Below are positions 1-64,000 of a stretch of 64,000 bases of DNA, in pieces. The position numbers and the translations under genes were made by a program. A model generated the notes under the pieces. The model was given only the letters and a program-made list of their open reading frames with translations, did not search any database and was not told the origin of the DNA. The stretch's first letter is position 1, and every line of letters starts with the position of its first letter. The DNA comes from Spirochaetaceae bacterium (lineage in GTDB: Bacteria; Spirochaetota; Spirochaetia; DSM-27196; SKKC01), in NCBI GenBank assembly GCA_007694005.1, contig RECN01000100.1, positions 62,001-126,000 on the forward strand, read 5' to 3'.

Positions 1-389
1 GTGTTTTCGAGGTAGAGAAAGATCTCACCTGACGAAATCAGATCGAATGTCAGCATGCCGGTGCCGTGAAGCAGCACCAGGAGGTAGGCTGCTTTGCCTG
101 CAGTGCGATGCGTCTTGAGCAGACTTGATCGCTTGAACCGGGACTCTATGAAGGGAAGTCGTGCAGACAGAATAAACTGGAAAAACATGAGCGTCAGCCC
201 CATGAGTGCCATGAGCCGGGCAGGCAGGTACACACCGAGAAACGCGCCTCCCATATCGGTGCCGTAGAACTGTGCAGCGTCCCGGGTCCAGGCGACAGCC
301 GGGATCAGGAGAACCGCGAGGGTAACAAGACCCGCAGCGGCAAGAGTAGTACGTGATGTCTGCGACGTTCGGTGTGTCCTTTGTTCCAT
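1..389 (-). CDS. Ferric reductase-like transmembrane domain protein (partial, runs off window start)
   Basis: Own reverse-strand translation: MEQRTHRTSQTSRTTLAAAGLVTLAVLLIPAVAWTRDAAQFYG...SLLKTHRTAGKAAYLLVLLHGTGML...; heme-His-like TM helices. Absent from the ORF track because it is truncated. Confidence 0.6.
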   Translation of the reverse strand, partial: MEQRTHRTSQTSRTTLAAAGLVTLAVLLIPAVAWTRDAAQFYGTDMGGAFLGVYLPARLMALMGLTLMFFQFILSARLPFIESRFKRSSLLKTHRTAGKAAYLLVLLHGTGMLTFDLISSGEIFLYLEN

Positions 390-498
390 TCCTTGAGTAT
401 ACACCGTTTTTCTACAATCGTGAACGATCGCAGAACAACAGTACTCGAGAACACGTGGCACCTCAAGACACGCGTAACTCACAACCGGTTGAGCTCGA

Positions 499-1926
499 CT
501 AATCCTTCGCTGATACCGGAACTGAGGGCCACTTCATGACTTCAAGCACCGGAGTCATGCCGTAGGTTTTCAATACCGATAGCGCCTCTTCGTTCGACCT
601 GTTCTTTGCCACGGGGCCGGAAACGTTAGCCGCCTCTGAGAGCAGTAGCAGCGCGACCATGCCTGCTTCATCAAAATCGTGCGGCGACACTTTGTCGATG
701 GTATCGGCGGAGGTGTGCCCCCAGCCTCGGTCCTCTCCGGACGAGGTAACTTTGTGGCCAAAGAAACTGTATCCTTTCTGGTTTTTCATTGCAGCGGTCG
801 GTACTCCGGCTCGAACGAACGCAAGCGAATCTCCAGCGAATGACGGTTTCGGACGCGGTAACGGATACGACACGTCCCGACTGACCTTCGCTATGTAATG
901 CTCCAGGTCGTCGAACCCCTGTGTGTCGAAAGCCTTCCCCCCCTGCTGTCCTATACCATCAAGATTCAGAAAGAGATGAAACCGATCCAGTTCCTGTCGG
1001 TGCTGCACAACAAAGAACGAAGAACCGACCGAGGCCATTTCTTCTACGGCGAGGAACACGAACCGTATAGTCTTGTGGAATCGGTGGCCCTCTGTCCGTA
1101 GTGCACGCGCAATCTCGAGCGTCAGCGCTACGCCACTGCCGTTGTCGACTGCTCCGTGCGCGTTATCGTGGCAGTCGTAATGCGCCCCTACCACGACGAT
1201 CTCATTGTCTGTACGTCCCGGAAGATCGGCAACAATATTGTACGTCTCGTGCTCGTAATTCTCGTTCTTCGTCTCAAGATGAACTTCAACATCGCCTCGT
1301 GAGAGCAACTGCTTCAGGCGCTGGCCGTGTTCAAACGGTATCGTGACGGCAGGAATCTCTCCGGCCCGGTTCTGTCGTGTTGATCCGGCCTGCGGCAACA
1401 TACCGGGCTGGCTGTTCATGAACAGGAACGCCTTCGCACCGTACTGTACCGATCGCCCGTACTTCGTGCGACGGTGACATTCCCGCGGCGGAGTGCACTC
1501 TTCGGTCGGCGCGAGGCTTGTGACCAGTACTATCCGCCCCTGTATCTGATCCTTGTACTTCTCGAAGTCCGCAGGCGTACCATTACCGAGAAACAGAATT
1601 TTACCGGATACTCCACCGGCATCCGTCGAAGGCGATCCGGCGAGCGAGAAACAGTCGATCGTTTCCGTTACCGGGTCGCTTATCGAAAGGCGGGCTGAGC
1701 CTCGTTTCCAGGCGAGATGCGTGAACGCTTCTTTCGTGACGGTATATCCACTCTTAGTCAGATGTTTCTCGATAAACGTCTGAGCCTTCGTTTCTCCCGG
1801 TGTTCCCGGGAAGCGGGTTCCGATTTCGCACAGCTCCTGAAGCGTCGAATAGGCCGCTCGTCGCAAGACGAACTCTCCGATAAATCCCCGTGACAGGGGC
1901 GTTGGCTGTGTATCAGCATTAGTCAT
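499..1926 (-). CDS. M28 family zinc aminopeptidase with PA domain
   Basis: ORF 475 aa; VVVGAHYDCHDNAHGAVDNGSGVALTLEIAR and FVFLAVEEMASVGSSFFV metal-site motifs. Confidence 0.9.
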   Translation of the reverse strand: MTNADTQPTPLSRGFIGEFVLRRAAYSTLQELCEIGTRFPGTPGETKAQTFIEKHLTKSGYTVTKEAFTHLAWKRGSARLSISDPVTETIDCFSLAGSPSTDAGGVSGKILFLGNGTPADFEKYKDQIQGRIVLVTSLAPTEECTPPRECHRRTKYGRSVQYGAKAFLFMNSQPGMLPQAGSTRQNRAGEIPAVTIPFEHGQRLKQLLSRGDVEVHLETKNENYEHETYNIVADLPGRTDNEIVVVGAHYDCHDNAHGAVDNGSGVALTLEIARALRTEGHRFHKTIRFVFLAVEEMASVGSSFFVVQHRQELDRFHLFLNLDGIGQQGGKAFDTQGFDDLEHYIAKVSRDVSYPLPRPKPSFAGDSLAFVRAGVPTAAMKNQKGYSFFGHKVTSSGEDRGWGHTSADTIDKVSPHDFDEAGMVALLLLSEAANVSGPVAKNRSNEEALSVLKTYGMTPVLEVMKWPSVPVSAKD

Positions 1927-3521
1927 TTCGTGTTCTCCTTGGAGCCGAGATAACTCAGCGCTTCATCCAGTAATATATTTGGATACTCGATGAAGTTTCC
2001 CCGCGTCTGCGGAATGTAGGTATGAACGGGCGCAGGGTTTCCCTCAAGCAACTCTCCGTTCGGTCGTATCGTATGCCCCATCGAGTACATGAACCCGATG
2101 ACCGGTTTTCCGCTTTCTGGAAACCGCAGAACCTCATCCCACTCCCATGTGTTACTGTACCCGCCAGCGGGCATACCAATCATGTAGGCCAGATCATTGT
2201 CGTAGAACATCGCGGCAACCTGATCCAGATGCGATCCTCCGTGAGGGCCGAGCAGGCACACCAGTCTGCCCCGAAAATGGCGCGCTTCGGGTTGCATTAT
2301 TCCGTCCGAGTCTTTTGGCAGATGAGATGACTTGAATGGAACATCCCCGCTGTACTCGTCTCCCCGCTTCAGCGCATCGCGAACATCGGTATCAAGCCAG
2401 TCCAGCAGCCACGTCCCGCCGTCCTCGGCCGTCATTGAAAGCCCGTCCCGTGATCGCTGGTGCATATACTCGATAAACGGCTCAACGATATCGCTGATTC
2501 TGAGATTCCCGAAGGTCGTCCTGAACGGTTTCGGTGACAGGCAGCGCACGGCAGCAGCGCCGAGCGATCCGCCGCGAGCACGTGTAGCGTCGAAAATCAC
2601 ATCAAAGTCAAACAGCTTTCGTTCTTCCGCATAATCGAGAAGAACCTGCATGTTCTCAATCAGCTTATCGTCAAATCGGTACCAGTCAAGCAACAGAACC
2701 GGTACGTCGTCGGTACGCGTATACAAGTCATACGATGAGGTCGATAGTACCTTCTCGAATCCGGGGTATCGAAAGTCTCCGTGCATCTTCCATGTACCGG
2801 TCCATACAAGCGTGGTATCCGGCGCGAGGTACGGGAGGCGCACGCTGTAGCGCTGACCGTTCGCGTTTTCGAGCTCCAGATACAGAGAGTCACGAAAAAA
2901 GTACGGCGGGTATTCGCGTGTTCTCTGAGGAATCATTTTGGAGACCCGCCAGTACAGGTTTTCCTTTGTCGCGTAGCGACTGAAGGGTGCGACCAGTTCC
3001 ATATAGTCGGAAAAAGGAACACCGTTCACCGCAGTCAGGACGTCCCCCGGCGCTACTCCGTAGGCCTGCAACTCTGCGTCCGTTCGACCGCCGATATCAG
3101 CGACAAAGATCGACATGTCCTGCCCTGGCGTGTGATCGACAGAAAACCGTATAGGAGCATGCTCAGCCGGTAACTGAGCAATGCGCGTCGGCTCTGTAAC
3201 ATCGCCGATACCGGACATCTTCAGACCATCAGGGATAAGGTAGGCCCGGACGTGTGGATCCTTGCGGGCGCAGCTCAGTTTGAGCAGACCGTACAAGAGG
3301 GCCTCGTCGGACTGTGCTGATATAATCAGATCACGACACCGCAAAAGCTCCTTATGAACATCTACCCCAAGGTCCCGAAGCTTCCCCGGCACAAAGGCAT
3401 CCCTGCGTAGAATCTTCGCGCAGACATCGTCGAACAGCAAAGCCCTGTCGTGAGCCGTGCTTATACCCTCGGCGTATGGTGCGAGATCACCTGCTGTACC
3501 CGTTTCGTTCGTATCTTTCAT
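1923..3521 (-). CDS. PDZ-domain S41-like (C-terminal processing peptidase related) protein
   Basis: ORF 532 aa; PDZ-like ELQAYGVAPGDVLTAVNGVPFSDY; S41-like C-terminal half; 4-bp overlap with the M28 gene. Confidence 0.6.
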   Translation of the reverse strand: MKDTNETGTAGDLAPYAEGISTAHDRALLFDDVCAKILRRDAFVPGKLRDLGVDVHKELLRCRDLIISAQSDEALLYGLLKLSCARKDPHVRAYLIPDGLKMSGIGDVTEPTRIAQLPAEHAPIRFSVDHTPGQDMSIFVADIGGRTDAELQAYGVAPGDVLTAVNGVPFSDYMELVAPFSRYATKENLYWRVSKMIPQRTREYPPYFFRDSLYLELENANGQRYSVRLPYLAPDTTLVWTGTWKMHGDFRYPGFEKVLSTSSYDLYTRTDDVPVLLLDWYRFDDKLIENMQVLLDYAEERKLFDFDVIFDATRARGGSLGAAAVRCLSPKPFRTTFGNLRISDIVEPFIEYMHQRSRDGLSMTAEDGGTWLLDWLDTDVRDALKRGDEYSGDVPFKSSHLPKDSDGIMQPEARHFRGRLVCLLGPHGGSHLDQVAAMFYDNDLAYMIGMPAGGYSNTWEWDEVLRFPESGKPVIGFMYSMGHTIRPNGELLEGNPAPVHTYIPQTRGNFIEYPNILLDEALSYLGSKENTK

Positions 3522-3541
3522 AGTGTTTCTCCTTTGTTTTC

Positions 3542-3958
3542 TCAGATCATCGCGAGCAAAGCCGAGACAATGGTCAGTAACCCGGCAAAGACCAGGGGCG
3601 GCCCTATATCCTTTCTAATTTTTGGTTGATGAACGTATTCGTGCAGCGGTGGTACCGTGGAGTCAGCCGGATCGTATTCACGGCGCCGGATTACCTCGAC
3701 CAGTTTCCTGAACCCGTGGGCGGTCGACTCGAAAAACCGCAGCCGCCGAATCAGACGAATGACCGAGATCAGGGACACTCCGAGAGCCGCAAGGAAGAAG
3801 GCGTCGGAAAACGTCCGAGCCGAAATCGATGTACGCGATCGGGCGATTCCAGTGGCAATCGCGATAACCGTTATACCGATACAAAGAAACAGATCGGATC
3901 GTTTCACGGTAGTAGGCCCGCGTACGTTTCCCGACTCATGCTGCGAATGATCTCGCAT
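3542..3958 (-). CDS. Small membrane protein, DUF3899-like
   Basis: ORF 138 aa; TM helices, FSDAFFLAALGVSLISVIRLIRRLRFFESTAHGFRKL pattern; sits between peptidase genes. Confidence 0.4.
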   Translation of the reverse strand: MRDHSQHESGNVRGPTTVKRSDLFLCIGITVIAIATGIARSRTSISARTFSDAFFLAALGVSLISVIRLIRRLRFFESTAHGFRKLVEVIRRREYDPADSTVPPLHEYVHQPKIRKDIGPPLVFAGLLTIVSALLAMI

Positions 3959-4977
3959 ACGATTCGTAACGACGCGTCGTAGTCGTCCCGGTCTACAATG
4001 ACCGAATGCGAGTGATTGTACCGCGACGCAATCCCGATCACGATCGACGGCACGCCGATACCGGTGGACTGAACTGCAGCTGCATCAGTCGTTCCATGAG
4101 AGTAAAACCACTGATACGGAATACCGTGATCCTCGGCGAGCTTCTGCGTCCATTCCCGAAATGCATAATCGGGGCGCATCCGGCTATCAAAAGCACGGAG
4201 AAGAAATCCGTCTCCGAGCCGTCCGAGTTCCTCCGGTTTACGACTGACGTCCCGTGCAGCCGACGAATCAACTGCAATAAAGAGATCCGGCTTCAGGAGT
4301 TCAGCGGCGGCTGAAGCTCCGCGCAGACCGCCCTCTTCCTGTACTGTTGCGCCGGAGTACAGATCGCACGGCAGGGCCTCGCCGGCAAGGGTGCGCAGAA
4401 CGTCCAGTGCCAGGGCACATCCGTAGCGGTTGTCAAAGGCCTTACTTAGAAGACGTTTGCCTCCATTCAGAACTTCAAAAGCCGATTGCGGTGTAACGAA
4501 GGTACCAACGTGTATTCCCCAGTCGTGTATCTGCGAAGCGCTGACCGCACCACAATCGATGACCATATCGTCAATCGACAGCGCCGAAGCTTTTTCGCTT
4601 GGCGACAAAGCCTGCCGAATCAGACGCGTTCCGATGACCCCGGTGAGATCGTCGCTATCGGTGTGAAGTGTCACACGTTGTGACAGCAGGGTCTGGCTCC
4701 ACCATCCACCGAGCGGCTTGAACTGTAGCAGTCCGTCCGGCGACACGCCGGAAATAATGAAACCGACCTCGTCCATGTGGCCTGCAAGCATGACCCGTGG
4801 CGCCTCTGCTTCGGCAGATGCCTTGTGGCCGAATACACCTCCGATGCGGTCGCCCACGACCTCGTCTACGAACGGAGTCATGGTATCGACCATGCATGCC
4901 CGCACCCGGCGCTCGTAGCTGGGAGGCCCTGACAGTTCAGTCAGCTTTTTCAGCATCTGTATCGTTGTATCGTCCAT
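3904..4977 (-). CDS. M42 family metallopeptidase (glutamyl aminopeptidase/endoglucanase-like)
   Basis: ORF track 3904..5049; start trimmed to MDDTTIQMLKKLTELSGPPSYE at 4977; VMLAGHMDEVGFII, TVQEEGGLRGA, HSHSVI motifs. Confidence 0.9.
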   Translation of the reverse strand: MDDTTIQMLKKLTELSGPPSYERRVRACMVDTMTPFVDEVVGDRIGGVFGHKASAEAEAPRVMLAGHMDEVGFIISGVSPDGLLQFKPLGGWWSQTLLSQRVTLHTDSDDLTGVIGTRLIRQALSPSEKASALSIDDMVIDCGAVSASQIHDWGIHVGTFVTPQSAFEVLNGGKRLLSKAFDNRYGCALALDVLRTLAGEALPCDLYSGATVQEEGGLRGASAAAELLKPDLFIAVDSSAARDVSRKPEELGRLGDGFLLRAFDSRMRPDYAFREWTQKLAEDHGIPYQWFYSHGTTDAAAVQSTGIGVPSIVIGIASRYNHSHSVIVDRDDYDASLRIVCEIIRSMSRETYAGLLP

Positions 4978-4987
4978 AGAAACCGTT

Positions 4988-6172
4988 TTACCCTTCCGAT
5001 TCAGTCGTCTGCCAGGAATGCAGGAGAGCCAGAAAACCATCGATATCATCGCTCGAGTTATAAAACCCGAGCGAGACCCTGATCATATCCCGCCGTACCG
5101 TTGTGATCGCGTTGTGTCGCACGAGGTACTCGTGCAGGCTTCGAGCATTCCCGGTTCGGAAACACACGATAGCGCTTCCGAGCGAGGTGTCTCTCGGGCT
5201 TGCGAGCTCAAAACCGGCAGCAGTCAGCCCCTGAGAGAGAAGCTCATTCAGAGAAAGAAGCCGGGCTTCAATGTTCGACATACCAATCTCGTTGAGTCGT
5301 TTCAACGCGCAATCGAGAACGGTCAAACCCAGATAGTTGTAGTTTCCGATCTCGAACTTCTTGGCAGCCTGCGGGATTTCCAGTGCGTAGCTGATCTCTC
5401 CATACTCGATCTGTGCTGCCATCTCCATCCCGGCCCGTGCAACGTACAATGGATGCATTCGATCGCGTATCTCAGGTCGGATGTATAACAGGCCCACGCC
5501 GTGGGGGCACATAAGGGCCTTGTGGCCACTCCCACAGAGTATGTCAGCTCCCATGTAATCGATATCGACGTTCATAGTGCCGACAGACTGCACGCCATCG
5601 ACGACAAGATAGACGCCTCGTTCCCGGCAGTAGCGGGCAAGGTCATGAATGTCGTTCCTGTTCCCCGGTGCGTAGGTCACCGAAGAGACCGCGAGTACCT
5701 TCATGCTTTTCGGCGCGTGCTCCTCAAGCGTCTGGGGAGTTACAAAGCCGTCTGGTGCCGGGATCCAGTGAACATTAACGCCTTTGCTCTTAAGGTTCAG
5801 CCAGCAGTACACGTTATTGGGATGCTCGTGCTCGTTCAGGACGACCGTGTCACCTGCTTCAAGCGGAAGGCAGTTGGCTGCGATGTTGAGTCCTTCAGAG
5901 GTATTTTTCGTGAAGGCAACGTCATCAATCGAACAGTTGATCATATCCGCAAAACGGCTGCGGGCCGAGTTTACGGTTGCAAACCATTGTTCCTTGTCAC
6001 CGCCGGACTTCTGCTGTGAGGCAATATACGCTTCGATCGCCTGAGTGCTGAATACCGGAAGCGGACATTTGTTCGCAAGGTCGAAGTACAGATAGTTTTC
6101 TGTTACCGGAAACTCCGACCGGATTGCATCCCAGTCTATGGGCGTTACCTGAGACCTATCGACCTGTGACAT
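4988..6172 (-). CDS. Class V aminotransferase (cysteine desulfurase / isopenicillin-N epimerase-like)
   Basis: ORF 394 aa; PLP lysine in GADILCGSGHKALMCPHGVGLLYI; VVDGVQSVGTM. Confidence 0.88.
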   Translation of the reverse strand: MSQVDRSQVTPIDWDAIRSEFPVTENYLYFDLANKCPLPVFSTQAIEAYIASQQKSGGDKEQWFATVNSARSRFADMINCSIDDVAFTKNTSEGLNIAANCLPLEAGDTVVLNEHEHPNNVYCWLNLKSKGVNVHWIPAPDGFVTPQTLEEHAPKSMKVLAVSSVTYAPGNRNDIHDLARYCRERGVYLVVDGVQSVGTMNVDIDYMGADILCGSGHKALMCPHGVGLLYIRPEIRDRMHPLYVARAGMEMAAQIEYGEISYALEIPQAAKKFEIGNYNYLGLTVLDCALKRLNEIGMSNIEARLLSLNELLSQGLTAAGFELASPRDTSLGSAIVCFRTGNARSLHEYLVRHNAITTVRRDMIRVSLGFYNSSDDIDGFLALLHSWQTTESEG

Positions 6173-7088
6173 ACTTCTTGAACTCCAGTTCTGAACAATA
6201 GACGGTGTGGCCGCTGCTCACTTCAAAATACCTTGGCGTTTCGCGTGTGTAGTCATGTTGACCGGGATCGTACGGTATCCTTTTACGCAGGCGCTCAAAA
6301 TACGGGTCCGGCTGTGGAATCGCGGAGAGCAGTGATCTCGTGTACGGATGGACCGGGTTTCGATACAGCTCTTCGGAAGGAGCGATTTCGACAAGCTTCC
6401 CGGCGTACATGACTCCGATACGGTCCGAGAAGTACTTCACGATCGAAAGGTTGTGTGCAATAAACAGGACCGTCAGGTTCATGCTTTCTTTCAGTTGATT
6501 GAACAGGTTGATGATTTGAGCCTGAATCGAAACATCCAGAGCGCTGACCGGCTCATCCGCGATGATCAGGGAAGGCTGCGTGATCACCGCACGCGCAATA
6601 CCGATTCTCTGGCGCTGGCCGCCGCTGAACTCATGGGGATACCGGCTCGCGTGATCGCGACTGAGACCGACGAGCTCGAGCATCTTATACACCCGATCAA
6701 GGCGTTCGGCCCGGTCTCGTAATCCCATGACCGTCAGGCCTTCACCGACGATTTCCTCTACGGTCATGCGAGGATTCAGCGACGCCATAGGATCCTGAAA
6801 GATCATCTGCATCTGCGAGGCCAGAAGCTTCTCAGCCTTACCCTGTATCTTGCCTGATATGTCGTGCCCCTCGAATCGCACGGTTCCGCCTGAGGGACGA
6901 TACAGGCGGATGATCGTCCTCCCGGTCGTCGTCTTACCGCAACCCGACTCCCCGACCAGACCGAAGGTCTCACCTTTGCGGACGGCGAAGGATATATCGT
7001 CAACAGCCCGAACCTCGACTTTCCGTTTTCCCCGTCCGGACCGAAAATATGTCTTTAGATTCTGTACTTCGAGAAGTGTGTTACTCAT
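6156..7088 (-). CDS. oppF: Oligopeptide/dipeptide ABC transporter ATP-binding protein (OppF/DppF type)
   Basis: Walker A GESGCGKTT, signature FSGGQRQRIGIARA, Walker B LIIADEPVSALD, C-terminal oligo_HPY domain. Confidence 0.92.
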   Translation of the reverse strand: MSNTLLEVQNLKTYFRSGRGKRKVEVRAVDDISFAVRKGETFGLVGESGCGKTTTGRTIIRLYRPSGGTVRFEGHDISGKIQGKAEKLLASQMQMIFQDPMASLNPRMTVEEIVGEGLTVMGLRDRAERLDRVYKMLELVGLSRDHASRYPHEFSGGQRQRIGIARAVITQPSLIIADEPVSALDVSIQAQIINLFNQLKESMNLTVLFIAHNLSIVKYFSDRIGVMYAGKLVEIAPSEELYRNPVHPYTRSLLSAIPQPDPYFERLRKRIPYDPGQHDYTRETPRYFEVSSGHTVYCSELEFKKYVTGR

Positions 7089-8125
7089 GATTTTTCGCGC
7101 CTCTTTAGCATACGGCCGATTCTCTCGGAGAGAACCAATGGCCGTTCAACCGCCGGTGCCGAGGGATGTAGAAGCCAGGTCGACGCCGAGTGTGTATCTG
7201 AGAGCCGGAATTCCGGTGGCTCTTTCTGCCGGTCAATCTTCATGGCGTATGTGTTCCGTGGGGCAAACGCGTCCCCTGTCGGCGGATGTAACATATTCGG
7301 TGGCGTACCCGGGATCGCGAAGAGCTCTTCTCGCGTCTCAAGGTCTGGCATTGAAGAAAGGAGCGCCCAGGTGTATGGATGCCGAGCCTCGTAGAAGATC
7401 TCGTCGACCGTCCCGGTTTCGACTATCCTGCCTGCGTACATGACCGCGACACGATCCGCGGTGTTCGCCACGACACCAAGGTCGTGCGTGATAAATATCA
7501 CCGACAGATTGCGTTTCTGTTTTAACGCTGCGATCAACTCAAGAATCTGCGCCTGGACCGTCACATCGAGGGCTGTGGTAGGTTCGTCGCAGATCAGAAT
7601 CTCCGGGTCGCTTGCGAGTGCGATTGCTATTACGATCCTCTGCCGCATCCCGCCGGAAAACTGAAACGGATACTGATCGTAGCGGTGTTCGGGTTCCGGT
7701 ATCGCCACCAGACGCATAAGCTCGATCGCCTGATCGTGCGCGGCTTTCTTCTCGAGCCCCTTGGACAAACGCAAGGCTTCAGAGATCTGCTTTCCTATCT
7801 TCATAATGGGGTTCAGGGCCGAAAGCGGGTCCTGGAAGACAAGCGAAATTAGCTTCCCTCTGATTTTGTGAAAGTCAGCTTCGGTCACCTTCGTGAGGTC
7901 CTGACCTCGATACATTATGGATCCAGCCGTTATCGTTGCGTTCCCGGTTAACACCCCGAGGATAGTTCGAATCGTCACCGACTTTCCGGAACCGGACTCA
8001 CCTACGATCGAAAGCGTCTCACCTTCGTGAAGTTTGAAGCTGATTCCCCGCACCGCCTGAACGGATCCTCCGTATGTTTTAAATGAGACGCTGAGATTTT
8101 CAACTTCTAGTATTATGTCTGACAT
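7085..8125 (-). CDS. oppD: Oligopeptide/dipeptide ABC transporter ATP-binding protein (OppD/DppD type)
   Basis: Walker A GESGSGKSV, signature FSGGMRQRIVIAIAL, Walker B ILICDEPTTALDVT; 4-bp overlap with oppF. Confidence 0.92.
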   Translation of the reverse strand: MSDIILEVENLSVSFKTYGGSVQAVRGISFKLHEGETLSIVGESGSGKSVTIRTILGVLTGNATITAGSIMYRGQDLTKVTEADFHKIRGKLISLVFQDPLSALNPIMKIGKQISEALRLSKGLEKKAAHDQAIELMRLVAIPEPEHRYDQYPFQFSGGMRQRIVIAIALASDPEILICDEPTTALDVTVQAQILELIAALKQKRNLSVIFITHDLGVVANTADRVAVMYAGRIVETGTVDEIFYEARHPYTWALLSSMPDLETREELFAIPGTPPNMLHPPTGDAFAPRNTYAMKIDRQKEPPEFRLSDTHSASTWLLHPSAPAVERPLVLSERIGRMLKRREKS

Positions 8126-8133
8126 AGTTGTAC

Positions 8134-9282
8134 CTATTTCACCCCTCTCATGGTCGGATCAAGCGCATCGCGCAACCCGTTCGCAAAGAGGTTGAACGAA
8201 ATCATCAGGAGCGATATGACGATGGCAGGGAAGAGTGACTGGTACGGGTAGTTCAGAAGCACCGCCTGCGCATCAGACAAGAGCACGCCGATCGTCGGTT
8301 CAGGAGCCTGTAATCCGAGCCCGATATAGGCAAGAAAGGACTCGGTGAAGATCGCGAGCGGAACGGCGAACATGGTTCGTGTGATTATCGGTCCTACGGA
8401 GTTCGGGAAGATGTGCCTGAACATTATGACCGAGTCGCGAACTCCCATAGTCCTCGCCGCCAGGACAAACTCCCGGAGTTTGAATCGATAGAACTGTGCC
8501 CGAACGAGTCTCGCGGTACCGATCCACCCGCTGACTACGAGCGACATGATAATGGAAAATAATCCCGTCCCAAAGAAGAGGATAAATAGAGTCACGATGA
8601 CCACGCGAGGAAAGGCTTCTATGACCTCACAGATCCTCATAAGGATCATGTCGGCGGTGCCACCGTAGTATCCTGCGGCTGCACCGTACACGATACCGAT
8701 CAGGAGGTTGGTCAGGACCGAAATAATGGCAATGGCCAGAGAGACTCGTGATCCGCGCCACAAACGTGTCCAGTAGTCCCGACCAAGATAATCGGTGCCA
8801 AACCAGAATGAATGCTCGACGCCGCGATACGCGTAGTAGTCAACGAGCACGTCTGCTATCTCCACGTTGTTCACCGTTAATCTGTTCCGAACCCGGATGA
8901 TCGACCCGGCCGGGTATCGCTCTTCATCCTCGAAGAACTCAACACGACGCCGTTCAAGTTGGCGGTTTCCAGTCGCAATGCCGATCGGTCGCAACCATTC
9001 TATGCGGGGTGGCATGTTACGAAGATCCGGATTCTGCTCGTTGAAACCGAAGTCATTCATTTCCGGTCCAAATATCGCCATAAAGAATATGATCAGAATG
9101 ATCCAGGAGGCGGCGACCGACGCCCGATTCTCCTTGAACCGGTTAAACGCGTCCTGGAAGTATCCGACTGCCGGGTCCTTGAAGTCCTCGTCGGCGAGCA
9201 CGTCGTCTGCGTGAATGAACTCGAAATCATCGGCACTATACTGCTCGTCGTACACGTCAGGACTGTTTTTGTCGCTACTCAT
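8134..9282 (-). CDS. oppC: Oligopeptide ABC transporter permease (OppC/DppC type)
   Basis: ORF track 8134..9339; start trimmed to MSSDKNSPDVYDEQ; permease TM pattern with HIFPNSVGPIITR. Confidence 0.9.
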   Translation of the reverse strand: MSSDKNSPDVYDEQYSADDFEFIHADDVLADEDFKDPAVGYFQDAFNRFKENRASVAASWIILIIFFMAIFGPEMNDFGFNEQNPDLRNMPPRIEWLRPIGIATGNRQLERRRVEFFEDEERYPAGSIIRVRNRLTVNNVEIADVLVDYYAYRGVEHSFWFGTDYLGRDYWTRLWRGSRVSLAIAIISVLTNLLIGIVYGAAAGYYGGTADMILMRICEVIEAFPRVVIVTLFILFFGTGLFSIIMSLVVSGWIGTARLVRAQFYRFKLREFVLAARTMGVRDSVIMFRHIFPNSVGPIITRTMFAVPLAIFTESFLAYIGLGLQAPEPTIGVLLSDAQAVLLNYPYQSLFPAIVISLLMISFNLFANGLRDALDPTMRGVK

Positions 9283-10225
9283 TTTTTGAGCCTCCAACCC
9301 GAACCCGGGGATCAATAAGACCGTAGGACAGGTCAACAACCAGAATCGTCAGAAGCGAAACCAGTGAATAGAAGACCAGTATGGCGACCGTAAGCGGATG
9401 ATCGTTTGCATTCAGTGAGTTCACCAGCAACCCGCCGACCCCCCCGATCGCAAAGATGCGCTCGATAACCAGCGAACCGGTCAGTATGCTCGTGAACATA
9501 GGTATAATGATATTTGCCAGCGGGAGAAGAGAGTTTCGCATCGCGTGTCGCACCGTCGCCTGAAATACGGTCAGCCCTTTTGTGCGCGCAAGCAGCATAA
9601 AATCCGAGCTGATGGTCTCAATGAGCTCACCGCGCAGATATCGGGTAACCCGAGCGATAGGCCCGAGAGCGAGGGCTGTGATCGGAAGAATCATCGACCA
9701 CCAGTACGGTGTGCCTCCGGGAGACGTCGAATACACGATGGGGAACCATCCAAAACGGAACGCGAGCGTATATTGCAGCAGCGTCGCAAATACAAACGAG
9801 GGAACGGACACGAACAGAACCACCGCGAACGAGATCGCGTGGTCGGTCCGACGGTTCTGAAAGAGTGCAGCAAGTATACCAGCGAGTATTCCTATCGGAA
9901 GAGAAATAAACAGCGACAGGAGATTCAAAAGAAGGCTCACCGGAATTCGGCTGTAGAGAACTTCCCACACCGGAACACTGACTCGTATCGCGATTGAAGT
10001 GCCCCAGTCACCCCGTGCAATGTTCTGCACGAAATACCAGTACTGAACGATCATAGGTTCGTTCAGTTGATAGCGGGCCTCCATTGTCTCCAACAGACGC
10101 GGTGGCAGATCGGTATCTTCATATATGGAACCGGGCATCAGTCGAATCACGAGAAATGCGATCGTCAGAATGACCCATAGCGTCAACAAGAGGGCAAACA
10201 GCCTTTGCACAGTATACTTGATCAA
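9275..10225 (-). CDS. oppB: Oligopeptide ABC transporter permease (OppB/DppB type)
   Basis: ORF 316 aa; MIKYTVQRLFALLLTLWVILTIAFLVIRLMPG...LARTKGLTVFQATVRHAMRNSLLPL. Confidence 0.93.
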   Translation of the reverse strand: MIKYTVQRLFALLLTLWVILTIAFLVIRLMPGSIYEDTDLPPRLLETMEARYQLNEPMIVQYWYFVQNIARGDWGTSIAIRVSVPVWEVLYSRIPVSLLLNLLSLFISLPIGILAGILAALFQNRRTDHAISFAVVLFVSVPSFVFATLLQYTLAFRFGWFPIVYSTSPGGTPYWWSMILPITALALGPIARVTRYLRGELIETISSDFMLLARTKGLTVFQATVRHAMRNSLLPLANIIIPMFTSILTGSLVIERIFAIGGVGGLLVNSLNANDHPLTVAILVFYSLVSLLTILVVDLSYGLIDPRVRVGGSKNE

Positions 10226-10274
10226 GTGCTACTCCGTAGATGCAGAAATTACGATTAACGGAAACCGACGAAAG

Positions 10275-10299
10275 AACCGGGCCTCAACGAGACCCGGTT
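10275..10299 (-). promoter_or_regulatory. Stem-loop between oppA and oppB
   Basis: + strand AACCGGGCCT-CAACG-AGACCCGGTT; 10-bp stem with one wobble in the minus-strand RNA; no U-run follows. Confidence 0.55.
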
Positions 10300-10359
10300 T
10301 CCAGTTTCGAACTGAAGGTTTCGTTACGAAAACGTAGTTACGTTTTCACATGAACACAA

Positions 10360-12132
10360 TCAGTCGACGATACGCGCCCACTTCCAACCGTAGCGAAGGG
10401 CTATCGACCAGCCATCACTCATGAACTCAACACGATCTGATGCAAGACCAAACCCAAGTCCCTGTGTGACAGGTACGAATGAGGCGTCTTCAAGCATGAC
10501 CCGTTCGGCCTCTGCTATAAGTTCGAGACGGCCCTGAAGATCATCAATTGGCATTGCAAGAACCGTTTCGTACAGGCTGTCGTACTCGTCCGAAAAGTAC
10601 GGGCCTTTTCGCCTCGCCGTGCCTGAGTAGTAGTGAGCGAGTGCCGAGACAGGATTGAAATCGTCGTGTCCGGTACCGGTCCAGCCCAGGTCGAACGCAT
10701 TATTGTTATTCGGATACTCGCGAAGGCGCGCTGCCAGTTGTGACGACGGAACTGCCTGCAGGGAAATCTGCAACCGTCCACCGAACACCTGGTTCCAGTG
10801 CTGTTGCAGGTACTCACTGACCGCACGGCGTGCTTCTACACCTTCGTGGTAGGCAAGCTGTAGCGAAAGTGTATCAAGTCCCGCGTCGGCCATGGCCGCA
10901 TCGAACAGCTCGCGTGCGAGATCGGGATCGTAACCCAGGTTTGGTGTGAGGATCGCACGGGCTTCCGGGGTATTACGATACAAGGTGCCGTCGTCAACAT
11001 TCATGACGTGTGTCGTCGGAATAATGTAGTTAGCAGGTATTGTCGATGAGACCGAGGCGCTCGTTGCACGGTCAGTCGCAAAGAACAGGGCCTGCCGGAA
11101 TCGCACATCCTGCAGGATCGGTTTATCGGTGCTGAGCAGATTGATTACAATTCGCTGTACAGACCGCGCAGGAACCTCGATGATCCGTGGATCTTCGCGG
11201 AATCGCTGAAAATCGGCATCCGAGAGTTCGACGAAGTCGACTTCGCCACGCTCGAACAGCTGCATGACCGTCCCCGACTCCGCAATGACCCGGTTATTGA
11301 CGCCCGCGAGCCAGATCCGGTCGGCGAACACGTAGTTCGGATTCTTGATCGCCGTATACTCGGAACCCTGACGCCAGGAGTCCACCATGAACGGTCCACT
11401 TGAGACCATGCGGTCGACATCGGTACCGTAATTGGTCGTGCTTCGGTCTGCGTTCATGCCTGCCTCGTAGAGAGGTGGGTAAACAAGCGAAACCGAGAGA
11501 TTCGAGAAGAAGTTCATGAGCATGAACTCGGTGACCGGGAGAATCAGCGTAAACTCGAAGGTTGAGTCGTCGATAAGATCGATGCCGACGTCATCCCACG
11601 AGACATCACCAACGACGTACTCAAGCGCGTTTACAACCTGGACCTGGGATCCGTGAAACGCGTTCGCCCGGTGGTTCAGGAGGACTGGGTCCATGACCAT
11701 CTGCCAGGAATACAGAAAGTCCTCGGCGGTTATGGGCTCGCCATTTGCCCACAAAGCATCGTCCCTGACGGTGATCCTCCACACCGTTCCCTCGTCATCG
11801 ACGGGAACCGGCGGAGCGGCAGCGAGTTCGGACAGGATCTCGAATCCCACTCCACCCGGGCCAGGCGCGAAGCGATACAGTTTTCCCGTAATCAGGTTGA
11901 GAAAGTCCGCCGTATCAGTAGCCGCCTGCTGGTGCGGATTCAGAGTCTCAAGCGGGCGCCCGACAGTCAGTCTCAACATACCGGAACCGGTCTCCGATGG
12001 TGCATCGCCAACCGAAGCCTGAGCCGGTGCCGCTTCCTGTCCACCACCACCCCACGCGTGGCCAAGAAACAGCGTACCAAACAGTACGGAAAGAGCAAGA
12101 ATCCGAGCGGACTTGCGAATATATAACAACAT
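10360..12132 (-). CDS. oppA: Peptide ABC transporter substrate-binding protein (OppA, SBP family 5)
   Basis: ORF 590 aa; signal peptide; LRLTVGRPLETLNPHQQAATDTADFLNLITGKLY; GGAGG RBS upstream. Confidence 0.92.
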   Translation of the reverse strand: MLLYIRKSARILALSVLFGTLFLGHAWGGGGQEAAPAQASVGDAPSETGSGMLRLTVGRPLETLNPHQQAATDTADFLNLITGKLYRFAPGPGGVGFEILSELAAAPPVPVDDEGTVWRITVRDDALWANGEPITAEDFLYSWQMVMDPVLLNHRANAFHGSQVQVVNALEYVVGDVSWDDVGIDLIDDSTFEFTLILPVTEFMLMNFFSNLSVSLVYPPLYEAGMNADRSTTNYGTDVDRMVSSGPFMVDSWRQGSEYTAIKNPNYVFADRIWLAGVNNRVIAESGTVMQLFERGEVDFVELSDADFQRFREDPRIIEVPARSVQRIVINLLSTDKPILQDVRFRQALFFATDRATSASVSSTIPANYIIPTTHVMNVDDGTLYRNTPEARAILTPNLGYDPDLARELFDAAMADAGLDTLSLQLAYHEGVEARRAVSEYLQQHWNQVFGGRLQISLQAVPSSQLAARLREYPNNNNAFDLGWTGTGHDDFNPVSALAHYYSGTARRKGPYFSDEYDSLYETVLAMPIDDLQGRLELIAEAERVMLEDASFVPVTQGLGFGLASDRVEFMSDGWSIALRYGWKWARIVD

Positions 12133-12182
12133 GTGAAGCCTCCATTAGAGAAATATAGTTCTCTACTTATGTAAACTTGATT

Positions 12183-12199
12183 AGCAATTTTTGTGCCAA
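12183..12199 (-). promoter_or_regulatory. Sigma-54 (-24/-12) promoter for the opp-peptidase operon
   Basis: Minus strand reads TTGGCAC-AAAAA-TTGCT, matching consensus TGGCAC-N5-TTGCW; about 50 nt upstream of the oppA ATG. Confidence 0.8.
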
Positions 12200-12221
12200 A
12201 AATAGGCTACACACTAAGTCT

Positions 12222-12246
12222 ATTAAAGATAACGAATTAAAGATAA
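12222..12246 (-). repeat. 11-bp direct repeat pair upstream of the sigma-54 promoter
   Basis: + strand ATTAAAGATAA at 12222-12232 and 12236-12246 (period 14). Confidence 0.6.
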
Positions 12247-12274
12247 ACGTAAGTTTTCGAAACAAATTAATGCT

Positions 12275-12314
12275 ACATGTTCGTATTTTTCACTAGTTAT
12301 AAACACGAATATGT
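12275..12314. promoter_or_regulatory. Candidate enhancer (UAS) inverted repeat
   Basis: ACATGTTCGT (12275-12284) ... ACGAATATGT (12305-12314): 9/10 inverted match, centred roughly 120 bp upstream of the predicted sigma-54 TSS. Confidence 0.4.
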
Positions 12315-12391
12315 AGGGTCATTTACCACACGCCGCTGCCAGAATCCCCCGCGTGGCCTCGCACCCGAACATAGTGTAGAATGGTCTCACC

Positions 12392-13393
12392 ATGAAAAAC
12401 CGTGAAATCCGTCTGAAGCAGAACCCTGTCGGCACTCCCAAAGAGAGCGACTTCGAGCTCGTTGAAACCGAGCTTTCCAGTCCTTCCGAAGGTGAGGTGC
12501 TCGTTCGCAACCACTACATGTCGGTGGACCCGTATATGCGCGGGCGCATTGCGAAAGGGGCTTCGTACGCGGACAACTGGAAACCGGGCGAGGCGATGCG
12601 TGGCGGTTGTGTCGGCGAGGTCGTCGAGTCCAGGGCCGAGAGTCTTCGCCCGGGCGACTTCGTAGTCGGGGAAAAGGGATGGCGGGACTACTATGTGTCC
12701 CGCGCCGAAAAGCTCCGCGTTGTCGACGCAGAGGTAGCACCCGTGTCGACCCATCTCGGCGTGCTTGGGATGCCGGGGATGACCGCGTACGTCGGGCTGT
12801 TGAAACTCGCTGCTGCCCGCTCGGGGCAGACCGTCTTTGTCTCCGCGGCGGCGGGGGCGGTAGGGTCGCTCGTGTGCCAGCTCGCACGGGACGCCGGCTG
12901 CCGGGTTATCGGAAGCGCAGGGTCGCCTCAAAAGGTGGACTGGCTAACCGGGCGTGCCGGGGTCGATGTCGCGTTGAACTACCGCGAGAGCAGTAATCTC
13001 GCCGCCGACCTGAAAGAAGCCGCCCCGGACGGGATCGACATTTACTTCGACAACGTCGGTACGGATCATCTGGAAGCGGCGCTTGAGAACATGGCGATGC
13101 ACGGTCAGATCATCTGCTGCGGAATGATCTCGTCATACAACGCGACCGAAGCACCCGCAGCGCCCCGGAACCTGTCGCACATCGTCTGGAAGCGACTGCG
13201 TCTGCAAGGATTTATCGTCAGCGACCACTGGGAGCACTACGATGACTTCATTTCTGACGTCGCTCCCCGGGTTCGCGACGGCAGTATCGCCTACGAAGAA
13301 ACGGTGGTCGACGGACTGGAGAACGCACCGCGCGCGTTCATCAACCTGTTCAGTGGAAGCAATCTCGGAAAAATGGTCGTGAAGATAGTCTGA
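12392..13393 (+). CDS. Zinc-independent NADP-dependent MDR oxidoreductase (CurA / alkenal reductase type)
   Basis: ORF 333 aa; MSVDPYMRGRI, VFVSAAAGAVGSLVCQLAR, DNVGTDHLEAAL. Confidence 0.9.
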   Translation: MKNREIRLKQNPVGTPKESDFELVETELSSPSEGEVLVRNHYMSVDPYMRGRIAKGASYADNWKPGEAMRGGCVGEVVESRAESLRPGDFVVGEKGWRDYYVSRAEKLRVVDAEVAPVSTHLGVLGMPGMTAYVGLLKLAAARSGQTVFVSAAAGAVGSLVCQLARDAGCRVIGSAGSPQKVDWLTGRAGVDVALNYRESSNLAADLKEAAPDGIDIYFDNVGTDHLEAALENMAMHGQIICCGMISSYNATEAPAAPRNLSHIVWKRLRLQGFIVSDHWEHYDDFISDVAPRVRDGSIAYEETVVDGLENAPRAFINLFSGSNLGKMVVKIV

Positions 13394-13402
13394 GTCAAGC
13401 GC

Positions 13403-14182
13403 TTACTTTTCCAGGACGTTCGGGAGCAGCCGATCGAACTCGTCTTTGACGACATGGTAGCATTCGCAGACCCGTTCCTCGAGTCCCGGCCGGTCGATCA
13501 CGGTGATCTTCCCACGGTGGTACTCGATGAGTCCGGCGTCTTGAAGCTTGCCGGCCGCCTCCGTGACCCCTTCTCGGCGCACCCCGAGCATATTGGCAAT
13601 GAGTTCCTGGGTCATACTCAGTTTGTTTGACGGGAGTCTGTCGAGACTCAGGAGTAGCCAGCGGCACAGTTGCTGGTCTATCGAATGGTGACGGTTACAC
13701 ACGGCAGTCTGAGCCATCTGGGTCAGCATGGCGAGGGTATACCGAAGCAGCAGATGGTGCACCGGACCGGAACGCTTGAACTCCTGTGTGAGAATGCTGG
13801 CCTTGAGGCGCAACGCATCCCCTTCGCTCTGTATCACTGCCCGGTTCGGCATGCTTTCGCCGCCCATAAACAGCGCGATCCCGACGATGCCTTCGTAGCC
13901 GACAACAGCTATCTCGGCGGAGGCACCGTCTTCCATGACGTACAGAAGCGAGACGATCGCCGTCGTCGGAAAGTAGACATAATCGAGCTGGCCACCGGAT
14001 TCGTAGAGAACCTCACCAAGCGTCAGGTGTACCGGTTCAAGAAAGGGTCCCAGGCGTCCGTAGTCGTCCTCCGAGAGCACCTGTAGCAGGCGGTTTAGAG
14101 GAGGGTCAGAACTGTCTGCGGGATGTTCTGTTTTAGGACTCATAAGCACATTATCGCAAAAACACTCACGCTTTGGAAACAC
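13403..14182 (-). CDS. Crp/Fnr-family transcriptional regulator
   Basis: ORF 259 aa; N-terminal cNMP-binding-like domain and C-terminal HTH SMTQELIANMLGVRREGVTEAAGKLQDAGLIEY. Confidence 0.85.
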   Translation of the reverse strand: MFPKRECFCDNVLMSPKTEHPADSSDPPLNRLLQVLSEDDYGRLGPFLEPVHLTLGEVLYESGGQLDYVYFPTTAIVSLLYVMEDGASAEIAVVGYEGIVGIALFMGGESMPNRAVIQSEGDALRLKASILTQEFKRSGPVHHLLLRYTLAMLTQMAQTAVCNRHHSIDQQLCRWLLLSLDRLPSNKLSMTQELIANMLGVRREGVTEAAGKLQDAGLIEYHRGKITVIDRPGLEERVCECYHVVKDEFDRLLPNVLEK

Positions 14183-14244
14183 CGTCAGCGTTTTTGCTTC
14201 ATGATCGCCAGGAGAAATTTTCAGCCGATGTACGGTATCTTACG

Positions 14245-14439
14245 CTACCACCTGCCGAGGCGAGCCCCGAAACCGGTGTTCAGGATTCCAAAGGCATCGA
14301 GGATGAATATGATCACGACAATAACAACAACGACATTCAGGATTTTCTTGATGTTACCCTGCATCGGAATGTAATTGTTGATCGCCCAGAGAATCACACC
14401 GACAACCACAAGAACGACTATCAACTGTATTAAAGACAC
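14245..14439 (-). CDS. Small hydrophobic membrane protein (Thivi_2564-like)
   Basis: ORF 64 aa MSLIQLIVVLVVVGVILWAINNYIPMQGNIKKILNVVVVIVVIIFILDAFGIL. Confidence 0.7.
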   Translation of the reverse strand: MSLIQLIVVLVVVGVILWAINNYIPMQGNIKKILNVVVVIVVIIFILDAFGILNTGFGARLGRW

Positions 14440-14476
14440 TGTTTGCTCCTTTCTTCGAACGGATGATGATGATAGT

Positions 14477-17400
14477 TTACGCTGTCGTTAGTACCTCCGT
14501 CGGTACGCTGCCACACATAGTCACGAGAACGTGGTGCTCCGACTCCGAGCGCTCGAGCTGTATCACACCGTCCGGTACCGGCTGTCCGTCCAACTCGACT
14601 CGCTCGACGCCACGATCACCGTGGTCGGGGTTTTCCACGCGCACGTGGTAGACAGCCGGGCCGTGGCGGTAGCGCAGCGTGAAACCGTCCCACCACGCCG
14701 GTATGACCGGAGCCAGGCGCATTTCTTCGCCGCGGATCTGAAGGCCGAGCACCTCCTCGACCCACGCGCGGTACATCCATGCGGCCGACCCGGTGTACCA
14801 CGACCACCCGCCGCGGCCGACGCGGCCCGGCAGGCGATAGACGTCTGCTGCAATTGCATAGGGTTCAACCGCGTACCGACTAACCGCCTCGGGGTCCCTG
14901 GTCTGCTCTATAGGGTTCAGCAGACGCAGCATTGTCGCGGCCCGCTCGCCGTCTCCACCGCGCGCCATGGCCATGGCGAACCAGAGCGCGGCGTGCGTGT
15001 ACTGCCCGCCGTTTTCACGCACACCCGGCGGGTATCCCCGGATATAGCCCGGCGACGGATCGCTCCTGTCAAAAGGTGGGTCAAAGAGCAGCACCAGCGC
15101 TTCGTCCGGGCGGACCAGATGCTCCCACGCCGATTGAACCGCCGTCTGCGTGCGCGCCTCATTTCCCGCTCCGCTGAGTCGGGCCCAGGATTGCGGCAGC
15201 GAATCGATTTTCGCTTCGGCGTTCCCGGCCGATCCGAGCGGAGCGCCGCTGTCGAAGAAGGCTCGCAGGTACCATGAGCCGTCCCACGCCGAGGCTTCTA
15301 TGCGACCGATAAGCTCAGTTCTCTGCAGGTCGAATGACCGACTGAGCTCTCCATCACCCTGCAGATCGCTCAGCTCCTGCATTCCTCGGAGGACGTCGAC
15401 CAGGAACCAGGCGAGCCAGACACTTTCGCCGCTTCCTTCGGCTCCGACAAGGTTCATGCCGTCGTTCCAGTCTCCGGTTCCCATGAGCGGCAGGCCGTGC
15501 GGACCGGCGGTGAGGCCGCGCTCGACGGCGCGACGGCAGTGTTCGAAGACGGTGCCGCGTTCAGTGCCGATCTGAGGTACAGCAAACACCTCGTGCTCCC
15601 CTGCTCCCAGTGGAGGTGCATTGAGGAACGGAACCTCTTCGGCGAGGACACTCGTGTCGCCGCTGATCCGCACGTAATGCGCAACCACAAAGGGTAGCCA
15701 GAGCAGATCATCAGAGATGCGCGACCTGATCCCGGCGCCTCCCGGCGGATGCCACCAGTGCTGAACGTCGCCTTCGGCAAATTGTCGCGCGGCGGCGAGC
15801 AGGATCTGTTCGCGGGCCAGTGCGGGTCGGGCGGTGGCAAAGGCCATGGAGTCCTGCAGCTGATCGCGGAATCCGAAGGCTCCGCCGGACTGATACGTGG
15901 CCGACCTGCCCCACATGCGGCAACTAAGGCTCTGATAGAGCAGCCAGCGGTTCAGGAGAATGTTTGCCGCGAGCTCGGGAGTCTGGACTTCAACGCTACC
16001 GAGCAGGGTGTCCCACCACGCCTGAGTGCGAGCGAGCGAGATCTCGAAGGCTCCGGCGCTGCTATACGCACGAATGAGTTCGCGTGCCTGCTCAAGCGAG
16101 TCGGTCTGCCCGAGCATGCAGACGACCTCTGCGGTCGCGCCCGGGGCCAGGTGTACGGATGTCTGCAGCGCTGCGCAGGGGTCGATACCCGCTCCGACGC
16201 GCGAGGAAAGCGAGACGCGGTCCATGGCCGCAGGTTGCGCCGCACTCCGATTACGTCCCAGAAACGCGGTGCGGTCGCCGCTGTAGGAGCTCGCTTCCGG
16301 TGTAATAGCAGCGAACGCGAGGCGACCGGGGTAATCCGGGTGGTAGCGATTGCGCGCGAGCAGCGCGGAGGACCGTTCATCCCACGACGTGGATACGTGC
16401 ATGTACGAAGACTCACGGTTCTCACCGAGAGTCCACTCCTGGTAGCAGGTTACCGAGAGCGTGCGCTCCCGCGCGGTCGCGTTCGTAAGCCGCAGCCGCT
16501 GCAGCTTGACCGGTTCACCACCCGTGTCTGACATCGGGACGAACACGGTAAGTTCCTGCTCTATGCCGTGACTGTTGTGCTCGAACACCGAATAACCCGC
16601 GCCGTGCCGTGCACGGTAGGCGCTTCGTTCCCGAATTGGCGAAGCAGTTGGCGACCAGTACGCGCCGGTATCCTCATCCCGTATGTAGATGACTTCAGAC
16701 ACCGGATCGACGACCGGATCGTTAGACCATTGAGTAAGACGGTTTCGCTGACTGTTGCCATACCACGTGAATCCGGCGCCGGTTTCCCCGACGAGTGTTC
16801 CGAAACTCGGGTTGGCGATAACGTTCACCCAGGGCGCAGGAGTATGTGATCCATCACCAAGATAGATCGCGTACTCGCGTCCACCGTCGGTAAACCCGCC
16901 CAGGCCGTTGAAGTAATGAAGCTCCATGAACCGCAGCTCAGCGGATGCATCAACAACAGCGCGCTTGCGAAGCGACTTTTGGGGTAACTCGGGAACATCA
17001 ACAGCCATCCCGAGCTGCTGGGGCAGGGAGCCGCGCGCGGCCACCAGTACGACCCGTGCGACGGCGGTCATCAGGACAAGGTCTTCGCGCGGAATCTGAT
17101 CCGCACTGACCAGGAAGGCTCCGTGGGGGTGGGCGCGCACAAGATCCTCGAGATGGTTGCGCAGCGGGTTCTCGTAGCCACTCGCCTCTTCGTTGACAAT
17201 AACAAGATCGGTCACAAATCCCTGCATGCGCCAGTAGGAGTGCGCCCGAAGCATCTGACGGACAAGACCGACATCACGGGTGTCCGCAATGCTGATCATG
17301 AGTATCGGCGCGTCACCCGAAATACCGTACGGCCACAAGCCGGATTGCCCTTTACCGTTCTCAACGATTCTCGGCCCCGGCGCGCGAAGGCGCGCATTGG

Positions 17401-20400
17401 GAATGAGCAGATGACTCGCGATTTGCTGGAAACGGCGTGCCTCATCGGGTTGCACCCGAAGCGCACGAAGCTCGATCTGTGCCGCTGCCCACGCGAAATC
17501 CATTGCACGCTCAATAGCATGGGGATCGTCGTAGGTGTCGAGCAGATCGATTACACGCTGCCGGGAGTCCCCCGCGGCGACAATCAGCGAAAGCTGCTGC
17601 TGCTCACCGGGCTCGAGCACTATGTCGGCGCGAAGGCTGAAGATCGGGTCGAGCACGTAGCCCTGCCCGCCTTCCGGCTCGTTGACGGCTCCTGCCGGGT
17701 TCTCGAGGCTTCGTCCACGACCGATGAATGCTGCTCTGTCGGTCTGGAACCTCAAGGTCAATGGCTCTTCCTGCGTGCCGGTGCCACGCGTGAGTCTGTG
17801 GGCCGCGAACACGGGCGCCTCGTCGTCTCGACGCTTGCGCCGATACGCGAGAAGCGCATGATGTTCGGGAAGCGCTTCGGTCTGTATGAACATCTTGTTG
17901 AAGGCCGGATGCTGCAGGTCCTGCCGGTGCGGTGCGAGCGAGAGCTCGATATAGCTCGTGAGTTCGAGACGACGGCGGTGCGGCGAGCGGTTAACCAGCG
18001 TGATCCGCCTGATCTCTACATCATCTTCCGGAGAGACCACAATCTCGGTCTTGACGTCTATGTCGTCGTCGCACCGTCGGATAACCGCGCGGTCGAGGGT
18101 AAAGTCAGCGCTATAGGAATCCACCGTTCCTGTGGTGGGATAGTAGGTATTCGACCACAGATGGTCGGCATCGGGTTCGTGAATGTAGCAGAACAGACCG
18201 CCGGAATCGCGCGTGGCGTCGGCTCTCCATCGGTTCAACTCGATGTCACCCCACTGGCTGTATCCCCCGCCGGAGTTTGTGACCATGATCGAATAGCGCC
18301 CGTTTCCAAGAAGCTGCGTCTTTGACGTTGCGGTGTTTGGTGTCTCAAACCTGCTGACCGATGGTGCTACCTCACCTATGCTCTCGACTCCGAGTCCCTG
18401 CGCCCGCGTTGCCGAGTACCGGGGCAGACCGGTAGGGATGCTTTCGTGCAGCAGCGGCTCGAAGGCACGCACCCGCGGATCGCGATGGAAATGGTCCTGC
18501 ACCACGCCGTGGTGCAGGAAGTTGTTCAGCGATAGAAAGCCCATACCCTGATGATGCGACATGTAGGTCCGTACGAGGACGCCCCGCTTCCCGTCGCGGC
18601 TTGCCTGGCGACCGAAGTCGATCGCGTCGTAGTAGCCGTAATCCGAAAGCATCCCCAGTGCATCCAGGCGACGCAGATTTTTAAGCGTCGGTTTTACAGC
18701 AACGCCCAGTGCCAGCAGGGACGCATAGGGTGCGACGACCAGTTCCCGGTCCAGTCCGCGTTTCAGCCCCAGCCGGGGGATGCCGAAGGCCTTGTACTGA
18801 TAGGTTTTGTTGATGTCGAGGTCTGCGAATGCAGACTCGGAGATACCCCAGGGTACACGCCGCTTTCTTCCGTAGTCGATCTGTATTGCGACCGCCTCGC
18901 TGACGGCCTTCTCAAGTAGCGAGTTGTCGTAGGACCGCAGCAGAAGCTGCGGCATGAGGTACTCGAACATGGTCCCGCTCCAGCTCAGCAGCACACGGCG
19001 CGCGCCTATCGCATCGTGGGGTCGCCCCATGGCGAACCAGTGTTCGACCGGCGCTTCACCACGCGCGACGGCGACGAAACTTCCGATCCGCGCCTCGCTC
19101 GCGAGCAGATCGTAGTAGGCGTTATCGGGGCGGTGATCGCTTACGTTGAAGCCGATGCGGAAGAGTCGACACCGCGGGTCGTAGAGGAAGCGCATGTTGA
19201 TGGACTCACCGAGTCTCTGTACGTCGTCGATAAGCCGCCGGGCAGAGGCAATTTTCTCGCCTGCCAGCCACCGGGCGTCGTGGAAAGCCTGAGTGATACG
19301 GTCTATCCACGGTATCAGCGCTGTGTCGGCCACGCCAGGATGGCTGCGCTTCTGAACCAACACACGAATCATGGCGACATCTCCGGCGGCAAGACTCAGG
19401 AGAGACGGCGCACGCTTCAGCTGCCGACCAATGAGCTCGACCGCTTCACTGCCCAGAGGAGCAAGTTCGTCCACGCCCTTCTCCGCTGCGATCTCCATCC
19501 ATCGGAGATAGCGGTCGCAGGTTTCAAGCCACGCAGCAGTCTGGCTATGCACCTGTCCGAGCCAGTAGGCAGCGGCCGGACCCCCGACGGCCGTCGCGTC
19601 GGCGGCCGGACCCCCGGCCTCCGCTTCGTCGCCACGCAGATCATCGATCATCGGTCCGGTCATCTCATGGACCTTGCGAAGCGCCCAGATCGCGTCCGCC
19701 CTGTCGGCGAACCGGCTTCCAAGCTCTTCGGTCACGGCGTCAAGCGCCTCGCGGAACTGTCGACTCGTTTGACCGCTTCCCGACAAGGTCTCCTCGAGAA
19801 CGCCAAGCGTATCGAGAAGTCCTTCAAAAGCTGCGCGACCGAGCACGGGGTCGGTAATCATCGCCTCGAGCGCCTGCTCGAGCGCCCACAGCGAACCGAC
19901 CAGATTACCGCTGTCAACCGTAGACACGTAGCGAGGCTCAAGGGGTTTCAGCGTCTGTATGTCGTACCAGTTCAGCAGATGCCCCTCGAAGCGTTCGAGC
20001 TCGGCGACCGACCTCATGGACTTCGACAGAAGGTCGATTACCTGATCACCGGTCAGATACCCGAAGTCACGCGCTCCAGCCGCGCTGAGAAACCACAGCC
20101 CGATGTTCGTCGGGCTTGTGCGCATCGCAAGCTCATTCTGGTGCGACAGCTGATAGTTATCAGGCGGCAGCCACGATGTCTCGCTGGAAACGAACTCAGC
20201 GTAGTAGCGCCACGTTCGTCGCGCGATAGCCCGCAGGTAACGCTCATCGCCCGCGGCGAGCGCACTGTTACGCTTCGCAGGCGGACGACGTCGCGTCAGC
20301 GCCCACGCGGTGAACGGGGATGCGATCCACACCAGTAGCCAGGGCGCGGCGATCAGCGCGTGTACCGGCGACCAGACATACAGCGCCCACCCGGCCAACC

Positions 20401-23400
20401 CGCTTGCCATGCCTGAGAGCACGACCGTGAGTCCTAAGACCACCGGCGGGCGCAGGGCGACCCGTGAAGTTGAACGACTGACCGTCCATTCCAGCAGCTT
20501 TCTGCGGGAAATCAGCCGGCGATACCACACCCTCACAATCGCGTCGACGGCAAGCGCGCTCTGGTGGGGGATGAGCGACGCCTCAACGAGTGTGCGCAGC
20601 ATATCGTGACCCAGGGTCTGAATCGAAAACGTTCTGAGACCCCCGCGTGTTGTGGCCATCGTCAGGGGAGGCATGACCGTGTGGAAGAGCAACTGCGAGG
20701 CGACGACCAGAGATCCGATGACCGCGGTGGCCGGCGTCCCCATCCACGCGACTGCCAGCAGCGCAAGACTCGCCACGGGAATGAGACTGCGACGAAGGTT
20801 GTCCGCGATCTTCCATCGGTTAAACCCCGAAAGGGGATTCACGGCACGATCACCACCGGAACCGGGGACTCGCGAGCGGAGCCAGGCGGCGATCTGCCAG
20901 TCCCCGCGTATCCAGCGATGCTGCCGCACCGTGTAGGTCAGGTAGTCCTGAGGAAACTCGTCGAGCAGTTCGATGTCACTCGCGAGTCCGACCCGCACGT
21001 GCGCCCCTTCGATCAGGTCGTGACTCAGCAGGCGCTCCTCGGGGAAGCGGCCCGAGAGCACACGGCTGAAGGCCCGTACATCGTAGATGCCCTTCCCGTG
21101 GTAGGACCCCTCACCGCTGAGGTCGTGGTTGAGGTCTGAGACGACCCTCGTGTACGGATCGATGCCCACGGCAAGCGAAAACAGCCGACTGAACGTAGAG
21201 CCGGTGGTGCTCGGCAGCGAGGGACTCACCCGGGGTTGTATGATGGTGTAGGTCCCGGCAGCAATCCGACCCTCGTCGTCGAGGCGGGGTCGGTTCAGCG
21301 GGTGCGCGAGCGTCTCTACCATCCTGCGGGCCGTTCCCGACGGCAGCTGCGTATCGCTGTCCAGGGTGATGATGAAGCGCACCGCACGCAGTCGTTCCGG
21401 GTCGCCGAGGTAGACGAGCTTCCCGGCGTCGTGTGGGCGTGTTCCGTCGATAAGGCGGTTCAGCTCTTCGAGCTTCCCGCGCTTGCGCTCCCAGCCGATG
21501 AAGGCACGCTCTGATTCACTCCAGACGCGCTGCCGGTGGAGCAGCAGAAAACGATCGTTCCCGTATCGTTCGTTCAGTCCCGCAAGCCCGGCGATTGCGC
21601 GCTGCAGCAGAGGATCATCATCGCTCCTGTGCTGCGTGTCGCAGTCGGTGTAGTCGGTAAACAGGCTGTAGAGCAGATTCTCATCGGGATTCGCGAGAAA
21701 CCGTATTTCGATACTGCTCACCTGCGCATCGATGGTACGGGTGTTCGTCAGAAGCATGGGCACAACAACCAGCGTCCGGTACTCGTCGGGTATTCCGGTC
21801 TCCCGGTAGTCCATCTTGGCCAGCGCCCGGGGAGGCAGCAGCCTCATGATCAGGTAGTTCATGATCTCCACCGAAAGCTGGCTCAGCGGCAGTACGGCAA
21901 TGAGAGAGAACACCACGCGCACCGTCGCAGGCAGCCCCGCCAGTCCAAACGCGGCGATGAGCGCAGTGAACAGCGCCAGGAACACACCGATTCCCGTCAG
22001 GTAGACCCCGGTGTGATGCCGGGTGACCCGGCGGCGGAAGCGCTCTCGAAACGGCTCGTCGGTGCCGATCCGATGCGACAGCTCCCTTTTTTCGGTGCCG
22101 ATCAGATACGCCCCGATGTGCGTCAGCTCGACGCCGGCTCCCCGGACCACGGCTTCCGACGCCAGGGAAACACAGGCCTTCGCGACGTACACTTCCGTAC
22201 GGCCCGACCGGCCGGCACTCTGCTCGATGACCCGCCGATAGCGGTCACGCGTCGCGAAGTCCATCTCGGAATATATCCCCGCGGGATCGAGCCGCAGGGC
22301 TTTGTCCACGAGGCTGACCTGCTCAAAGAGATCCCGCCAGTCCAGCTGCACGAGTTCCCGCAGACTGCTGAACGCGTTACCGACCGCAATCTGCTCCTTC
22401 GCCTGCCTGTCCTGTTCGTCTGCGTTCAGCTCTTCGATGGGTCGGTGAAACATCCGCTCAAGCCAGCTGCGCACCAGTGTCGCTGATGCTTCTTCACCGT
22501 AGAGGTGATCGAGCAGCTGAAACGCGAAGTGTGCACTTAAAGCGCTGTGCCTGTCGCTGAGCTCGGCCATCATGGTAAACAGCTGGTTCGGATCGCGATG
22601 GCCGGCGCTGATCAGACGGTTCGCCCAGAAGTCGGCAATCTCACGGTCGCGCAGCTCGGTCAGACCGCGGGATGCGAGGACCACGATGCCCTCGACAAGC
22701 GCGAGTCGGAGCATCTGCGGGATCGCCCACAGCTCCGCGGTGGTCAGCGTCTGAACCGACTGGTAGGCGTCGAGAAAGGAAACGATGGTGTCACGGTCAA
22801 GCCGCATACCGGTATCCGAAACGAGCTGCCGGGCAAGACCGTATATTCGGGGCAGACCGCGATGGGGCCCGTCCTCCAGGGAAGGAAGTTCGCGATAGAA
22901 GTGCCGGGACAGATTCTGTTGCACGTCGCGGATACTGCTGTCGATGACGTACTGGTTGTCGAGTATCCATTCGACAAGCGGAGTCGCCCGCTGTCCGAGC
23001 GCGACCGCCGCGGACAGATCCGCGCACACCGGCCCTATCCATCGGTGCATGCGCTTCAGCCGGTCAAGCAGTACGGTGTCCTTTGACGATTTGAGGGTCA
23101 CGCGATTCGTGGTCGCCAGATGCACAGCCCGCTCCTGTATCTGCATCGGAGACGGAGGCGAAACCATGATCCCGAGATCATCGACCACCCCTGCCCGCTT
23201 CGGATTTCGAACGAAGATGAGCGGATTTTCGCTACTCTCGCGTAACAGGTCCGCCGGATGCCGCAATTGCGCAATGGGAGCTTCAAGGATAAGGGCGGAT
23301 TCGTCGGTCACAAGCCGCCGCGAGTACTCTGCGCGCAGACCTCGCCTGAGACCGTGCCGAAGGAAGGAACGTCGGATCGCTACACGGCCATCCGAATCTT

Positions 23401-23506
23401 TGTGGATCACCGCGACACGGCGGTAGCCCCGACCTTTCAGAGCTTTGAGCGCTGAAAGCGCGTCTTCGTGTCGGACGTAAAAGGCGGTAAGTATAGCTGG
23501 TTTCAT
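14477..23506 (-). CDS. ndvB: Cyclic beta-1,2-glucan synthase (GT84 plus GH94-type modules)
   Basis: ORF of 3021 aa; DSDTQLPSGTARRMVETLAHPLNRP, QPRVSPSLPSTTGSTFSRLF, HDLIEGAHVRVGLASDIEL; glucoamylase-like MSHHQGMGFLSLNN; GH94 module with GTGDWNDGMN. Start set at MKPAIL (23506), preceded by AAGGA. Confidence 0.93.
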   Translation of the reverse strand: MKPAILTAFYVRHEDALSALKALKGRGYRRVAVIHKDSDGRVAIRRSFLRHGLRRGLRAEYSRRLVTDESALILEAPIAQLRHPADLLRESSENPLIFVRNPKRAGVVDDLGIMVSPPSPMQIQERAVHLATTNRVTLKSSKDTVLLDRLKRMHRWIGPVCADLSAAVALGQRATPLVEWILDNQYVIDSSIRDVQQNLSRHFYRELPSLEDGPHRGLPRIYGLARQLVSDTGMRLDRDTIVSFLDAYQSVQTLTTAELWAIPQMLRLALVEGIVVLASRGLTELRDREIADFWANRLISAGHRDPNQLFTMMAELSDRHSALSAHFAFQLLDHLYGEEASATLVRSWLERMFHRPIEELNADEQDRQAKEQIAVGNAFSSLRELVQLDWRDLFEQVSLVDKALRLDPAGIYSEMDFATRDRYRRVIEQSAGRSGRTEVYVAKACVSLASEAVVRGAGVELTHIGAYLIGTEKRELSHRIGTDEPFRERFRRRVTRHHTGVYLTGIGVFLALFTALIAAFGLAGLPATVRVVFSLIAVLPLSQLSVEIMNYLIMRLLPPRALAKMDYRETGIPDEYRTLVVVPMLLTNTRTIDAQVSSIEIRFLANPDENLLYSLFTDYTDCDTQHRSDDDPLLQRAIAGLAGLNERYGNDRFLLLHRQRVWSESERAFIGWERKRGKLEELNRLIDGTRPHDAGKLVYLGDPERLRAVRFIITLDSDTQLPSGTARRMVETLAHPLNRPRLDDEGRIAAGTYTIIQPRVSPSLPSTTGSTFSRLFSLAVGIDPYTRVVSDLNHDLSGEGSYHGKGIYDVRAFSRVLSGRFPEERLLSHDLIEGAHVRVGLASDIELLDEFPQDYLTYTVRQHRWIRGDWQIAAWLRSRVPGSGGDRAVNPLSGFNRWKIADNLRRSLIPVASLALLAVAWMGTPATAVIGSLVVASQLLFHTVMPPLTMATTRGGLRTFSIQTLGHDMLRTLVEASLIPHQSALAVDAIVRVWYRRLISRRKLLEWTVSRSTSRVALRPPVVLGLTVVLSGMASGLAGWALYVWSPVHALIAAPWLLVWIASPFTAWALTRRRPPAKRNSALAAGDERYLRAIARRTWRYYAEFVSSETSWLPPDNYQLSHQNELAMRTSPTNIGLWFLSAAGARDFGYLTGDQVIDLLSKSMRSVAELERFEGHLLNWYDIQTLKPLEPRYVSTVDSGNLVGSLWALEQALEAMITDPVLGRAAFEGLLDTLGVLEETLSGSGQTSRQFREALDAVTEELGSRFADRADAIWALRKVHEMTGPMIDDLRGDEAEAGGPAADATAVGGPAAAYWLGQVHSQTAAWLETCDRYLRWMEIAAEKGVDELAPLGSEAVELIGRQLKRAPSLLSLAAGDVAMIRVLVQKRSHPGVADTALIPWIDRITQAFHDARWLAGEKIASARRLIDDVQRLGESINMRFLYDPRCRLFRIGFNVSDHRPDNAYYDLLASEARIGSFVAVARGEAPVEHWFAMGRPHDAIGARRVLLSWSGTMFEYLMPQLLLRSYDNSLLEKAVSEAVAIQIDYGRKRRVPWGISESAFADLDINKTYQYKAFGIPRLGLKRGLDRELVVAPYASLLALGVAVKPTLKNLRRLDALGMLSDYGYYDAIDFGRQASRDGKRGVLVRTYMSHHQGMGFLSLNNFLHHGVVQDHFHRDPRVRAFEPLLHESIPTGLPRYSATRAQGLGVESIGEVAPSVSRFETPNTATSKTQLLGNGRYSIMVTNSGGGYSQWGDIELNRWRADATRDSGGLFCYIHEPDADHLWSNTYYPTTGTVDSYSADFTLDRAVIRRCDDDIDVKTEIVVSPEDDVEIRRITLVNRSPHRRRLELTSYIELSLAPHRQDLQHPAFNKMFIQTEALPEHHALLAYRRKRRDDEAPVFAAHRLTRGTGTQEEPLTLRFQTDRAAFIGRGRSLENPAGAVNEPEGGQGYVLDPIFSLRADIVLEPGEQQQLSLIVAAGDSRQRVIDLLDTYDDPHAIERAMDFAWAAAQIELRALRVQPDEARRFQQIASHLLIPNARLRAPGPRIVENGKGQSGLWPYGISGDAPILMISIADTRDVGLVRQMLRAHSYWRMQGFVTDLVIVNEEASGYENPLRNHLEDLVRAHPHGAFLVSADQIPREDLVLMTAVARVVLVAARGSLPQQLGMAVDVPELPQKSLRKRAVVDASAELRFMELHYFNGLGGFTDGGREYAIYLGDGSHTPAPWVNVIANPSFGTLVGETGAGFTWYGNSQRNRLTQWSNDPVVDPVSEVIYIRDEDTGAYWSPTASPIRERSAYRARHGAGYSVFEHNSHGIEQELTVFVPMSDTGGEPVKLQRLRLTNATARERTLSVTCYQEWTLGENRESSYMHVSTSWDERSSALLARNRYHPDYPGRLAFAAITPEASSYSGDRTAFLGRNRSAAQPAAMDRVSLSSRVGAGIDPCAALQTSVHLAPGATAEVVCMLGQTDSLEQARELIRAYSSAGAFEISLARTQAWWDTLLGSVEVQTPELAANILLNRWLLYQSLSCRMWGRSATYQSGGAFGFRDQLQDSMAFATARPALAREQILLAAARQFAEGDVQHWWHPPGGAGIRSRISDDLLWLPFVVAHYVRISGDTSVLAEEVPFLNAPPLGAGEHEVFAVPQIGTERGTVFEHCRRAVERGLTAGPHGLPLMGTGDWNDGMNLVGAEGSGESVWLAWFLVDVLRGMQELSDLQGDGELSRSFDLQRTELIGRIEASAWDGSWYLRAFFDSGAPLGSAGNAEAKIDSLPQSWARLSGAGNEARTQTAVQSAWEHLVRPDEALVLLFDPPFDRSDPSPGYIRGYPPGVRENGGQYTHAALWFAMAMARGGDGERAATMLRLLNPIEQTRDPEAVSRYAVEPYAIAADVYRLPGRVGRGGWSWYTGSAAWMYRAWVEEVLGLQIRGEEMRLAPVIPAWWDGFTLRYRHGPAVYHVRVENPDHGDRGVERVELDGQPVPDGVIQLERSESEHHVLVTMCGSVPTEVLTTA

Positions 23507-23641
23507 AGTCATCCTTGCGCTGTGGAACACAGTATCAATCAACCCGTGCTCGGTCTGTGCGGCAGCGCACAGACCCGGAAAAGATCGGACCGCTACGGTA
23601 TGTTACCCTTAGCCTTCAGGAGTGTTCTAGGAACTGTGTAT

Positions 23642-24766
23642 ATGATGAAAATAACGCCTCTACTGTCTGTCCTTGCCGTAATACTCCTGTTTGTGACAGG
23701 TACGCCCATCAATGCGGTCGACGGAACCGACGACCTCGACGAGCCGCTGTCGGCCGTGGAGCTGACCCGACTCATTCTTGACGGTGACGCATCGGAGTTG
23801 ACCTCACCGGACGCGGTCGCCACAGACGGGACCTTCTCGCATTACGACCGGCTCGGATTCCCCGAAACTGCGGACGGCCGGCTTGTCGTACAGTCCGAGC
23901 CTCATGGACCGTCCACGAGTCTGCGGGGAGAACGCGCGTCGTTTCTCCTGTACGCCCGATACACAAACGAACAGCGCGACGCGGTGCTCCTGGCCCGCGC
24001 GGGCCAGATCTCAGACCCGCTTCCAGACGGAGGTGTGCACACCGTCCCCTTCGGGTTCGGTGCCGTACGAATGAATGCAGTCGACATCTCTATAGTCGAA
24101 GGGATCATCGTGCCGCACGTCAGCGATAACCGCAAAGCCTACACCGAGTTTCCCCTGTTCGATCTCTACGCGGGACTCATGGCCGGGACTGACGGCGTCG
24201 GCCTCGGGGTGCGGGGCGTCTTTCGGGAGCGCTTTACCGCTCATCTCGGTGCCAGCGCATCATCAGCCAGATATCTTGACGATGGCGCTCTGCGACGCGC
24301 ACCGGTCGTCTCGTTCACAGCCGGTGGGGGCCTGCGCGTTCCGGGCATCCTGCCCGAGCTCATCGGACCAAATCTTATTTCATTCGGGGGAGACACACTG
24401 CTTGAGGTCCGCGGGAGTGCGCTCGGAGGTGGGGTCGGTATACAGCCGGGCGCCTTTCTCGAGCTTGAACGCGTCTTTTTCGATGAACCGCCGGAGAACA
24501 GAGACTTTAGAACCGACCCTCGTCCGTTTAACTATCGGGTCCACTCGGTGTTCGCGCGTCTGACCGGCCGGATCGATCCGCAGAGTATCTTCGTGGCCGA
24601 CCCGCTGCGGTTCGGCCTCTCGATCGGCTACCGTGTGAACGTAGTCGGCCCGCGTATTCCCGAACACGAGTTCAAACGCACCGAAATCGTGTACGTCGCA
24701 GACGAATATCTCGACGACATACGGCGACAGGCCGAACGCCGCGATGCCCGGTCGGACAGTCAATGA
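23642..24766 (+). CDS. Exported protein, probable outer-membrane beta-barrel
   Basis: Signal peptide MMKITPLLSVLAVILLFVTGTPINA; C-terminal alternating Gly/aromatic beta-strand-like segments; start trimmed from ORF 23468. Confidence 0.55.
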   Translation: MMKITPLLSVLAVILLFVTGTPINAVDGTDDLDEPLSAVELTRLILDGDASELTSPDAVATDGTFSHYDRLGFPETADGRLVVQSEPHGPSTSLRGERASFLLYARYTNEQRDAVLLARAGQISDPLPDGGVHTVPFGFGAVRMNAVDISIVEGIIVPHVSDNRKAYTEFPLFDLYAGLMAGTDGVGLGVRGVFRERFTAHLGASASSARYLDDGALRRAPVVSFTAGGGLRVPGILPELIGPNLISFGGDTLLEVRGSALGGGVGIQPGAFLELERVFFDEPPENRDFRTDPRPFNYRVHSVFARLTGRIDPQSIFVADPLRFGLSIGYRVNVVGPRIPEHEFKRTEIVYVADEYLDDIRRQAERRDARSDSQ

Positions 24767-24785
24767 ATACGTGATAGGATCTTCT

Positions 24786-25658
24786 ATGCGCCCCGAAGAC
24801 CATGAGCTCGAAGAGCTCCGGCACACGCTTGCCGAACGCGAAAAGGAGCTTGATGCGCTCTATCGACTCGCAACCCTTTTCAGCCGAACGGTAGGCGACG
24901 TTCGGTCCGTCATCAGGGATACCGCGTCCATTCTCCGCACTTCAATGGAGCATCCCGATCTCGTCGAGGTCGTTATTACAACGGACAAGCACACCGAGAC
25001 GTGCAGCGGACACGAGGTGTCCGGTACGAGCGAAACCTCCGACGAGCATGTCGCTGAGCGAACCTACAGCATCGCCCGTCGCATTCGCGTCGCCGTCAGA
25101 AGCAGCACACATATTGACGACCGAGAGAAACATCTGATCACTTCAACTACCGAGCTTCTCGCTCACCTTCTTCAACGAAAAGAGCTCGACCAGGTTCTCG
25201 TTGAGTCAACGAAGACGCTTCAACGGCAGGCGACCGAACTGGAAAGCAAGAACGTCGCACTCCGCGAGGTGCTCTCGCAGATCGAGCATGAGAAGAAGTC
25301 CATACTTCAAGACGCACGCGCTCATGTCGACACGTACATACGCCCATACCTGCATGAAGTCGCAGAACGCACCGAGAACGACTCCATTGTGCGTTCACGA
25401 GTACAACAGCTTGAGGCATCTCTGGACAGCCTCCTGAATCAGGATAACCGCCGACTGGTCGAGATTGCGCACCGGCTCAGCCCGCGCGAGGTGGAAATCA
25501 GCGGACTTATTCGCAACGGACTGACCACGAAAGAAATCAGTTCATTCCTGAATATCAGCGAAACCACGGTCGAACGTCACCGAAACACAATTCGACGCAA
25601 GCTCAATCTCAACAACTCGAACATCAATCTCACAAGCTATCTGCGTTCGGCTCAATAG
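24786..25658 (+). CDS. LuxR-type HTH regulator with N-terminal coiled-coil sensory region
   Basis: LSPREVEISGLIRNGLTTKEISSFLNISETTVERHRNTIRRKL. Confidence 0.82.
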   Translation: MRPEDHELEELRHTLAEREKELDALYRLATLFSRTVGDVRSVIRDTASILRTSMEHPDLVEVVITTDKHTETCSGHEVSGTSETSDEHVAERTYSIARRIRVAVRSSTHIDDREKHLITSTTELLAHLLQRKELDQVLVESTKTLQRQATELESKNVALREVLSQIEHEKKSILQDARAHVDTYIRPYLHEVAERTENDSIVRSRVQQLEASLDSLLNQDNRRLVEIAHRLSPREVEISGLIRNGLTTKEISSFLNISETTVERHRNTIRRKLNLNNSNINLTSYLRSAQ

Positions 25659-25759
25659 CCGACTCACGTGTATAAAACATGTACGTTTCGTACACGTTTT
25701 TCTCAGATTGCTCATGCCAGAACCCCGACGTATTGTATACGGGTACCGGGAGGTCTCAC

Positions 25760-26173
25760 ATGAGCGAAGGCAAGATAGTTCTCAGCGAAGACGATTATTC
25801 GATTCTCAAACGGCTCGTAGACCGCATGGTGCGCTCCGGCAAGCTCGGACAACCGCACTTTATGCGCCTCGCCGAAGAGATGAAGCACGCCATCGTTATG
25901 AGTCGGGATGAACTGCCACCAAAACTGATAACAATGGGATCAAAAGTCCGCTTTACCTGTATTGATACCGGACAGACCTCGGAGGTCGTTCTCGTGTTTC
26001 CCGCACAGGCCCAGGATGAATCGTACATCTCTATTCTGACACCCCTCGGGCTCGCGCTGATTGGAGAACGCGAGGGAACCGAGGTTGAGTACGTCGCGCC
26101 AGGGGGAACGTTCAGAATACAGATTCAGAAGGTCGAGCAGACTGCGATCACTCAGGAAGCGGTCCGGGCATAG
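25760..26173 (+). CDS. GreA/GreB-family factor (Rnk-like)
   Basis: MSEGKIVLSEDDYSILKRLVDRM...GSKVRFTCIDTGQTSEVVLVFPAQAQDESYISILTPLGLALIGEREGTEVEY. Confidence 0.8.
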   Translation: MSEGKIVLSEDDYSILKRLVDRMVRSGKLGQPHFMRLAEEMKHAIVMSRDELPPKLITMGSKVRFTCIDTGQTSEVVLVFPAQAQDESYISILTPLGLALIGEREGTEVEYVAPGGTFRIQIQKVEQTAITQEAVRA

Positions 26174-26177
26174 GGTA

Positions 26178-27185
26178 ATGCCAACGTCGTTCGCAGAGAA
26201 AACGGATGAGGACCTGCTCGAGCGTCTTATGCCATCGATGCGGCGTGCGGATCCGCAGGCCTACGAAAATGGTGTTCGAATGCAGCGGAGTCTTAGACTG
26301 TTGTCGGATGCGTTCCACTCATACCCGTCGGTGTTCGCCGAAGAGGTCTCCATATACGGAAACCGGTCGCTTGAAACCTTAGTCGAAGCACTGTTTCGCG
26401 ACGGTAGCCGTCATAGCGTGCTCCTGCCGACCAAGGTCGCGGTCGGTAAGGGCCTCATGATCGCACGGATAAACACCTACGGGTTCCTCCTGAAGATCTG
26501 CGACAGTTCTCAGGCGCTTGCCGAATATCACTCTGCGCTTCAACACCAGTGGGAGTTTCTCATCTTTTCGCTTCTGATTGAGAACGTGTACCAGACCATC
26601 GTCGAGAGTACCGATCGCTATACGGCAGCACAGCGACGATTGGCAGCGATCGATCTGCTGCATCTGTGGGAACACAGAAGCGATCGTAATGTACCAGACT
26701 ACGCTCCGGTGATTCTCGATCTCTGGCGGGTCCGAAAGCGAGTCGCCCCGGTCTTCGGAACCATGCTCGGCACGCGAGAGCTCCTCCGCATATCGAGCCT
26801 GCTGGAAAGCACCTGGTATAGCTTCCTGCAGGAGTACGGCGACGATACCGAAACAATACAGGCGCTCGAAGAGTTCATCTTTGGTCTGAGCTTTGAGCAG
26901 ATATCGCGGATCAGAGCGGAAATGGACGAACAGGAAATCACTGCAGTGGATAGAGACGATCTCGTACGACTGTTCGGAAGCGATGCCCTGGGCGCAGAAA
27001 TCGAGAACGCCGATCCGAGAGAGATGTACCGCTTCTACCAGAGACGTGCTCAGGAGGTGACGCGGCGAATTATATCCGGCCGCCCCGGGCCGAGGCGCAC
27101 GCTCGAAGAGATACTCCTGGTATATCTCCTTGATCGGAACAGTAAAGAGACTATAGTGGCTAGCGCGGGTCGTACCAGTCGCTAA
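26178..27185 (+). CDS. Conserved hypothetical alpha-helical protein
   Basis: ORF start trimmed to MPTSFAEKTDEDLLERL; follows the Rnk-like gene by 4 bp; 3' end overlaps the convergent vapC. Confidence 0.6.
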   Translation: MPTSFAEKTDEDLLERLMPSMRRADPQAYENGVRMQRSLRLLSDAFHSYPSVFAEEVSIYGNRSLETLVEALFRDGSRHSVLLPTKVAVGKGLMIARINTYGFLLKICDSSQALAEYHSALQHQWEFLIFSLLIENVYQTIVESTDRYTAAQRRLAAIDLLHLWEHRSDRNVPDYAPVILDLWRVRKRVAPVFGTMLGTRELLRISSLLESTWYSFLQEYGDDTETIQALEEFIFGLSFEQISRIRAEMDEQEITAVDRDDLVRLFGSDALGAEIENADPREMYRFYQRRAQEVTRRIISGRPGPRRTLEEILLVYLLDRNSKETIVASAGRTSR

Positions 27186-27561
27186 GCCGCAAACCCGATA
27201 CACGCCGAAACTCCTGCACGTTGTGTGTTACGAGAATCCCATCGTGCGCGAGTACGGTACCGGCAATAAGAACGTCAATCGGTCCTATTGGTGTGCCCAG
27301 TCGTTCCAGCTCTGCACGGGCACGAGCCGATTCGGCAGCACAGGCCCTGTCAAACTGCAGGACCCGTGTGGCATCGAGAAGCGCGCCCAGCTGCTGCATC
27401 CGTCTCTCGGGTTGCTGCGATTTTTTTATTCCTGTCTCAAGCTCGTACACAACCACTGCAGGAACGGCGACCTCGGCGGGCGGTGTGCTCAAAAGCATCT
27501 TTGCGACAGACCCCTGATCCTTAAAAAAATAGATGAGCGTGTTGGTGTCGAGCACGTACAT
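27160..27561 (-). CDS. vapC: PIN-domain toxin (VapC)
   Basis: MYVLDTNTLIYFFKDQG...VPAVVVYELETGIKKS...IGPIDVLIAGTVLAHDGILVTHNVQEF; start overlaps antitoxin stop (TAATG). Confidence 0.92.
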   Translation of the reverse strand: MYVLDTNTLIYFFKDQGSVAKMLLSTPPAEVAVPAVVVYELETGIKKSQQPERRMQQLGALLDATRVLQFDRACAAESARARAELERLGTPIGPIDVLIAGTVLAHDGILVTHNVQEFRRVSGLRLSDWYDPR

Positions 27562-27797
27562 TACAGGGGCTCCCGAGGGACATCCTGACCCAGGGAGCTC
27601 CGCAGCGTATCGGCATCCGGGGCATCGGGCCAGGACCCAACCGCCTCGCGTACCTCGGCGGGCCATTCGGTTCGGGTATGCTGTTCGACCAGCGCCGCAA
27701 GCCACCGACTGACAGGAACACCAGCGCTTTCCGCGGCCTTGCGGAGCCGCTGTTCATGTGCGTCGTCAAGGTAGATCGTTACCTGTCCCATGGCCAC
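27561..27797 (-). CDS. vapB: Ribbon-helix-helix antitoxin of the VapBC pair
   Basis: 78 aa MAMGQVTIYLDDAHEQRLRKAAESAGVPVSRWLAALVEQH; coupled to vapC. Confidence 0.85.
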   Translation of the reverse strand: MAMGQVTIYLDDAHEQRLRKAAESAGVPVSRWLAALVEQHTRTEWPAEVREAVGSWPDAPDADTLRSSLGQDVPREPL

Positions 27798-27811
27798 CTC
27801 CCTTTATAAAG

Positions 27812-27827
27812 TATATGTGCACATATA
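27812..27827. promoter_or_regulatory. Palindromic operator upstream of vapBC-1
   Basis: Perfect 16-bp palindrome TATATGTGCACATATA, 15 bp upstream of the vapB start. Confidence 0.65.
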
Positions 27828-27883
27828 TTATAATACTAATTTCCAGGTGGGCAATCAATACCCGACACTCCTGCTGCGTGTCG

Positions 27884-28810
27884 CTATCCGTCGAGGAGCG
27901 CGCTCACGTGCGTGTTAAGTCCGTCAGCAAGACGCGTCGCCGGCAGCTGCACACCGGTGGCGGCGAGTCGACTCAGGTCGTAGAAACGGTGACATATAAA
28001 TGAAGCCTTATCCGGATTATCCCGTGCGTACGCGGCAACCGGAATCTCGTCGACCTTCAGGTCGACGCCAAGCGCCTCGGCGACAATGCGATAATACTCG
28101 ACCGACTCTATGATCTCGGGACCTGCAACGTTCATGATGTTGCCGACAGTCGGCTCTGGCGCGGCATCACCGAGTTCGAGGATCACGCGCACGAGATCAC
28201 CGACGAACACCGGTTGCTGCAGAAAGTGTCCGCCACCGAGGAGCTCGACTGGCGTCCCTGCGCGGAGGCGCGATATCAGACCGGGGTCCCGACCAAGCGG
28301 CGGAAGGCAGCCGAGCTGTGATCCCGGACCGTAAATATGCCCCGGCCGTAGGACGACCCAGGGCACGTCGTCGGTGCCGGCGGCGAGCAGAACCTCTTCC
28401 GCCTTGCGCTTGTTGCCCCCGTAGCCGTGCTGGACGTACTCCGCACCGTCCTCGGTCTGCGGAAATCTGCGGCGCAGTGGATCGTAGACAAAATCTGTGG
28501 AAACAAACACAAGACGACCGGTCCGGCCACCGAAGGCCTCCACATCCTGCCGGGCGTCATCCGGCGAGAACGGGATCGCGTCGACTACGAGGTCGAATCG
28601 GCCCCCTGCTTGGCGCAGACCTTCGTCAACCGCCGCTGCAAACGCCCGCGAGTCGTGTCGATCGGCAACGAGCGCGCGCGCGCCGTTGGGGACAGGCCGC
28701 TGTCCACGCGTGACGACGTACACTGAATTACCGGCGTGCAGCGCTGCGGTCACAAGAGTGCCGCTTAAGAATCCGCTGCCGCCGATGACTAAGATCTGTT
28801 TACTGCTCAT
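27884..28810 (-). CDS. NAD-dependent epimerase/dehydratase (extended SDR)
   Basis: MSSKQILVIGGSGFLSGTLVTAAL; YGGNKRKAEEVL; start trimmed to 28810. Confidence 0.85.
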   Translation of the reverse strand: MSSKQILVIGGSGFLSGTLVTAALHAGNSVYVVTRGQRPVPNGARALVADRHDSRAFAAAVDEGLRQAGGRFDLVVDAIPFSPDDARQDVEAFGGRTGRLVFVSTDFVYDPLRRRFPQTEDGAEYVQHGYGGNKRKAEEVLLAAGTDDVPWVVLRPGHIYGPGSQLGCLPPLGRDPGLISRLRAGTPVELLGGGHFLQQPVFVGDLVRVILELGDAAPEPTVGNIMNVAGPEIIESVEYYRIVAEALGVDLKVDEIPVAAYARDNPDKASFICHRFYDLSRLAATGVQLPATRLADGLNTHVSALLDG

Positions 28811-28934
28811 GCAAAGGATTGTAGCACGGTCGCTGTGCGCACCTCGGCACAAGCCATAATTCTCTCCATCGTCTTTGGACTATCGGTTCGAAAATACTTC
28901 TCAATACCTCGTCCAGCCGGTACACTTCTTGCCA

Positions 28935-31583
28935 ATGCACGAACCTAACGGCATACCGTCATTTCTGTTCACCGATATACAGGGGAGCACCTCTTTGTGG
29001 GAGCGACATCCTGACCTCATGCAGGCAGCGCTTCAGCGGCATGACGAGTTACTGCGGGCTGCCATCGAAGGAAACCACGGTCGTGTGTTCAAGACCGTCG
29101 GGGACGCGTTCTGTGCAGTCTTTGAGTCGAGTGCCGACGCAGTACGGGCGGCGGTGCAGGCTCAGCATCTGCTTGTCGCAGAATCCTGGGACGCAGCGCT
29201 GGGAACCCTCCTGTGCCGCATGGGCATACACAGCGGACCCGCACAGTTTCGCGATCAGGACTACTTCGGAACGACCTTGAACCGGACAGCGCGCATCGAG
29301 GCAGCAGCCCACGGCGGTCAGATTCTCCTGTCCGCGGATGCACAAGCTCTGATACCCGAAAACGCCGTCCCTGGTGTACATTTTCTCGATTGTGGTGTCC
29401 ATCGCCTCAAAGACCTGCTCCAGCCGGAACAGATATTTCAGGTCCGTGCCTCGGGTCTCAGGCAGAACTTCCCTCCCCTGCGCACCCTCGACTCGGTGCG
29501 CGTTCATCTTCCGTCGGAACGCACACCCTTCGTCGGACGCACCCGCGAGCGCGAAGCGGTGCTATCGCTACTGTCCCGGCCCGAGGTGCGGCTGGTGACG
29601 CTGACCGGACCCGGAGGGACCGGAAAAACGCGTCTGAGCCTGAAGGTCGCCGCTGAAATCAGCGAACAGTTTTCCGACGGTGTGTGGTTCGTACCGCTCG
29701 AGTCGGTAACGGACGCGGACGGACTGATCCGCGCAGTCGCAAACGCATTGTCGGTGCAATTGCCGCCGGAAGGAGCGCTCGCCGCAGTCGGGGACTATCT
29801 GCGCGATAAATCGCTTCTGCTCGTACTGGATAACTTTGAACAGCTTGTGACCGAAGCGCCAGTGATCGCGCAGATACTGGACCAGGCGCCGGGAGTCAAG
29901 GCACTTTTCTCCAGCCGCGAGCGCCTGCGACTCTACGGCGAGCACGAGTATCCCGTACCGGCGCTGAACATCCCGGACCAGGCAGGACGGATAACACCCG
30001 CAGTCGCTCTTGAATACGAGGCAATCAAGCTCTTCTCGCAGCGCGCTCATGCGGTCAGACCCGATTTTGAACTGGACGAACAGAATGTCCGCACGATCTG
30101 TGACATATGCAGGCGTCTCGACGGTCTGCCGCTAGCAATCGAACTCGCGTCGGTCCGCTGTCGTTATGTTCCCGTGGAGTCGATTCTCGAAGGACTCACC
30201 CGCAGCCTCGACATGCTCTCAGGCGGAGCCCGCGATCTACCTCCCCGACAACGGACGATTCGTGGAGCGATCGGATGGAGCTACGAGCTCCTGACAGAGG
30301 AGGAGCGGGCCGTGTTCCGCGCACTCGGCGTGTGCGCCGGTGGCTGTACGCCGGACGTTATACCGCATCTGCTTGAGACCCCGTACGAACCGTACGAAAT
30401 AATCGAATCGCTGATCGACAAGAACCTCCTGCGCGAGTCACAGGTCAACGGCGCAGTGCGTCTTTCCATGCTTGAGGTTGTCCGTGATTACGCCCGTGAG
30501 ACGCTCAAAGAGCATGGGGAACTGGATGCGGTATACGCTCGACACGCCACGTTTTATGCCGGTTTCGCCGAACGGTACGGATACTCGATAGACGAAGAAC
30601 GGGACTTCACCGAGCTCTTTCCTATCCTGTATGCCGAGATTGAGAACTTCCGCCTCGCCATGCGGTGGTCCGTTTCCGCCGGTGAGCGGGAATGTGCATT
30701 GCGTCTTATTGCTCCATTGTGGAAGCTTTGGTTCTGGATCGGGCGGCAGAGCGAACTGCTTGATTACCTGAATCAGGCTTTGACTCTGACGGGATCAGCC
30801 TCGCCACTCTTTGAGGCGCATGCCCGCCGCATTCTGGCGAACATCCTCCCCAGCACGAATGACCCCGCGCAGCTGCAAGCAGTTCGGGCCCTGTACCTGG
30901 AAGCCCGTGACTTGTACCGTGAAGCGGGTAACACCAACGGTGTTGCTGCGACTATATCGAACACCGGAAATATCCTGAACAGGGAAGGTGACCGTGAAGG
31001 GGCAATACAATGTTTGTCAGAGGCCCGGAACCTCGCGCGTTCTATTAAGAATGAAGGGGTACTTCGGCGCGCGACTATAAACCTGGCGACGATATACGCC
31101 GAACAGGAGCGCTTCGAAGATGCGCTGGCTGTTCTTGAGGAAGAGCTTGCGACCGCCCGCGGCAGCAGAGACCGCATCAGCGTAGCTCAGGTAGTCTATG
31201 CACAGGCCCGGGTTCTCCTCGAGGCTGGCCGGATTGACCCGGCACGGAAGAAGATCTGTGAGTCAATCACGCTCCTGGTCGGTGACCGATCGGGCGTCTA
31301 CATGCTGACACCGGTTTCCTGGATTGTGTTTCTCATAGCTCGGATTGCAGAGGCACAGGGACGCTTCGAGGTCGCTGCCGAGCTTCTCGGCAGCGTGGAA
31401 TCGCTCGTTTCTGTGTCTGAGATGTCCATGGACCTCGGATACGAAGAGGCGTATACCGCAATCTGCAAAGGATTGAAAGAAAGGCTTGGTGAAGACTCGT
31501 ATGCGCGGCAGTATGAAAACGGGCGCCAACGAACGACCGAGGAAGTAATTTCACTCGCACGGTCGGCGATGGAGTGCACCTAA
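28935..31583 (+). CDS. Class III adenylate/guanylate cyclase - STAND ATPase - TPR signalling protein
   Basis: PSFLFTDIQGSTSLWERHPD and VFKTVGDAFCAVF (cyclase); LTGPGGTGKTRLSLKVA and LLLVLDNFEQL (STAND NTPase); C-terminal TPR-like helices. Confidence 0.88.
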   Translation: MHEPNGIPSFLFTDIQGSTSLWERHPDLMQAALQRHDELLRAAIEGNHGRVFKTVGDAFCAVFESSADAVRAAVQAQHLLVAESWDAALGTLLCRMGIHSGPAQFRDQDYFGTTLNRTARIEAAAHGGQILLSADAQALIPENAVPGVHFLDCGVHRLKDLLQPEQIFQVRASGLRQNFPPLRTLDSVRVHLPSERTPFVGRTREREAVLSLLSRPEVRLVTLTGPGGTGKTRLSLKVAAEISEQFSDGVWFVPLESVTDADGLIRAVANALSVQLPPEGALAAVGDYLRDKSLLLVLDNFEQLVTEAPVIAQILDQAPGVKALFSSRERLRLYGEHEYPVPALNIPDQAGRITPAVALEYEAIKLFSQRAHAVRPDFELDEQNVRTICDICRRLDGLPLAIELASVRCRYVPVESILEGLTRSLDMLSGGARDLPPRQRTIRGAIGWSYELLTEEERAVFRALGVCAGGCTPDVIPHLLETPYEPYEIIESLIDKNLLRESQVNGAVRLSMLEVVRDYARETLKEHGELDAVYARHATFYAGFAERYGYSIDEERDFTELFPILYAEIENFRLAMRWSVSAGERECALRLIAPLWKLWFWIGRQSELLDYLNQALTLTGSASPLFEAHARRILANILPSTNDPAQLQAVRALYLEARDLYREAGNTNGVAATISNTGNILNREGDREGAIQCLSEARNLARSIKNEGVLRRATINLATIYAEQERFEDALAVLEEELATARGSRDRISVAQVVYAQARVLLEAGRIDPARKKICESITLLVGDRSGVYMLTPVSWIVFLIARIAEAQGRFEVAAELLGSVESLVSVSEMSMDLGYEEAYTAICKGLKERLGEDSYARQYENGRQRTTEEVISLARSAMECT

Positions 31584-31612
31584 CGGCGAACGCCAATAAC
31601 GTTTCGTCCGGT

Positions 31613-32008
31613 CTACCAGCTGTTGTTCTGACCCGAGTCCTGCACGCTGCCGGTGATACGGGCCCCGCTGAGGTCTACGTTATTACCGCTTATGCGGACG
31701 TTTCCATCGATCGTCAACGCCGACAGGCTGACACCGTTTCCGCTGATACGCAATGTACCGGTAATACGGGTCTGACCTGCTCCCTGCCCGGTGAGCGTCA
31801 CTCTGTTGTGTGATATGGCTGATGCCCGGTACGTTTGCGCTTCGAGCGTTATTCGCGTGTTGTTGCTCATTTCCGGAAGCGTGTTTGCACCTCCACTGCC
31901 AGTGAGCATGCCGATCTGAAAACCCGGGGTCATGCAACCGCCGAGCAGGACGGTGACAAAGACCAGCGATAGAAAATAATAGCGGCGGCTCAGGTGGAAT
32001 AGCTTCAT
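31613..32008 (-). CDS. Small lipoprotein with beta-helix-like repeats
   Basis: Lipobox FVTVLLGGC; repeated RISGNGVSLSALTIDGNVRISGNNVDLSGARITGSV. Confidence 0.6.
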   Translation of the reverse strand: MKLFHLSRRYYFLSLVFVTVLLGGCMTPGFQIGMLTGSGGANTLPEMSNNTRITLEAQTYRASAISHNRVTLTGQGAGQTRITGTLRISGNGVSLSALTIDGNVRISGNNVDLSGARITGSVQDSGQNNSW

Positions 32009-32062
32009 ATGTGTATAGTATATCACACGCATCGACCGGTGGCACGGCGCGAGCGCTATTGC

Positions 32063-32494
32063 TCACAGAAGCTGTAGTTTTAAACCCGGATACCGCCGGA
32101 ATCCGGTGTCTGCGGTCACGAACACGGCGTCGTACCGGATCGCGAGCGCGGCGAGCATTGCATCCGGTACCGCGTTCCCGTTCTCCCCACCGGTGAGCGC
32201 GAGGTGTCGAAAAATGCCGTAGGTCATTTCGTCGATATCGGTAAACCGTACAGCCGGATGATCCTGATATATGTCCAGAAATGACCAGGCCTCGCTTGCA
32301 GAAGCAGGCTCGCGGAAGATTCGTACGTTGGTGACAATACGAACGAACGACGCCGCCACAGTCGGCGAGAACAATACGGATTCGCCCGATGCACGCGACG
32401 ATTCAAGAGCCGCACGCGCCTGTTGGAAGTACGGACTGTCAGATCGAAACGCGTACACCAGAACGTTCACGTCGTGAAGCGTCATCGGTGCCAC
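32063..32494 (-). CDS. vapC: PIN-domain toxin (VapC-like)
   Basis: LHDVNVLVYAFRSDSPYFQQARAALE...GNAVPDAMLAALAIRYDAVFVTADTGFRRYPGL. Confidence 0.9.
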   Translation of the reverse strand: MAPMTLHDVNVLVYAFRSDSPYFQQARAALESSRASGESVLFSPTVAASFVRIVTNVRIFREPASASEAWSFLDIYQDHPAVRFTDIDEMTYGIFRHLALTGGENGNAVPDAMLAALAIRYDAVFVTADTGFRRYPGLKLQLL

Positions 32495-32709
32495 TCATCA
32501 GCATCAACTGTCTGCAACTTCAACCAATCCACACCGGGAACGACGCCTCCCCCGGAGGTGCACACAGGGAGTTCTCTCGGTCGCTCGGAGCGCGCGATCT
32601 CAGTCGACAGTCCGCTCACGAGCATATCGGTGAGTGTCCGCCCGTCGCGGAGCGCAATGAGCTTGGCCTGCCGGACCAGATTATCCGGAATATTCAGGGT
32701 CGTTTTCAT
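32482..32709 (-). CDS. vapB: Ribbon-helix-helix antitoxin of the second VapBC pair
   Basis: MKTTLNIPDNLVRQAKLIALRDGRTLTDMLVSGLSTEI; overlaps vapC start. Confidence 0.85.
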   Translation of the reverse strand: MKTTLNIPDNLVRQAKLIALRDGRTLTDMLVSGLSTEIARSERPRELPVCTSGGGVVPGVDWLKLQTVDADEWHR

Positions 32710-32723
32710 ACAGATAACTGTAC

Positions 32724-32735
32724 TCTGTATACAGA
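32724..32735. promoter_or_regulatory. Palindromic operator upstream of vapBC-2
   Basis: TCTGTATACAGA perfect 12-bp palindrome; ATACAGATA also occurs as a direct repeat pair around it. Confidence 0.55.
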
Positions 32736-32805
32736 TATACGTCTACCTGATTTTTGTTGTATATATACTATTGTCTATATGCTGTAATTTACTTATTATG
32801 GCTTC

Positions 32806-33981
32806 ATGAAACGAAACACATCCACGCTCCTGTTCACACTCGGGTTTCTCGCCTTCTGGGCAAACGGAGACAACTACGCCGCGGCACCGCTGCTCGTCAG
32901 CATCGCAGCGGATCTGAACCTCGGCGTCTCGACCGCCGCGCTGTCGGTAACCGCCTACATGGTAACCTTCGGGTTTTTCACCGTGCTGTTCGGCCCGCTC
33001 GGTGACCGATTCGGCCGCGGCCGCATTATCAAAGTCGCCGCCTTCGGCACCGCGATCTTCAGCATACTCGGGGGCTTTGCCTTCAACTTCCCTTCACTCG
33101 TCGTGTTTCGTGGATTCAACGGTGCCTTTGCCGCCGGAATTTTCCCGGTTACTATGGCGCTGATCGGCGAGCAGTTCTCCGACGAGAACCGGCAGGGTGC
33201 GATCGCCAGGGTCATGGGGATGATGTTTCTCGGCGGCGCCTCAGCGACCGCAATCGGCGGTATCATCGCCGAGTTCGGAAGCTGGAGAGGCGTGTACATC
33301 CTCTACGGTGTCGCCGAGCTGATTCTCGCATTCATTGTCGTTCGGGCCGTGCCCGCGGGCAAGCCGTCTGATAAGCCCTTCTCACTGTTTGCCAGCTACC
33401 GGACTGCACTCGCGACGCCCGGACTCGCGGCGATCGTCGGTACGATCTTCTTCGTCGGCTTCGCGGTATTCGGAAGCTTCTCCTACGGCGGTCACTACGT
33501 AGAAGAGCTGACCGGACTTCCGCTGATACTTGTAGGACTGGTAGTCACCGCCTTCGGTCTCGGAGCTGTGGCTGGTAGCCGTGTCATACCCCGACTTCGC
33601 GGGAAACTCGGTGGTGCGTTCCTTCCGACCATGGGCATAATCGGCAGTGCGAGTCTTGGATCACTCGTGCTGACCGCGAGCGTGCCCGTCATGGTCGCCG
33701 GGTTCTTCGGCTTCGGGCTCGCCTTCGTGTCGCTACAATCAACGCTCATTATGGCAGCGCAGATGCGCCTCCCGCAGTTACGCGGAACCGCCATGTCACT
33801 CGCGTCATTCGCGATGTTTCTCGGAGGAGGTATCGGCACCCAGGTTAACGGGATAATAATCGACTCAGTCGGCGTGTCGCTGATCTACGCGCCGGCAGCG
33901 GTATTCGTCCTGCTGACCGCACTCGTGGCGATGCGCCTGACGCGACGACCGGTACCGGCGGCAGTCCCGGCACAGGCATAG
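32806..33981 (+). CDS. MFS transporter
   Basis: ORF 391 aa, 12-TM pattern; FGPLGDRFGRGRIIKVAAFGTAIFSILGGFAF. Confidence 0.88.
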   Translation: MKRNTSTLLFTLGFLAFWANGDNYAAAPLLVSIAADLNLGVSTAALSVTAYMVTFGFFTVLFGPLGDRFGRGRIIKVAAFGTAIFSILGGFAFNFPSLVVFRGFNGAFAAGIFPVTMALIGEQFSDENRQGAIARVMGMMFLGGASATAIGGIIAEFGSWRGVYILYGVAELILAFIVVRAVPAGKPSDKPFSLFASYRTALATPGLAAIVGTIFFVGFAVFGSFSYGGHYVEELTGLPLILVGLVVTAFGLGAVAGSRVIPRLRGKLGGAFLPTMGIIGSASLGSLVLTASVPVMVAGFFGFGLAFVSLQSTLIMAAQMRLPQLRGTAMSLASFAMFLGGGIGTQVNGIIIDSVGVSLIYAPAAVFVLLTALVAMRLTRRPVPAAVPAQA

Positions 33982-34020
33982 GCTGAGCGCCTCAGTTGCG
34001 TTAACAGGAAACATAATGAT

Positions 34021-34048
34021 ATAATTTCCCTGTGAAAAGGGAAATTAT
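34021..34048. promoter_or_regulatory. Perfect inverted repeat overlapping -10 and start region of the DUF4143 ATPase gene
   Basis: ATAATTTCCC-TGTGAAAA-GGGAAATTAT; -10 TATAAT at 34020-34025, -35 TTGCGT at 33996-34001 (18-bp spacer). Confidence 0.7.
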
Positions 34049-35264
34049 GCGACGGTATTTTTTGGATCGACAGGGCGCTCAGGCAAGACGATCCTATTTC
34101 TCCAGAGAGTTGCGGATTAACCTGGAGTTCCACCGCCAGACCGGAAAAATCGTGGCTATACTGGGGACGCGGCGATCCGGAAAATCAACGTACTTGCTGC
34201 AGTTGCAGCAGCAGCTGGGACTGAAACCACAACAGGCCATGTGGGTGGATTTCACTGAGTACCTCTGGCAGGATTTTCGTGTGGCCGACTGGCACCTGCT
34301 GTGGGAGGTCGCGCTGGAGATCTGCGCCCCGCATGAGCCGGTCTTTTTTCTCGATGAGATACAGCAGCTGCAGGATTTTGAGTCCGGGCTGCGCTACCTG
34401 CAGAACCAGAACGCCTTCATTATTGTTACCGGCTCCAACTCATCACTCTTTACCCGGACCCTCGCGGAATCGCTGCGGGGGAAGGTTCTCAGCTACGAAC
34501 TCTATCCGCTCAGCTTTGAGGAGTTTCTGCTGTTTCGCAACTATTCGACCGAACAGTCGCTCGACAGCCGTAAAAAAGCTGAGATAAACAACCTGCTGCA
34601 GGAGTACTTGCAGTGGGGTGGATTTCCCGAGGTCGTCCTGGCACACGAACCTGAACTCAAACAACACCTGCTGCAGTCGTATGTGGACACCATGCTGCTG
34701 CGCGACGTGGTTGAACGGCACGAGATCAAGAACGTAGCGCTGGTGGAGAAACTGTTTCAGAAAGCACTGCTATCGTTTACCAAGACCTTTTCGGTGCACA
34801 AGTGGTACAACGACTTTAAAAGCCAGGGCATGCGGCTCTCCAAGGACACCTTGTACGACTACCTGCACCATCTCGAAGAAAGCCTGTTCCTGATAACCCT
34901 GCAGAACAAGGCGAACCCCGCCGCCGCGCGAAAGATCTATCTGGTAGATAACGGGCTGTATCAGACGATCCGCTCTCAGCCGGACAAGGGACAACTGTGG
35001 GAGAATGCCTGTCTGGTCAAGCTGCTGCGCTCCGGAACCAGGCCACACTTCTGGCTGGGTGAGCAGGGCGAAGTCGATTTTATAACGGATACCGAGTTAA
35101 TACAGGCAAGCCTTGAGCTGCACGCCGACAACATCCAGCGCGAACAGGACCCTCTGCTGCGGCTGAACCCCCACTTTCCCTCCGCACAACCCGTACTCTG
35201 GCTTCGCACCGAACCGCATGCGATCAATCCTGATCCCGGTATCGTGGTTCGCAGCGGGCTGTGA
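34032..35264 (+). CDS. AAA ATPase with DUF4143 C-terminal domain
   Basis: IVAILGTRRSGKSTYLLQLQQQL Walker A; VFFLDEIQQLQDFE Walker B; C-terminal WENACLVKLLRSG...GEVDFI nuclease-like motif. GTG start at 34032 or ATG at 34047. Confidence 0.88.
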   Translation: MKREIMRRYFLDRQGAQARRSYFSRELRINLEFHRQTGKIVAILGTRRSGKSTYLLQLQQQLGLKPQQAMWVDFTEYLWQDFRVADWHLLWEVALEICAPHEPVFFLDEIQQLQDFESGLRYLQNQNAFIIVTGSNSSLFTRTLAESLRGKVLSYELYPLSFEEFLLFRNYSTEQSLDSRKKAEINNLLQEYLQWGGFPEVVLAHEPELKQHLLQSYVDTMLLRDVVERHEIKNVALVEKLFQKALLSFTKTFSVHKWYNDFKSQGMRLSKDTLYDYLHHLEESLFLITLQNKANPAAARKIYLVDNGLYQTIRSQPDKGQLWENACLVKLLRSGTRPHFWLGEQGEVDFITDTELIQASLELHADNIQREQDPLLRLNPHFPSAQPVLWLRTEPHAINPDPGIVVRSGL

Positions 35265-35315
35265 GTTCGTTCAACAGGGAGGACGCCACCGCCTCACGCG
35301 TGATACGCTTGACCT

Positions 35316-36263
35316 GTGATGCAGGACGATCACCAGGACGCTCAGATACGGGAAACCTACGGGTATCTTTTTATCGCAGCCGCCGCCGTCCTCTGGGCTG
35401 CGGCGGGTCCGGTCTCACGACAACTCTATAACCTCGGTATCTCTCCAATGGAAACCGCGTTCTGGCGCACCGCCGGCGCTGCTGTCCTTTTCGTGATCAG
35501 GCTGCTTGTATCCCGCAGGAACACAGGACCGCCTGTCACCAGGCGCCATACGCCGATGCTCATTGGCTTCGGAGCGCTCGGGGTCGGCGGATTCATGGTG
35601 TCACTTGCATACGCGATTGACACCGGGGGCATCAATCTCGCGGTAATACTGCTCTACACGTCGCCCGCCTTCGTGGCGGTCGGCGCCTGGCTCGCGTTCG
35701 GCGAGCCCATCAACCCCGAGCGCTGGATTCTGATAGCCCTGACGATTGCGGGGGTGGTCCTGGTCGCAGTCGGCGGCGGCCGTGGTATAAACGTAACGGC
35801 TGTTTCGCTGAGCTGGGGTTTCGCCGCAACAGTAACCTACTCGGGATACTACCTGGTCGGAAAGTGGGCCATACATCGCTACCGACCACCATGGATACTC
35901 GCGGTCATGTTTCCCGTTGCCGCGGTTTCGATCCTGCCTTTCGTTCGCTTCGCGGCGTACACGGCTCCGGTGGTAATCTGGCTGCTCATTCTGAGTGTGA
36001 TGAGCACCTACCTCCCCTATCTCCTGTACTACCACGGACTCACGCGCGTCGCGGTCTCCCGGGCGGTTGTCGTTGCGACGATCGAACCTGTGGTCGCAGC
36101 GCTGCTCGCCGCGATCATCTTCGACGAAATGTACGCTCCCCTCGCGCTGCTCGGAGCCTCGTTCGTCATCTTCGCCGCGGCGCGCGCATCGATGCCGGTA
36201 CGGGGAAGCGTGCGCATACCAAAGCCATCGCTTCGGTTAATCAGGAAGAAGATCCGAGCGTAA
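35316..36263 (+). CDS. EamA/DMT-family transporter
   Basis: ORF 315 aa; 10-TM pattern with two EamA repeats. Confidence 0.85.
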   Translation: MMQDDHQDAQIRETYGYLFIAAAAVLWAAAGPVSRQLYNLGISPMETAFWRTAGAAVLFVIRLLVSRRNTGPPVTRRHTPMLIGFGALGVGGFMVSLAYAIDTGGINLAVILLYTSPAFVAVGAWLAFGEPINPERWILIALTIAGVVLVAVGGGRGINVTAVSLSWGFAATVTYSGYYLVGKWAIHRYRPPWILAVMFPVAAVSILPFVRFAAYTAPVVIWLLILSVMSTYLPYLLYYHGLTRVAVSRAVVVATIEPVVAALLAAIIFDEMYAPLALLGASFVIFAAARASMPVRGSVRIPKPSLRLIRKKIRA

Positions 36264-36294
36264 CGCGCGCTCGATTGTCGCAGGTCGGGTGTGC

Positions 36295-38439
36295 TTAGCG
36301 CACGACCGAACCTTGCAGCCGAATATCGTTGTACGACGCACCAATACGTACTCCGTACTCGCCGGGTGCGACAACCCACGCACTGGCTGACTCGTCGTAG
36401 TGGGAAAAATCACTCTCGGTCAGACAGAGCGACACAGTACGTGTTTCATCGGGCATGAGAAACACTTTTTCGTAGCCTTTGAGCTCGCGCTCGGGACGAT
36501 CCGAACCTGCCGGTGGTGCGATGTAGAGCTGCGCGATCTCTGCTCCGGCCACGTGGCCGCTGTTGGTGACGGTGAAAACGACACGCACACAGTTCGACTC
36601 TGTGGAACCATTCGCTCCGGTGTTATCCGGCGCAGCAGTCACACGAAGGTCGTCGTAGGTGAAACTCGTGTATGAGAGCCCGTGACCGAACCAGTAGCGC
36701 ACAGGCTTTTCTTTCGCCGCGTACCACCGGTAGCCGACGTAGATGCCTTCGTTGTACACGACGTCGTTCGGCCACTCAATGTCGAGCCCCTCCGGACCAC
36801 GATTAAGCGGGTGCTCTCCATCCGGCTGGACCTGTTCAGGCCGGCCCCCTTCCGGCAGATAATCGGCGCCGGGTGAGTCGGCAAAATCGCATTCGATAGT
36901 AAACGGCAGCTTCGCCGACGGGTTGGTGTGCCCGAACAAAATGTCAGCGACCGCGGCTGCCCCTTCCTGTCCGCAGAAGAAGGTGTACAGAATCGCTGCG
37001 ACCGAATCGTGCCACGGCATGGCGATTGCTCCTCCCGAGACTATCGAGACAACGGTCCGGGGGTTCGCGGCTGCGGCCCGGGCGATAAGCGCATTCTGAC
37101 GCTCAGGAAGCGAGAAATCGCGGTCCGCGCCTTCGCCTTCAAACTCGAAGCCGGTGAAAACGAGCACCAGCGAGGCAGCGTCCAGTTCTTCGGCAGTCGG
37201 CTCCGCGCGGTACATGACAATCGCTCCATCGGCAAGGTCGTTGACCGCTTCGAAAAACGATGTGTGGTTATATCCCGCGACATAGCCGGAGCCCTTGCCA
37301 CTTATCGGCGTGCGCACACCCCAGTTGCCGGTCACGAGAATCGTCCGGCCATCGTCTACCAGTGCCGGAAGAACATCACCCTCATTCTTAAGCAGTACTA
37401 CTCCCTCGGCGGCGACCCGATATGCTACGGATTCGTGCTCTGGCAGAAGTTCGAGGAGCTCGGGCATCTCTCGCCAGGATTCTTCGTAGAAGCCCATGCG
37501 TATACAGGCTTTGATCACGTATTCGGCCATGCGGCGGATACGCGGATCCCCGGTGAGCGTGTCGCGTTTCGCCTCGAGCATTTCTCCGTAGGGCATCTCC
37601 AGGTCCTGTCCGGAGGATGCAACGAGTTCTCCGTCGGTGACCGAAGTCCAGTCGGTCATGACCAGACCGTCGAAGCCAAGCTCGCCACGGAGAAGACCCT
37701 GAATAACACGCTCACCTTCGCCGCAGTACTCGCCGTTCAACTGATTGTAGCTGGTCATGACCGCGCCGACGCCGGCCTCTACCGCCGCCCGAAACGCAGG
37801 CAGGTAGATTTCTTCCAGCGCGCGCCGCCCGACCACCGAGTTACTCAAACGGCGGCACCAGTCGGAATTGTTTGCGATGAAATGCTTGACCGTCGCCATG
37901 GTTCCGGTCTGCTGCAGCGCGGTCACGAAAATGCGCGCCATGTCGGCGGCGAGAAAGGGGTCTTCGCCAGCGTACTCGAAGTTTCGCCCGTTCCCCGCAA
38001 TGCGGTAGATGTTCACCCCGGGGCCGAGCAGCACGTGAATACCCCCTGCCCGGCATTCCTCGCCGATTGCACGGGCGTATTGCGCGGCAAGCGCACGGTT
38101 CCACGAAGAGGCAAGATTAAGGAATCCGGGAAAAGAAACGGTACGGTGCAGGTGCCCGGCGACAATGCCGGTGCGCAGGTTCGTACCCGGTTCGACCGAC
38201 TCGCGAAGGTGCACACCCTGCGTTGCATCGAAAAGCTTGATTTCCGGCAGGCCGAGGCGCTCGATCGCGCGGATCACAAACCCGTCGCCGATTACCAGAT
38301 CGAGTTGCTCGGTGTCGGTCATCGTAGCGACGATTTCCTGCGCCCGTCGCTGTGCCTGGTCATCGGCAACCGGAGGATTGAAGGGGGTAAGGCCGGCGCG
38401 CATGAGACTATCGCGCAGCCGCGTGCTTTGTGTGGTCAT
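36295..38439 (-). CDS. GH3 family beta-glucosidase-like glycoside hydrolase
   Basis: ORF 714 aa; nucleophile region LGFDGLVMTDWTSVTDGELVASSGQDLEMP; VKHFIANNSDWCRR; C-terminal fibronectin-III-like domain. Confidence 0.93.
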   Translation of the reverse strand: MTTQSTRLRDSLMRAGLTPFNPPVADDQAQRRAQEIVATMTDTEQLDLVIGDGFVIRAIERLGLPEIKLFDATQGVHLRESVEPGTNLRTGIVAGHLHRTVSFPGFLNLASSWNRALAAQYARAIGEECRAGGIHVLLGPGVNIYRIAGNGRNFEYAGEDPFLAADMARIFVTALQQTGTMATVKHFIANNSDWCRRLSNSVVGRRALEEIYLPAFRAAVEAGVGAVMTSYNQLNGEYCGEGERVIQGLLRGELGFDGLVMTDWTSVTDGELVASSGQDLEMPYGEMLEAKRDTLTGDPRIRRMAEYVIKACIRMGFYEESWREMPELLELLPEHESVAYRVAAEGVVLLKNEGDVLPALVDDGRTILVTGNWGVRTPISGKGSGYVAGYNHTSFFEAVNDLADGAIVMYRAEPTAEELDAASLVLVFTGFEFEGEGADRDFSLPERQNALIARAAAANPRTVVSIVSGGAIAMPWHDSVAAILYTFFCGQEGAAAVADILFGHTNPSAKLPFTIECDFADSPGADYLPEGGRPEQVQPDGEHPLNRGPEGLDIEWPNDVVYNEGIYVGYRWYAAKEKPVRYWFGHGLSYTSFTYDDLRVTAAPDNTGANGSTESNCVRVVFTVTNSGHVAGAEIAQLYIAPPAGSDRPERELKGYEKVFLMPDETRTVSLCLTESDFSHYDESASAWVVAPGEYGVRIGASYNDIRLQGSVVR

Positions 38440-38522
38440 AGGTCACTCCTGAGTAGCTCATTATAGGTTGTGATGCAGGTCTTGCGAAAGGAAAGCTCAA
38501 CAGACGCGCAGGAGAAAACCTC

Positions 38523-39173
38523 TTACGCTTCCCGCGTGAGCCAGGCAACGGTATTTTGCATGAGTCGTCGGTAGGAGGGGTGGTTCCAGACGAGCTCGGA
38601 GTGGCCGAGCGCGACGTGTGCCACGCGGCCGCTGCCTTCACGCTTACTCCAGGCAAGCGGGAACGCAGTCCCGCGATCGACGCCGAGGAGATGAACATCG
38701 ACCTGATCGGTGAGTCTCTGCTTGTATAGCTCGTCGTGAACGCAAAACGCTTCCAGCCCTTCGGTGATCGGGTGCTCACCGTACAGCGGATATACGGTAA
38801 AGCTGAACTGCGGCGGATGCTCGACGAACACGCCTCCGTTGAGCTCACCGAGGGCGGGCGAGGATTCCCCGAGCACCGTCGCCGAGTGATATGGCATGTA
38901 CGCGCCACCCGCCCGCACCCAGTCCCGGAGGCCTGAGATCTGCTCGTCGGTCATTTTCAGAGGGCCTGACTGCTCGCGACCGTCGCTATACCTGCCAAAG
39001 CAGGTGTCGCTTATCACGAGGTCATACCGGTGTTCGCCGAGCGAGAGTACTGCATCAAGATCATACGTATGCTCGATTTTCCAGTCCGGAAAGAGCTCGT
39101 GCATACTCTCAACGTAGCCTTCGAAGTCGTGGTAGATTCCACCGACGAGAATCAGCGCATGTTTTCGGGTCAT
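38523..39173 (-). CDS. ThuA domain-containing protein
   Basis: MTRKHALILVGGIYHDFEGYVESMHELF; GGAYMPYHSATVL; start trimmed to 39173. Confidence 0.8.
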   Translation of the reverse strand: MTRKHALILVGGIYHDFEGYVESMHELFPDWKIEHTYDLDAVLSLGEHRYDLVISDTCFGRYSDGREQSGPLKMTDEQISGLRDWVRAGGAYMPYHSATVLGESSPALGELNGGVFVEHPPQFSFTVYPLYGEHPITEGLEAFCVHDELYKQRLTDQVDVHLLGVDRGTAFPLAWSKREGSGRVAHVALGHSELVWNHPSYRRLMQNTVAWLTREA

Positions 39174-39202
39174 ATCGCATCCTCCGTTTTTCCTGTGCGT
39201 GG

Positions 39203-39919
39203 TCACCAGGGCCACGCGGCTCCCGTGTGGTCGAAGTAGATTGACTCGTAGTCTGCGGCATCACCTGTAATGACCGATACGACATCCGCGGCAGCCTCCA
39301 CCGGAGTCAGATCGGCAGCCGGCCCTCCCATATCGGTCTGAATCCACCCGGGATGTACCGCCAGCACGGTGAAGCCCCGCGGAGAGAGATTATTGTGCAG
39401 TAACTTCGTAGCCATATTCGCAGCGCTTTTGGACATGCAGTAGGCGAACTCGCGATCCCGCGTGCATGCACCAATGCTGCCTGCCTCCGAGGTAATGTTC
39501 ACGATGCGCTTGTATGCTCCCACCTCTAACAGCTCGAGAAATGCCTGAGTTACACGCAGCAGTCCGAACGCATTGACCGCCATTGTCGCCTCGAGGTGGC
39601 CGTCACCGAAATCAAGCTGTTCGAAGGGAACACGTTCGCCTTCAAGATGCACCCCGGCGTTATTAACAAGCAGATCAAGCGTGTCGGTGTGTCGTTTGAC
39701 CTCAGTCACCGCAGCGCGAACGGATGCCGGGTCGGATACATCGATCTTCACCGCACACAGCCGTTCACCGTACCGCTCCTGCAGATCACTGAGCCCGGTC
39801 GCCGAGCTCAGGTATCCGGCGAAGACACGGTGCCCCTGCTCAAGGAACAGCTCGCTTAAAGCGAGCCCAAGACCCCGACTCGCGCCGGTAATAAAAACGG
39901 TGTCGTAGGATTCATTCAT
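39203..39919 (-). CDS. SDR-family oxidoreductase
   Basis: VFITGASRGLGLALSELFLEQG; NNAGVHLEGERV; YCMSKSAANMATK. Confidence 0.9.
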   Translation of the reverse strand: MNESYDTVFITGASRGLGLALSELFLEQGHRVFAGYLSSATGLSDLQERYGERLCAVKIDVSDPASVRAAVTEVKRHTDTLDLLVNNAGVHLEGERVPFEQLDFGDGHLEATMAVNAFGLLRVTQAFLELLEVGAYKRIVNITSEAGSIGACTRDREFAYCMSKSAANMATKLLHNNLSPRGFTVLAVHPGWIQTDMGGPAADLTPVEAAADVVSVITGDAADYESIYFDHTGAAWPW

Positions 39920-39975
39920 GGTTTTCCCTTATGCCTTCCGCTGACGACGTGCCGTCCATCATAACAGTTCATGCT

Positions 39976-41193
39976 TTACGAAGGCGATCGTAGCACCTTC
40001 GACCGAAAAAACGGCAGCAGCAGGATCGCGAGTATGAGCGCAGCTCCGGTTCCCTGAAAGAAGCGGTCGATGGTTCCGGTATCGACCGCAAACCCCGCAA
40101 GGGCAGGATAGAACCCTGAGCCGACAAGGTTGGCCAGGGGTATCACCAGGCTGACAACGACGTTGCGCGTCTGCGGCGGGCCAATCTCCAGCATTGCAGT
40201 AATAGCGGCGGGAAAGAAGGCACTGATAACCGCCGGCTGCAACAGGACCGCCAGCGCAAGGAACGGACCGTCTGCGACGGTGAGAAGAATGGTGAATATA
40301 CCGGTAAGGAGAAATATCCCGGCGACGGTGCGGCGAAATCCGAAGCGGTCGGTAAGCACCCCTGAAAGAAAAATCATTGCAATGCCCGAAATACGGGAAG
40401 CCCCTATGAGACTGTTGGCAAGCTGCTGATCCATGCCGCGGAAGCTGATGAGATAGGTTGGAAGGACTGCAAACATTCCGATCGCGGCCGAAGCGGCGAG
40501 CACGAAGAACAGGATTATGAGCCAGAACCGTGCAATCCGAAATATCGTCTTGAGATTCTCAAAATGCGGAGCCTCGCCGTAGACAAAACCAGCACTGCCG
40601 CGCAGAAAATAGCCTATGCCCGCGGCTGCGCTGACCACCCCCGTTGCCGAAACCACTCCCCGCCACCCGACAAGCGGAAGCAAGACGGCAGCTACAATCG
40701 GTGCGAGAACAAAACTGACCGACGGACCAATCTCGTGAATCGCGAATCCCATTCCGCGTCTCGCAAACGGGGTAATCTCTGAAACAATCGAGAGACCCGA
40801 CGGGGCGTACAATCCCGCCGACGCCCCGACGAGCAGTGCACCGGCGTGCAGCACCCCCACTGTTGGAGCAAGCGCCGCGATCTGCATACCGACGCCAACG
40901 CCGAAGGCCGACAGAGCGACAATCCGCCTGTGCCGCACCCGTGTGGAGACAAACCCGCTTGCAAGCATGGCCACCGCGTATCCGACCGCGATCGTCGTGA
41001 AGATCCGTGTCGCCCGCGCGGCGGTCAGCGAGAGATCAAGCTGAATCGAGACGAGGAGCGGGGAGAACAGAAGCCGGGGGAAAAATATGCTGAACACCAT
41101 GACGACGATGGCGGCCAGACCGGGCACGGCCGGTCGGAACGCATCATTCGCTGGTGAAAGGGATTCAGGAGAGCTCATAGAAGCTCTGACCAT
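39976..41193 (-). CDS. MFS transporter
   Basis: ORF 405 aa, 12-TM pattern. Confidence 0.85.
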   Translation of the reverse strand: MVRASMSSPESLSPANDAFRPAVPGLAAIVVMVFSIFFPRLLFSPLLVSIQLDLSLTAARATRIFTTIAVGYAVAMLASGFVSTRVRHRRIVALSAFGVGVGMQIAALAPTVGVLHAGALLVGASAGLYAPSGLSIVSEITPFARRGMGFAIHEIGPSVSFVLAPIVAAVLLPLVGWRGVVSATGVVSAAAGIGYFLRGSAGFVYGEAPHFENLKTIFRIARFWLIILFFVLAASAAIGMFAVLPTYLISFRGMDQQLANSLIGASRISGIAMIFLSGVLTDRFGFRRTVAGIFLLTGIFTILLTVADGPFLALAVLLQPAVISAFFPAAITAMLEIGPPQTRNVVVSLVIPLANLVGSGFYPALAGFAVDTGTIDRFFQGTGAALILAILLLPFFRSKVLRSPS

Positions 41194-41267
41194 AATTCAA
41201 GCGCGCAGCCTGCGCAAGGCGATGCTATTTCCGTTTCGGGAATCATCCAACCGGAATGTCGCTTTCG

Positions 41268-43898
41268 CTACCTCGCAACACGCAGCTGCACGCCGGCCTG
41301 TATCTCCACCGGCCTGGAGAACGTGACTACGCCATCAGCCCAGGTAAAGGTCGGCGATTCTTCAGCTATGCTGACTCCACGAGGCTTGTGCTCAAGGAAC
41401 GGAAGTGCAATGCGATTGACCGTAACCTTCCCTTCGTTGACTCCAAGCGACACGGCTTCGTCGCTTACGTGAAACGCTCCCCATGCTGATTCGACCGACC
41501 AGAAACTCGAGAAAGCCGATCCGTCGTGGAAGATCGGGTTGAACCGCAGCTCGCCCGTGGACATATTGCAATCAAAACCGGAGAACGTCAGAAGGAGTGC
41601 GTAGGATGCCATTGAACGCGCGTAATTGCTGCCACATTCGATTTCGTTCCACGGGTTTCTTCTCTCGCCATCGTAACGGTCACGTACGGCACGCACAAGC
41701 TGCAGGCCTTCCTCCACGAGTCCTTCCTGTATCATATGGCATGCCACCTGATACTCGAACCCGTGCATTGTTTCCTCTGCATACACGACGGGAACATAGG
41801 GCTTGTAGGTACCTTCAGGCCATTCGCATATCACGGTACCTGCCTCGTCATTCAGGCAGAAGGTTCGACACGGGTTAAAAGTGTGACGCATCGATGTCTT
41901 GTGATTGTACCGGAAGATCGAACTCAGAGCGGTTCGTGTCTGCTCGCGATCAAGGACTTCCCCGAGACCAAGAAGATTCGCGTGCCATTGACCCAGGACC
42001 TGGTCGATAGCCGAGCCCTCGGCAATCTGATACTTGATCTCACCGTGCTCCTCATCCCAGTACGCATCGAGGATATCACCTCCCTTCAGCACCGTATCGC
42101 CGGGATGCCGGTGGGCTTCGAGGATAGCTCTGTCGTTCAGATCCACTTTCTGATGATAATATTCGCCGTTGAACAGTTCACGATCGGTCCAGAGCTTTCC
42201 ACGGGTAAAGATATCCCGGTACAGGGTCGCCGCGTCGTCATCGCCGATCTGGTCGGCCATGATCGCACCGGCCTTCAGACCGGCAAGATACAGGCTGTTA
42301 AGCCAGGAGTTCGCACCGAAGAGCTCCATGTCGAGGGTATGATGCTGGCGCCCGTCTATGACACCACGCTTCCCGGGATCCCATTGATCTTCGTTCGATT
42401 CGGCCCACGCGAACTCGATCGCACGTTTCACCCCCGGCCATACGTTCGACAACCACTCGTTGTTACCGCTGATCTTCCACTCACGATAGGTTTTCAGGAC
42501 CGCTCCGTACTGCCCATCCACACAGGCCCGGAACCCCCATTTTGGAGAGCCGACCGGAAGCATCAGCCGGAACTCCAGCTTGCCGTCCTCGCGCAGATTA
42601 TGGTTGAACTCAAGGTCGCGCATCGATCGTTCAAGTTTCGGGAACAGATACGGCAACGCATACGCGTAGTTCCAGACGTGGGTGCACGAGCCTTCGCAAC
42701 ACCCTTCCTGCTGGTCACAGCCTTCAAACCCGTAGAACGACCCGTCGGTCAACCGGAGGGTCGTCGGCGTTTTGAGAATCGAAATGTTCGCCGAGATCGC
42801 ATCGATCACCTCCGCCGGTAACGAGGAAGCGAACAGCGTATCCTTGAAGGCCTTCGTTCTCGCGTAAAGTTCTGTCCAACGGGATAACGCGTATGAGGCA
42901 ACTTCAGTGGCGTCCCGAAACACGGTCGCATAGTAGTTACGCCAGGTCTGGACCGTCGAGTCACACTCTGCTTTCGGGTCGCAGCCGCAGCTGTCACCGG
43001 ACCAGTAGTTGTAGCAGTTCGGGTAATGCCAGGCGATTACAAACCGCAACCGACCCTCGGCTCCAGGACGCAGTCGAACGTGGCGCGCCAGTGTCGCCGT
43101 GTCCTGCACGTCGGTCGTGTTTTCATGGTCGTATTTCCTGTTTACGAACCGGCCAGGTTTGACGAAGTCCCTCCAGTATACCCCGAGGCCATCAAACCAC
43201 CGTCCGCGGTACCAATACTGCTGAAAGCTCACGTCAGATTCCAGTCCGCTGTCCGAGCCGATCGATAGTCCTCCGTAACTCGGATGCCCGATAGCAGTCT
43301 TTGGTGAAGCCAGCGTGATAATCGTGGAATCGTCGCTGCGAGCAAGATCATGGCGGGAGTTATCGGCTTCAGCCGGATTACAGATGGTTCCGGCCACCGT
43401 GTAGTCAATAACATCGTCTGTCGTATTCGTGACCCGTATTTCGAAGAACGCAGCCGGAATCGAGGAGTTTCTATCATCAAGCGGAATGAACGGATTAAAA
43501 GCCTCAAGCTCGACCTTGCCAGGGAACGAGTCATCAATATACCTGATCAGTGCGAAGGGGAACTCGCCGACAAACTCCGTTTCTCTGAAATGAGGGACAC
43601 CGGCCAGATTCTCCCTTCGGGGCCCGTACCCGAAACCAGTTTTCTCTTTTCCCGTCAACTCGCCGACGTAGGGAACAGCAAGATCACCGTGGAGGACACG
43701 CGCATCGATAGTGGCATCATTTCGTTCCGCCTTTATGGCGAAATGACTCAATCCATTGACCGAGCCTTTGTTCGGCCGGTTGAAGATCTCCCAGTCCTTG
43801 AGGCGGCCATCGCCACCGAGGCCGATACAGCCCGAACCGATTCCGCCGAGCGGAAATGAAATCTCTCTGGTCTTCGTACCTTTATATGTAAAGCTCAT
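41268..43898 (-). CDS. GH116 family glycoside hydrolase (beta-glucosidase/GBA2-like)
   Basis: ORF 876 aa; EGCCEGSCTHVWNYAYALPYLFPKLERSMRDLEF; HTLDMELFGANSWLNSLYLAGLKA. Confidence 0.9.
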   Translation of the reverse strand: MSFTYKGTKTREISFPLGGIGSGCIGLGGDGRLKDWEIFNRPNKGSVNGLSHFAIKAERNDATIDARVLHGDLAVPYVGELTGKEKTGFGYGPRRENLAGVPHFRETEFVGEFPFALIRYIDDSFPGKVELEAFNPFIPLDDRNSSIPAAFFEIRVTNTTDDVIDYTVAGTICNPAEADNSRHDLARSDDSTIITLASPKTAIGHPSYGGLSIGSDSGLESDVSFQQYWYRGRWFDGLGVYWRDFVKPGRFVNRKYDHENTTDVQDTATLARHVRLRPGAEGRLRFVIAWHYPNCYNYWSGDSCGCDPKAECDSTVQTWRNYYATVFRDATEVASYALSRWTELYARTKAFKDTLFASSLPAEVIDAISANISILKTPTTLRLTDGSFYGFEGCDQQEGCCEGSCTHVWNYAYALPYLFPKLERSMRDLEFNHNLREDGKLEFRLMLPVGSPKWGFRACVDGQYGAVLKTYREWKISGNNEWLSNVWPGVKRAIEFAWAESNEDQWDPGKRGVIDGRQHHTLDMELFGANSWLNSLYLAGLKAGAIMADQIGDDDAATLYRDIFTRGKLWTDRELFNGEYYHQKVDLNDRAILEAHRHPGDTVLKGGDILDAYWDEEHGEIKYQIAEGSAIDQVLGQWHANLLGLGEVLDREQTRTALSSIFRYNHKTSMRHTFNPCRTFCLNDEAGTVICEWPEGTYKPYVPVVYAEETMHGFEYQVACHMIQEGLVEEGLQLVRAVRDRYDGERRNPWNEIECGSNYARSMASYALLLTFSGFDCNMSTGELRFNPIFHDGSAFSSFWSVESAWGAFHVSDEAVSLGVNEGKVTVNRIALPFLEHKPRGVSIAEESPTFTWADGVVTFSRPVEIQAGVQLRVAR

Positions 43899-44011
43899 GT
43901 CATGTATTCCTTTTGAGTTCTGCCAATCTACCAGTTTCGTAGGGGAAGATCAGGGAAAACAATGGACCGACCCACCACGAACTACCATTGTAACGATCTA
44001 CCCCTCCATCT

Positions 44012-46183
44012 ATGCTGCTCGGACATATGTCGCGTACTAACAGCAGCCTTGACCGTGCAAAGACCTTACTGAATCACTGGGCGGATGCCACCGAGACATA
44101 CTGGCAGGAAACCGCTGTCGACCCTCTCATGGGGTGTTACGGTTCGGGATACGATCACTGGGGAGTGCAGTCGAATCTCAATTATGCGGCGACTATGGCT
44201 ACGCTCGCGCGTTGGGGAGATCAGGATCGTTCCGGACATCTCCGCGGCCGGGCGCTCGCGGCGCTTCGGCACGCCATGGCCACCCATAAAACCGGCTCCC
44301 GGCCAGGTACCGACGGCAAGCAGTGGGGTAACAGCTGGATCAGTATGCTCGGCATCGAGCGGGCCATGCACGGTCTCTCCCACCTGAGCGACGATTTCGG
44401 GCAGTCGGATCACGACGCTCTGAAACGGCTCCTGGTCAGTGAGGCCGACAGTCTTCTGACCCCGACTCGCCGGGGATATGAGGGCGTGTGTGCGGGTAAG
44501 TGGAACCACGACGGCATGAACAATCCGGAGTCAAACATATGGGCCGGTTGTCTGCTGCATCGGGTATCCTGTCTGTATCCGGAATCGCAACAGGCCGGAC
44601 AGTGGCGCGAACAGGCCACACGGTTTTTAATCAACGGTGTTTCTCTCAGCTCAGACGCACACGATCAGACAATAATAGACGGACGGAGTATTGCCGAGTG
44701 GCACGTCGGTGCCAACTTCTTCGACAACTTTGCACTCGATCACCAGGGCTATCTGAACGTCGGGTACATGGTCATCTGTCTGAGCAACGCCGCAATCCTG
44801 CACTTTGATCTGAAGCAGATGGGGCAGCAGCCACCCGTTGCGCTGTATCACCACCTGGCCGATCTGTGGGCCGTCCTGCGTCGATTCATGTTCGCCGACG
44901 GCCGCCTGGCACGCATTGGAGGCGACACGCGTGTGCGCTACAGCTACTGTCAGGAGTATCTCTTGCCTTCGCTCCTGCTCGCGGCAGATGCCCTGCACGA
45001 CACCGACGCTCTGGAGCTGGCATCAAAGCAGATTGCGCTCATGGAAGCCGAGGCGTCTGAGAAAGACGGACTGTTCTACGGTGATCGCCTGGAATGGTTG
45101 CGGGTAAACAATCCACATTATTACGCGCGGCTGGAGTCTGACCGGGCGTGTGTACTCGCAATGTTTCTGAACTATCTTCCGCTGGTACGCGCCGAGGAGC
45201 CGTCCGACGGGACCTTTGAAGAATCAGTAGCGGGAACCTGGGAAGAAGCTGAACACGGAGCGGTAATGCACCGCAGCCCGACACGCATTGCATCCTTCGC
45301 ATGGAGGGCCCACGGGCTCACACAGGGTCTCTGCCTCTCGCCTCAGGATAGCAGTCTCGCCGAATGGGAACACAATCTCTGTCCGGTCGTACGTTTTCTT
45401 GGTGACGACGGATCAACGGTGCATCGTCGATTACTGACGTCTACGCAACAAACCATTCCCGGAGGCTTCGTGACTTGCGGATCCGTCATGGAAGGTGTCG
45501 ATGTCAGCCTGCCGGAAGCAGCCAGGTGCACCGATCAGGCGTGTACCCACATCGCCTTCGCAGCCCTGCCCGACGGGCATACCTGCCTGTGCATACAGTA
45601 CGTGGTAGCGGCAACAGATCGCACGGTCTACATTAGTCATGTTCAGGATCTTCACTGTGCCGTCCCGAATGATATTTTCAACGGCAACAAACGAAGCCTG
45701 TATAGCGACACTGGACACACAGAGGTAAAGTCCCCGCCCGCCCGGGACGAAATCCTGACCGTTCACAGTTCATGGCTCAACGTCGACGATACTCTGGGAA
45801 TCGTGACGCTTCATGGCGGAGACCAGTTTATCGTGGACCGGAGTTCGCAGCGACGCGAGGGCGGCTACCGATCACTCTTTGTCGAGGAGATCTGTCTGCA
45901 CCAGGACCGTAGCGTTCGGCGTTGTGAACCGGGAGAAGTTCTCGTCGACGCGGGTTTCGCGGTGATCTCCGGAGCGACTGCCAAAGAGACGCGGAACGCG
46001 CGGGGAGGCTCGATCAAGCACGATGCTGCAGGCATTCGGGCGGTCTGGGTCGTCGGCATGGATGGGACGCGGTACGAGTTCTGGGCCAATTTTGGCGAAC
46101 ATGCACAGACAATCACGATTGGAGAAGAGTCCGTAGAACTGTCGTGTGGCGTCGCCACCCTGCATTCTGTCGGAGCTCTGTAA
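44012..46183 (+). CDS. Large putative polysaccharide lyase-like protein (heparinase II/III-like architecture, family unassigned)
   Basis: ORF 723 aa; N-terminal helical repeats (YDHWGVQSNLNYAATMATLARWG...NNPESNIWAGCLLHRVSCLYP), C-terminal beta-rich half; inside a glycan cluster. Confidence 0.45.
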   Translation: MLLGHMSRTNSSLDRAKTLLNHWADATETYWQETAVDPLMGCYGSGYDHWGVQSNLNYAATMATLARWGDQDRSGHLRGRALAALRHAMATHKTGSRPGTDGKQWGNSWISMLGIERAMHGLSHLSDDFGQSDHDALKRLLVSEADSLLTPTRRGYEGVCAGKWNHDGMNNPESNIWAGCLLHRVSCLYPESQQAGQWREQATRFLINGVSLSSDAHDQTIIDGRSIAEWHVGANFFDNFALDHQGYLNVGYMVICLSNAAILHFDLKQMGQQPPVALYHHLADLWAVLRRFMFADGRLARIGGDTRVRYSYCQEYLLPSLLLAADALHDTDALELASKQIALMEAEASEKDGLFYGDRLEWLRVNNPHYYARLESDRACVLAMFLNYLPLVRAEEPSDGTFEESVAGTWEEAEHGAVMHRSPTRIASFAWRAHGLTQGLCLSPQDSSLAEWEHNLCPVVRFLGDDGSTVHRRLLTSTQQTIPGGFVTCGSVMEGVDVSLPEAARCTDQACTHIAFAALPDGHTCLCIQYVVAATDRTVYISHVQDLHCAVPNDIFNGNKRSLYSDTGHTEVKSPPARDEILTVHSSWLNVDDTLGIVTLHGGDQFIVDRSSQRREGGYRSLFVEEICLHQDRSVRRCEPGEVLVDAGFAVISGATAKETRNARGGSIKHDAAGIRAVWVVGMDGTRYEFWANFGEHAQTITIGEESVELSCGVATLHSVGAL

Positions 46184-46203
46184 AAAACAGAAAAGGAGAA
46201 TCA

Positions 46204-46887
46204 ATGGAACTTAAGCTGATCGCCGACATTTCATTCTCGGACACGCTGGGTCTCGATGTATACCTGCCGGACGCCCAGGCGCATCCAGGCGCGCGCCCCC
46301 TGATCATGTGGGTACACGGCGGAGGATTTCGACCGGGACCGGGAGACGACAAGTCCCAGTCCTACATCGTGACACTATCGATTGAGTTCGCAAAACGCGG
46401 ATACGTGTGCGTATCACCGGATTACCGAGTGCGGGATAAATCATCCAATGATCGTGCGGGAATGATCGCAGACGCGGTACAGGACGTCGATGCGGCTCTA
46501 TCCTGGATTCGCGAGCGCACAGACGAGTATGGGATCGACAGGCACAACACCTTTCTCGCCGGCGGATCTGCCGGTGGGATTACCGCGACGATCCTCGGTT
46601 ATACTTCCGCGAGGCAGCTGAACGGTTTGATCAACCTGTGGGGCAACCCTGCGCCGGAGCTGACTGAGTCGTTCACATACCCGGAACGGCCCCCCTACTT
46701 CTCGGTTCACGGCACGGCGGACAAACTTATCCCGTACGAGAACGGACCTGCACTGCTCAAGAACCTGCACGAACACGGTATTGAGGCGGAACTGTTGACG
46801 ATTCCGGACGGACCTCATACACCTATGAGACACAGAGAAGAGATCATTGAAGGGATTCAACGGTTTATCGATCGTCACTCCCGATAG
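46204..46887 (+). CDS. Alpha/beta hydrolase (carbohydrate esterase/BD-FAE-like)
   Basis: LIMWVHGGGFRPGPGDDKSQSY oxyanion motif; NTFLAGGSAGGITATILGY GxSxG; GPHTPM. Confidence 0.88.
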   Translation: MELKLIADISFSDTLGLDVYLPDAQAHPGARPLIMWVHGGGFRPGPGDDKSQSYIVTLSIEFAKRGYVCVSPDYRVRDKSSNDRAGMIADAVQDVDAALSWIRERTDEYGIDRHNTFLAGGSAGGITATILGYTSARQLNGLINLWGNPAPELTESFTYPERPPYFSVHGTADKLIPYENGPALLKNLHEHGIEAELLTIPDGPHTPMRHREEIIEGIQRFIDRHSR

Positions 46888-47019
46888 ACCATATAAGAGA
46901 GAGCCCCGTCGCGAACACAACGCGATAGTCCCGACACGCTGACGTGGGCGGCCTCATTGTGATCATAGCGTTGCATACCATACTATGGACAACACAGTCA
47001 GATAATTCTGGAGTAAACG

Positions 47020-48240
47020 ATGTCATTCTCGGTACACAAAGCGGACTGGAGAGAGCAGATACTGTCTCTTCCGGTATTCGATACACATACCCACATGAAC
47101 AAACCCGGCGTGCCGGTTGCTGCGCAGAATGTTTGGGATATTGTCGAGTATTTCTGGTTCCGACAGGAACTGGAGTCAGTCGGCTATCCGAAACGCGTCA
47201 ATGAGCCGTCAGAGTCCGAGCGCATCGACAGCTTTGTTGAAGCGTTTTCTCGGACGAGGAACACGACCTGGGCACAGATCGTCCGGGAAGTATTCCGTTC
47301 CCTGTACGGCATAGAGCTATCCGATGGAGCAAGCGTACGCCGGGCAGACGAGGCGGTACGGGCGACGGGAGTGGACGCGACCTGGCCTCGGCAAGTCGTG
47401 GACAGACTGAACATCCGGCGAATCGCCACAAACATCGAGAGCGATGTCGACTATCCTGATTTACCGGGAGTCGGAGCTGCGGTACCGCTCTGGGAAGGAT
47501 ACGAGACCTGGATAACGCGGCTGTGCGACCTTGATGATCCGCGTACAGTGGGCGAAGAGGCTATCGCAGCGGTGCGGCAGGACGTTGCCGGAATCGCCGA
47601 GCGTGGATATCGCGGCATGCGGGTCCATGTTCACCCGTTTGAGCGAGGCTCACAGGAAGCGAATCTCGCGGCTGTGCTTCACGGGGATCAGCTGCCATCG
47701 CGAAAGATCGATGAATCGGAAGCCCACGCCTTTCTCGCACACACCATTCTGCGGGCCCTGAGCGAGCAAAGCGGTATGTTTGCCCAGTTGTTTGTTGGTA
47801 TTACACCCCTGCCCGGCACTGGAGAAATGATGGGTGTCGGCAACTCCCATACGATTCCCGGACTCTACCCGCTGTTTCGGAGATACGATTGCGACTTCGA
47901 ACTGGTCGCAGGTGCGCCCCGACTCAACATGGATATCGTCCAGGTTTCCCGTATCTATCCGAATGTCCACGCCGGGGGGCTCTGGTGGTATAACTTCCGC
48001 ACAAGCACCTACCTCGAAACGCTGCAGGCTCGTCTCGAAGCGGTTCCCGCAGAAAAGAGTGTAATCCTGGCCAGTGACGGACGCTGCATCGAATGGTGTT
48101 ACGCCAAGACACTGCTGGTAAAAAACCTGCTTGCGGATTTTTTGTATGCGCACATTGAAGCAGAACGTATAGACCGGGCTGACGCGTTGTGGGTCGCACA
48201 GGAGTGGCTTTTCGACGCGGCGCAAAGACGATACGTGTAA
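47020..48240 (+). CDS. Amidohydrolase-superfamily protein, uronate-isomerase-like
   Basis: LPVFDTHTHMNKPG; VHAGGLWWYNFRTSTYLETLQARLEAVPAEKSVILASDGRCIEWCYAK. Confidence 0.75.
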   Translation: MSFSVHKADWREQILSLPVFDTHTHMNKPGVPVAAQNVWDIVEYFWFRQELESVGYPKRVNEPSESERIDSFVEAFSRTRNTTWAQIVREVFRSLYGIELSDGASVRRADEAVRATGVDATWPRQVVDRLNIRRIATNIESDVDYPDLPGVGAAVPLWEGYETWITRLCDLDDPRTVGEEAIAAVRQDVAGIAERGYRGMRVHVHPFERGSQEANLAAVLHGDQLPSRKIDESEAHAFLAHTILRALSEQSGMFAQLFVGITPLPGTGEMMGVGNSHTIPGLYPLFRRYDCDFELVAGAPRLNMDIVQVSRIYPNVHAGGLWWYNFRTSTYLETLQARLEAVPAEKSVILASDGRCIEWCYAKTLLVKNLLADFLYAHIEAERIDRADALWVAQEWLFDAAQRRYV

Positions 48241-48266
48241 TTCCGAACCCCGAGAAAGGATCTGAC

Positions 48267-49682
48267 ATGCGACCAAATATTCTGTTTTTGATGAGTGATG
48301 AACACCGCTCCGATGTTGCCGGCTACGCAGGAAACGACGTCGTACAGACGCCGACGCTCGACTTCCTTGCTGAGACTGGTGTTGTGTTCCGAAACGCGTA
48401 CACTGCGTCCCCGATCTGCATCCCGGGCAGGCAGGCGCTTATGTCCGGACAGTTGCCGATGACCTGCGGGTGTCACCGCTTTGGCGACGATCTGGCACCG
48501 AACTCAATGACCTTTGCCCGCAGGTTTGCTCAATACGCCTACAACACTGCGTGCGCGGGAAAACTGCACCACACGGGTGTGGACCAGATGCAGGGCTGGA
48601 CTGAAAGAATCGGATCTAACATGCACACGACCGATCGGTACATCGACGGGAAAGTGGAAAGTGAGTTTGCGAAGTACACGCCTGAGCCCGGAACCGGCAA
48701 GTGGAGTAATCAGAAGGAAATCGATCGGGCCGGGGTTGGAGGGAGTGTCAACGCGATCGCCGACGAGTACTCGCTTCTCGGCGCAGAGCACTATCTCAGC
48801 CGCTACTTCGCCGATCCATATTATGACAGGCCTGCATCACACCGCCCCCTGCTCTTCAAGCTGAGTCTCACGCAACCGCACTACGCGTTCAAGACCGACG
48901 AAGCGAAGTTCAACTACTATCTGAACCGTGTCCCTATTTACCAGGAGTCGCGGGCTGATCATCCCGTGTTGTCACGCACACAGGCAGGGCCGGATGTCGA
49001 AGCCACACCGCGAGATATACGTCGCGCGACGGCAGCCTACTATGGGATGGTCGAAACCGTCGACGAACAGTACGGGCAGCTGCTCGACCACCTCCAGCAG
49101 CTCGGTCAGGACATTGACGACTGGATCATTGTGTACACCTCCGACCACGGCGAGATGCTCGGAGAGCACGGTATCTGGGAAAAGACCCAGTTCTACGAAG
49201 GCAGCGCCCGCGTCCCACTTATCATACGCTGGCCGAAGGCCTTCGCCGGCGGCACGGTCGTAGACGAAAACGTGAATCTCTGTGACCTCTTCGCCACACT
49301 CTGTGACATGGCGGACATCCCGGTTCCAGACGGACGCGACAGCCGCTCGCTCGTTCCCCTCATGAACGGCGACACATCAGGCTGGGACAACGAGACGGTC
49401 TCGGCCTTTCGAGAGGACAGGGTGATGATCAAGCACGACGCGCTGAAATACTGCTCGTACGGCCCGGACATCCCTGAGGTGCTTTTCGATCTCGAGAAAG
49501 ACCCGAAAGAACACACGAACGTCATCGACGATGCACAATACGCTGAAGCGGTACAGCGTTTCCGGACGCGTCGCGACGAACTCGGATACGGCCCTGAAGG
49601 AGCCGCCGGGTATACGGGTGCGGGGTATCAGTCCGACAGACCAAGCGAATGTACGACCGCATACTCAATCGACGGCACATAG
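48267..49682 (+). CDS. Formylglycine-dependent sulfatase (S1 type)
   Basis: MRPNILFLMSDEHRSDVAGYAGN...TASPICIPGRQALMSGQ (C-x-P-x-R); YTSDHGEMLGEHGIWEKTQFYE. Confidence 0.92.
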   Translation: MRPNILFLMSDEHRSDVAGYAGNDVVQTPTLDFLAETGVVFRNAYTASPICIPGRQALMSGQLPMTCGCHRFGDDLAPNSMTFARRFAQYAYNTACAGKLHHTGVDQMQGWTERIGSNMHTTDRYIDGKVESEFAKYTPEPGTGKWSNQKEIDRAGVGGSVNAIADEYSLLGAEHYLSRYFADPYYDRPASHRPLLFKLSLTQPHYAFKTDEAKFNYYLNRVPIYQESRADHPVLSRTQAGPDVEATPRDIRRATAAYYGMVETVDEQYGQLLDHLQQLGQDIDDWIIVYTSDHGEMLGEHGIWEKTQFYEGSARVPLIIRWPKAFAGGTVVDENVNLCDLFATLCDMADIPVPDGRDSRSLVPLMNGDTSGWDNETVSAFREDRVMIKHDALKYCSYGPDIPEVLFDLEKDPKEHTNVIDDAQYAEAVQRFRTRRDELGYGPEGAAGYTGAGYQSDRPSECTTAYSIDGT

Positions 49683-50653
49683 GGCTCCCAGGCTCGCTCG
49701 CCGTACCCGCCGGCCATAAGCCAGGCCTGGGGTATTCCGCGGTCGCGAAGGAAATCGAAGGTCATGGCGTCGCGGGCGACAAGCTGTTCGAGCGTAAGCC
49801 GCAGACTCTGCGTAGACGGCAGACCGTCGTGTTCGTACGGGTCCACGCCTCCCACGACATATGCCACATCGGGCTTATCGCGACTGTCCAGAGCTGCAAG
49901 TGCCGCTTCGAGCCGGGGCAGGTACTCAGCCTCCTCGCCGGCGGCGACGGGTATGTCGTAATCGCTTGCAATATAGCTCGGGTGGGGTACCCCGGTGGGA
50001 CCAATCTCCGGCAGGTCGAGCGGCCATCCGGCGGCCATGTGTATGCTCACGGTTGTAACGCTCTCGTCGCCTTGCGTCAGCGCAGCGGTACCGTCGCCCT
50101 TGTGCGCGTCAAGATCGATTACCCACGCAGTCCTGACCGCGTGCTCGGCCTGAAGCTTACGGATCGACACGACAATATCGTTCACGATGCAGAAACCGTG
50201 ACCGAAGGCGTAGTGCCCGTGGTGCGCGCCGCCACCGAGGTGGTAACAGAATCGCCCCTTGTTCGAGAGAGCCTCTACCCCTGCCTGGTAACTCCGCGCA
50301 GTCCAACGCAGCATCGAGGCAAAAAGCTCATGCATCGATCGTACTGCGGTCTCCGGCGCGTATCGGTGGGGTTTACCCTGATCATCGATGAGCTCAAACG
50401 CCTCGAGAACGGCCTGCTCAAGCTCTGGTCCGTACAGGCGTTCGACGTACTCGGGGCTGTGCACACGGAGAATGTCGCCACGGGTGAGTTCGACCGGTTC
50501 CGGCGACGCGAGCCACTGGTCGCGCGAAATCCCGCGCGCGGCAAGGCGTGTTTCGATCTCGGATAAGACGCGGGCAGAACGGTCCGGAGCCACGGGAATA
50601 AGAATACCGTAATCACCCAGCGAAATGTGGGATTCAGAGTCGTACACAATCAT
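49628..50653 (-). CDS. Histone deacetylase-family (class II/acetoin utilisation-type) deacetylase
   Basis: HLGGGAHHGHYAFGHGFCIVNDIVVSIRKLQ; WVIDLDAHKGDGTAAL; GGVDPYEHDGL. Confidence 0.9.
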   Translation of the reverse strand: MIVYDSESHISLGDYGILIPVAPDRSARVLSEIETRLAARGISRDQWLASPEPVELTRGDILRVHSPEYVERLYGPELEQAVLEAFELIDDQGKPHRYAPETAVRSMHELFASMLRWTARSYQAGVEALSNKGRFCYHLGGGAHHGHYAFGHGFCIVNDIVVSIRKLQAEHAVRTAWVIDLDAHKGDGTAALTQGDESVTTVSIHMAAGWPLDLPEIGPTGVPHPSYIASDYDIPVAAGEEAEYLPRLEAALAALDSRDKPDVAYVVGGVDPYEHDGLPSTQSLRLTLEQLVARDAMTFDFLRDRGIPQAWLMAGGYGERAWEPYVPSIEYAVVHSLGLSD

Positions 50654-50756
50654 ACCGCGAGTGTAGTCGAGCTCCGGGCGCCGAACAAGGCCGGTGTGCG
50701 CGAATTGATGGTCTGCAGGGAATCGCTCATACTGCTGTATCTATGAGAGCACATAA

Positions 50757-51647
50757 TTGATACAGGAACCCGTCATTCACCTCACGAACAGCAACCTCAC
50801 GGTCGACATTGCTCGCCCCGGGTATAGCGAGGTGCACAGAGGCACCCGATTCAGCCCGGCCGCTCACCTGCTCCAGGCGAAGTGCTACGGACACCAGTAT
50901 TTGTTTCACCGAGGGTCGCCTATGGAGTTCGATATTGGCGAACGCACGCTGCCTCCGGGCTTTGATGAATGCGCACCAGGTGAGGCGTTCGTGAAGATTG
51001 GTGTCGGTCTGCTCGAACGGGATTCACCGGCACCCTACTCGTTCGGCCACGCGTATCCGGTTCGGATACGCCCGGAAACGATACTTACGCTCGACGACAC
51101 GAGCGCCCGATTCAGGCAGCTCCTGCAAGCCGCGCCCGATCGCTTCGGCTACGACCTCACTGTAGACGTGTGGCTTGACGATACCACGATGACGATCGAC
51201 TACACCCTCGAGAACCTCGGCTCCGAAACCATCAACACCGAGCAGTATCTGCACAACTTCTGCTGCTTCGACGGGGCCCCGTTGTCTGCCGCCTACACCG
51301 TCACTACCAGCTATGAATGTGAAGTATGCGACAGTACCGGCGCGCTTCTCGCGAAACCTCTGTCCGGACCGGTACGCCAGATCGACAGCAGAACCTTCGG
51401 GTTCGATCCCTCCGCAGCCGAAGATCGGGCAAAGGTATTCGTGCGTCCGGTCAGATCAGAACCGACGCAACAGTGGTCAATCACACACAGCGAAACCGGA
51501 ACCGCTTTGACGGTCGAGGCAGATCAGTCGCCGCCGGTGAGCGCCATATACGTGACACGCGAACAGATCTCACTCGAGATGAACGTGATGATCGGTGTGA
51601 CGCCCGGCGATACGGCTCGATGGAGCAGACGCTACACGTTTCAGTAG
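50757..51647 (+). CDS. Putative aldose-1-epimerase/galactose-mutarotase-fold protein
   Basis: ORF 296 aa (TTG start); beta-sandwich-like YTLENLGSETINTEQYLHNFCCFDGAPL. Confidence 0.5.
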   Translation: MIQEPVIHLTNSNLTVDIARPGYSEVHRGTRFSPAAHLLQAKCYGHQYLFHRGSPMEFDIGERTLPPGFDECAPGEAFVKIGVGLLERDSPAPYSFGHAYPVRIRPETILTLDDTSARFRQLLQAAPDRFGYDLTVDVWLDDTTMTIDYTLENLGSETINTEQYLHNFCCFDGAPLSAAYTVTTSYECEVCDSTGALLAKPLSGPVRQIDSRTFGFDPSAAEDRAKVFVRPVRSEPTQQWSITHSETGTALTVEADQSPPVSAIYVTREQISLEMNVMIGVTPGDTARWSRRYTFQ

Positions 51648-51673
51648 GTGCCTGCTATCGGGGTCTCGCGAGA

Positions 51674-53095
51674 CTACTCAGCCATCACTTCGGACTCAGA
51701 AAAAATGACTCCGGGATTCAGAACGTTTCGCGGATCCAGCGCTCGTTTGATTGCGATCATCGATGCGCGCTCGGCGTCAGAGAGCGCCACGGATAGACTC
51801 GACACCCGTTTTCGCCCTATACCGTGTTCTCCGCTGATCGTTCCACCGAGACGCACGACCTCGCCGTACAACTCAGACAACAGATCGGGAATCATGTGCT
51901 CCCACGCTTCTTGCGACATCTCAGGTGCTTTCATTGGTGTTAGGTGGAAGTTGCCGTCGCCGGCGTGACCAAAGACCGCAATTGGTACCTTGTATGAACT
52001 GCGGAGATGATCGGCAAACATGACCAGTTCCGGTACTGCCGCGGGAGGGACGACCACATCTTCCAGGCTGTGGCACGAACCGGCGTTCCGCTTTACCCAC
52101 CAGGGAACCTGTTTCCGGAGCTTCCACGCTGCCTCCATGGTCGACTCTTGTGTACCCATGGTGTCTGCGGCGCCCCCGTTCTCGCCCACAAGTACTGCGG
52201 CGGCCTGGAGCAGGCGGTCCACAGCATCAGTGTCCGGGCCATCAAACTCGACGAGCAGATACGCCTGCGTTTCGGGACTCAAAGTCTGACGGTCACCTTC
52301 CCGCATGCTCACGTTGGTACTCCGAGCGGTCTCCCCGTCGATGAACTCGATGGACGAAGGGACTTCGCTTGAGACCCTTCTCAGAGCGGCGACATATTGT
52401 GTTGCCTGTCGGATTTCAGGAAACGCCGCGAGAAGCACGCCACGCGCACCCGGGCGCGGAATCACCCGTATCACGAGTTGTGTGAAAAGACCGAGAGTTC
52501 CTTCCGATCCCACTATCAGTTGCAGCATGTTATAGCCGGTCACGTCCTTGAGTCGCTTGCCCCCGAAATGGAGGACCTCTCCGGTCGGACTGACAATCTC
52601 GGCTCCGAGAACATATGTCGCTGTCGTACCATACTTTATCGCACGACCGCCGCCTGCATTCTCGGCCACGTTGCCGCCGATATAGCAGATGTCCTCACTC
52701 ATCGGGTAGCCTGCAAAGAACAGCCCGTGTGCCATGAGCTCTTTGTCGAGGGTGTTCGTCACGACACCCGGCTCTACGGTGACCATGAGATTCTCGGTGT
52801 CAATTTCGATGATGCGATTCATCTTCTTGAAACTACACACGACTCCACCGGCCACCGGAATCGCAGCCCCCGCAAGCCCGCTCCCGCCACCGCGCGGCGT
52901 TACCGGGGTCCCGGTCCGGTTCGCCCATTTCATGAGCTGTGCGATCTGCGAGGTTTCGGTCGGGAACACTACTGCAGCGGGGTTTTGTCGATAGTGGTCG
53001 TCGCCAATCTGATCGACGCCGTAGCGCGTCACGTCCTTGGCCTCAACAAGCATCTCGCCCCCGAATATTTCCTTCAGACCGGTAAGATCAATCAT
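51674..53095 (-). CDS. FAD-binding 2-hydroxyacid dehydrogenase (glycolate/D-lactate oxidase GlcD type)
   Basis: PVTPRGGGSGLAGAAIPVAGGVVCSFKKMNRI; FGHAGDGNFHLT; SGEHGIGRKR. Confidence 0.92.
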   Translation of the reverse strand: MIDLTGLKEIFGGEMLVEAKDVTRYGVDQIGDDHYRQNPAAVVFPTETSQIAQLMKWANRTGTPVTPRGGGSGLAGAAIPVAGGVVCSFKKMNRIIEIDTENLMVTVEPGVVTNTLDKELMAHGLFFAGYPMSEDICYIGGNVAENAGGGRAIKYGTTATYVLGAEIVSPTGEVLHFGGKRLKDVTGYNMLQLIVGSEGTLGLFTQLVIRVIPRPGARGVLLAAFPEIRQATQYVAALRRVSSEVPSSIEFIDGETARSTNVSMREGDRQTLSPETQAYLLVEFDGPDTDAVDRLLQAAAVLVGENGGAADTMGTQESTMEAAWKLRKQVPWWVKRNAGSCHSLEDVVVPPAAVPELVMFADHLRSSYKVPIAVFGHAGDGNFHLTPMKAPEMSQEAWEHMIPDLLSELYGEVVRLGGTISGEHGIGRKRVSSLSVALSDAERASMIAIKRALDPRNVLNPGVIFSESEVMAE

Positions 53096-54390
53096 ACAAG
53101 TATCCTTTTTGAGCTTTTCAGGCGAAGCACCAGCAGCGGGCCATCCGGAATAATCGCCCAGCGGGCACCTTCGCCGTGTTTGCGCAACATGTCATCCACG
53201 GTGTCGCGGAGGTCTTTCACCGGGTGCATTCCGTAGCGTTTCGTCTCTTCGTCGCTGATTCCGTCGCTGTAGAGGTGTATGGGATGGTCGATCATCCACT
53301 TGAAAATTTCCTGTGCACACCACTGATCGTTGTAAAAAAAATCGTGGGCGAGCGCTCGCTGTATCCACTCCTCCGGAGTAGTAAACTCATTCAGCGCAGC
53401 CACGAACTCACTGCCACCGAGTCCTTCCGGGCAACTCGAAGCGACGATGATGTCGCCCCCGGTTTTCATGACCGGTCCGACACCGGCGATGCACTTCGAC
53501 GTCTGATAGAGGTTCACGTCCAGAGGCGCACCGGAATTTGTAGTAACAACAAAATCGAGGGGCTCATCAACTTCAGTCGAACTGTAGGGTTCTATCGCTG
53601 ATGCTCCCGTCGTGTGCGCCGTGACAGGGTGTCCGCTGTAGATGCCGGTCACCTCTTTTGAAGTGTTAAGCGTCACGTTGACTATGAAATCAGCTCCGAC
53701 CCGATCCATGACCTGCAGCCCTGCCTCGTGGAACGGGTTACCCACGAGCTTCGCGTAGGTCGCGTTGGGATCAGCAACCATTTCCGGTCCGTGCATGAAC
53801 TTCAGGGTCTTCTCGCTCGAGATACCCGGCAGGATAGACTTGCGCCCGCCGGAGTATCCCGCCCACATATGAGCTTCGATGAAACCGGTCAGCACTTTCA
53901 GGTCTGCCTCAACGTACGCCCGATTCACGTACACCGGAGCACCACCACTGATCTCACCGACATACACCATATCCTCGCTGCGACGCGACTGGTGATTAAT
54001 GACCCGGTAGCGGCGAGCAATATCCGCGCCGATAAGTTCTTCGAGTTCCGCCCCTTCGTTCGGACGATGCATACCGGTCGCAATCAGAATGGTGATCCTG
54101 TCGGAGGCTACTCCACCGCTTTCGATGGCCGAGAGGATGGGAGGCAGGAGCAGTGCGTTCGGGACCGGACGGGTATCGTCGCTAATGACAATGATCGCAT
54201 CCCTGCGCCCATGAGCTATCTCCCGAAGCGGGCGCGCGTCAATGGGATCCTCGAGGCTCCGCTGTAGGGCCGTCATCGGCTCCTGCAATGCAGGCTGATG
54301 GCGCGGTTCCAGAACCCCGACAAAACCAGGGGTTTCCGGGAACTCGAACCGCAAACCACTTCGGTTGTATTTCAGGGTGACGGCAGGCAT
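53092..54390 (-). CDS. larA: LarA-family nickel-pincer (NPN) 2-hydroxyacid racemase/epimerase
   Basis: ISDDTRPVPN; ATGMHRP; EAHMWAGYSGGRKSILPGISSEKTLKFMH. His-to-Lys and Lys-to-His spacings of 10 and 16 match H174/K184/H200 of LarA. Confidence 0.9.
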   Translation of the reverse strand: MPAVTLKYNRSGLRFEFPETPGFVGVLEPRHQPALQEPMTALQRSLEDPIDARPLREIAHGRRDAIIVISDDTRPVPNALLLPPILSAIESGGVASDRITILIATGMHRPNEGAELEELIGADIARRYRVINHQSRRSEDMVYVGEISGGAPVYVNRAYVEADLKVLTGFIEAHMWAGYSGGRKSILPGISSEKTLKFMHGPEMVADPNATYAKLVGNPFHEAGLQVMDRVGADFIVNVTLNTSKEVTGIYSGHPVTAHTTGASAIEPYSSTEVDEPLDFVVTTNSGAPLDVNLYQTSKCIAGVGPVMKTGGDIIVASSCPEGLGGSEFVAALNEFTTPEEWIQRALAHDFFYNDQWCAQEIFKWMIDHPIHLYSDGISDEETKRYGMHPVKDLRDTVDDMLRKHGEGARWAIIPDGPLLVLRLKSSKRILV

Positions 54391-54441
54391 GTTTCCTCCA
54401 TGTAAATTCGGCGGGAGCAACGGCAACAGGAGAACGCTTTG

Positions 54442-56502
54442 TTAACTCATTCGCTTACCGTCGATACGATCGAAATCGACTATGATGCTGCTACCGTCTT
54501 TCATAGTAATGTGGGCCCCCGTCGGTGACCCTGTCGCCATAACGTCTTTCAATGCTATCGAGGCTATGGGGAAGATCTCGTCATCACTCCAGGAGGTATC
54601 GTCGGTCTTATGGAGCATTACGGAAATCATGAGTTCCATGTCCGGACTCATCTGATTCCGGGTTCGAACTGCGTACAGAACAGTACTTTCGTCTGCTTCT
54701 GCATTCCGCCCCTCATGACTGATGGACTCGACGGAATCCCACCCGTTGTACACAACCAGCGCAACGTGTCGACCGGGAATGGATCCGACGATCGCCTGCG
54801 CGAAATCCGACTCGCGCGTGTGTATCTCGGGCGAGCGACCGTCCATGTGCGGTAATCCGTAATGTCCAAGGTTCAAACGATGCTCGAACGCCAGTCTGCA
54901 TCGATCAACCCGTAGTATCCCGCCGGGTATGACGACATCTGCCAGATCGATAGTATACCCACTGCCGTTGTTCGGAGGTTGCCTCATGATTACCTGTCGG
55001 TACAGGACCGAATCGCGATATCCGTTGTAGAAGATTGCTTGCGGTGTCACGAATTGATCGAGTTCTGACTTCGCCTCTTCCTTTGAAAGCCCGAGGTAAA
55101 ACACCGAATCACGACCGCTTAGATCTCTTGGGTCCAGGCTCTTGAAGCAATACTCCATTGCCGTGATTCCCTGCGGATCATGATCCTCCCACGGAAAATG
55201 TGTATTGTAGCTCAGTCGATTGTAGTTATGGTTTTCTTCATTCACTTTTGCAGGGATGATGTCAGACGTTCCGCTCTTACCGTGGTTAACTAGAAGCAAA
55301 CCGGGGTTCTCAAGAACCGTCGAGCGACTCTGATCGCCAAGAGCTTCCCAGAAACCTTCATTTTCTCTCGCTGTCCAGAACGGCGCATCTTCGGGCAAAG
55401 TCAGCGCAAGATACGGCATGAACATCGTAAAGGGGCTGGCTGCACAGCTGTAGCCCTGCAGGACGTACTCACGGTGTCCATAAAAGCCGAGACTCGGTAT
55501 GTCGTTTTCGTAGAAATCCTTTCTTGTAATGAACTGGAGAATCGAACCGGAGCACAACCGCCTTGAAAAGCCCGGATCTAGTGGATGGGGTTCTTTCAGC
55601 ATAAACCCAACCGGAAAGCCACCTGCGACCCAGAGACGGTAACAGATACTCCGTGACCACATGTTTATGTATCCGTCTCTTGCAAACAAGTGGGTGAACG
55701 ACTCCATGAGCTGCCTGGTGTTCTGCTCATACACGTCTGCCATTTCGGGCCAGAACTGATCTCCGAATGCCCTCGACCAGACCGTCTCGTATACACCGTA
55801 CATGCTGATCGTGTAGTAGTTGTAGTTCTGCTCGAGGTACCACCCGTCTCCGGCGTAGTATGATGCGATCCACCGAAGATGGCTCCTTAGCAGGTCTTCG
55901 TCTATCTCGTAGCCATTTTTCTTTAGAAAAGAGAGCATTTCAATATTGAAGAAGCGCCAGTTGTTTTGTGTTGTCCGGTGATGAGCCCACTTCGATAAGG
56001 TCCCAGCCATTGCGTCTTTTTGCTCCGGCGTGTAATACGGCCAGATTATGTCGGGCATCAGGAGCAGAAACATGCACAAGCCACCCAGTTCACAGGTGAA
56101 CTGATATGTGGCATCCGGCAGATCTTCCGGAAGCGGAACAGAATTGGGATGCCCCGGTGTCAATGCGTTATAGATGTGATCACAATAGTAATCCCTGAGC
56201 CGGATTCCGTTAATCTCGACATCTGGCTCCACATGCATCAAAGGACCGGCCAGAGCCATGGTGCGACGTAAGCCTTCAAACTCAAGAGAACGGTACCGCC
56301 ACGGCGGATCATCAGGTCTTGGATAGGTCTTTCCCGGGACCGTCGGGAAGATTATGTGCTGTTTCGGTGATGTTATGTGGGTAAACGCTCGGCCAAGCAG
56401 ATATTTTGCACTCTCTATGTAGTGGGCTCGCGTCATTCCCGTGAACGGACTCAGGGAATAGTCAGGATCGCCGACTCGATACGCGTCTGTATACTCGCTC
56501 AT
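54442..56502 (-). CDS. DUF2264-family protein (predicted glycan-active alpha/alpha-barrel enzyme)
   Basis: ORF 686 aa; GLCMFLLLMPDIIWPYYTPEQKDAMAGTLSKWAHHRTTQNNWRFFNIEMLSFLKKNGYEID; FTHLFARDGYINMWSRSICYRLW. Confidence 0.8.
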   Translation of the reverse strand: MSEYTDAYRVGDPDYSLSPFTGMTRAHYIESAKYLLGRAFTHITSPKQHIIFPTVPGKTYPRPDDPPWRYRSLEFEGLRRTMALAGPLMHVEPDVEINGIRLRDYYCDHIYNALTPGHPNSVPLPEDLPDATYQFTCELGGLCMFLLLMPDIIWPYYTPEQKDAMAGTLSKWAHHRTTQNNWRFFNIEMLSFLKKNGYEIDEDLLRSHLRWIASYYAGDGWYLEQNYNYYTISMYGVYETVWSRAFGDQFWPEMADVYEQNTRQLMESFTHLFARDGYINMWSRSICYRLWVAGGFPVGFMLKEPHPLDPGFSRRLCSGSILQFITRKDFYENDIPSLGFYGHREYVLQGYSCAASPFTMFMPYLALTLPEDAPFWTARENEGFWEALGDQSRSTVLENPGLLLVNHGKSGTSDIIPAKVNEENHNYNRLSYNTHFPWEDHDPQGITAMEYCFKSLDPRDLSGRDSVFYLGLSKEEAKSELDQFVTPQAIFYNGYRDSVLYRQVIMRQPPNNGSGYTIDLADVVIPGGILRVDRCRLAFEHRLNLGHYGLPHMDGRSPEIHTRESDFAQAIVGSIPGRHVALVVYNGWDSVESISHEGRNAEADESTVLYAVRTRNQMSPDMELMISVMLHKTDDTSWSDDEIFPIASIALKDVMATGSPTGAHITMKDGSSIIVDFDRIDGKRMS

Positions 56503-56577
56503 TGTACTACCTCTTCTTCATCTTACTGAGAAAAAACCAAACACCAGGATGCATGGAGTTACACGTAACTAAATCGG

Positions 56578-57420
56578 TTACCCTTTGACAGCGCCCGCAG
56601 TAAGCCCTGACATAAACTGCTTGTTCGCGATGACGTATACAATCAGCATGGGGATAATCGCGATTGACGCTCCCGCGAGCATGAGGTTCCACTGCGCAGC
56701 AGCACTTTCTCCATACCGCAAGGAAACGACTCCCACGGTGAGCGTCCTCATACTTTCACGCGTCATGGTGAATATCGATGGAAGCACGTAATCGTTCCAG
56801 GAGTATCGGAACGCGAATAAACCAACGACGCCAAGGATCGGAGTTATCAGAGGAAGAATGATCATTCTATAGATCTGGAACAGGTTCGCTCCATCGATAT
56901 GAGCAGCCTCGTCGAGTTCTTTTGGGACTGCGGAGACGAAACGGGACACCAGAAAAATATTGGCCCCCTGACTGGTGGCAACTTGAATCAGAATTATACT
57001 CCACAGACTCCTGTGCAACCCAAGTCTCAGCATGAGTACATACAGCGGTCGTAGGGTGATCGCACCAACAGACAAGAACATGGTGGCCAGAATGGCTCCC
57101 ATCAACACTTTCTTGCCCCAGAACGTCTTTCTCGAGACAACGAAACCGCTCATCGATGCAACGAGAACCGATCCAATAGTCGTGAAAACGCATGTGTAGA
57201 GCGTGTTTAACGTGTATCGGGCGAAATTAGCGTTTGTCCATGCTTCCGGAAAGTTCGTGAATATCCAGGTCTGAGGTAGGATTGTACCGCCAAGCGTAAC
57301 CTCAGCGTTCGTTTTAAAGGCCCCAAGCACAGCGTATAGGACCGGGAAGACGGTGAAGACTGCCAGAGCAAGGAGGAAGAAGTAGGTCATCAGTCGTATC
57401 GTGATTCTTTTACTGTTCAT
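56578..57420 (-). CDS. Carbohydrate ABC transporter permease (MalG type)
   Basis: MNSKRITIRLMTYFFLLALAVFTVFPVLYAVLGAFK; EAAHIDGANLFQIYRMIILPLITPILG. Confidence 0.92.
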   Translation of the reverse strand: MNSKRITIRLMTYFFLLALAVFTVFPVLYAVLGAFKTNAEVTLGGTILPQTWIFTNFPEAWTNANFARYTLNTLYTCVFTTIGSVLVASMSGFVVSRKTFWGKKVLMGAILATMFLSVGAITLRPLYVLMLRLGLHRSLWSIILIQVATSQGANIFLVSRFVSAVPKELDEAAHIDGANLFQIYRMIILPLITPILGVVGLFAFRYSWNDYVLPSIFTMTRESMRTLTVGVVSLRYGESAAAQWNLMLAGASIAIIPMLIVYVIANKQFMSGLTAGAVKG

Positions 57421-58352
57421 CAGTAAACCTCGTTCATGCGCCTGGACCACCACAGATAAAAAATTGTGATCAACCCGATAATGACCGACGTAACAAAAGC
57501 AACAGCCGACCCATACCCAAACTGGGAAATAAACGCCCCCGCCTCAGCCATCGGGAAGAACTGACGGAATATGTAGAGGTACACTACTTCGGTTCTCGCA
57601 CTCGGGCCGCCGCCGGTGAGCACGAGGATGCTTTCGTATCCTCTGAGACTGACAAGAATTGCCAACATGATAACTACCTGGAGAACAGGCCCCATCATCG
57701 GGATTGTTATCCGCATCAGCGTTTGCGATTCGGAAGCGCCGTCGAGTTCGGCAGACTCATAGAGTTCCCGCGGTATGGACTGGAGCCCAGCTAAAAAATA
57801 CACCATGTAGTTACCGATAGCGCCCCATATGGCAATAACAATTGCTGAAAACATGGCGTATTGAACGCCAAGCCATTCAATAGGACTGGGTATGATACTG
57901 AATCTAATCAGAAGCTGATTGAGTATTCCGTTGTATGTGTTAAAAATGAAATAGAAGATCAGACTCATAACCGAGACACTGACAATGGTCGGCATAAAAA
58001 AGAATGCCCGAAAAAAGCCTCGACCCAACATCTTCTTGTTCAGGATAACTGCAAGCAGGAACGCAAGCGGTATTGTGACTAAAAGCTTACCACCCGCATA
58101 CACGAAGGTATTACGTACGGATGACCAGAACCACGGATCTCGGGTAAATATTCGGATAAAGTTCTCCATTCCTACAAACCGGGGCGGTCTCATGCCATCG
58201 AAGGTGTAGAACATGTACCTGAAGATCCAGATTAGCGGGTACAAGCTGCCGGCAACCAGCAAAACCACGGCTGGTGACAGCATTAAGAAGATCAAAACCT
58301 TATCGGTTGGTTTTGCCAGCTTCGAGCCCGAAGCGAAACTTAGCTTTTGCAC
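57420..58352 (-). CDS. Carbohydrate ABC transporter permease (MalF type)
   Basis: EAA loop ESAELDGASESQTLMRITIPMMGPVLQ. Start moved from 58412 to GTG 58352, preceded by GGAGG; the first 20 codons of the ORF overlap a terminator hairpin. Confidence 0.85.
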   Translation of the reverse strand: MQKLSFASGSKLAKPTDKVLIFLMLSPAVVLLVAGSLYPLIWIFRYMFYTFDGMRPPRFVGMENFIRIFTRDPWFWSSVRNTFVYAGGKLLVTIPLAFLLAVILNKKMLGRGFFRAFFFMPTIVSVSVMSLIFYFIFNTYNGILNQLLIRFSIIPSPIEWLGVQYAMFSAIVIAIWGAIGNYMVYFLAGLQSIPRELYESAELDGASESQTLMRITIPMMGPVLQVVIMLAILVSLRGYESILVLTGGGPSARTEVVYLYIFRQFFPMAEAGAFISQFGYGSAVAFVTSVIIGLITIFYLWWSRRMNEVY

Positions 58353-58376
58353 GAATGAAGGGTCCTCCAGGAGTAG

Positions 58377-58410
58377 AAAAAACGGCGGTGCTCGAGATGG
58401 AGACACCGCC
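58377..58410 (-). terminator. Intrinsic terminator/attenuator between sugar-binding protein and permease genes
   Basis: Minus strand GGCGGTG-TCTCCATCTCGAG-CACCGCC-GTTTTTTC: 7-bp perfect GC-rich stem followed by a six-T run. Confidence 0.7.
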
Positions 58411-58434
58411 ATGTATGTCAGAACTAGTCAGCGA

Positions 58435-59772
58435 TCAGGGATTCATGGGATCAAAATCAGGAATCACGATTGGATCGAGATCACCCGACGCGATCGCACG
58501 CTCGACCGCGGTGTTGTATCGCCGATTAAGATCCGTAATCGCAGTATCAAGTGCTACTGTGCCAACCATATACGACGCTATGACATCGTAGTAACTGGGA
58601 CCCTCAACAACCAGACCGAGTTCGTGAGGTGCCAATGGCCACGGACCTTCGATAGCAGCGTCAATTCTGAAGTATTCAACACCCGGAATGTCGGGATCAT
58701 CTGCTTCCTGAACCGTAGCTGGTACAACCGTGAAGCCATATCCTCTCTCGTGATATTCGCGCAGTATGTCTGCACTGTGAAACCACTCGAAGACCCGCCA
58801 TGCGTCTTCGACATTCGCTGATTGGCTGGAGATCATCTGCCATCTTCCGGCCCTCACCCACGTCGTTCCTCGCTGAACACCTTCATAGGACGGAACTGGT
58901 ACTGCTGCCCAGTTAACATCTGTTGGAAATTGCTGTGCGTAAACGCCGGGTTCCCAGTTACCCGAAATGTACATGCCGATGTTACCTGCTGCAAACTGAC
59001 TGCGGAGCGGATCAATATCAAGACTGACAACGCCGGGGAACATCCCACCGTTATCCATGATTCCTCGATATGCCTCGAAGAGAGGACGTATTCGCTCGAA
59101 GTCGTACTGGCCGCTTGTATAGTCATATGGCCACGCATCACTTGCTTTTGCGATCTGATCGAGCGAGCGGAACAGTGCACTTTGCGGGTTTGTCAGATTC
59201 AGAGCAAAACCGTACGCGTTTTGGTCACGCCCAGCTTCACTGATCCGTGCTGCATACTCAACCATTTGCTCGAGCGTTTCTGGAGGCCCTGGAAGGCCTG
59301 CGAGATCGAACAGATCCTGGTTGTATACGAGTCGGAAGTTTACACCGGAGTTGGCGAGGGAGTAGATGTTTCCATTTACTAAATTCTCAACATCAACCTC
59401 AAGAAAATTGCCGTATCTTTGGCGTAAATCGTCTGTGATAAAATCATCTATCGGATGTGCCATCCCACGATCAACGTAGTACTTGGCGTTGAACGGTGCA
59501 GAAAAAATGTCAGGAGAATCACCCGCCTGGAATGCCAGTTCCAGGTTTCTCTGAAACTCCTCTGTCTGCACAACGTAATCGATTCGAATGTTGTGTGGAT
59601 TCGTCGCGTTGAACTCAGCCACTTTCTCGCGCATGAAATCCATATCGTGTCTCTGATGTGTCCACCAGACGATTTCGGTCACCCCGTCACCAGTGGCCTG
59701 ACGTTGCCCGCCAGCAAAAGCGAGCCCGGCAGATACTAATGCGATGAGAGCAAACAATAATACCTTCTTCAT
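58435..59772 (-). CDS. Sugar ABC transporter substrate-binding protein (SBP family 1)
   Basis: Signal peptide MKKVLLFALIALVSAGLAFAGGQ; VTEIVWWTHQRHDMDFMREKVAEFNATNP. Confidence 0.92.
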   Translation of the reverse strand: MKKVLLFALIALVSAGLAFAGGQRQATGDGVTEIVWWTHQRHDMDFMREKVAEFNATNPHNIRIDYVVQTEEFQRNLELAFQAGDSPDIFSAPFNAKYYVDRGMAHPIDDFITDDLRQRYGNFLEVDVENLVNGNIYSLANSGVNFRLVYNQDLFDLAGLPGPPETLEQMVEYAARISEAGRDQNAYGFALNLTNPQSALFRSLDQIAKASDAWPYDYTSGQYDFERIRPLFEAYRGIMDNGGMFPGVVSLDIDPLRSQFAAGNIGMYISGNWEPGVYAQQFPTDVNWAAVPVPSYEGVQRGTTWVRAGRWQMISSQSANVEDAWRVFEWFHSADILREYHERGYGFTVVPATVQEADDPDIPGVEYFRIDAAIEGPWPLAPHELGLVVEGPSYYDVIASYMVGTVALDTAITDLNRRYNTAVERAIASGDLDPIVIPDFDPMNP

Positions 59773-59926
59773 CTACATACCCCTTATTTAGATTACTGAA
59801 CGGACGAGTCAATATTCGGATCGTCCTGCTGTCATGAATGAGAAAACGCTACTGCACTGAAATTGTTGCTGTTGCACCCTCCTTATTCTCAATCCTTCGT
59901 GTAAATCGAACAATAGAGAATAATTG

Positions 59927-59955
59927 AGGGTAGGGCCGGTTTTTGGATCTGTCAA
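59927..59955 (-). promoter_or_regulatory. Sigma-70-type promoter for the sugar ABC operon
   Basis: Minus strand TTGACA (59950-59955), 17-bp spacer, TACCCT (59927-59932). Confidence 0.55.
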
Positions 59956-59956
59956 G

Positions 59957-59967
59957 TGGTCAGACCA
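59957..59967. promoter_or_regulatory. FadR/GntR-type operator
   Basis: TGGTCAGACCA: inverted repeat TGGTC-N-GACCA just upstream of the -35, between the GntR gene and the SBP gene. Confidence 0.7.
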
Positions 59968-59985
59968 ATTATATTATAAGAATAT

Positions 59986-60681
59986 TTATTCGAGGTAGAA
60001 TCCAAGCGTATATCGGAGATGGGTTTCCATTGCTGTTCTGGCTTCCTCGACATCTCCCTTAACAATTGCTTCGTAGATTCGTAGATGCTGCTGATAGAGG
60101 TCATTCGTGTCACCGACCCGTTCGATAATGATCTTGCGCGAATGTGAGACCGAATACTCGAGTATGTTCTCTACGAGTTCTGCCGACTTCTGCAGGAAAA
60201 AGCTCTCCGACAGACGGAAAATGGTCCGGTGGAAGAAGATGTCGGCCCGGACACCTTCGTCGTACTCCTGCGCTTCTTTCATGGACATCACGAGGGGAAG
60301 TAACAGATCCTTTTTATCTGTTCGCGGGTTACGCGCCGCCATCTCGACCCCTTTCAGCTCCAACATAATGCGTAGCTCGAGGAACTCAAGCTCAAAGCCC
60401 TTCTTCCGCATAAACAGTGGCGCAATGACTGACAAAAACGGGGTAATATTGAAGTCTGAAACATAGGTTCCACCGCCGCGTTGGATTTCGACAAGCCCGA
60501 TTGCTTCCATGACCCGTAGGGCCTCGCGAAGCGACGGTCGACTTACCCCGAACCGTTCGGCAAGAACACGTTCCGAAGGGAGACGATCCCCGGCCTTCAA
60601 GTCGTCCTGTATGATGAACTTGACGAACTGTTCGATGATCTCCTGGGATACTCGTTTCTGTGAAACTGGCGTAATGTCCAT
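59986..60681 (-). CDS. GntR-family (FadR subfamily) transcriptional regulator
   Basis: LKAGDRLPSERVLAERFGVSRPSLREALRVMEAIGLVEIQRGGGTYV; C-terminal FCD domain; start trimmed to MDITPVSQKR. Confidence 0.92.
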   Translation of the reverse strand: MDITPVSQKRVSQEIIEQFVKFIIQDDLKAGDRLPSERVLAERFGVSRPSLREALRVMEAIGLVEIQRGGGTYVSDFNITPFLSVIAPLFMRKKGFELEFLELRIMLELKGVEMAARNPRTDKKDLLLPLVMSMKEAQEYDEGVRADIFFHRTIFRLSESFFLQKSAELVENILEYSVSHSRKIIIERVGDTNDLYQQHLRIYEAIVKGDVEEARTAMETHLRYTLGFYLE

Positions 60682-60739
60682 GGATACTGAGTATAGACGT
60701 CTATCCGAAACACACAAGCCTGAAAAGCGGACGGAAGGT

Positions 60740-62308
60740 TTAGGTCAGACCGTATCGCACATACACTTCTTCAGGTGCGTCGCTATGCCGAAGCGCTGCC
60801 CTCAGTCGCTGAACCATTTCTGCCTCAAGCTCTTCGTCGTAAAGCGGATTCGTCTGGCCGGGGTCACTCTGAAGGTCAAACAACATCGTCTCATACTCGT
60901 CGGTCAGACCCGATGTCGGAGCCGGTACGCGCAGCAGCGAGAGCCCTTTTGTGAACGAAAACGGTTGGACGAGTGTTACGTGTTTCAGCTCCTCAACCGA
61001 AAAGCGGCTTCGCATGTGTGTCGGCATAAGGGTGTAATTGAACGGTCCGTATTCGTCGACGGTACGACCCGTTCGGTACCGATCTACGGGAGCCCTCATA
61101 TATACGTAGCGGCCGTCGGTAAGATTTATGTGCCGGCCGTGCTGGCCAAACAGTACGTCCCGGGTATCCTCTTCGTCCGCCGCGATCACCGGCGTACGAG
61201 ACCGACCCTGTACATCCTGAGGTATCGGAACGTTAAAATAATCGTAGAGTGTCGGAGCGATGTCGATCCATTGGGTCACCGAACTCCGGCGTTCTCCGGC
61301 AATCCGATGTCGGGGATCCCAGACAAAGAAGGGAATTTCGGCGACCTCGTTGTAGAACGGCTGAACCATCTTCGCCCACCACTGTCGTTCTCCGAGAAAA
61401 AATCCGTGGTCCGTGGTCACGATGAGCATCGTGTCATCCCAGAGATTCAACTCGTCCATGGTGTCAAGGACCCTTCCGAGTTGCGCATCGCAGAAACTCA
61501 CGAGTGCCCGGTACTCCCGCCTGCAATGTTCGACTTCCTGGTCCGACTCGTTCACCCGACCATAGTTCGGCCAGTCGAATCTCGGACCATCGTAGACTTC
61601 CGGATAGAGGTCACGATACTTTTGCGGAGCGTAAAACGGTTCGTGTGGATCGAATGTCTCTATCTGCAGAAGCCAGTTATCCGCGTCCTGGTTGCGCTGT
61701 AAAAACTCGAGACCCGTTGAAACGGTTCTGTACTGCGGAAATGACGTTTCTTCGTGCACAGGAATATAGCTGCGATTAACCGAATCCTGCCGAACGGCAG
61801 CACTGGACAGGTGGCGCCCGATACCATCGAGCACATCAGTTTCTTCAACGTGCCCTTTCCACGGGTCTCCTTCCTGTCCGCGCTGAAACTCGAAAGAGCT
61901 ATATCGTTGATGGTATGTCGCTCCGCCATCTTCCCAGTAATGCTGATGATCCGTAGTCAGGTGTGTGTATACCCCGTTGTCCTTCAATAGTTCGGGCATC
62001 GAATCATCAAACGGTTCAATTGGACCCCAACTGCGATGCAAAAAGTTATACCGCCCGGTATGCAGCTCCCGGCGAGCAGGCATACACGGCATGCTCCCGA
62101 CGTATGCCCGATCAAAACAGACCGTCTTCTCAGCGAGACGGCTGAAGTTCGGGGCGATCACATCCGTCGTCCGGTTATTGTAGATCCTTAGTCGCTGGGC
62201 GGCAAGATTATGGGGCTGGTCGATAGATTTCCAGAGTAAAAATCCCGTATAATAACAATCAGATGGTCCCGTCGGTGCGTATAAGTAGTTAGCGAACGAC
62301 GCACACAC
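60740..62308 (-). CDS. Formylglycine-dependent sulfatase (N-terminus doubtful)
   Basis: CFDRAYVGSMPCMPARRELHTGRYNFLHRSWGPIEPFDDSMPELL (C-x-P-x-R); TTDHGFFLGERQWWAKMVQPFYNE; canonical N-terminal beta-strand with metal-ligand Asp not evident. Confidence 0.8.
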   Translation of the reverse strand: MCASFANYLYAPTGPSDCYYTGFLLWKSIDQPHNLAAQRLRIYNNRTTDVIAPNFSRLAEKTVCFDRAYVGSMPCMPARRELHTGRYNFLHRSWGPIEPFDDSMPELLKDNGVYTHLTTDHQHYWEDGGATYHQRYSSFEFQRGQEGDPWKGHVEETDVLDGIGRHLSSAAVRQDSVNRSYIPVHEETSFPQYRTVSTGLEFLQRNQDADNWLLQIETFDPHEPFYAPQKYRDLYPEVYDGPRFDWPNYGRVNESDQEVEHCRREYRALVSFCDAQLGRVLDTMDELNLWDDTMLIVTTDHGFFLGERQWWAKMVQPFYNEVAEIPFFVWDPRHRIAGERRSSVTQWIDIAPTLYDYFNVPIPQDVQGRSRTPVIAADEEDTRDVLFGQHGRHINLTDGRYVYMRAPVDRYRTGRTVDEYGPFNYTLMPTHMRSRFSVEELKHVTLVQPFSFTKGLSLLRVPAPTSGLTDEYETMLFDLQSDPGQTNPLYDEELEAEMVQRLRAALRHSDAPEEVYVRYGLT

Positions 62309-62320
62309 ACGGAGGCCCGC

Positions 62321-62722
62321 ATGGAGAAGACCATGGAACTAAGTGCGCAGACACTAGAGACGATCGGTCAGTACGTACAGCGCAACCTTTCGGCCTGGCT
62401 TCGGGATGCAAATCTTGAGCGCGAGATCGAGTTGCGCGAACGCACCGTCCGGGTAGAGGAAGAACTCAAGTCCCAACGAGAGCTCATGCGCGAAGGGTTC
62501 AACCACATGGAAAAGCGCTTCGAGCAGGTAGAGAAACGCTTTGAACAGATCGACAAGCGCTTCGAGCAAGTAGAGAAGCGTTTCGAACAGATCGACAAAC
62601 GTTTTGAACAAGTCGACAGGCGCTTCGAAGAAATGGGACGCACGAATACTCGCTGGTTCGCCGTTCTCACCTTCATGCTCGCGCTGATTGGTACTGCGTC
62701 GACAATCGGGCCGTTTCTTTGA
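62321..62722 (+). CDS. Coiled-coil membrane-anchored protein with heptad repeats (Bdr-like)
   Basis: ORF 133 aa; KRFEQ(V/I)(E/D) heptads and C-terminal TM FAVLTFMLALIGTASTIGPFL; GGAGG RBS. Confidence 0.75.
   Translation: MEKTMELSAQTLETIGQYVQRNLSAWLRDANLEREIELRERTVRVEEELKSQRELMREGFNHMEKRFEQVEKRFEQIDKRFEQVEKRFEQIDKRFEQVDRRFEEMGRTNTRWFAVLTFMLALIGTASTIGPFL
62507..62632 (+). repeat. Six tandem 21-bp coding repeats (alternating 42-bp dimer)
   Basis: ATGGAAAAGCGCTTCGAGCAG / GTAGAGAAACGCTTTGAACAG / ATCGACAAGCGCTTCGAGCAA / GTAGAGAAGCGTTTCGAACAG / ATCGACAAACGTTTTGAACAA / GTCGACAGGCGCTTCGAAGAA. Confidence 0.85.
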
Positions 62723-62850
62723 ACTCTGTTGAAGGTACTTTTATCCCCCCGTTTTTTGTCGTCGCTACAGGTAGAAGGTTAATCAGCCAATAGAGACGTG
62801 GCGGTCAGAGCCGGTACTACTTTCGGGTAGAGTTCACCCGGTTCACGCGG

Positions 62851-63081
62851 CTAACGCTTCTCGAAGACGATTGTCAGGACAGGATTCTCGACTTTGAGTT
62901 GGCCGTTATCCTGCAGCTCATAGGTGATTCGTTGATCTTCGTCAGTGGTGAGCACGGCTGTGTTGCCGTCTACCGTGAACTGCCCGGCAACTCGCATCGG
63001 GCCCGTTTGTGCCTGTGCGCTGCCGTCGGCACTGAACTCAACGGTGGCGGTGACGTCGCACGATTTGACCAACTTGACCAA
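62851..63081 (-). CDS. Small hypothetical protein, possibly a gene remnant
   Basis: ORF 76 aa with TTG start and no clear RBS. Confidence 0.25.
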   Translation of the reverse strand: MVKLVKSCDVTATVEFSADGSAQAQTGPMRVAGQFTVDGNTAVLTTDEDQRITYELQDNGQLKVENPVLTIVFEKR

Positions 63082-63094
63082 CTCTAACTATACT
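63065..63094 (+). promoter_or_regulatory. Promoter region of the phd/PIN module with tandem 9-bp repeat
   Basis: TTGACCAAC repeated at 63065-63073 and 63074-63082; TTGACC -35 (63065), 18-bp spacer, TATACT -10 (63089). Confidence 0.5.
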
Positions 63095-63108
63095 GGTCTA
63101 AGGAGTGA

Positions 63109-63372
63109 GTGATGGTCGTAAACGTTTCCGAGGCAAAAGCGCAGCTATCCCGACTGATTGACCTGGTATATCACGGTGAATCGGTCACGATCGCCAAGAA
63201 TAATCTGCCCCTGGTAGACCTGGTACCGCATAAAGTACGCGGCAGACGAACGCTGGGGGCCCTGGCCGGACTCATTCAGATTCCGGAAGACTTCGATCAG
63301 GAGGACTCGGTGATCAATGAGATGTTTTACGGTGAGACTCAGCCCGCTGAAGGCAAGGATGGGACGAACTAA
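63109..63372 (+). CDS. Phd/YefM-family antitoxin
   Basis: VVNVSEAKAQLSRLIDLVYHGESVTIAKNNLPLVDLVPH; immediately followed by a PIN toxin. Confidence 0.9.
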   Translation: MMVVNVSEAKAQLSRLIDLVYHGESVTIAKNNLPLVDLVPHKVRGRRTLGALAGLIQIPEDFDQEDSVINEMFYGETQPAEGKDGTN

Positions 63373-63768
63373 ATGAAGCTTCTCCTCGACACGCACGCCC
63401 TGTTGTGGGCCCTGACCACCCCTGACCACCTGACGGAAAGACAAAGGGAGGCCATACAGGACCCGACAAACACCGTGTTCGCGAGCGCGATCAATATCGT
63501 CGAGATAGCGATAAAGAGTTCACTTGGTAAGCTGAGAGTTGCAGCCTCACTGGAACGCAACCGGTATGCGGAGTTCGTTACGGCGATTAGCGACAGCGGA
63601 TTTGAAATGCTCTCGTTCACGGGAACCCACGCGGCAAATATCCGGTCGCTCCCATTTCACCATCGCGATCCCTTTGACCGGATGATTATCGCCCAGGCTG
63701 TTGCGGAGGGGTACACCATCGTAACGGCGGACGCTCAGTTTTCCGCGTACCCGGTCGAACTATTGTAA
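63373..63768 (+). CDS. PIN-domain toxin
   Basis: MKLLLDTHALLWALTTPDHL...NIVEIAIKSSLGKLRV...HRDPFDRMIIAQAVAEGYTIVTAD. Confidence 0.92.
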   Translation: MKLLLDTHALLWALTTPDHLTERQREAIQDPTNTVFASAINIVEIAIKSSLGKLRVAASLERNRYAEFVTAISDSGFEMLSFTGTHAANIRSLPFHHRDPFDRMIIAQAVAEGYTIVTADAQFSAYPVELL

Positions 63769-63879
63769 CGCCGCCCCCTTTGAAGGCCGCGATTAAACCG
63801 GCTGTCATGGGTGTGATGATGGAACTCTTCGTGAAGCGATCACGAGTATTTCGTGACCTTCGAAAGTGATGGGTTGCGA

Positions 63880-64000
63880 CTATGCTGTAACGAGACGCTT
63901 GACATGAAGCTCCTGGCGGTGCTGCTCAGCGTTCCAAAGGTCATACTGGCTTTGCTGGTTAAGCCAGCTCTCTGATGTAGTATCAAAGGCAATCGACAGA
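63880..64000 (-). CDS. higA: HigA-family antitoxin, C-terminal fragment (5' end beyond window)
   Basis: Own reverse translation: LSIAFDTTSESWLNQQSQYDLWNAEQHRQELHVKRLVTA*, matching the HigA C-terminal pattern (S.A(F/L).TS.E.WLNLQ.QYDLW.A). Confidence 0.75.
   Translation of the reverse strand, partial: LSIAFDTTSESWLNQQSQYDLWNAEQHRQELHVKRLVTA

Follow-up and report, generated by a model that had tools for sequence, protein, structure and literature searches.

The peptide import and peptidase gene cluster

The window, that is, the whole 64-kb stretch of DNA that was analysed, carries on its minus strand ten adjacent genes predicted to form one operon for the import and digestion of peptides. It begins with oppA (10360–12132), identified by a profile match and by its orthologues as encoding a peptide-binding protein (SBP_bac_5), and continues with the permease genes oppB (9275–10225) and oppC (8134–9339; the listed start overlaps oppB and the true start is probably later) and the ATPase genes oppD (7085–8125) and oppF (6156–7088). 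The Opp importer set of a binding protein, two permeases and two ATPases is complete in this one cluster. Then follow the genes for a class-V PLP enzyme (Aminotran_5; 4988–6172), whose nearest models are of cysteine desulfurase types, all below cut-off, for an M42 aminopeptidase (3904–5049), for a small DUF3899 protein (3542–3958), for a weakly S41/PDZ-like protein of 532 aa (1923–3521) and, last in the predicted operon, for an M28 peptidase with a PA domain (499–1926). The ORFs overlap or lie less than 25 nt apart, except for a gap of 134 nt after oppA. A ferric-reductase-like gene lies next beyond the M28 gene and probably belongs to a different unit.

The gene content given in the sequence-only reading, OppABCDF with a PLP aminotransferase and three peptidase-like proteins, holds, the PLP enzyme being of class V; the DUF3899 gene was absent from it. 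Beside the M42 and M28 enzymes, the third peptidase-like member is the 532-aa protein, which falls below every Pfam cut-off and has weak PDZ matches. Peptidase_S41 was matched by two of the three aligned members of its family (best E 2.5e-4), and because of these S41/PDZ matches the description 'three peptidase-like proteins' is a fair one. Searches of PDB sequences with this protein found nothing, and a structure model was set aside as too poor (pLDDT 49). The aligned members of the family have invariant PHGGSHLDQ and MPAGGYSNTWEW blocks.

Elsewhere in the window, a Crp/Fnr-type regulator gene (13403–14182, minus) lies two genes 5' of oppA on the same strand. A single ORF of 3,021 aa (14477–23542, minus) encodes a cyclic-glucan-synthase-like protein with GH94 and glucoamylase domains, and a 902-aa protein (28875–31583, plus) combines a class III nucleotide cyclase domain with an NB-ARC/NACHT-like ATPase and TPR repeats.

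The sigma-54 box upstream of oppA

The minus strand upstream of oppA carries TTGGCACAAAAATTGCT (12199–12183), an exact match to the -24/-12 consensus of sigma-54 promoters, with GG at -25/-24, GC at -13/-12 and the correct spacing; the predicted +1 is near 12172. The oppA ATG (12132) lies 50 nt from the 3' end of the motif, just as had been claimed from the sequence, and is preceded by an SD-like GGAGG (12139–12143, minus), recognised in the sequence. Within the 64-kb window this is the only zero-mismatch match to TGGCACN5TTGCW. None of 1,500 shuffles of the oppA intergenic region contained an equally good box, and no sigma-70-like site was listed in the oppA upstream region (12133–12391).

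A genome-wide scan for the motif, which the sequence-only reading had proposed, was performed with YTGGCACN5TTGCW in the source genome (G000; 3.9 Mb, 204 contigs) and gave nine exact matches, mostly just before start codons. As the reversed control gave seven, the number of matches is by itself weak evidence for the motif; we dropped it and used position and conservation instead. Seven of the nine sites are correctly oriented and ∼14–50 nt 5' of plausible start codons (judged by eye), and the remaining two lie farther upstream (∼140 and ∼225 nt before the start), so that all nine appear to precede genes. Among the control matches, on the other hand, five of the seven fall inside ORFs of 196–971 aa. 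The position of the exact matches, unlike their number, is strong evidence. One of the boxes (C117:2526–2542; L028) precedes a gene for an RpoD/RpoS-like sigma-70 factor. Another match (C196:5073–5089; L030), ∼140 nt 5' of where the BREX gene brxA likely starts, may be due to chance; it falls within a long brxA ORF, in the N-terminal portion, and the BrxA domain of this ORF begins only at residue 111.

The rpoN gene, whose absence from the genome had been named as evidence against RpoN control, is present in G000 and complete, with the activator-interacting, core-binding and DNA-binding domains. The suggested search for bacterial enhancer-binding proteins (bEBPs) yielded nine strong Sigma54_activat domains; a GAFTGA-type loop is present in eight of the ORFs concerned.

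Among the 46 genomes of the order that were searched for OppA orthologues (cut-off E ≤ 1e-70), three were positive, namely the source genome, a second genome of the same genus (G002) and one from another family (G040). The latter two are MAGs labelled Spirochaetaceae, and their OppA proteins are 88% and 76% identical, respectively, over the aligned proteins. Gene order in G040 is the same as in the source genome through the M28 gene. The distribution of the operon in the order is patchy, and conservation therefore rests on three promoters, two of which come from one genus. The intergenic DNA 5' of oppA is strongly diverged among the three genomes and the upstream neighbours differ (a GH43 gene in G040); within this diverged DNA, a box is found at oppA as TTGGCACGATTATTGTT in G002 and TTGGCACGAATGCTGCT in G040. 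The G002 box is off consensus at -12 (TTGTT) and its leader is 141 nt long. The same gene set, with an OppA of 70% identity, was also observed in a MAG labelled Firmicutes (CALNBW010000166.1), where the S41-like and M28 genes come before oppA; gene transfer or a binning error is possible in this case. With the M28 gene immediately 5' of oppA and no box at oppA, this locus is uninformative on the promoter and was not used as evidence.

The complete rpoN, the activator domains and the box kept at two oppA orthologues support RpoN control of the cluster, as first read from the sequence. On this evidence, we take 12183–12199 to be a genuine sigma-54 promoter of the ten-gene operon, which would be transcribed as one unit.

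A two-site element shared by oppA and amtB

Upstream of the box lies a feature unmentioned in the sequence-only reading, a 44-bp dyad (12273–12316) ∼122 bp before the predicted start. It consists of two 12-bp palindromes of the form TAC-N6-GTA, with exactly 30 bp, or about three helical turns, between their centres. The distal half, TACATATTCGTG (12304–12315, minus), is centred at about -137 and has one mismatch to TAC-N6-GTA; the proximal half, TACATGTTCGTA (12274–12285, plus), is centred at about -107. These positions fall within the ∼80–150 bp before the start where enhancers of sigma-54 promoters are expected. The same 44-bp arrangement (hereafter, the doublet) is found at oppA of G002 and G040, with the 30-bp spacing identical in the three genomes and, in G040, a third palindrome copy at the same spacing. 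A doublet as good arose in one of 2,000 shuffles for G002 and in none of 2,000 for G040, and box and doublet together were matched in none of 1,500 shuffles in each genome. The CTACATRTTCGTRT arm was also tried as a genome-wide motif and was not clearly enriched (54 versus 44); the element is informative as the TAC-N6-GTA doublet.

We searched the three whole genomes for the opp-derived doublet with at most one mismatch, against a reversed control. It occurs at 10, 6 and 8 places in G000, G002 and G040, compared with 3, 2 and 0 in the control. One orthologous bEBP gene (identity 97% and 75%) is flanked by doublets in all three genomes. In the source genome this gene is C198:8392–9996 and the doublets are at C198:8257–8328 and 10030–10071. 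Its product has one GAF domain, a Sigma54_activat domain with a GAFTGA-type loop and a Fis-type HTH (HTH_8), and scores 578.3 bits against the NCBIfam NifA model TIGR01817 (cut-off 528.85). The next gene is amtB, which in G000 is followed by a PII gene. In the interval between the bEBP gene and amtB, the doublet is followed by a box, TTGGCACGATTCATGCT in G000, TTGGCACGTTTCGTGCT in G002 and TTGGCACGCTCTGTGCA in G040.

This bEBP gene is present in 43 of the 46 genomes. The region 3' of it was examined by tblastn at 30 loci of the order (doublet with at most one mismatch; box score at least 10.5). A doublet was found at 24 of the 30 loci, compared with none in the control, a -24/-12 box at 27 and amtB at 29. 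Because the pattern was derived from opp, the doublet count is an independent test. Other bEBPs are also conserved in all three genomes; no doublet with at most one mismatch was found beside the other strong bEBP domains on their contigs.

The doublet also occurs in other settings. At glnA of G040 it is accompanied by a -24/-12 box; at glnA of G000 (C166; L158) and G002 (C31; L159) a 2-mismatch doublet is found with no box, together with a conserved CCTACATTGATGTAG element. Directly 5' of the NifA-type gene itself (C198:10030–10071 in G000 and C146:2231–2272 in G002) the doublet stands without a -24/-12 box, an arrangement that suggests repression or autoregulation. Doublets with one mismatch at C69:16098–16139 of G000 (L149, 7099–7140) and C433:9454–9495 of G040 (L154) lie just 3' of sigma-70-like hexamers (judged by eye) and precede a second SBP_bac_5 peptide-type ABC operon; here, too, the position suggests repression or autoregulation. 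Weak doublets at C5 and at C10/C76, the latter close to tRNA-like genes and a TAXI-type binding protein, were set aside, as no convincing -24/-12 box goes with them.

Probable nitrogen control of the cluster and its relation to known circuits

As the opp set has the same kind of promoter and the same two-site element as amtB, nitrogen shortage very probably turns it on, and the NifA-type bEBP encoded beside amtB (C198:8392–9996) is very probably the activator. The recurrence of the opp doublet after this bEBP gene in 24 of 30 loci, 29 of which have amtB there, means that the nitrogen reading of the opp promoter, now with a named candidate activator, is strongly supported. The control had been proposed to be 'nitrogen- or amino-acid-responsive'. 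The nitrogen half of this proposal gains from the doublet common to oppA and to amtB by the NifA-family gene, as well as to glnA in G040, while the amino-acid half received no separate support. Taken together, we are highly confident that the opp operon has a sigma-54 promoter activated by this bEBP under nitrogen limitation, a picture in which binding, nitrogen signal, single transcript and substrate are all predicted. Points that speak against it are the off-consensus G002 box with its 141-nt leader, the presence of the operon in just three of 46 genomes, the mismatch in the distal half-site of G000, the missing -24/-12 box at glnA of G000 and the conservation of further bEBPs.

The proposed sequence of events is as follows. 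Low nitrogen would activate the NifA-type protein, perhaps by way of its GAF domain and the PII protein encoded after amtB; in other bacteria, the GAF domain of NifA binds 2-oxoglutarate and PII controls NifA (PMC9866876). Once bound to both TAC-N6-GTA sites (centres at about -137 and -107), the activator would reach the sigma-54 polymerase at 12183–12199 through a DNA loop, upon which the promoter would open. Peptides would then be imported by OppABCDF, amino acids would be released from them by the M42, M28 and S41-like peptidases, and the PLP enzyme may process these amino acids.

A different activator, for instance a response regulator of the NtrC/NtrX type, could act at the same sigma-54 promoter in answer to a signal other than nitrogen. 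The genome offers candidates, with nine strong bEBP domains, several of which have orthologues in all three genomes; however, throughout the order the doublet known from oppA recurs next to amtB and the NifA-type gene, and the remaining strong bEBP domains have no adjoining doublet, and we consider this alternative improbable. We give still less weight to the idea that the dyad acts for the oxidoreductase gene on the opposite strand (12392–13393, plus; divergent), as an operator or 5'-UTR hairpin, and has nothing to do with opp. It does lie 76 nt 5' of the oxidoreductase ATG, and a hairpin can form from it (z -4.0), but G002 and G040 have the doublet at oppA despite a different upstream neighbour, the doublet also stands before amtB in unrelated surroundings, and the half-sites are kept as separate palindromes and not as pairing arms, as in G002. 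That the box is a chance match and a sigma-70 promoter drives opp is likewise very improbable: exact matches are no commoner than in the control and the oppA intergenic region is AT-rich, but the matches lie before genes, the box is kept in two relatives, and the shuffles and the lack of a listed sigma-70-like site in 12133–12391 argue against it.

Activation of the opp operon by the NifA-type bEBP would be a circuit of a known type, namely nitrogen-controlled peptide scavenging through sigma-54. The opp and dpp genes reportedly belong to the scavenging regulon of enteric NtrC. That protein is a phosphorylated response regulator, whereas the candidate here is a GAF-type activator, and here importer and peptidase genes form a single cluster. 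In enteric bacteria, NtrC with sigma-54 turns on the uptake of nitrogen compounds under nitrogen limitation, according to Zimmer et al. (2000), cited in PMC10936423. The EbpA–RpoN system of Leptospira, which controls amtB and two lipoprotein genes and is needed under nitrogen limitation (review PMC12655853), resembles the present case in its spirochaete host, sigma-54, GAF-type activator and amtB target. No peptide operon, however, is among the targets named in that review, and EbpA has two GAF domains and is FhlA-like by description, whereas the C198 protein has one and fits the NifA model. The Rrp2–RpoN–RpoS pathway of Borrelia (PMC4014564) is also a spirochaete sigma-54 regulon, and the RpoD/RpoS-like sigma gene with an exact box on C117 is reminiscent of it; this is a separate branch, unlinked to opp.

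For the NifA-like protein Nlh1 of Aquifex, a role in nitrogen assimilation and not in fixation has been suggested (PMC9866876). The C198 protein shares with NifA and Nlh1 the order GAF–AAA+–Fis and lies above the NCBIfam NifA cut-off, but its predicted targets are amtB, opp and, in G040, glnA. The classical NifA site is TGT-N10-ACA, in contrast to TAC-N6-GTA here. These targets suggest that the NifA-family protein is here a general nitrogen regulator, and that the scavenging of whole peptides is part of the nitrogen-starvation response. Within the limited literature searched, what looks new is the occurrence in a spirochaete, the activator of NifA type, the sequence of the enhancer and the importer–peptidase coupling. 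What began as one promoter match now predicts a nitrogen regulon throughout an order of spirochaetes, most of them uncultured. The prediction names an activator and a specific DNA code, two TAC-N6-GTA sites spaced 30 bp from centre to centre, for which cultivable relatives can be screened and in which it can be put to the test.

More tentatively, the NifA-type protein may switch genes in both directions in response to nitrogen, with a single enhancer code. Together with sigma-54 it would turn on opp-peptidase, amtB and, in some species, glnA from upstream sites; from sites just 3' of sigma-70-like promoters it would repress the second peptide-type ABC operon (C69 and G040 C433); and it would act on its own gene. 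We think this rather unlikely as a whole; if true, nitrogen status would decide which peptide importer is made.
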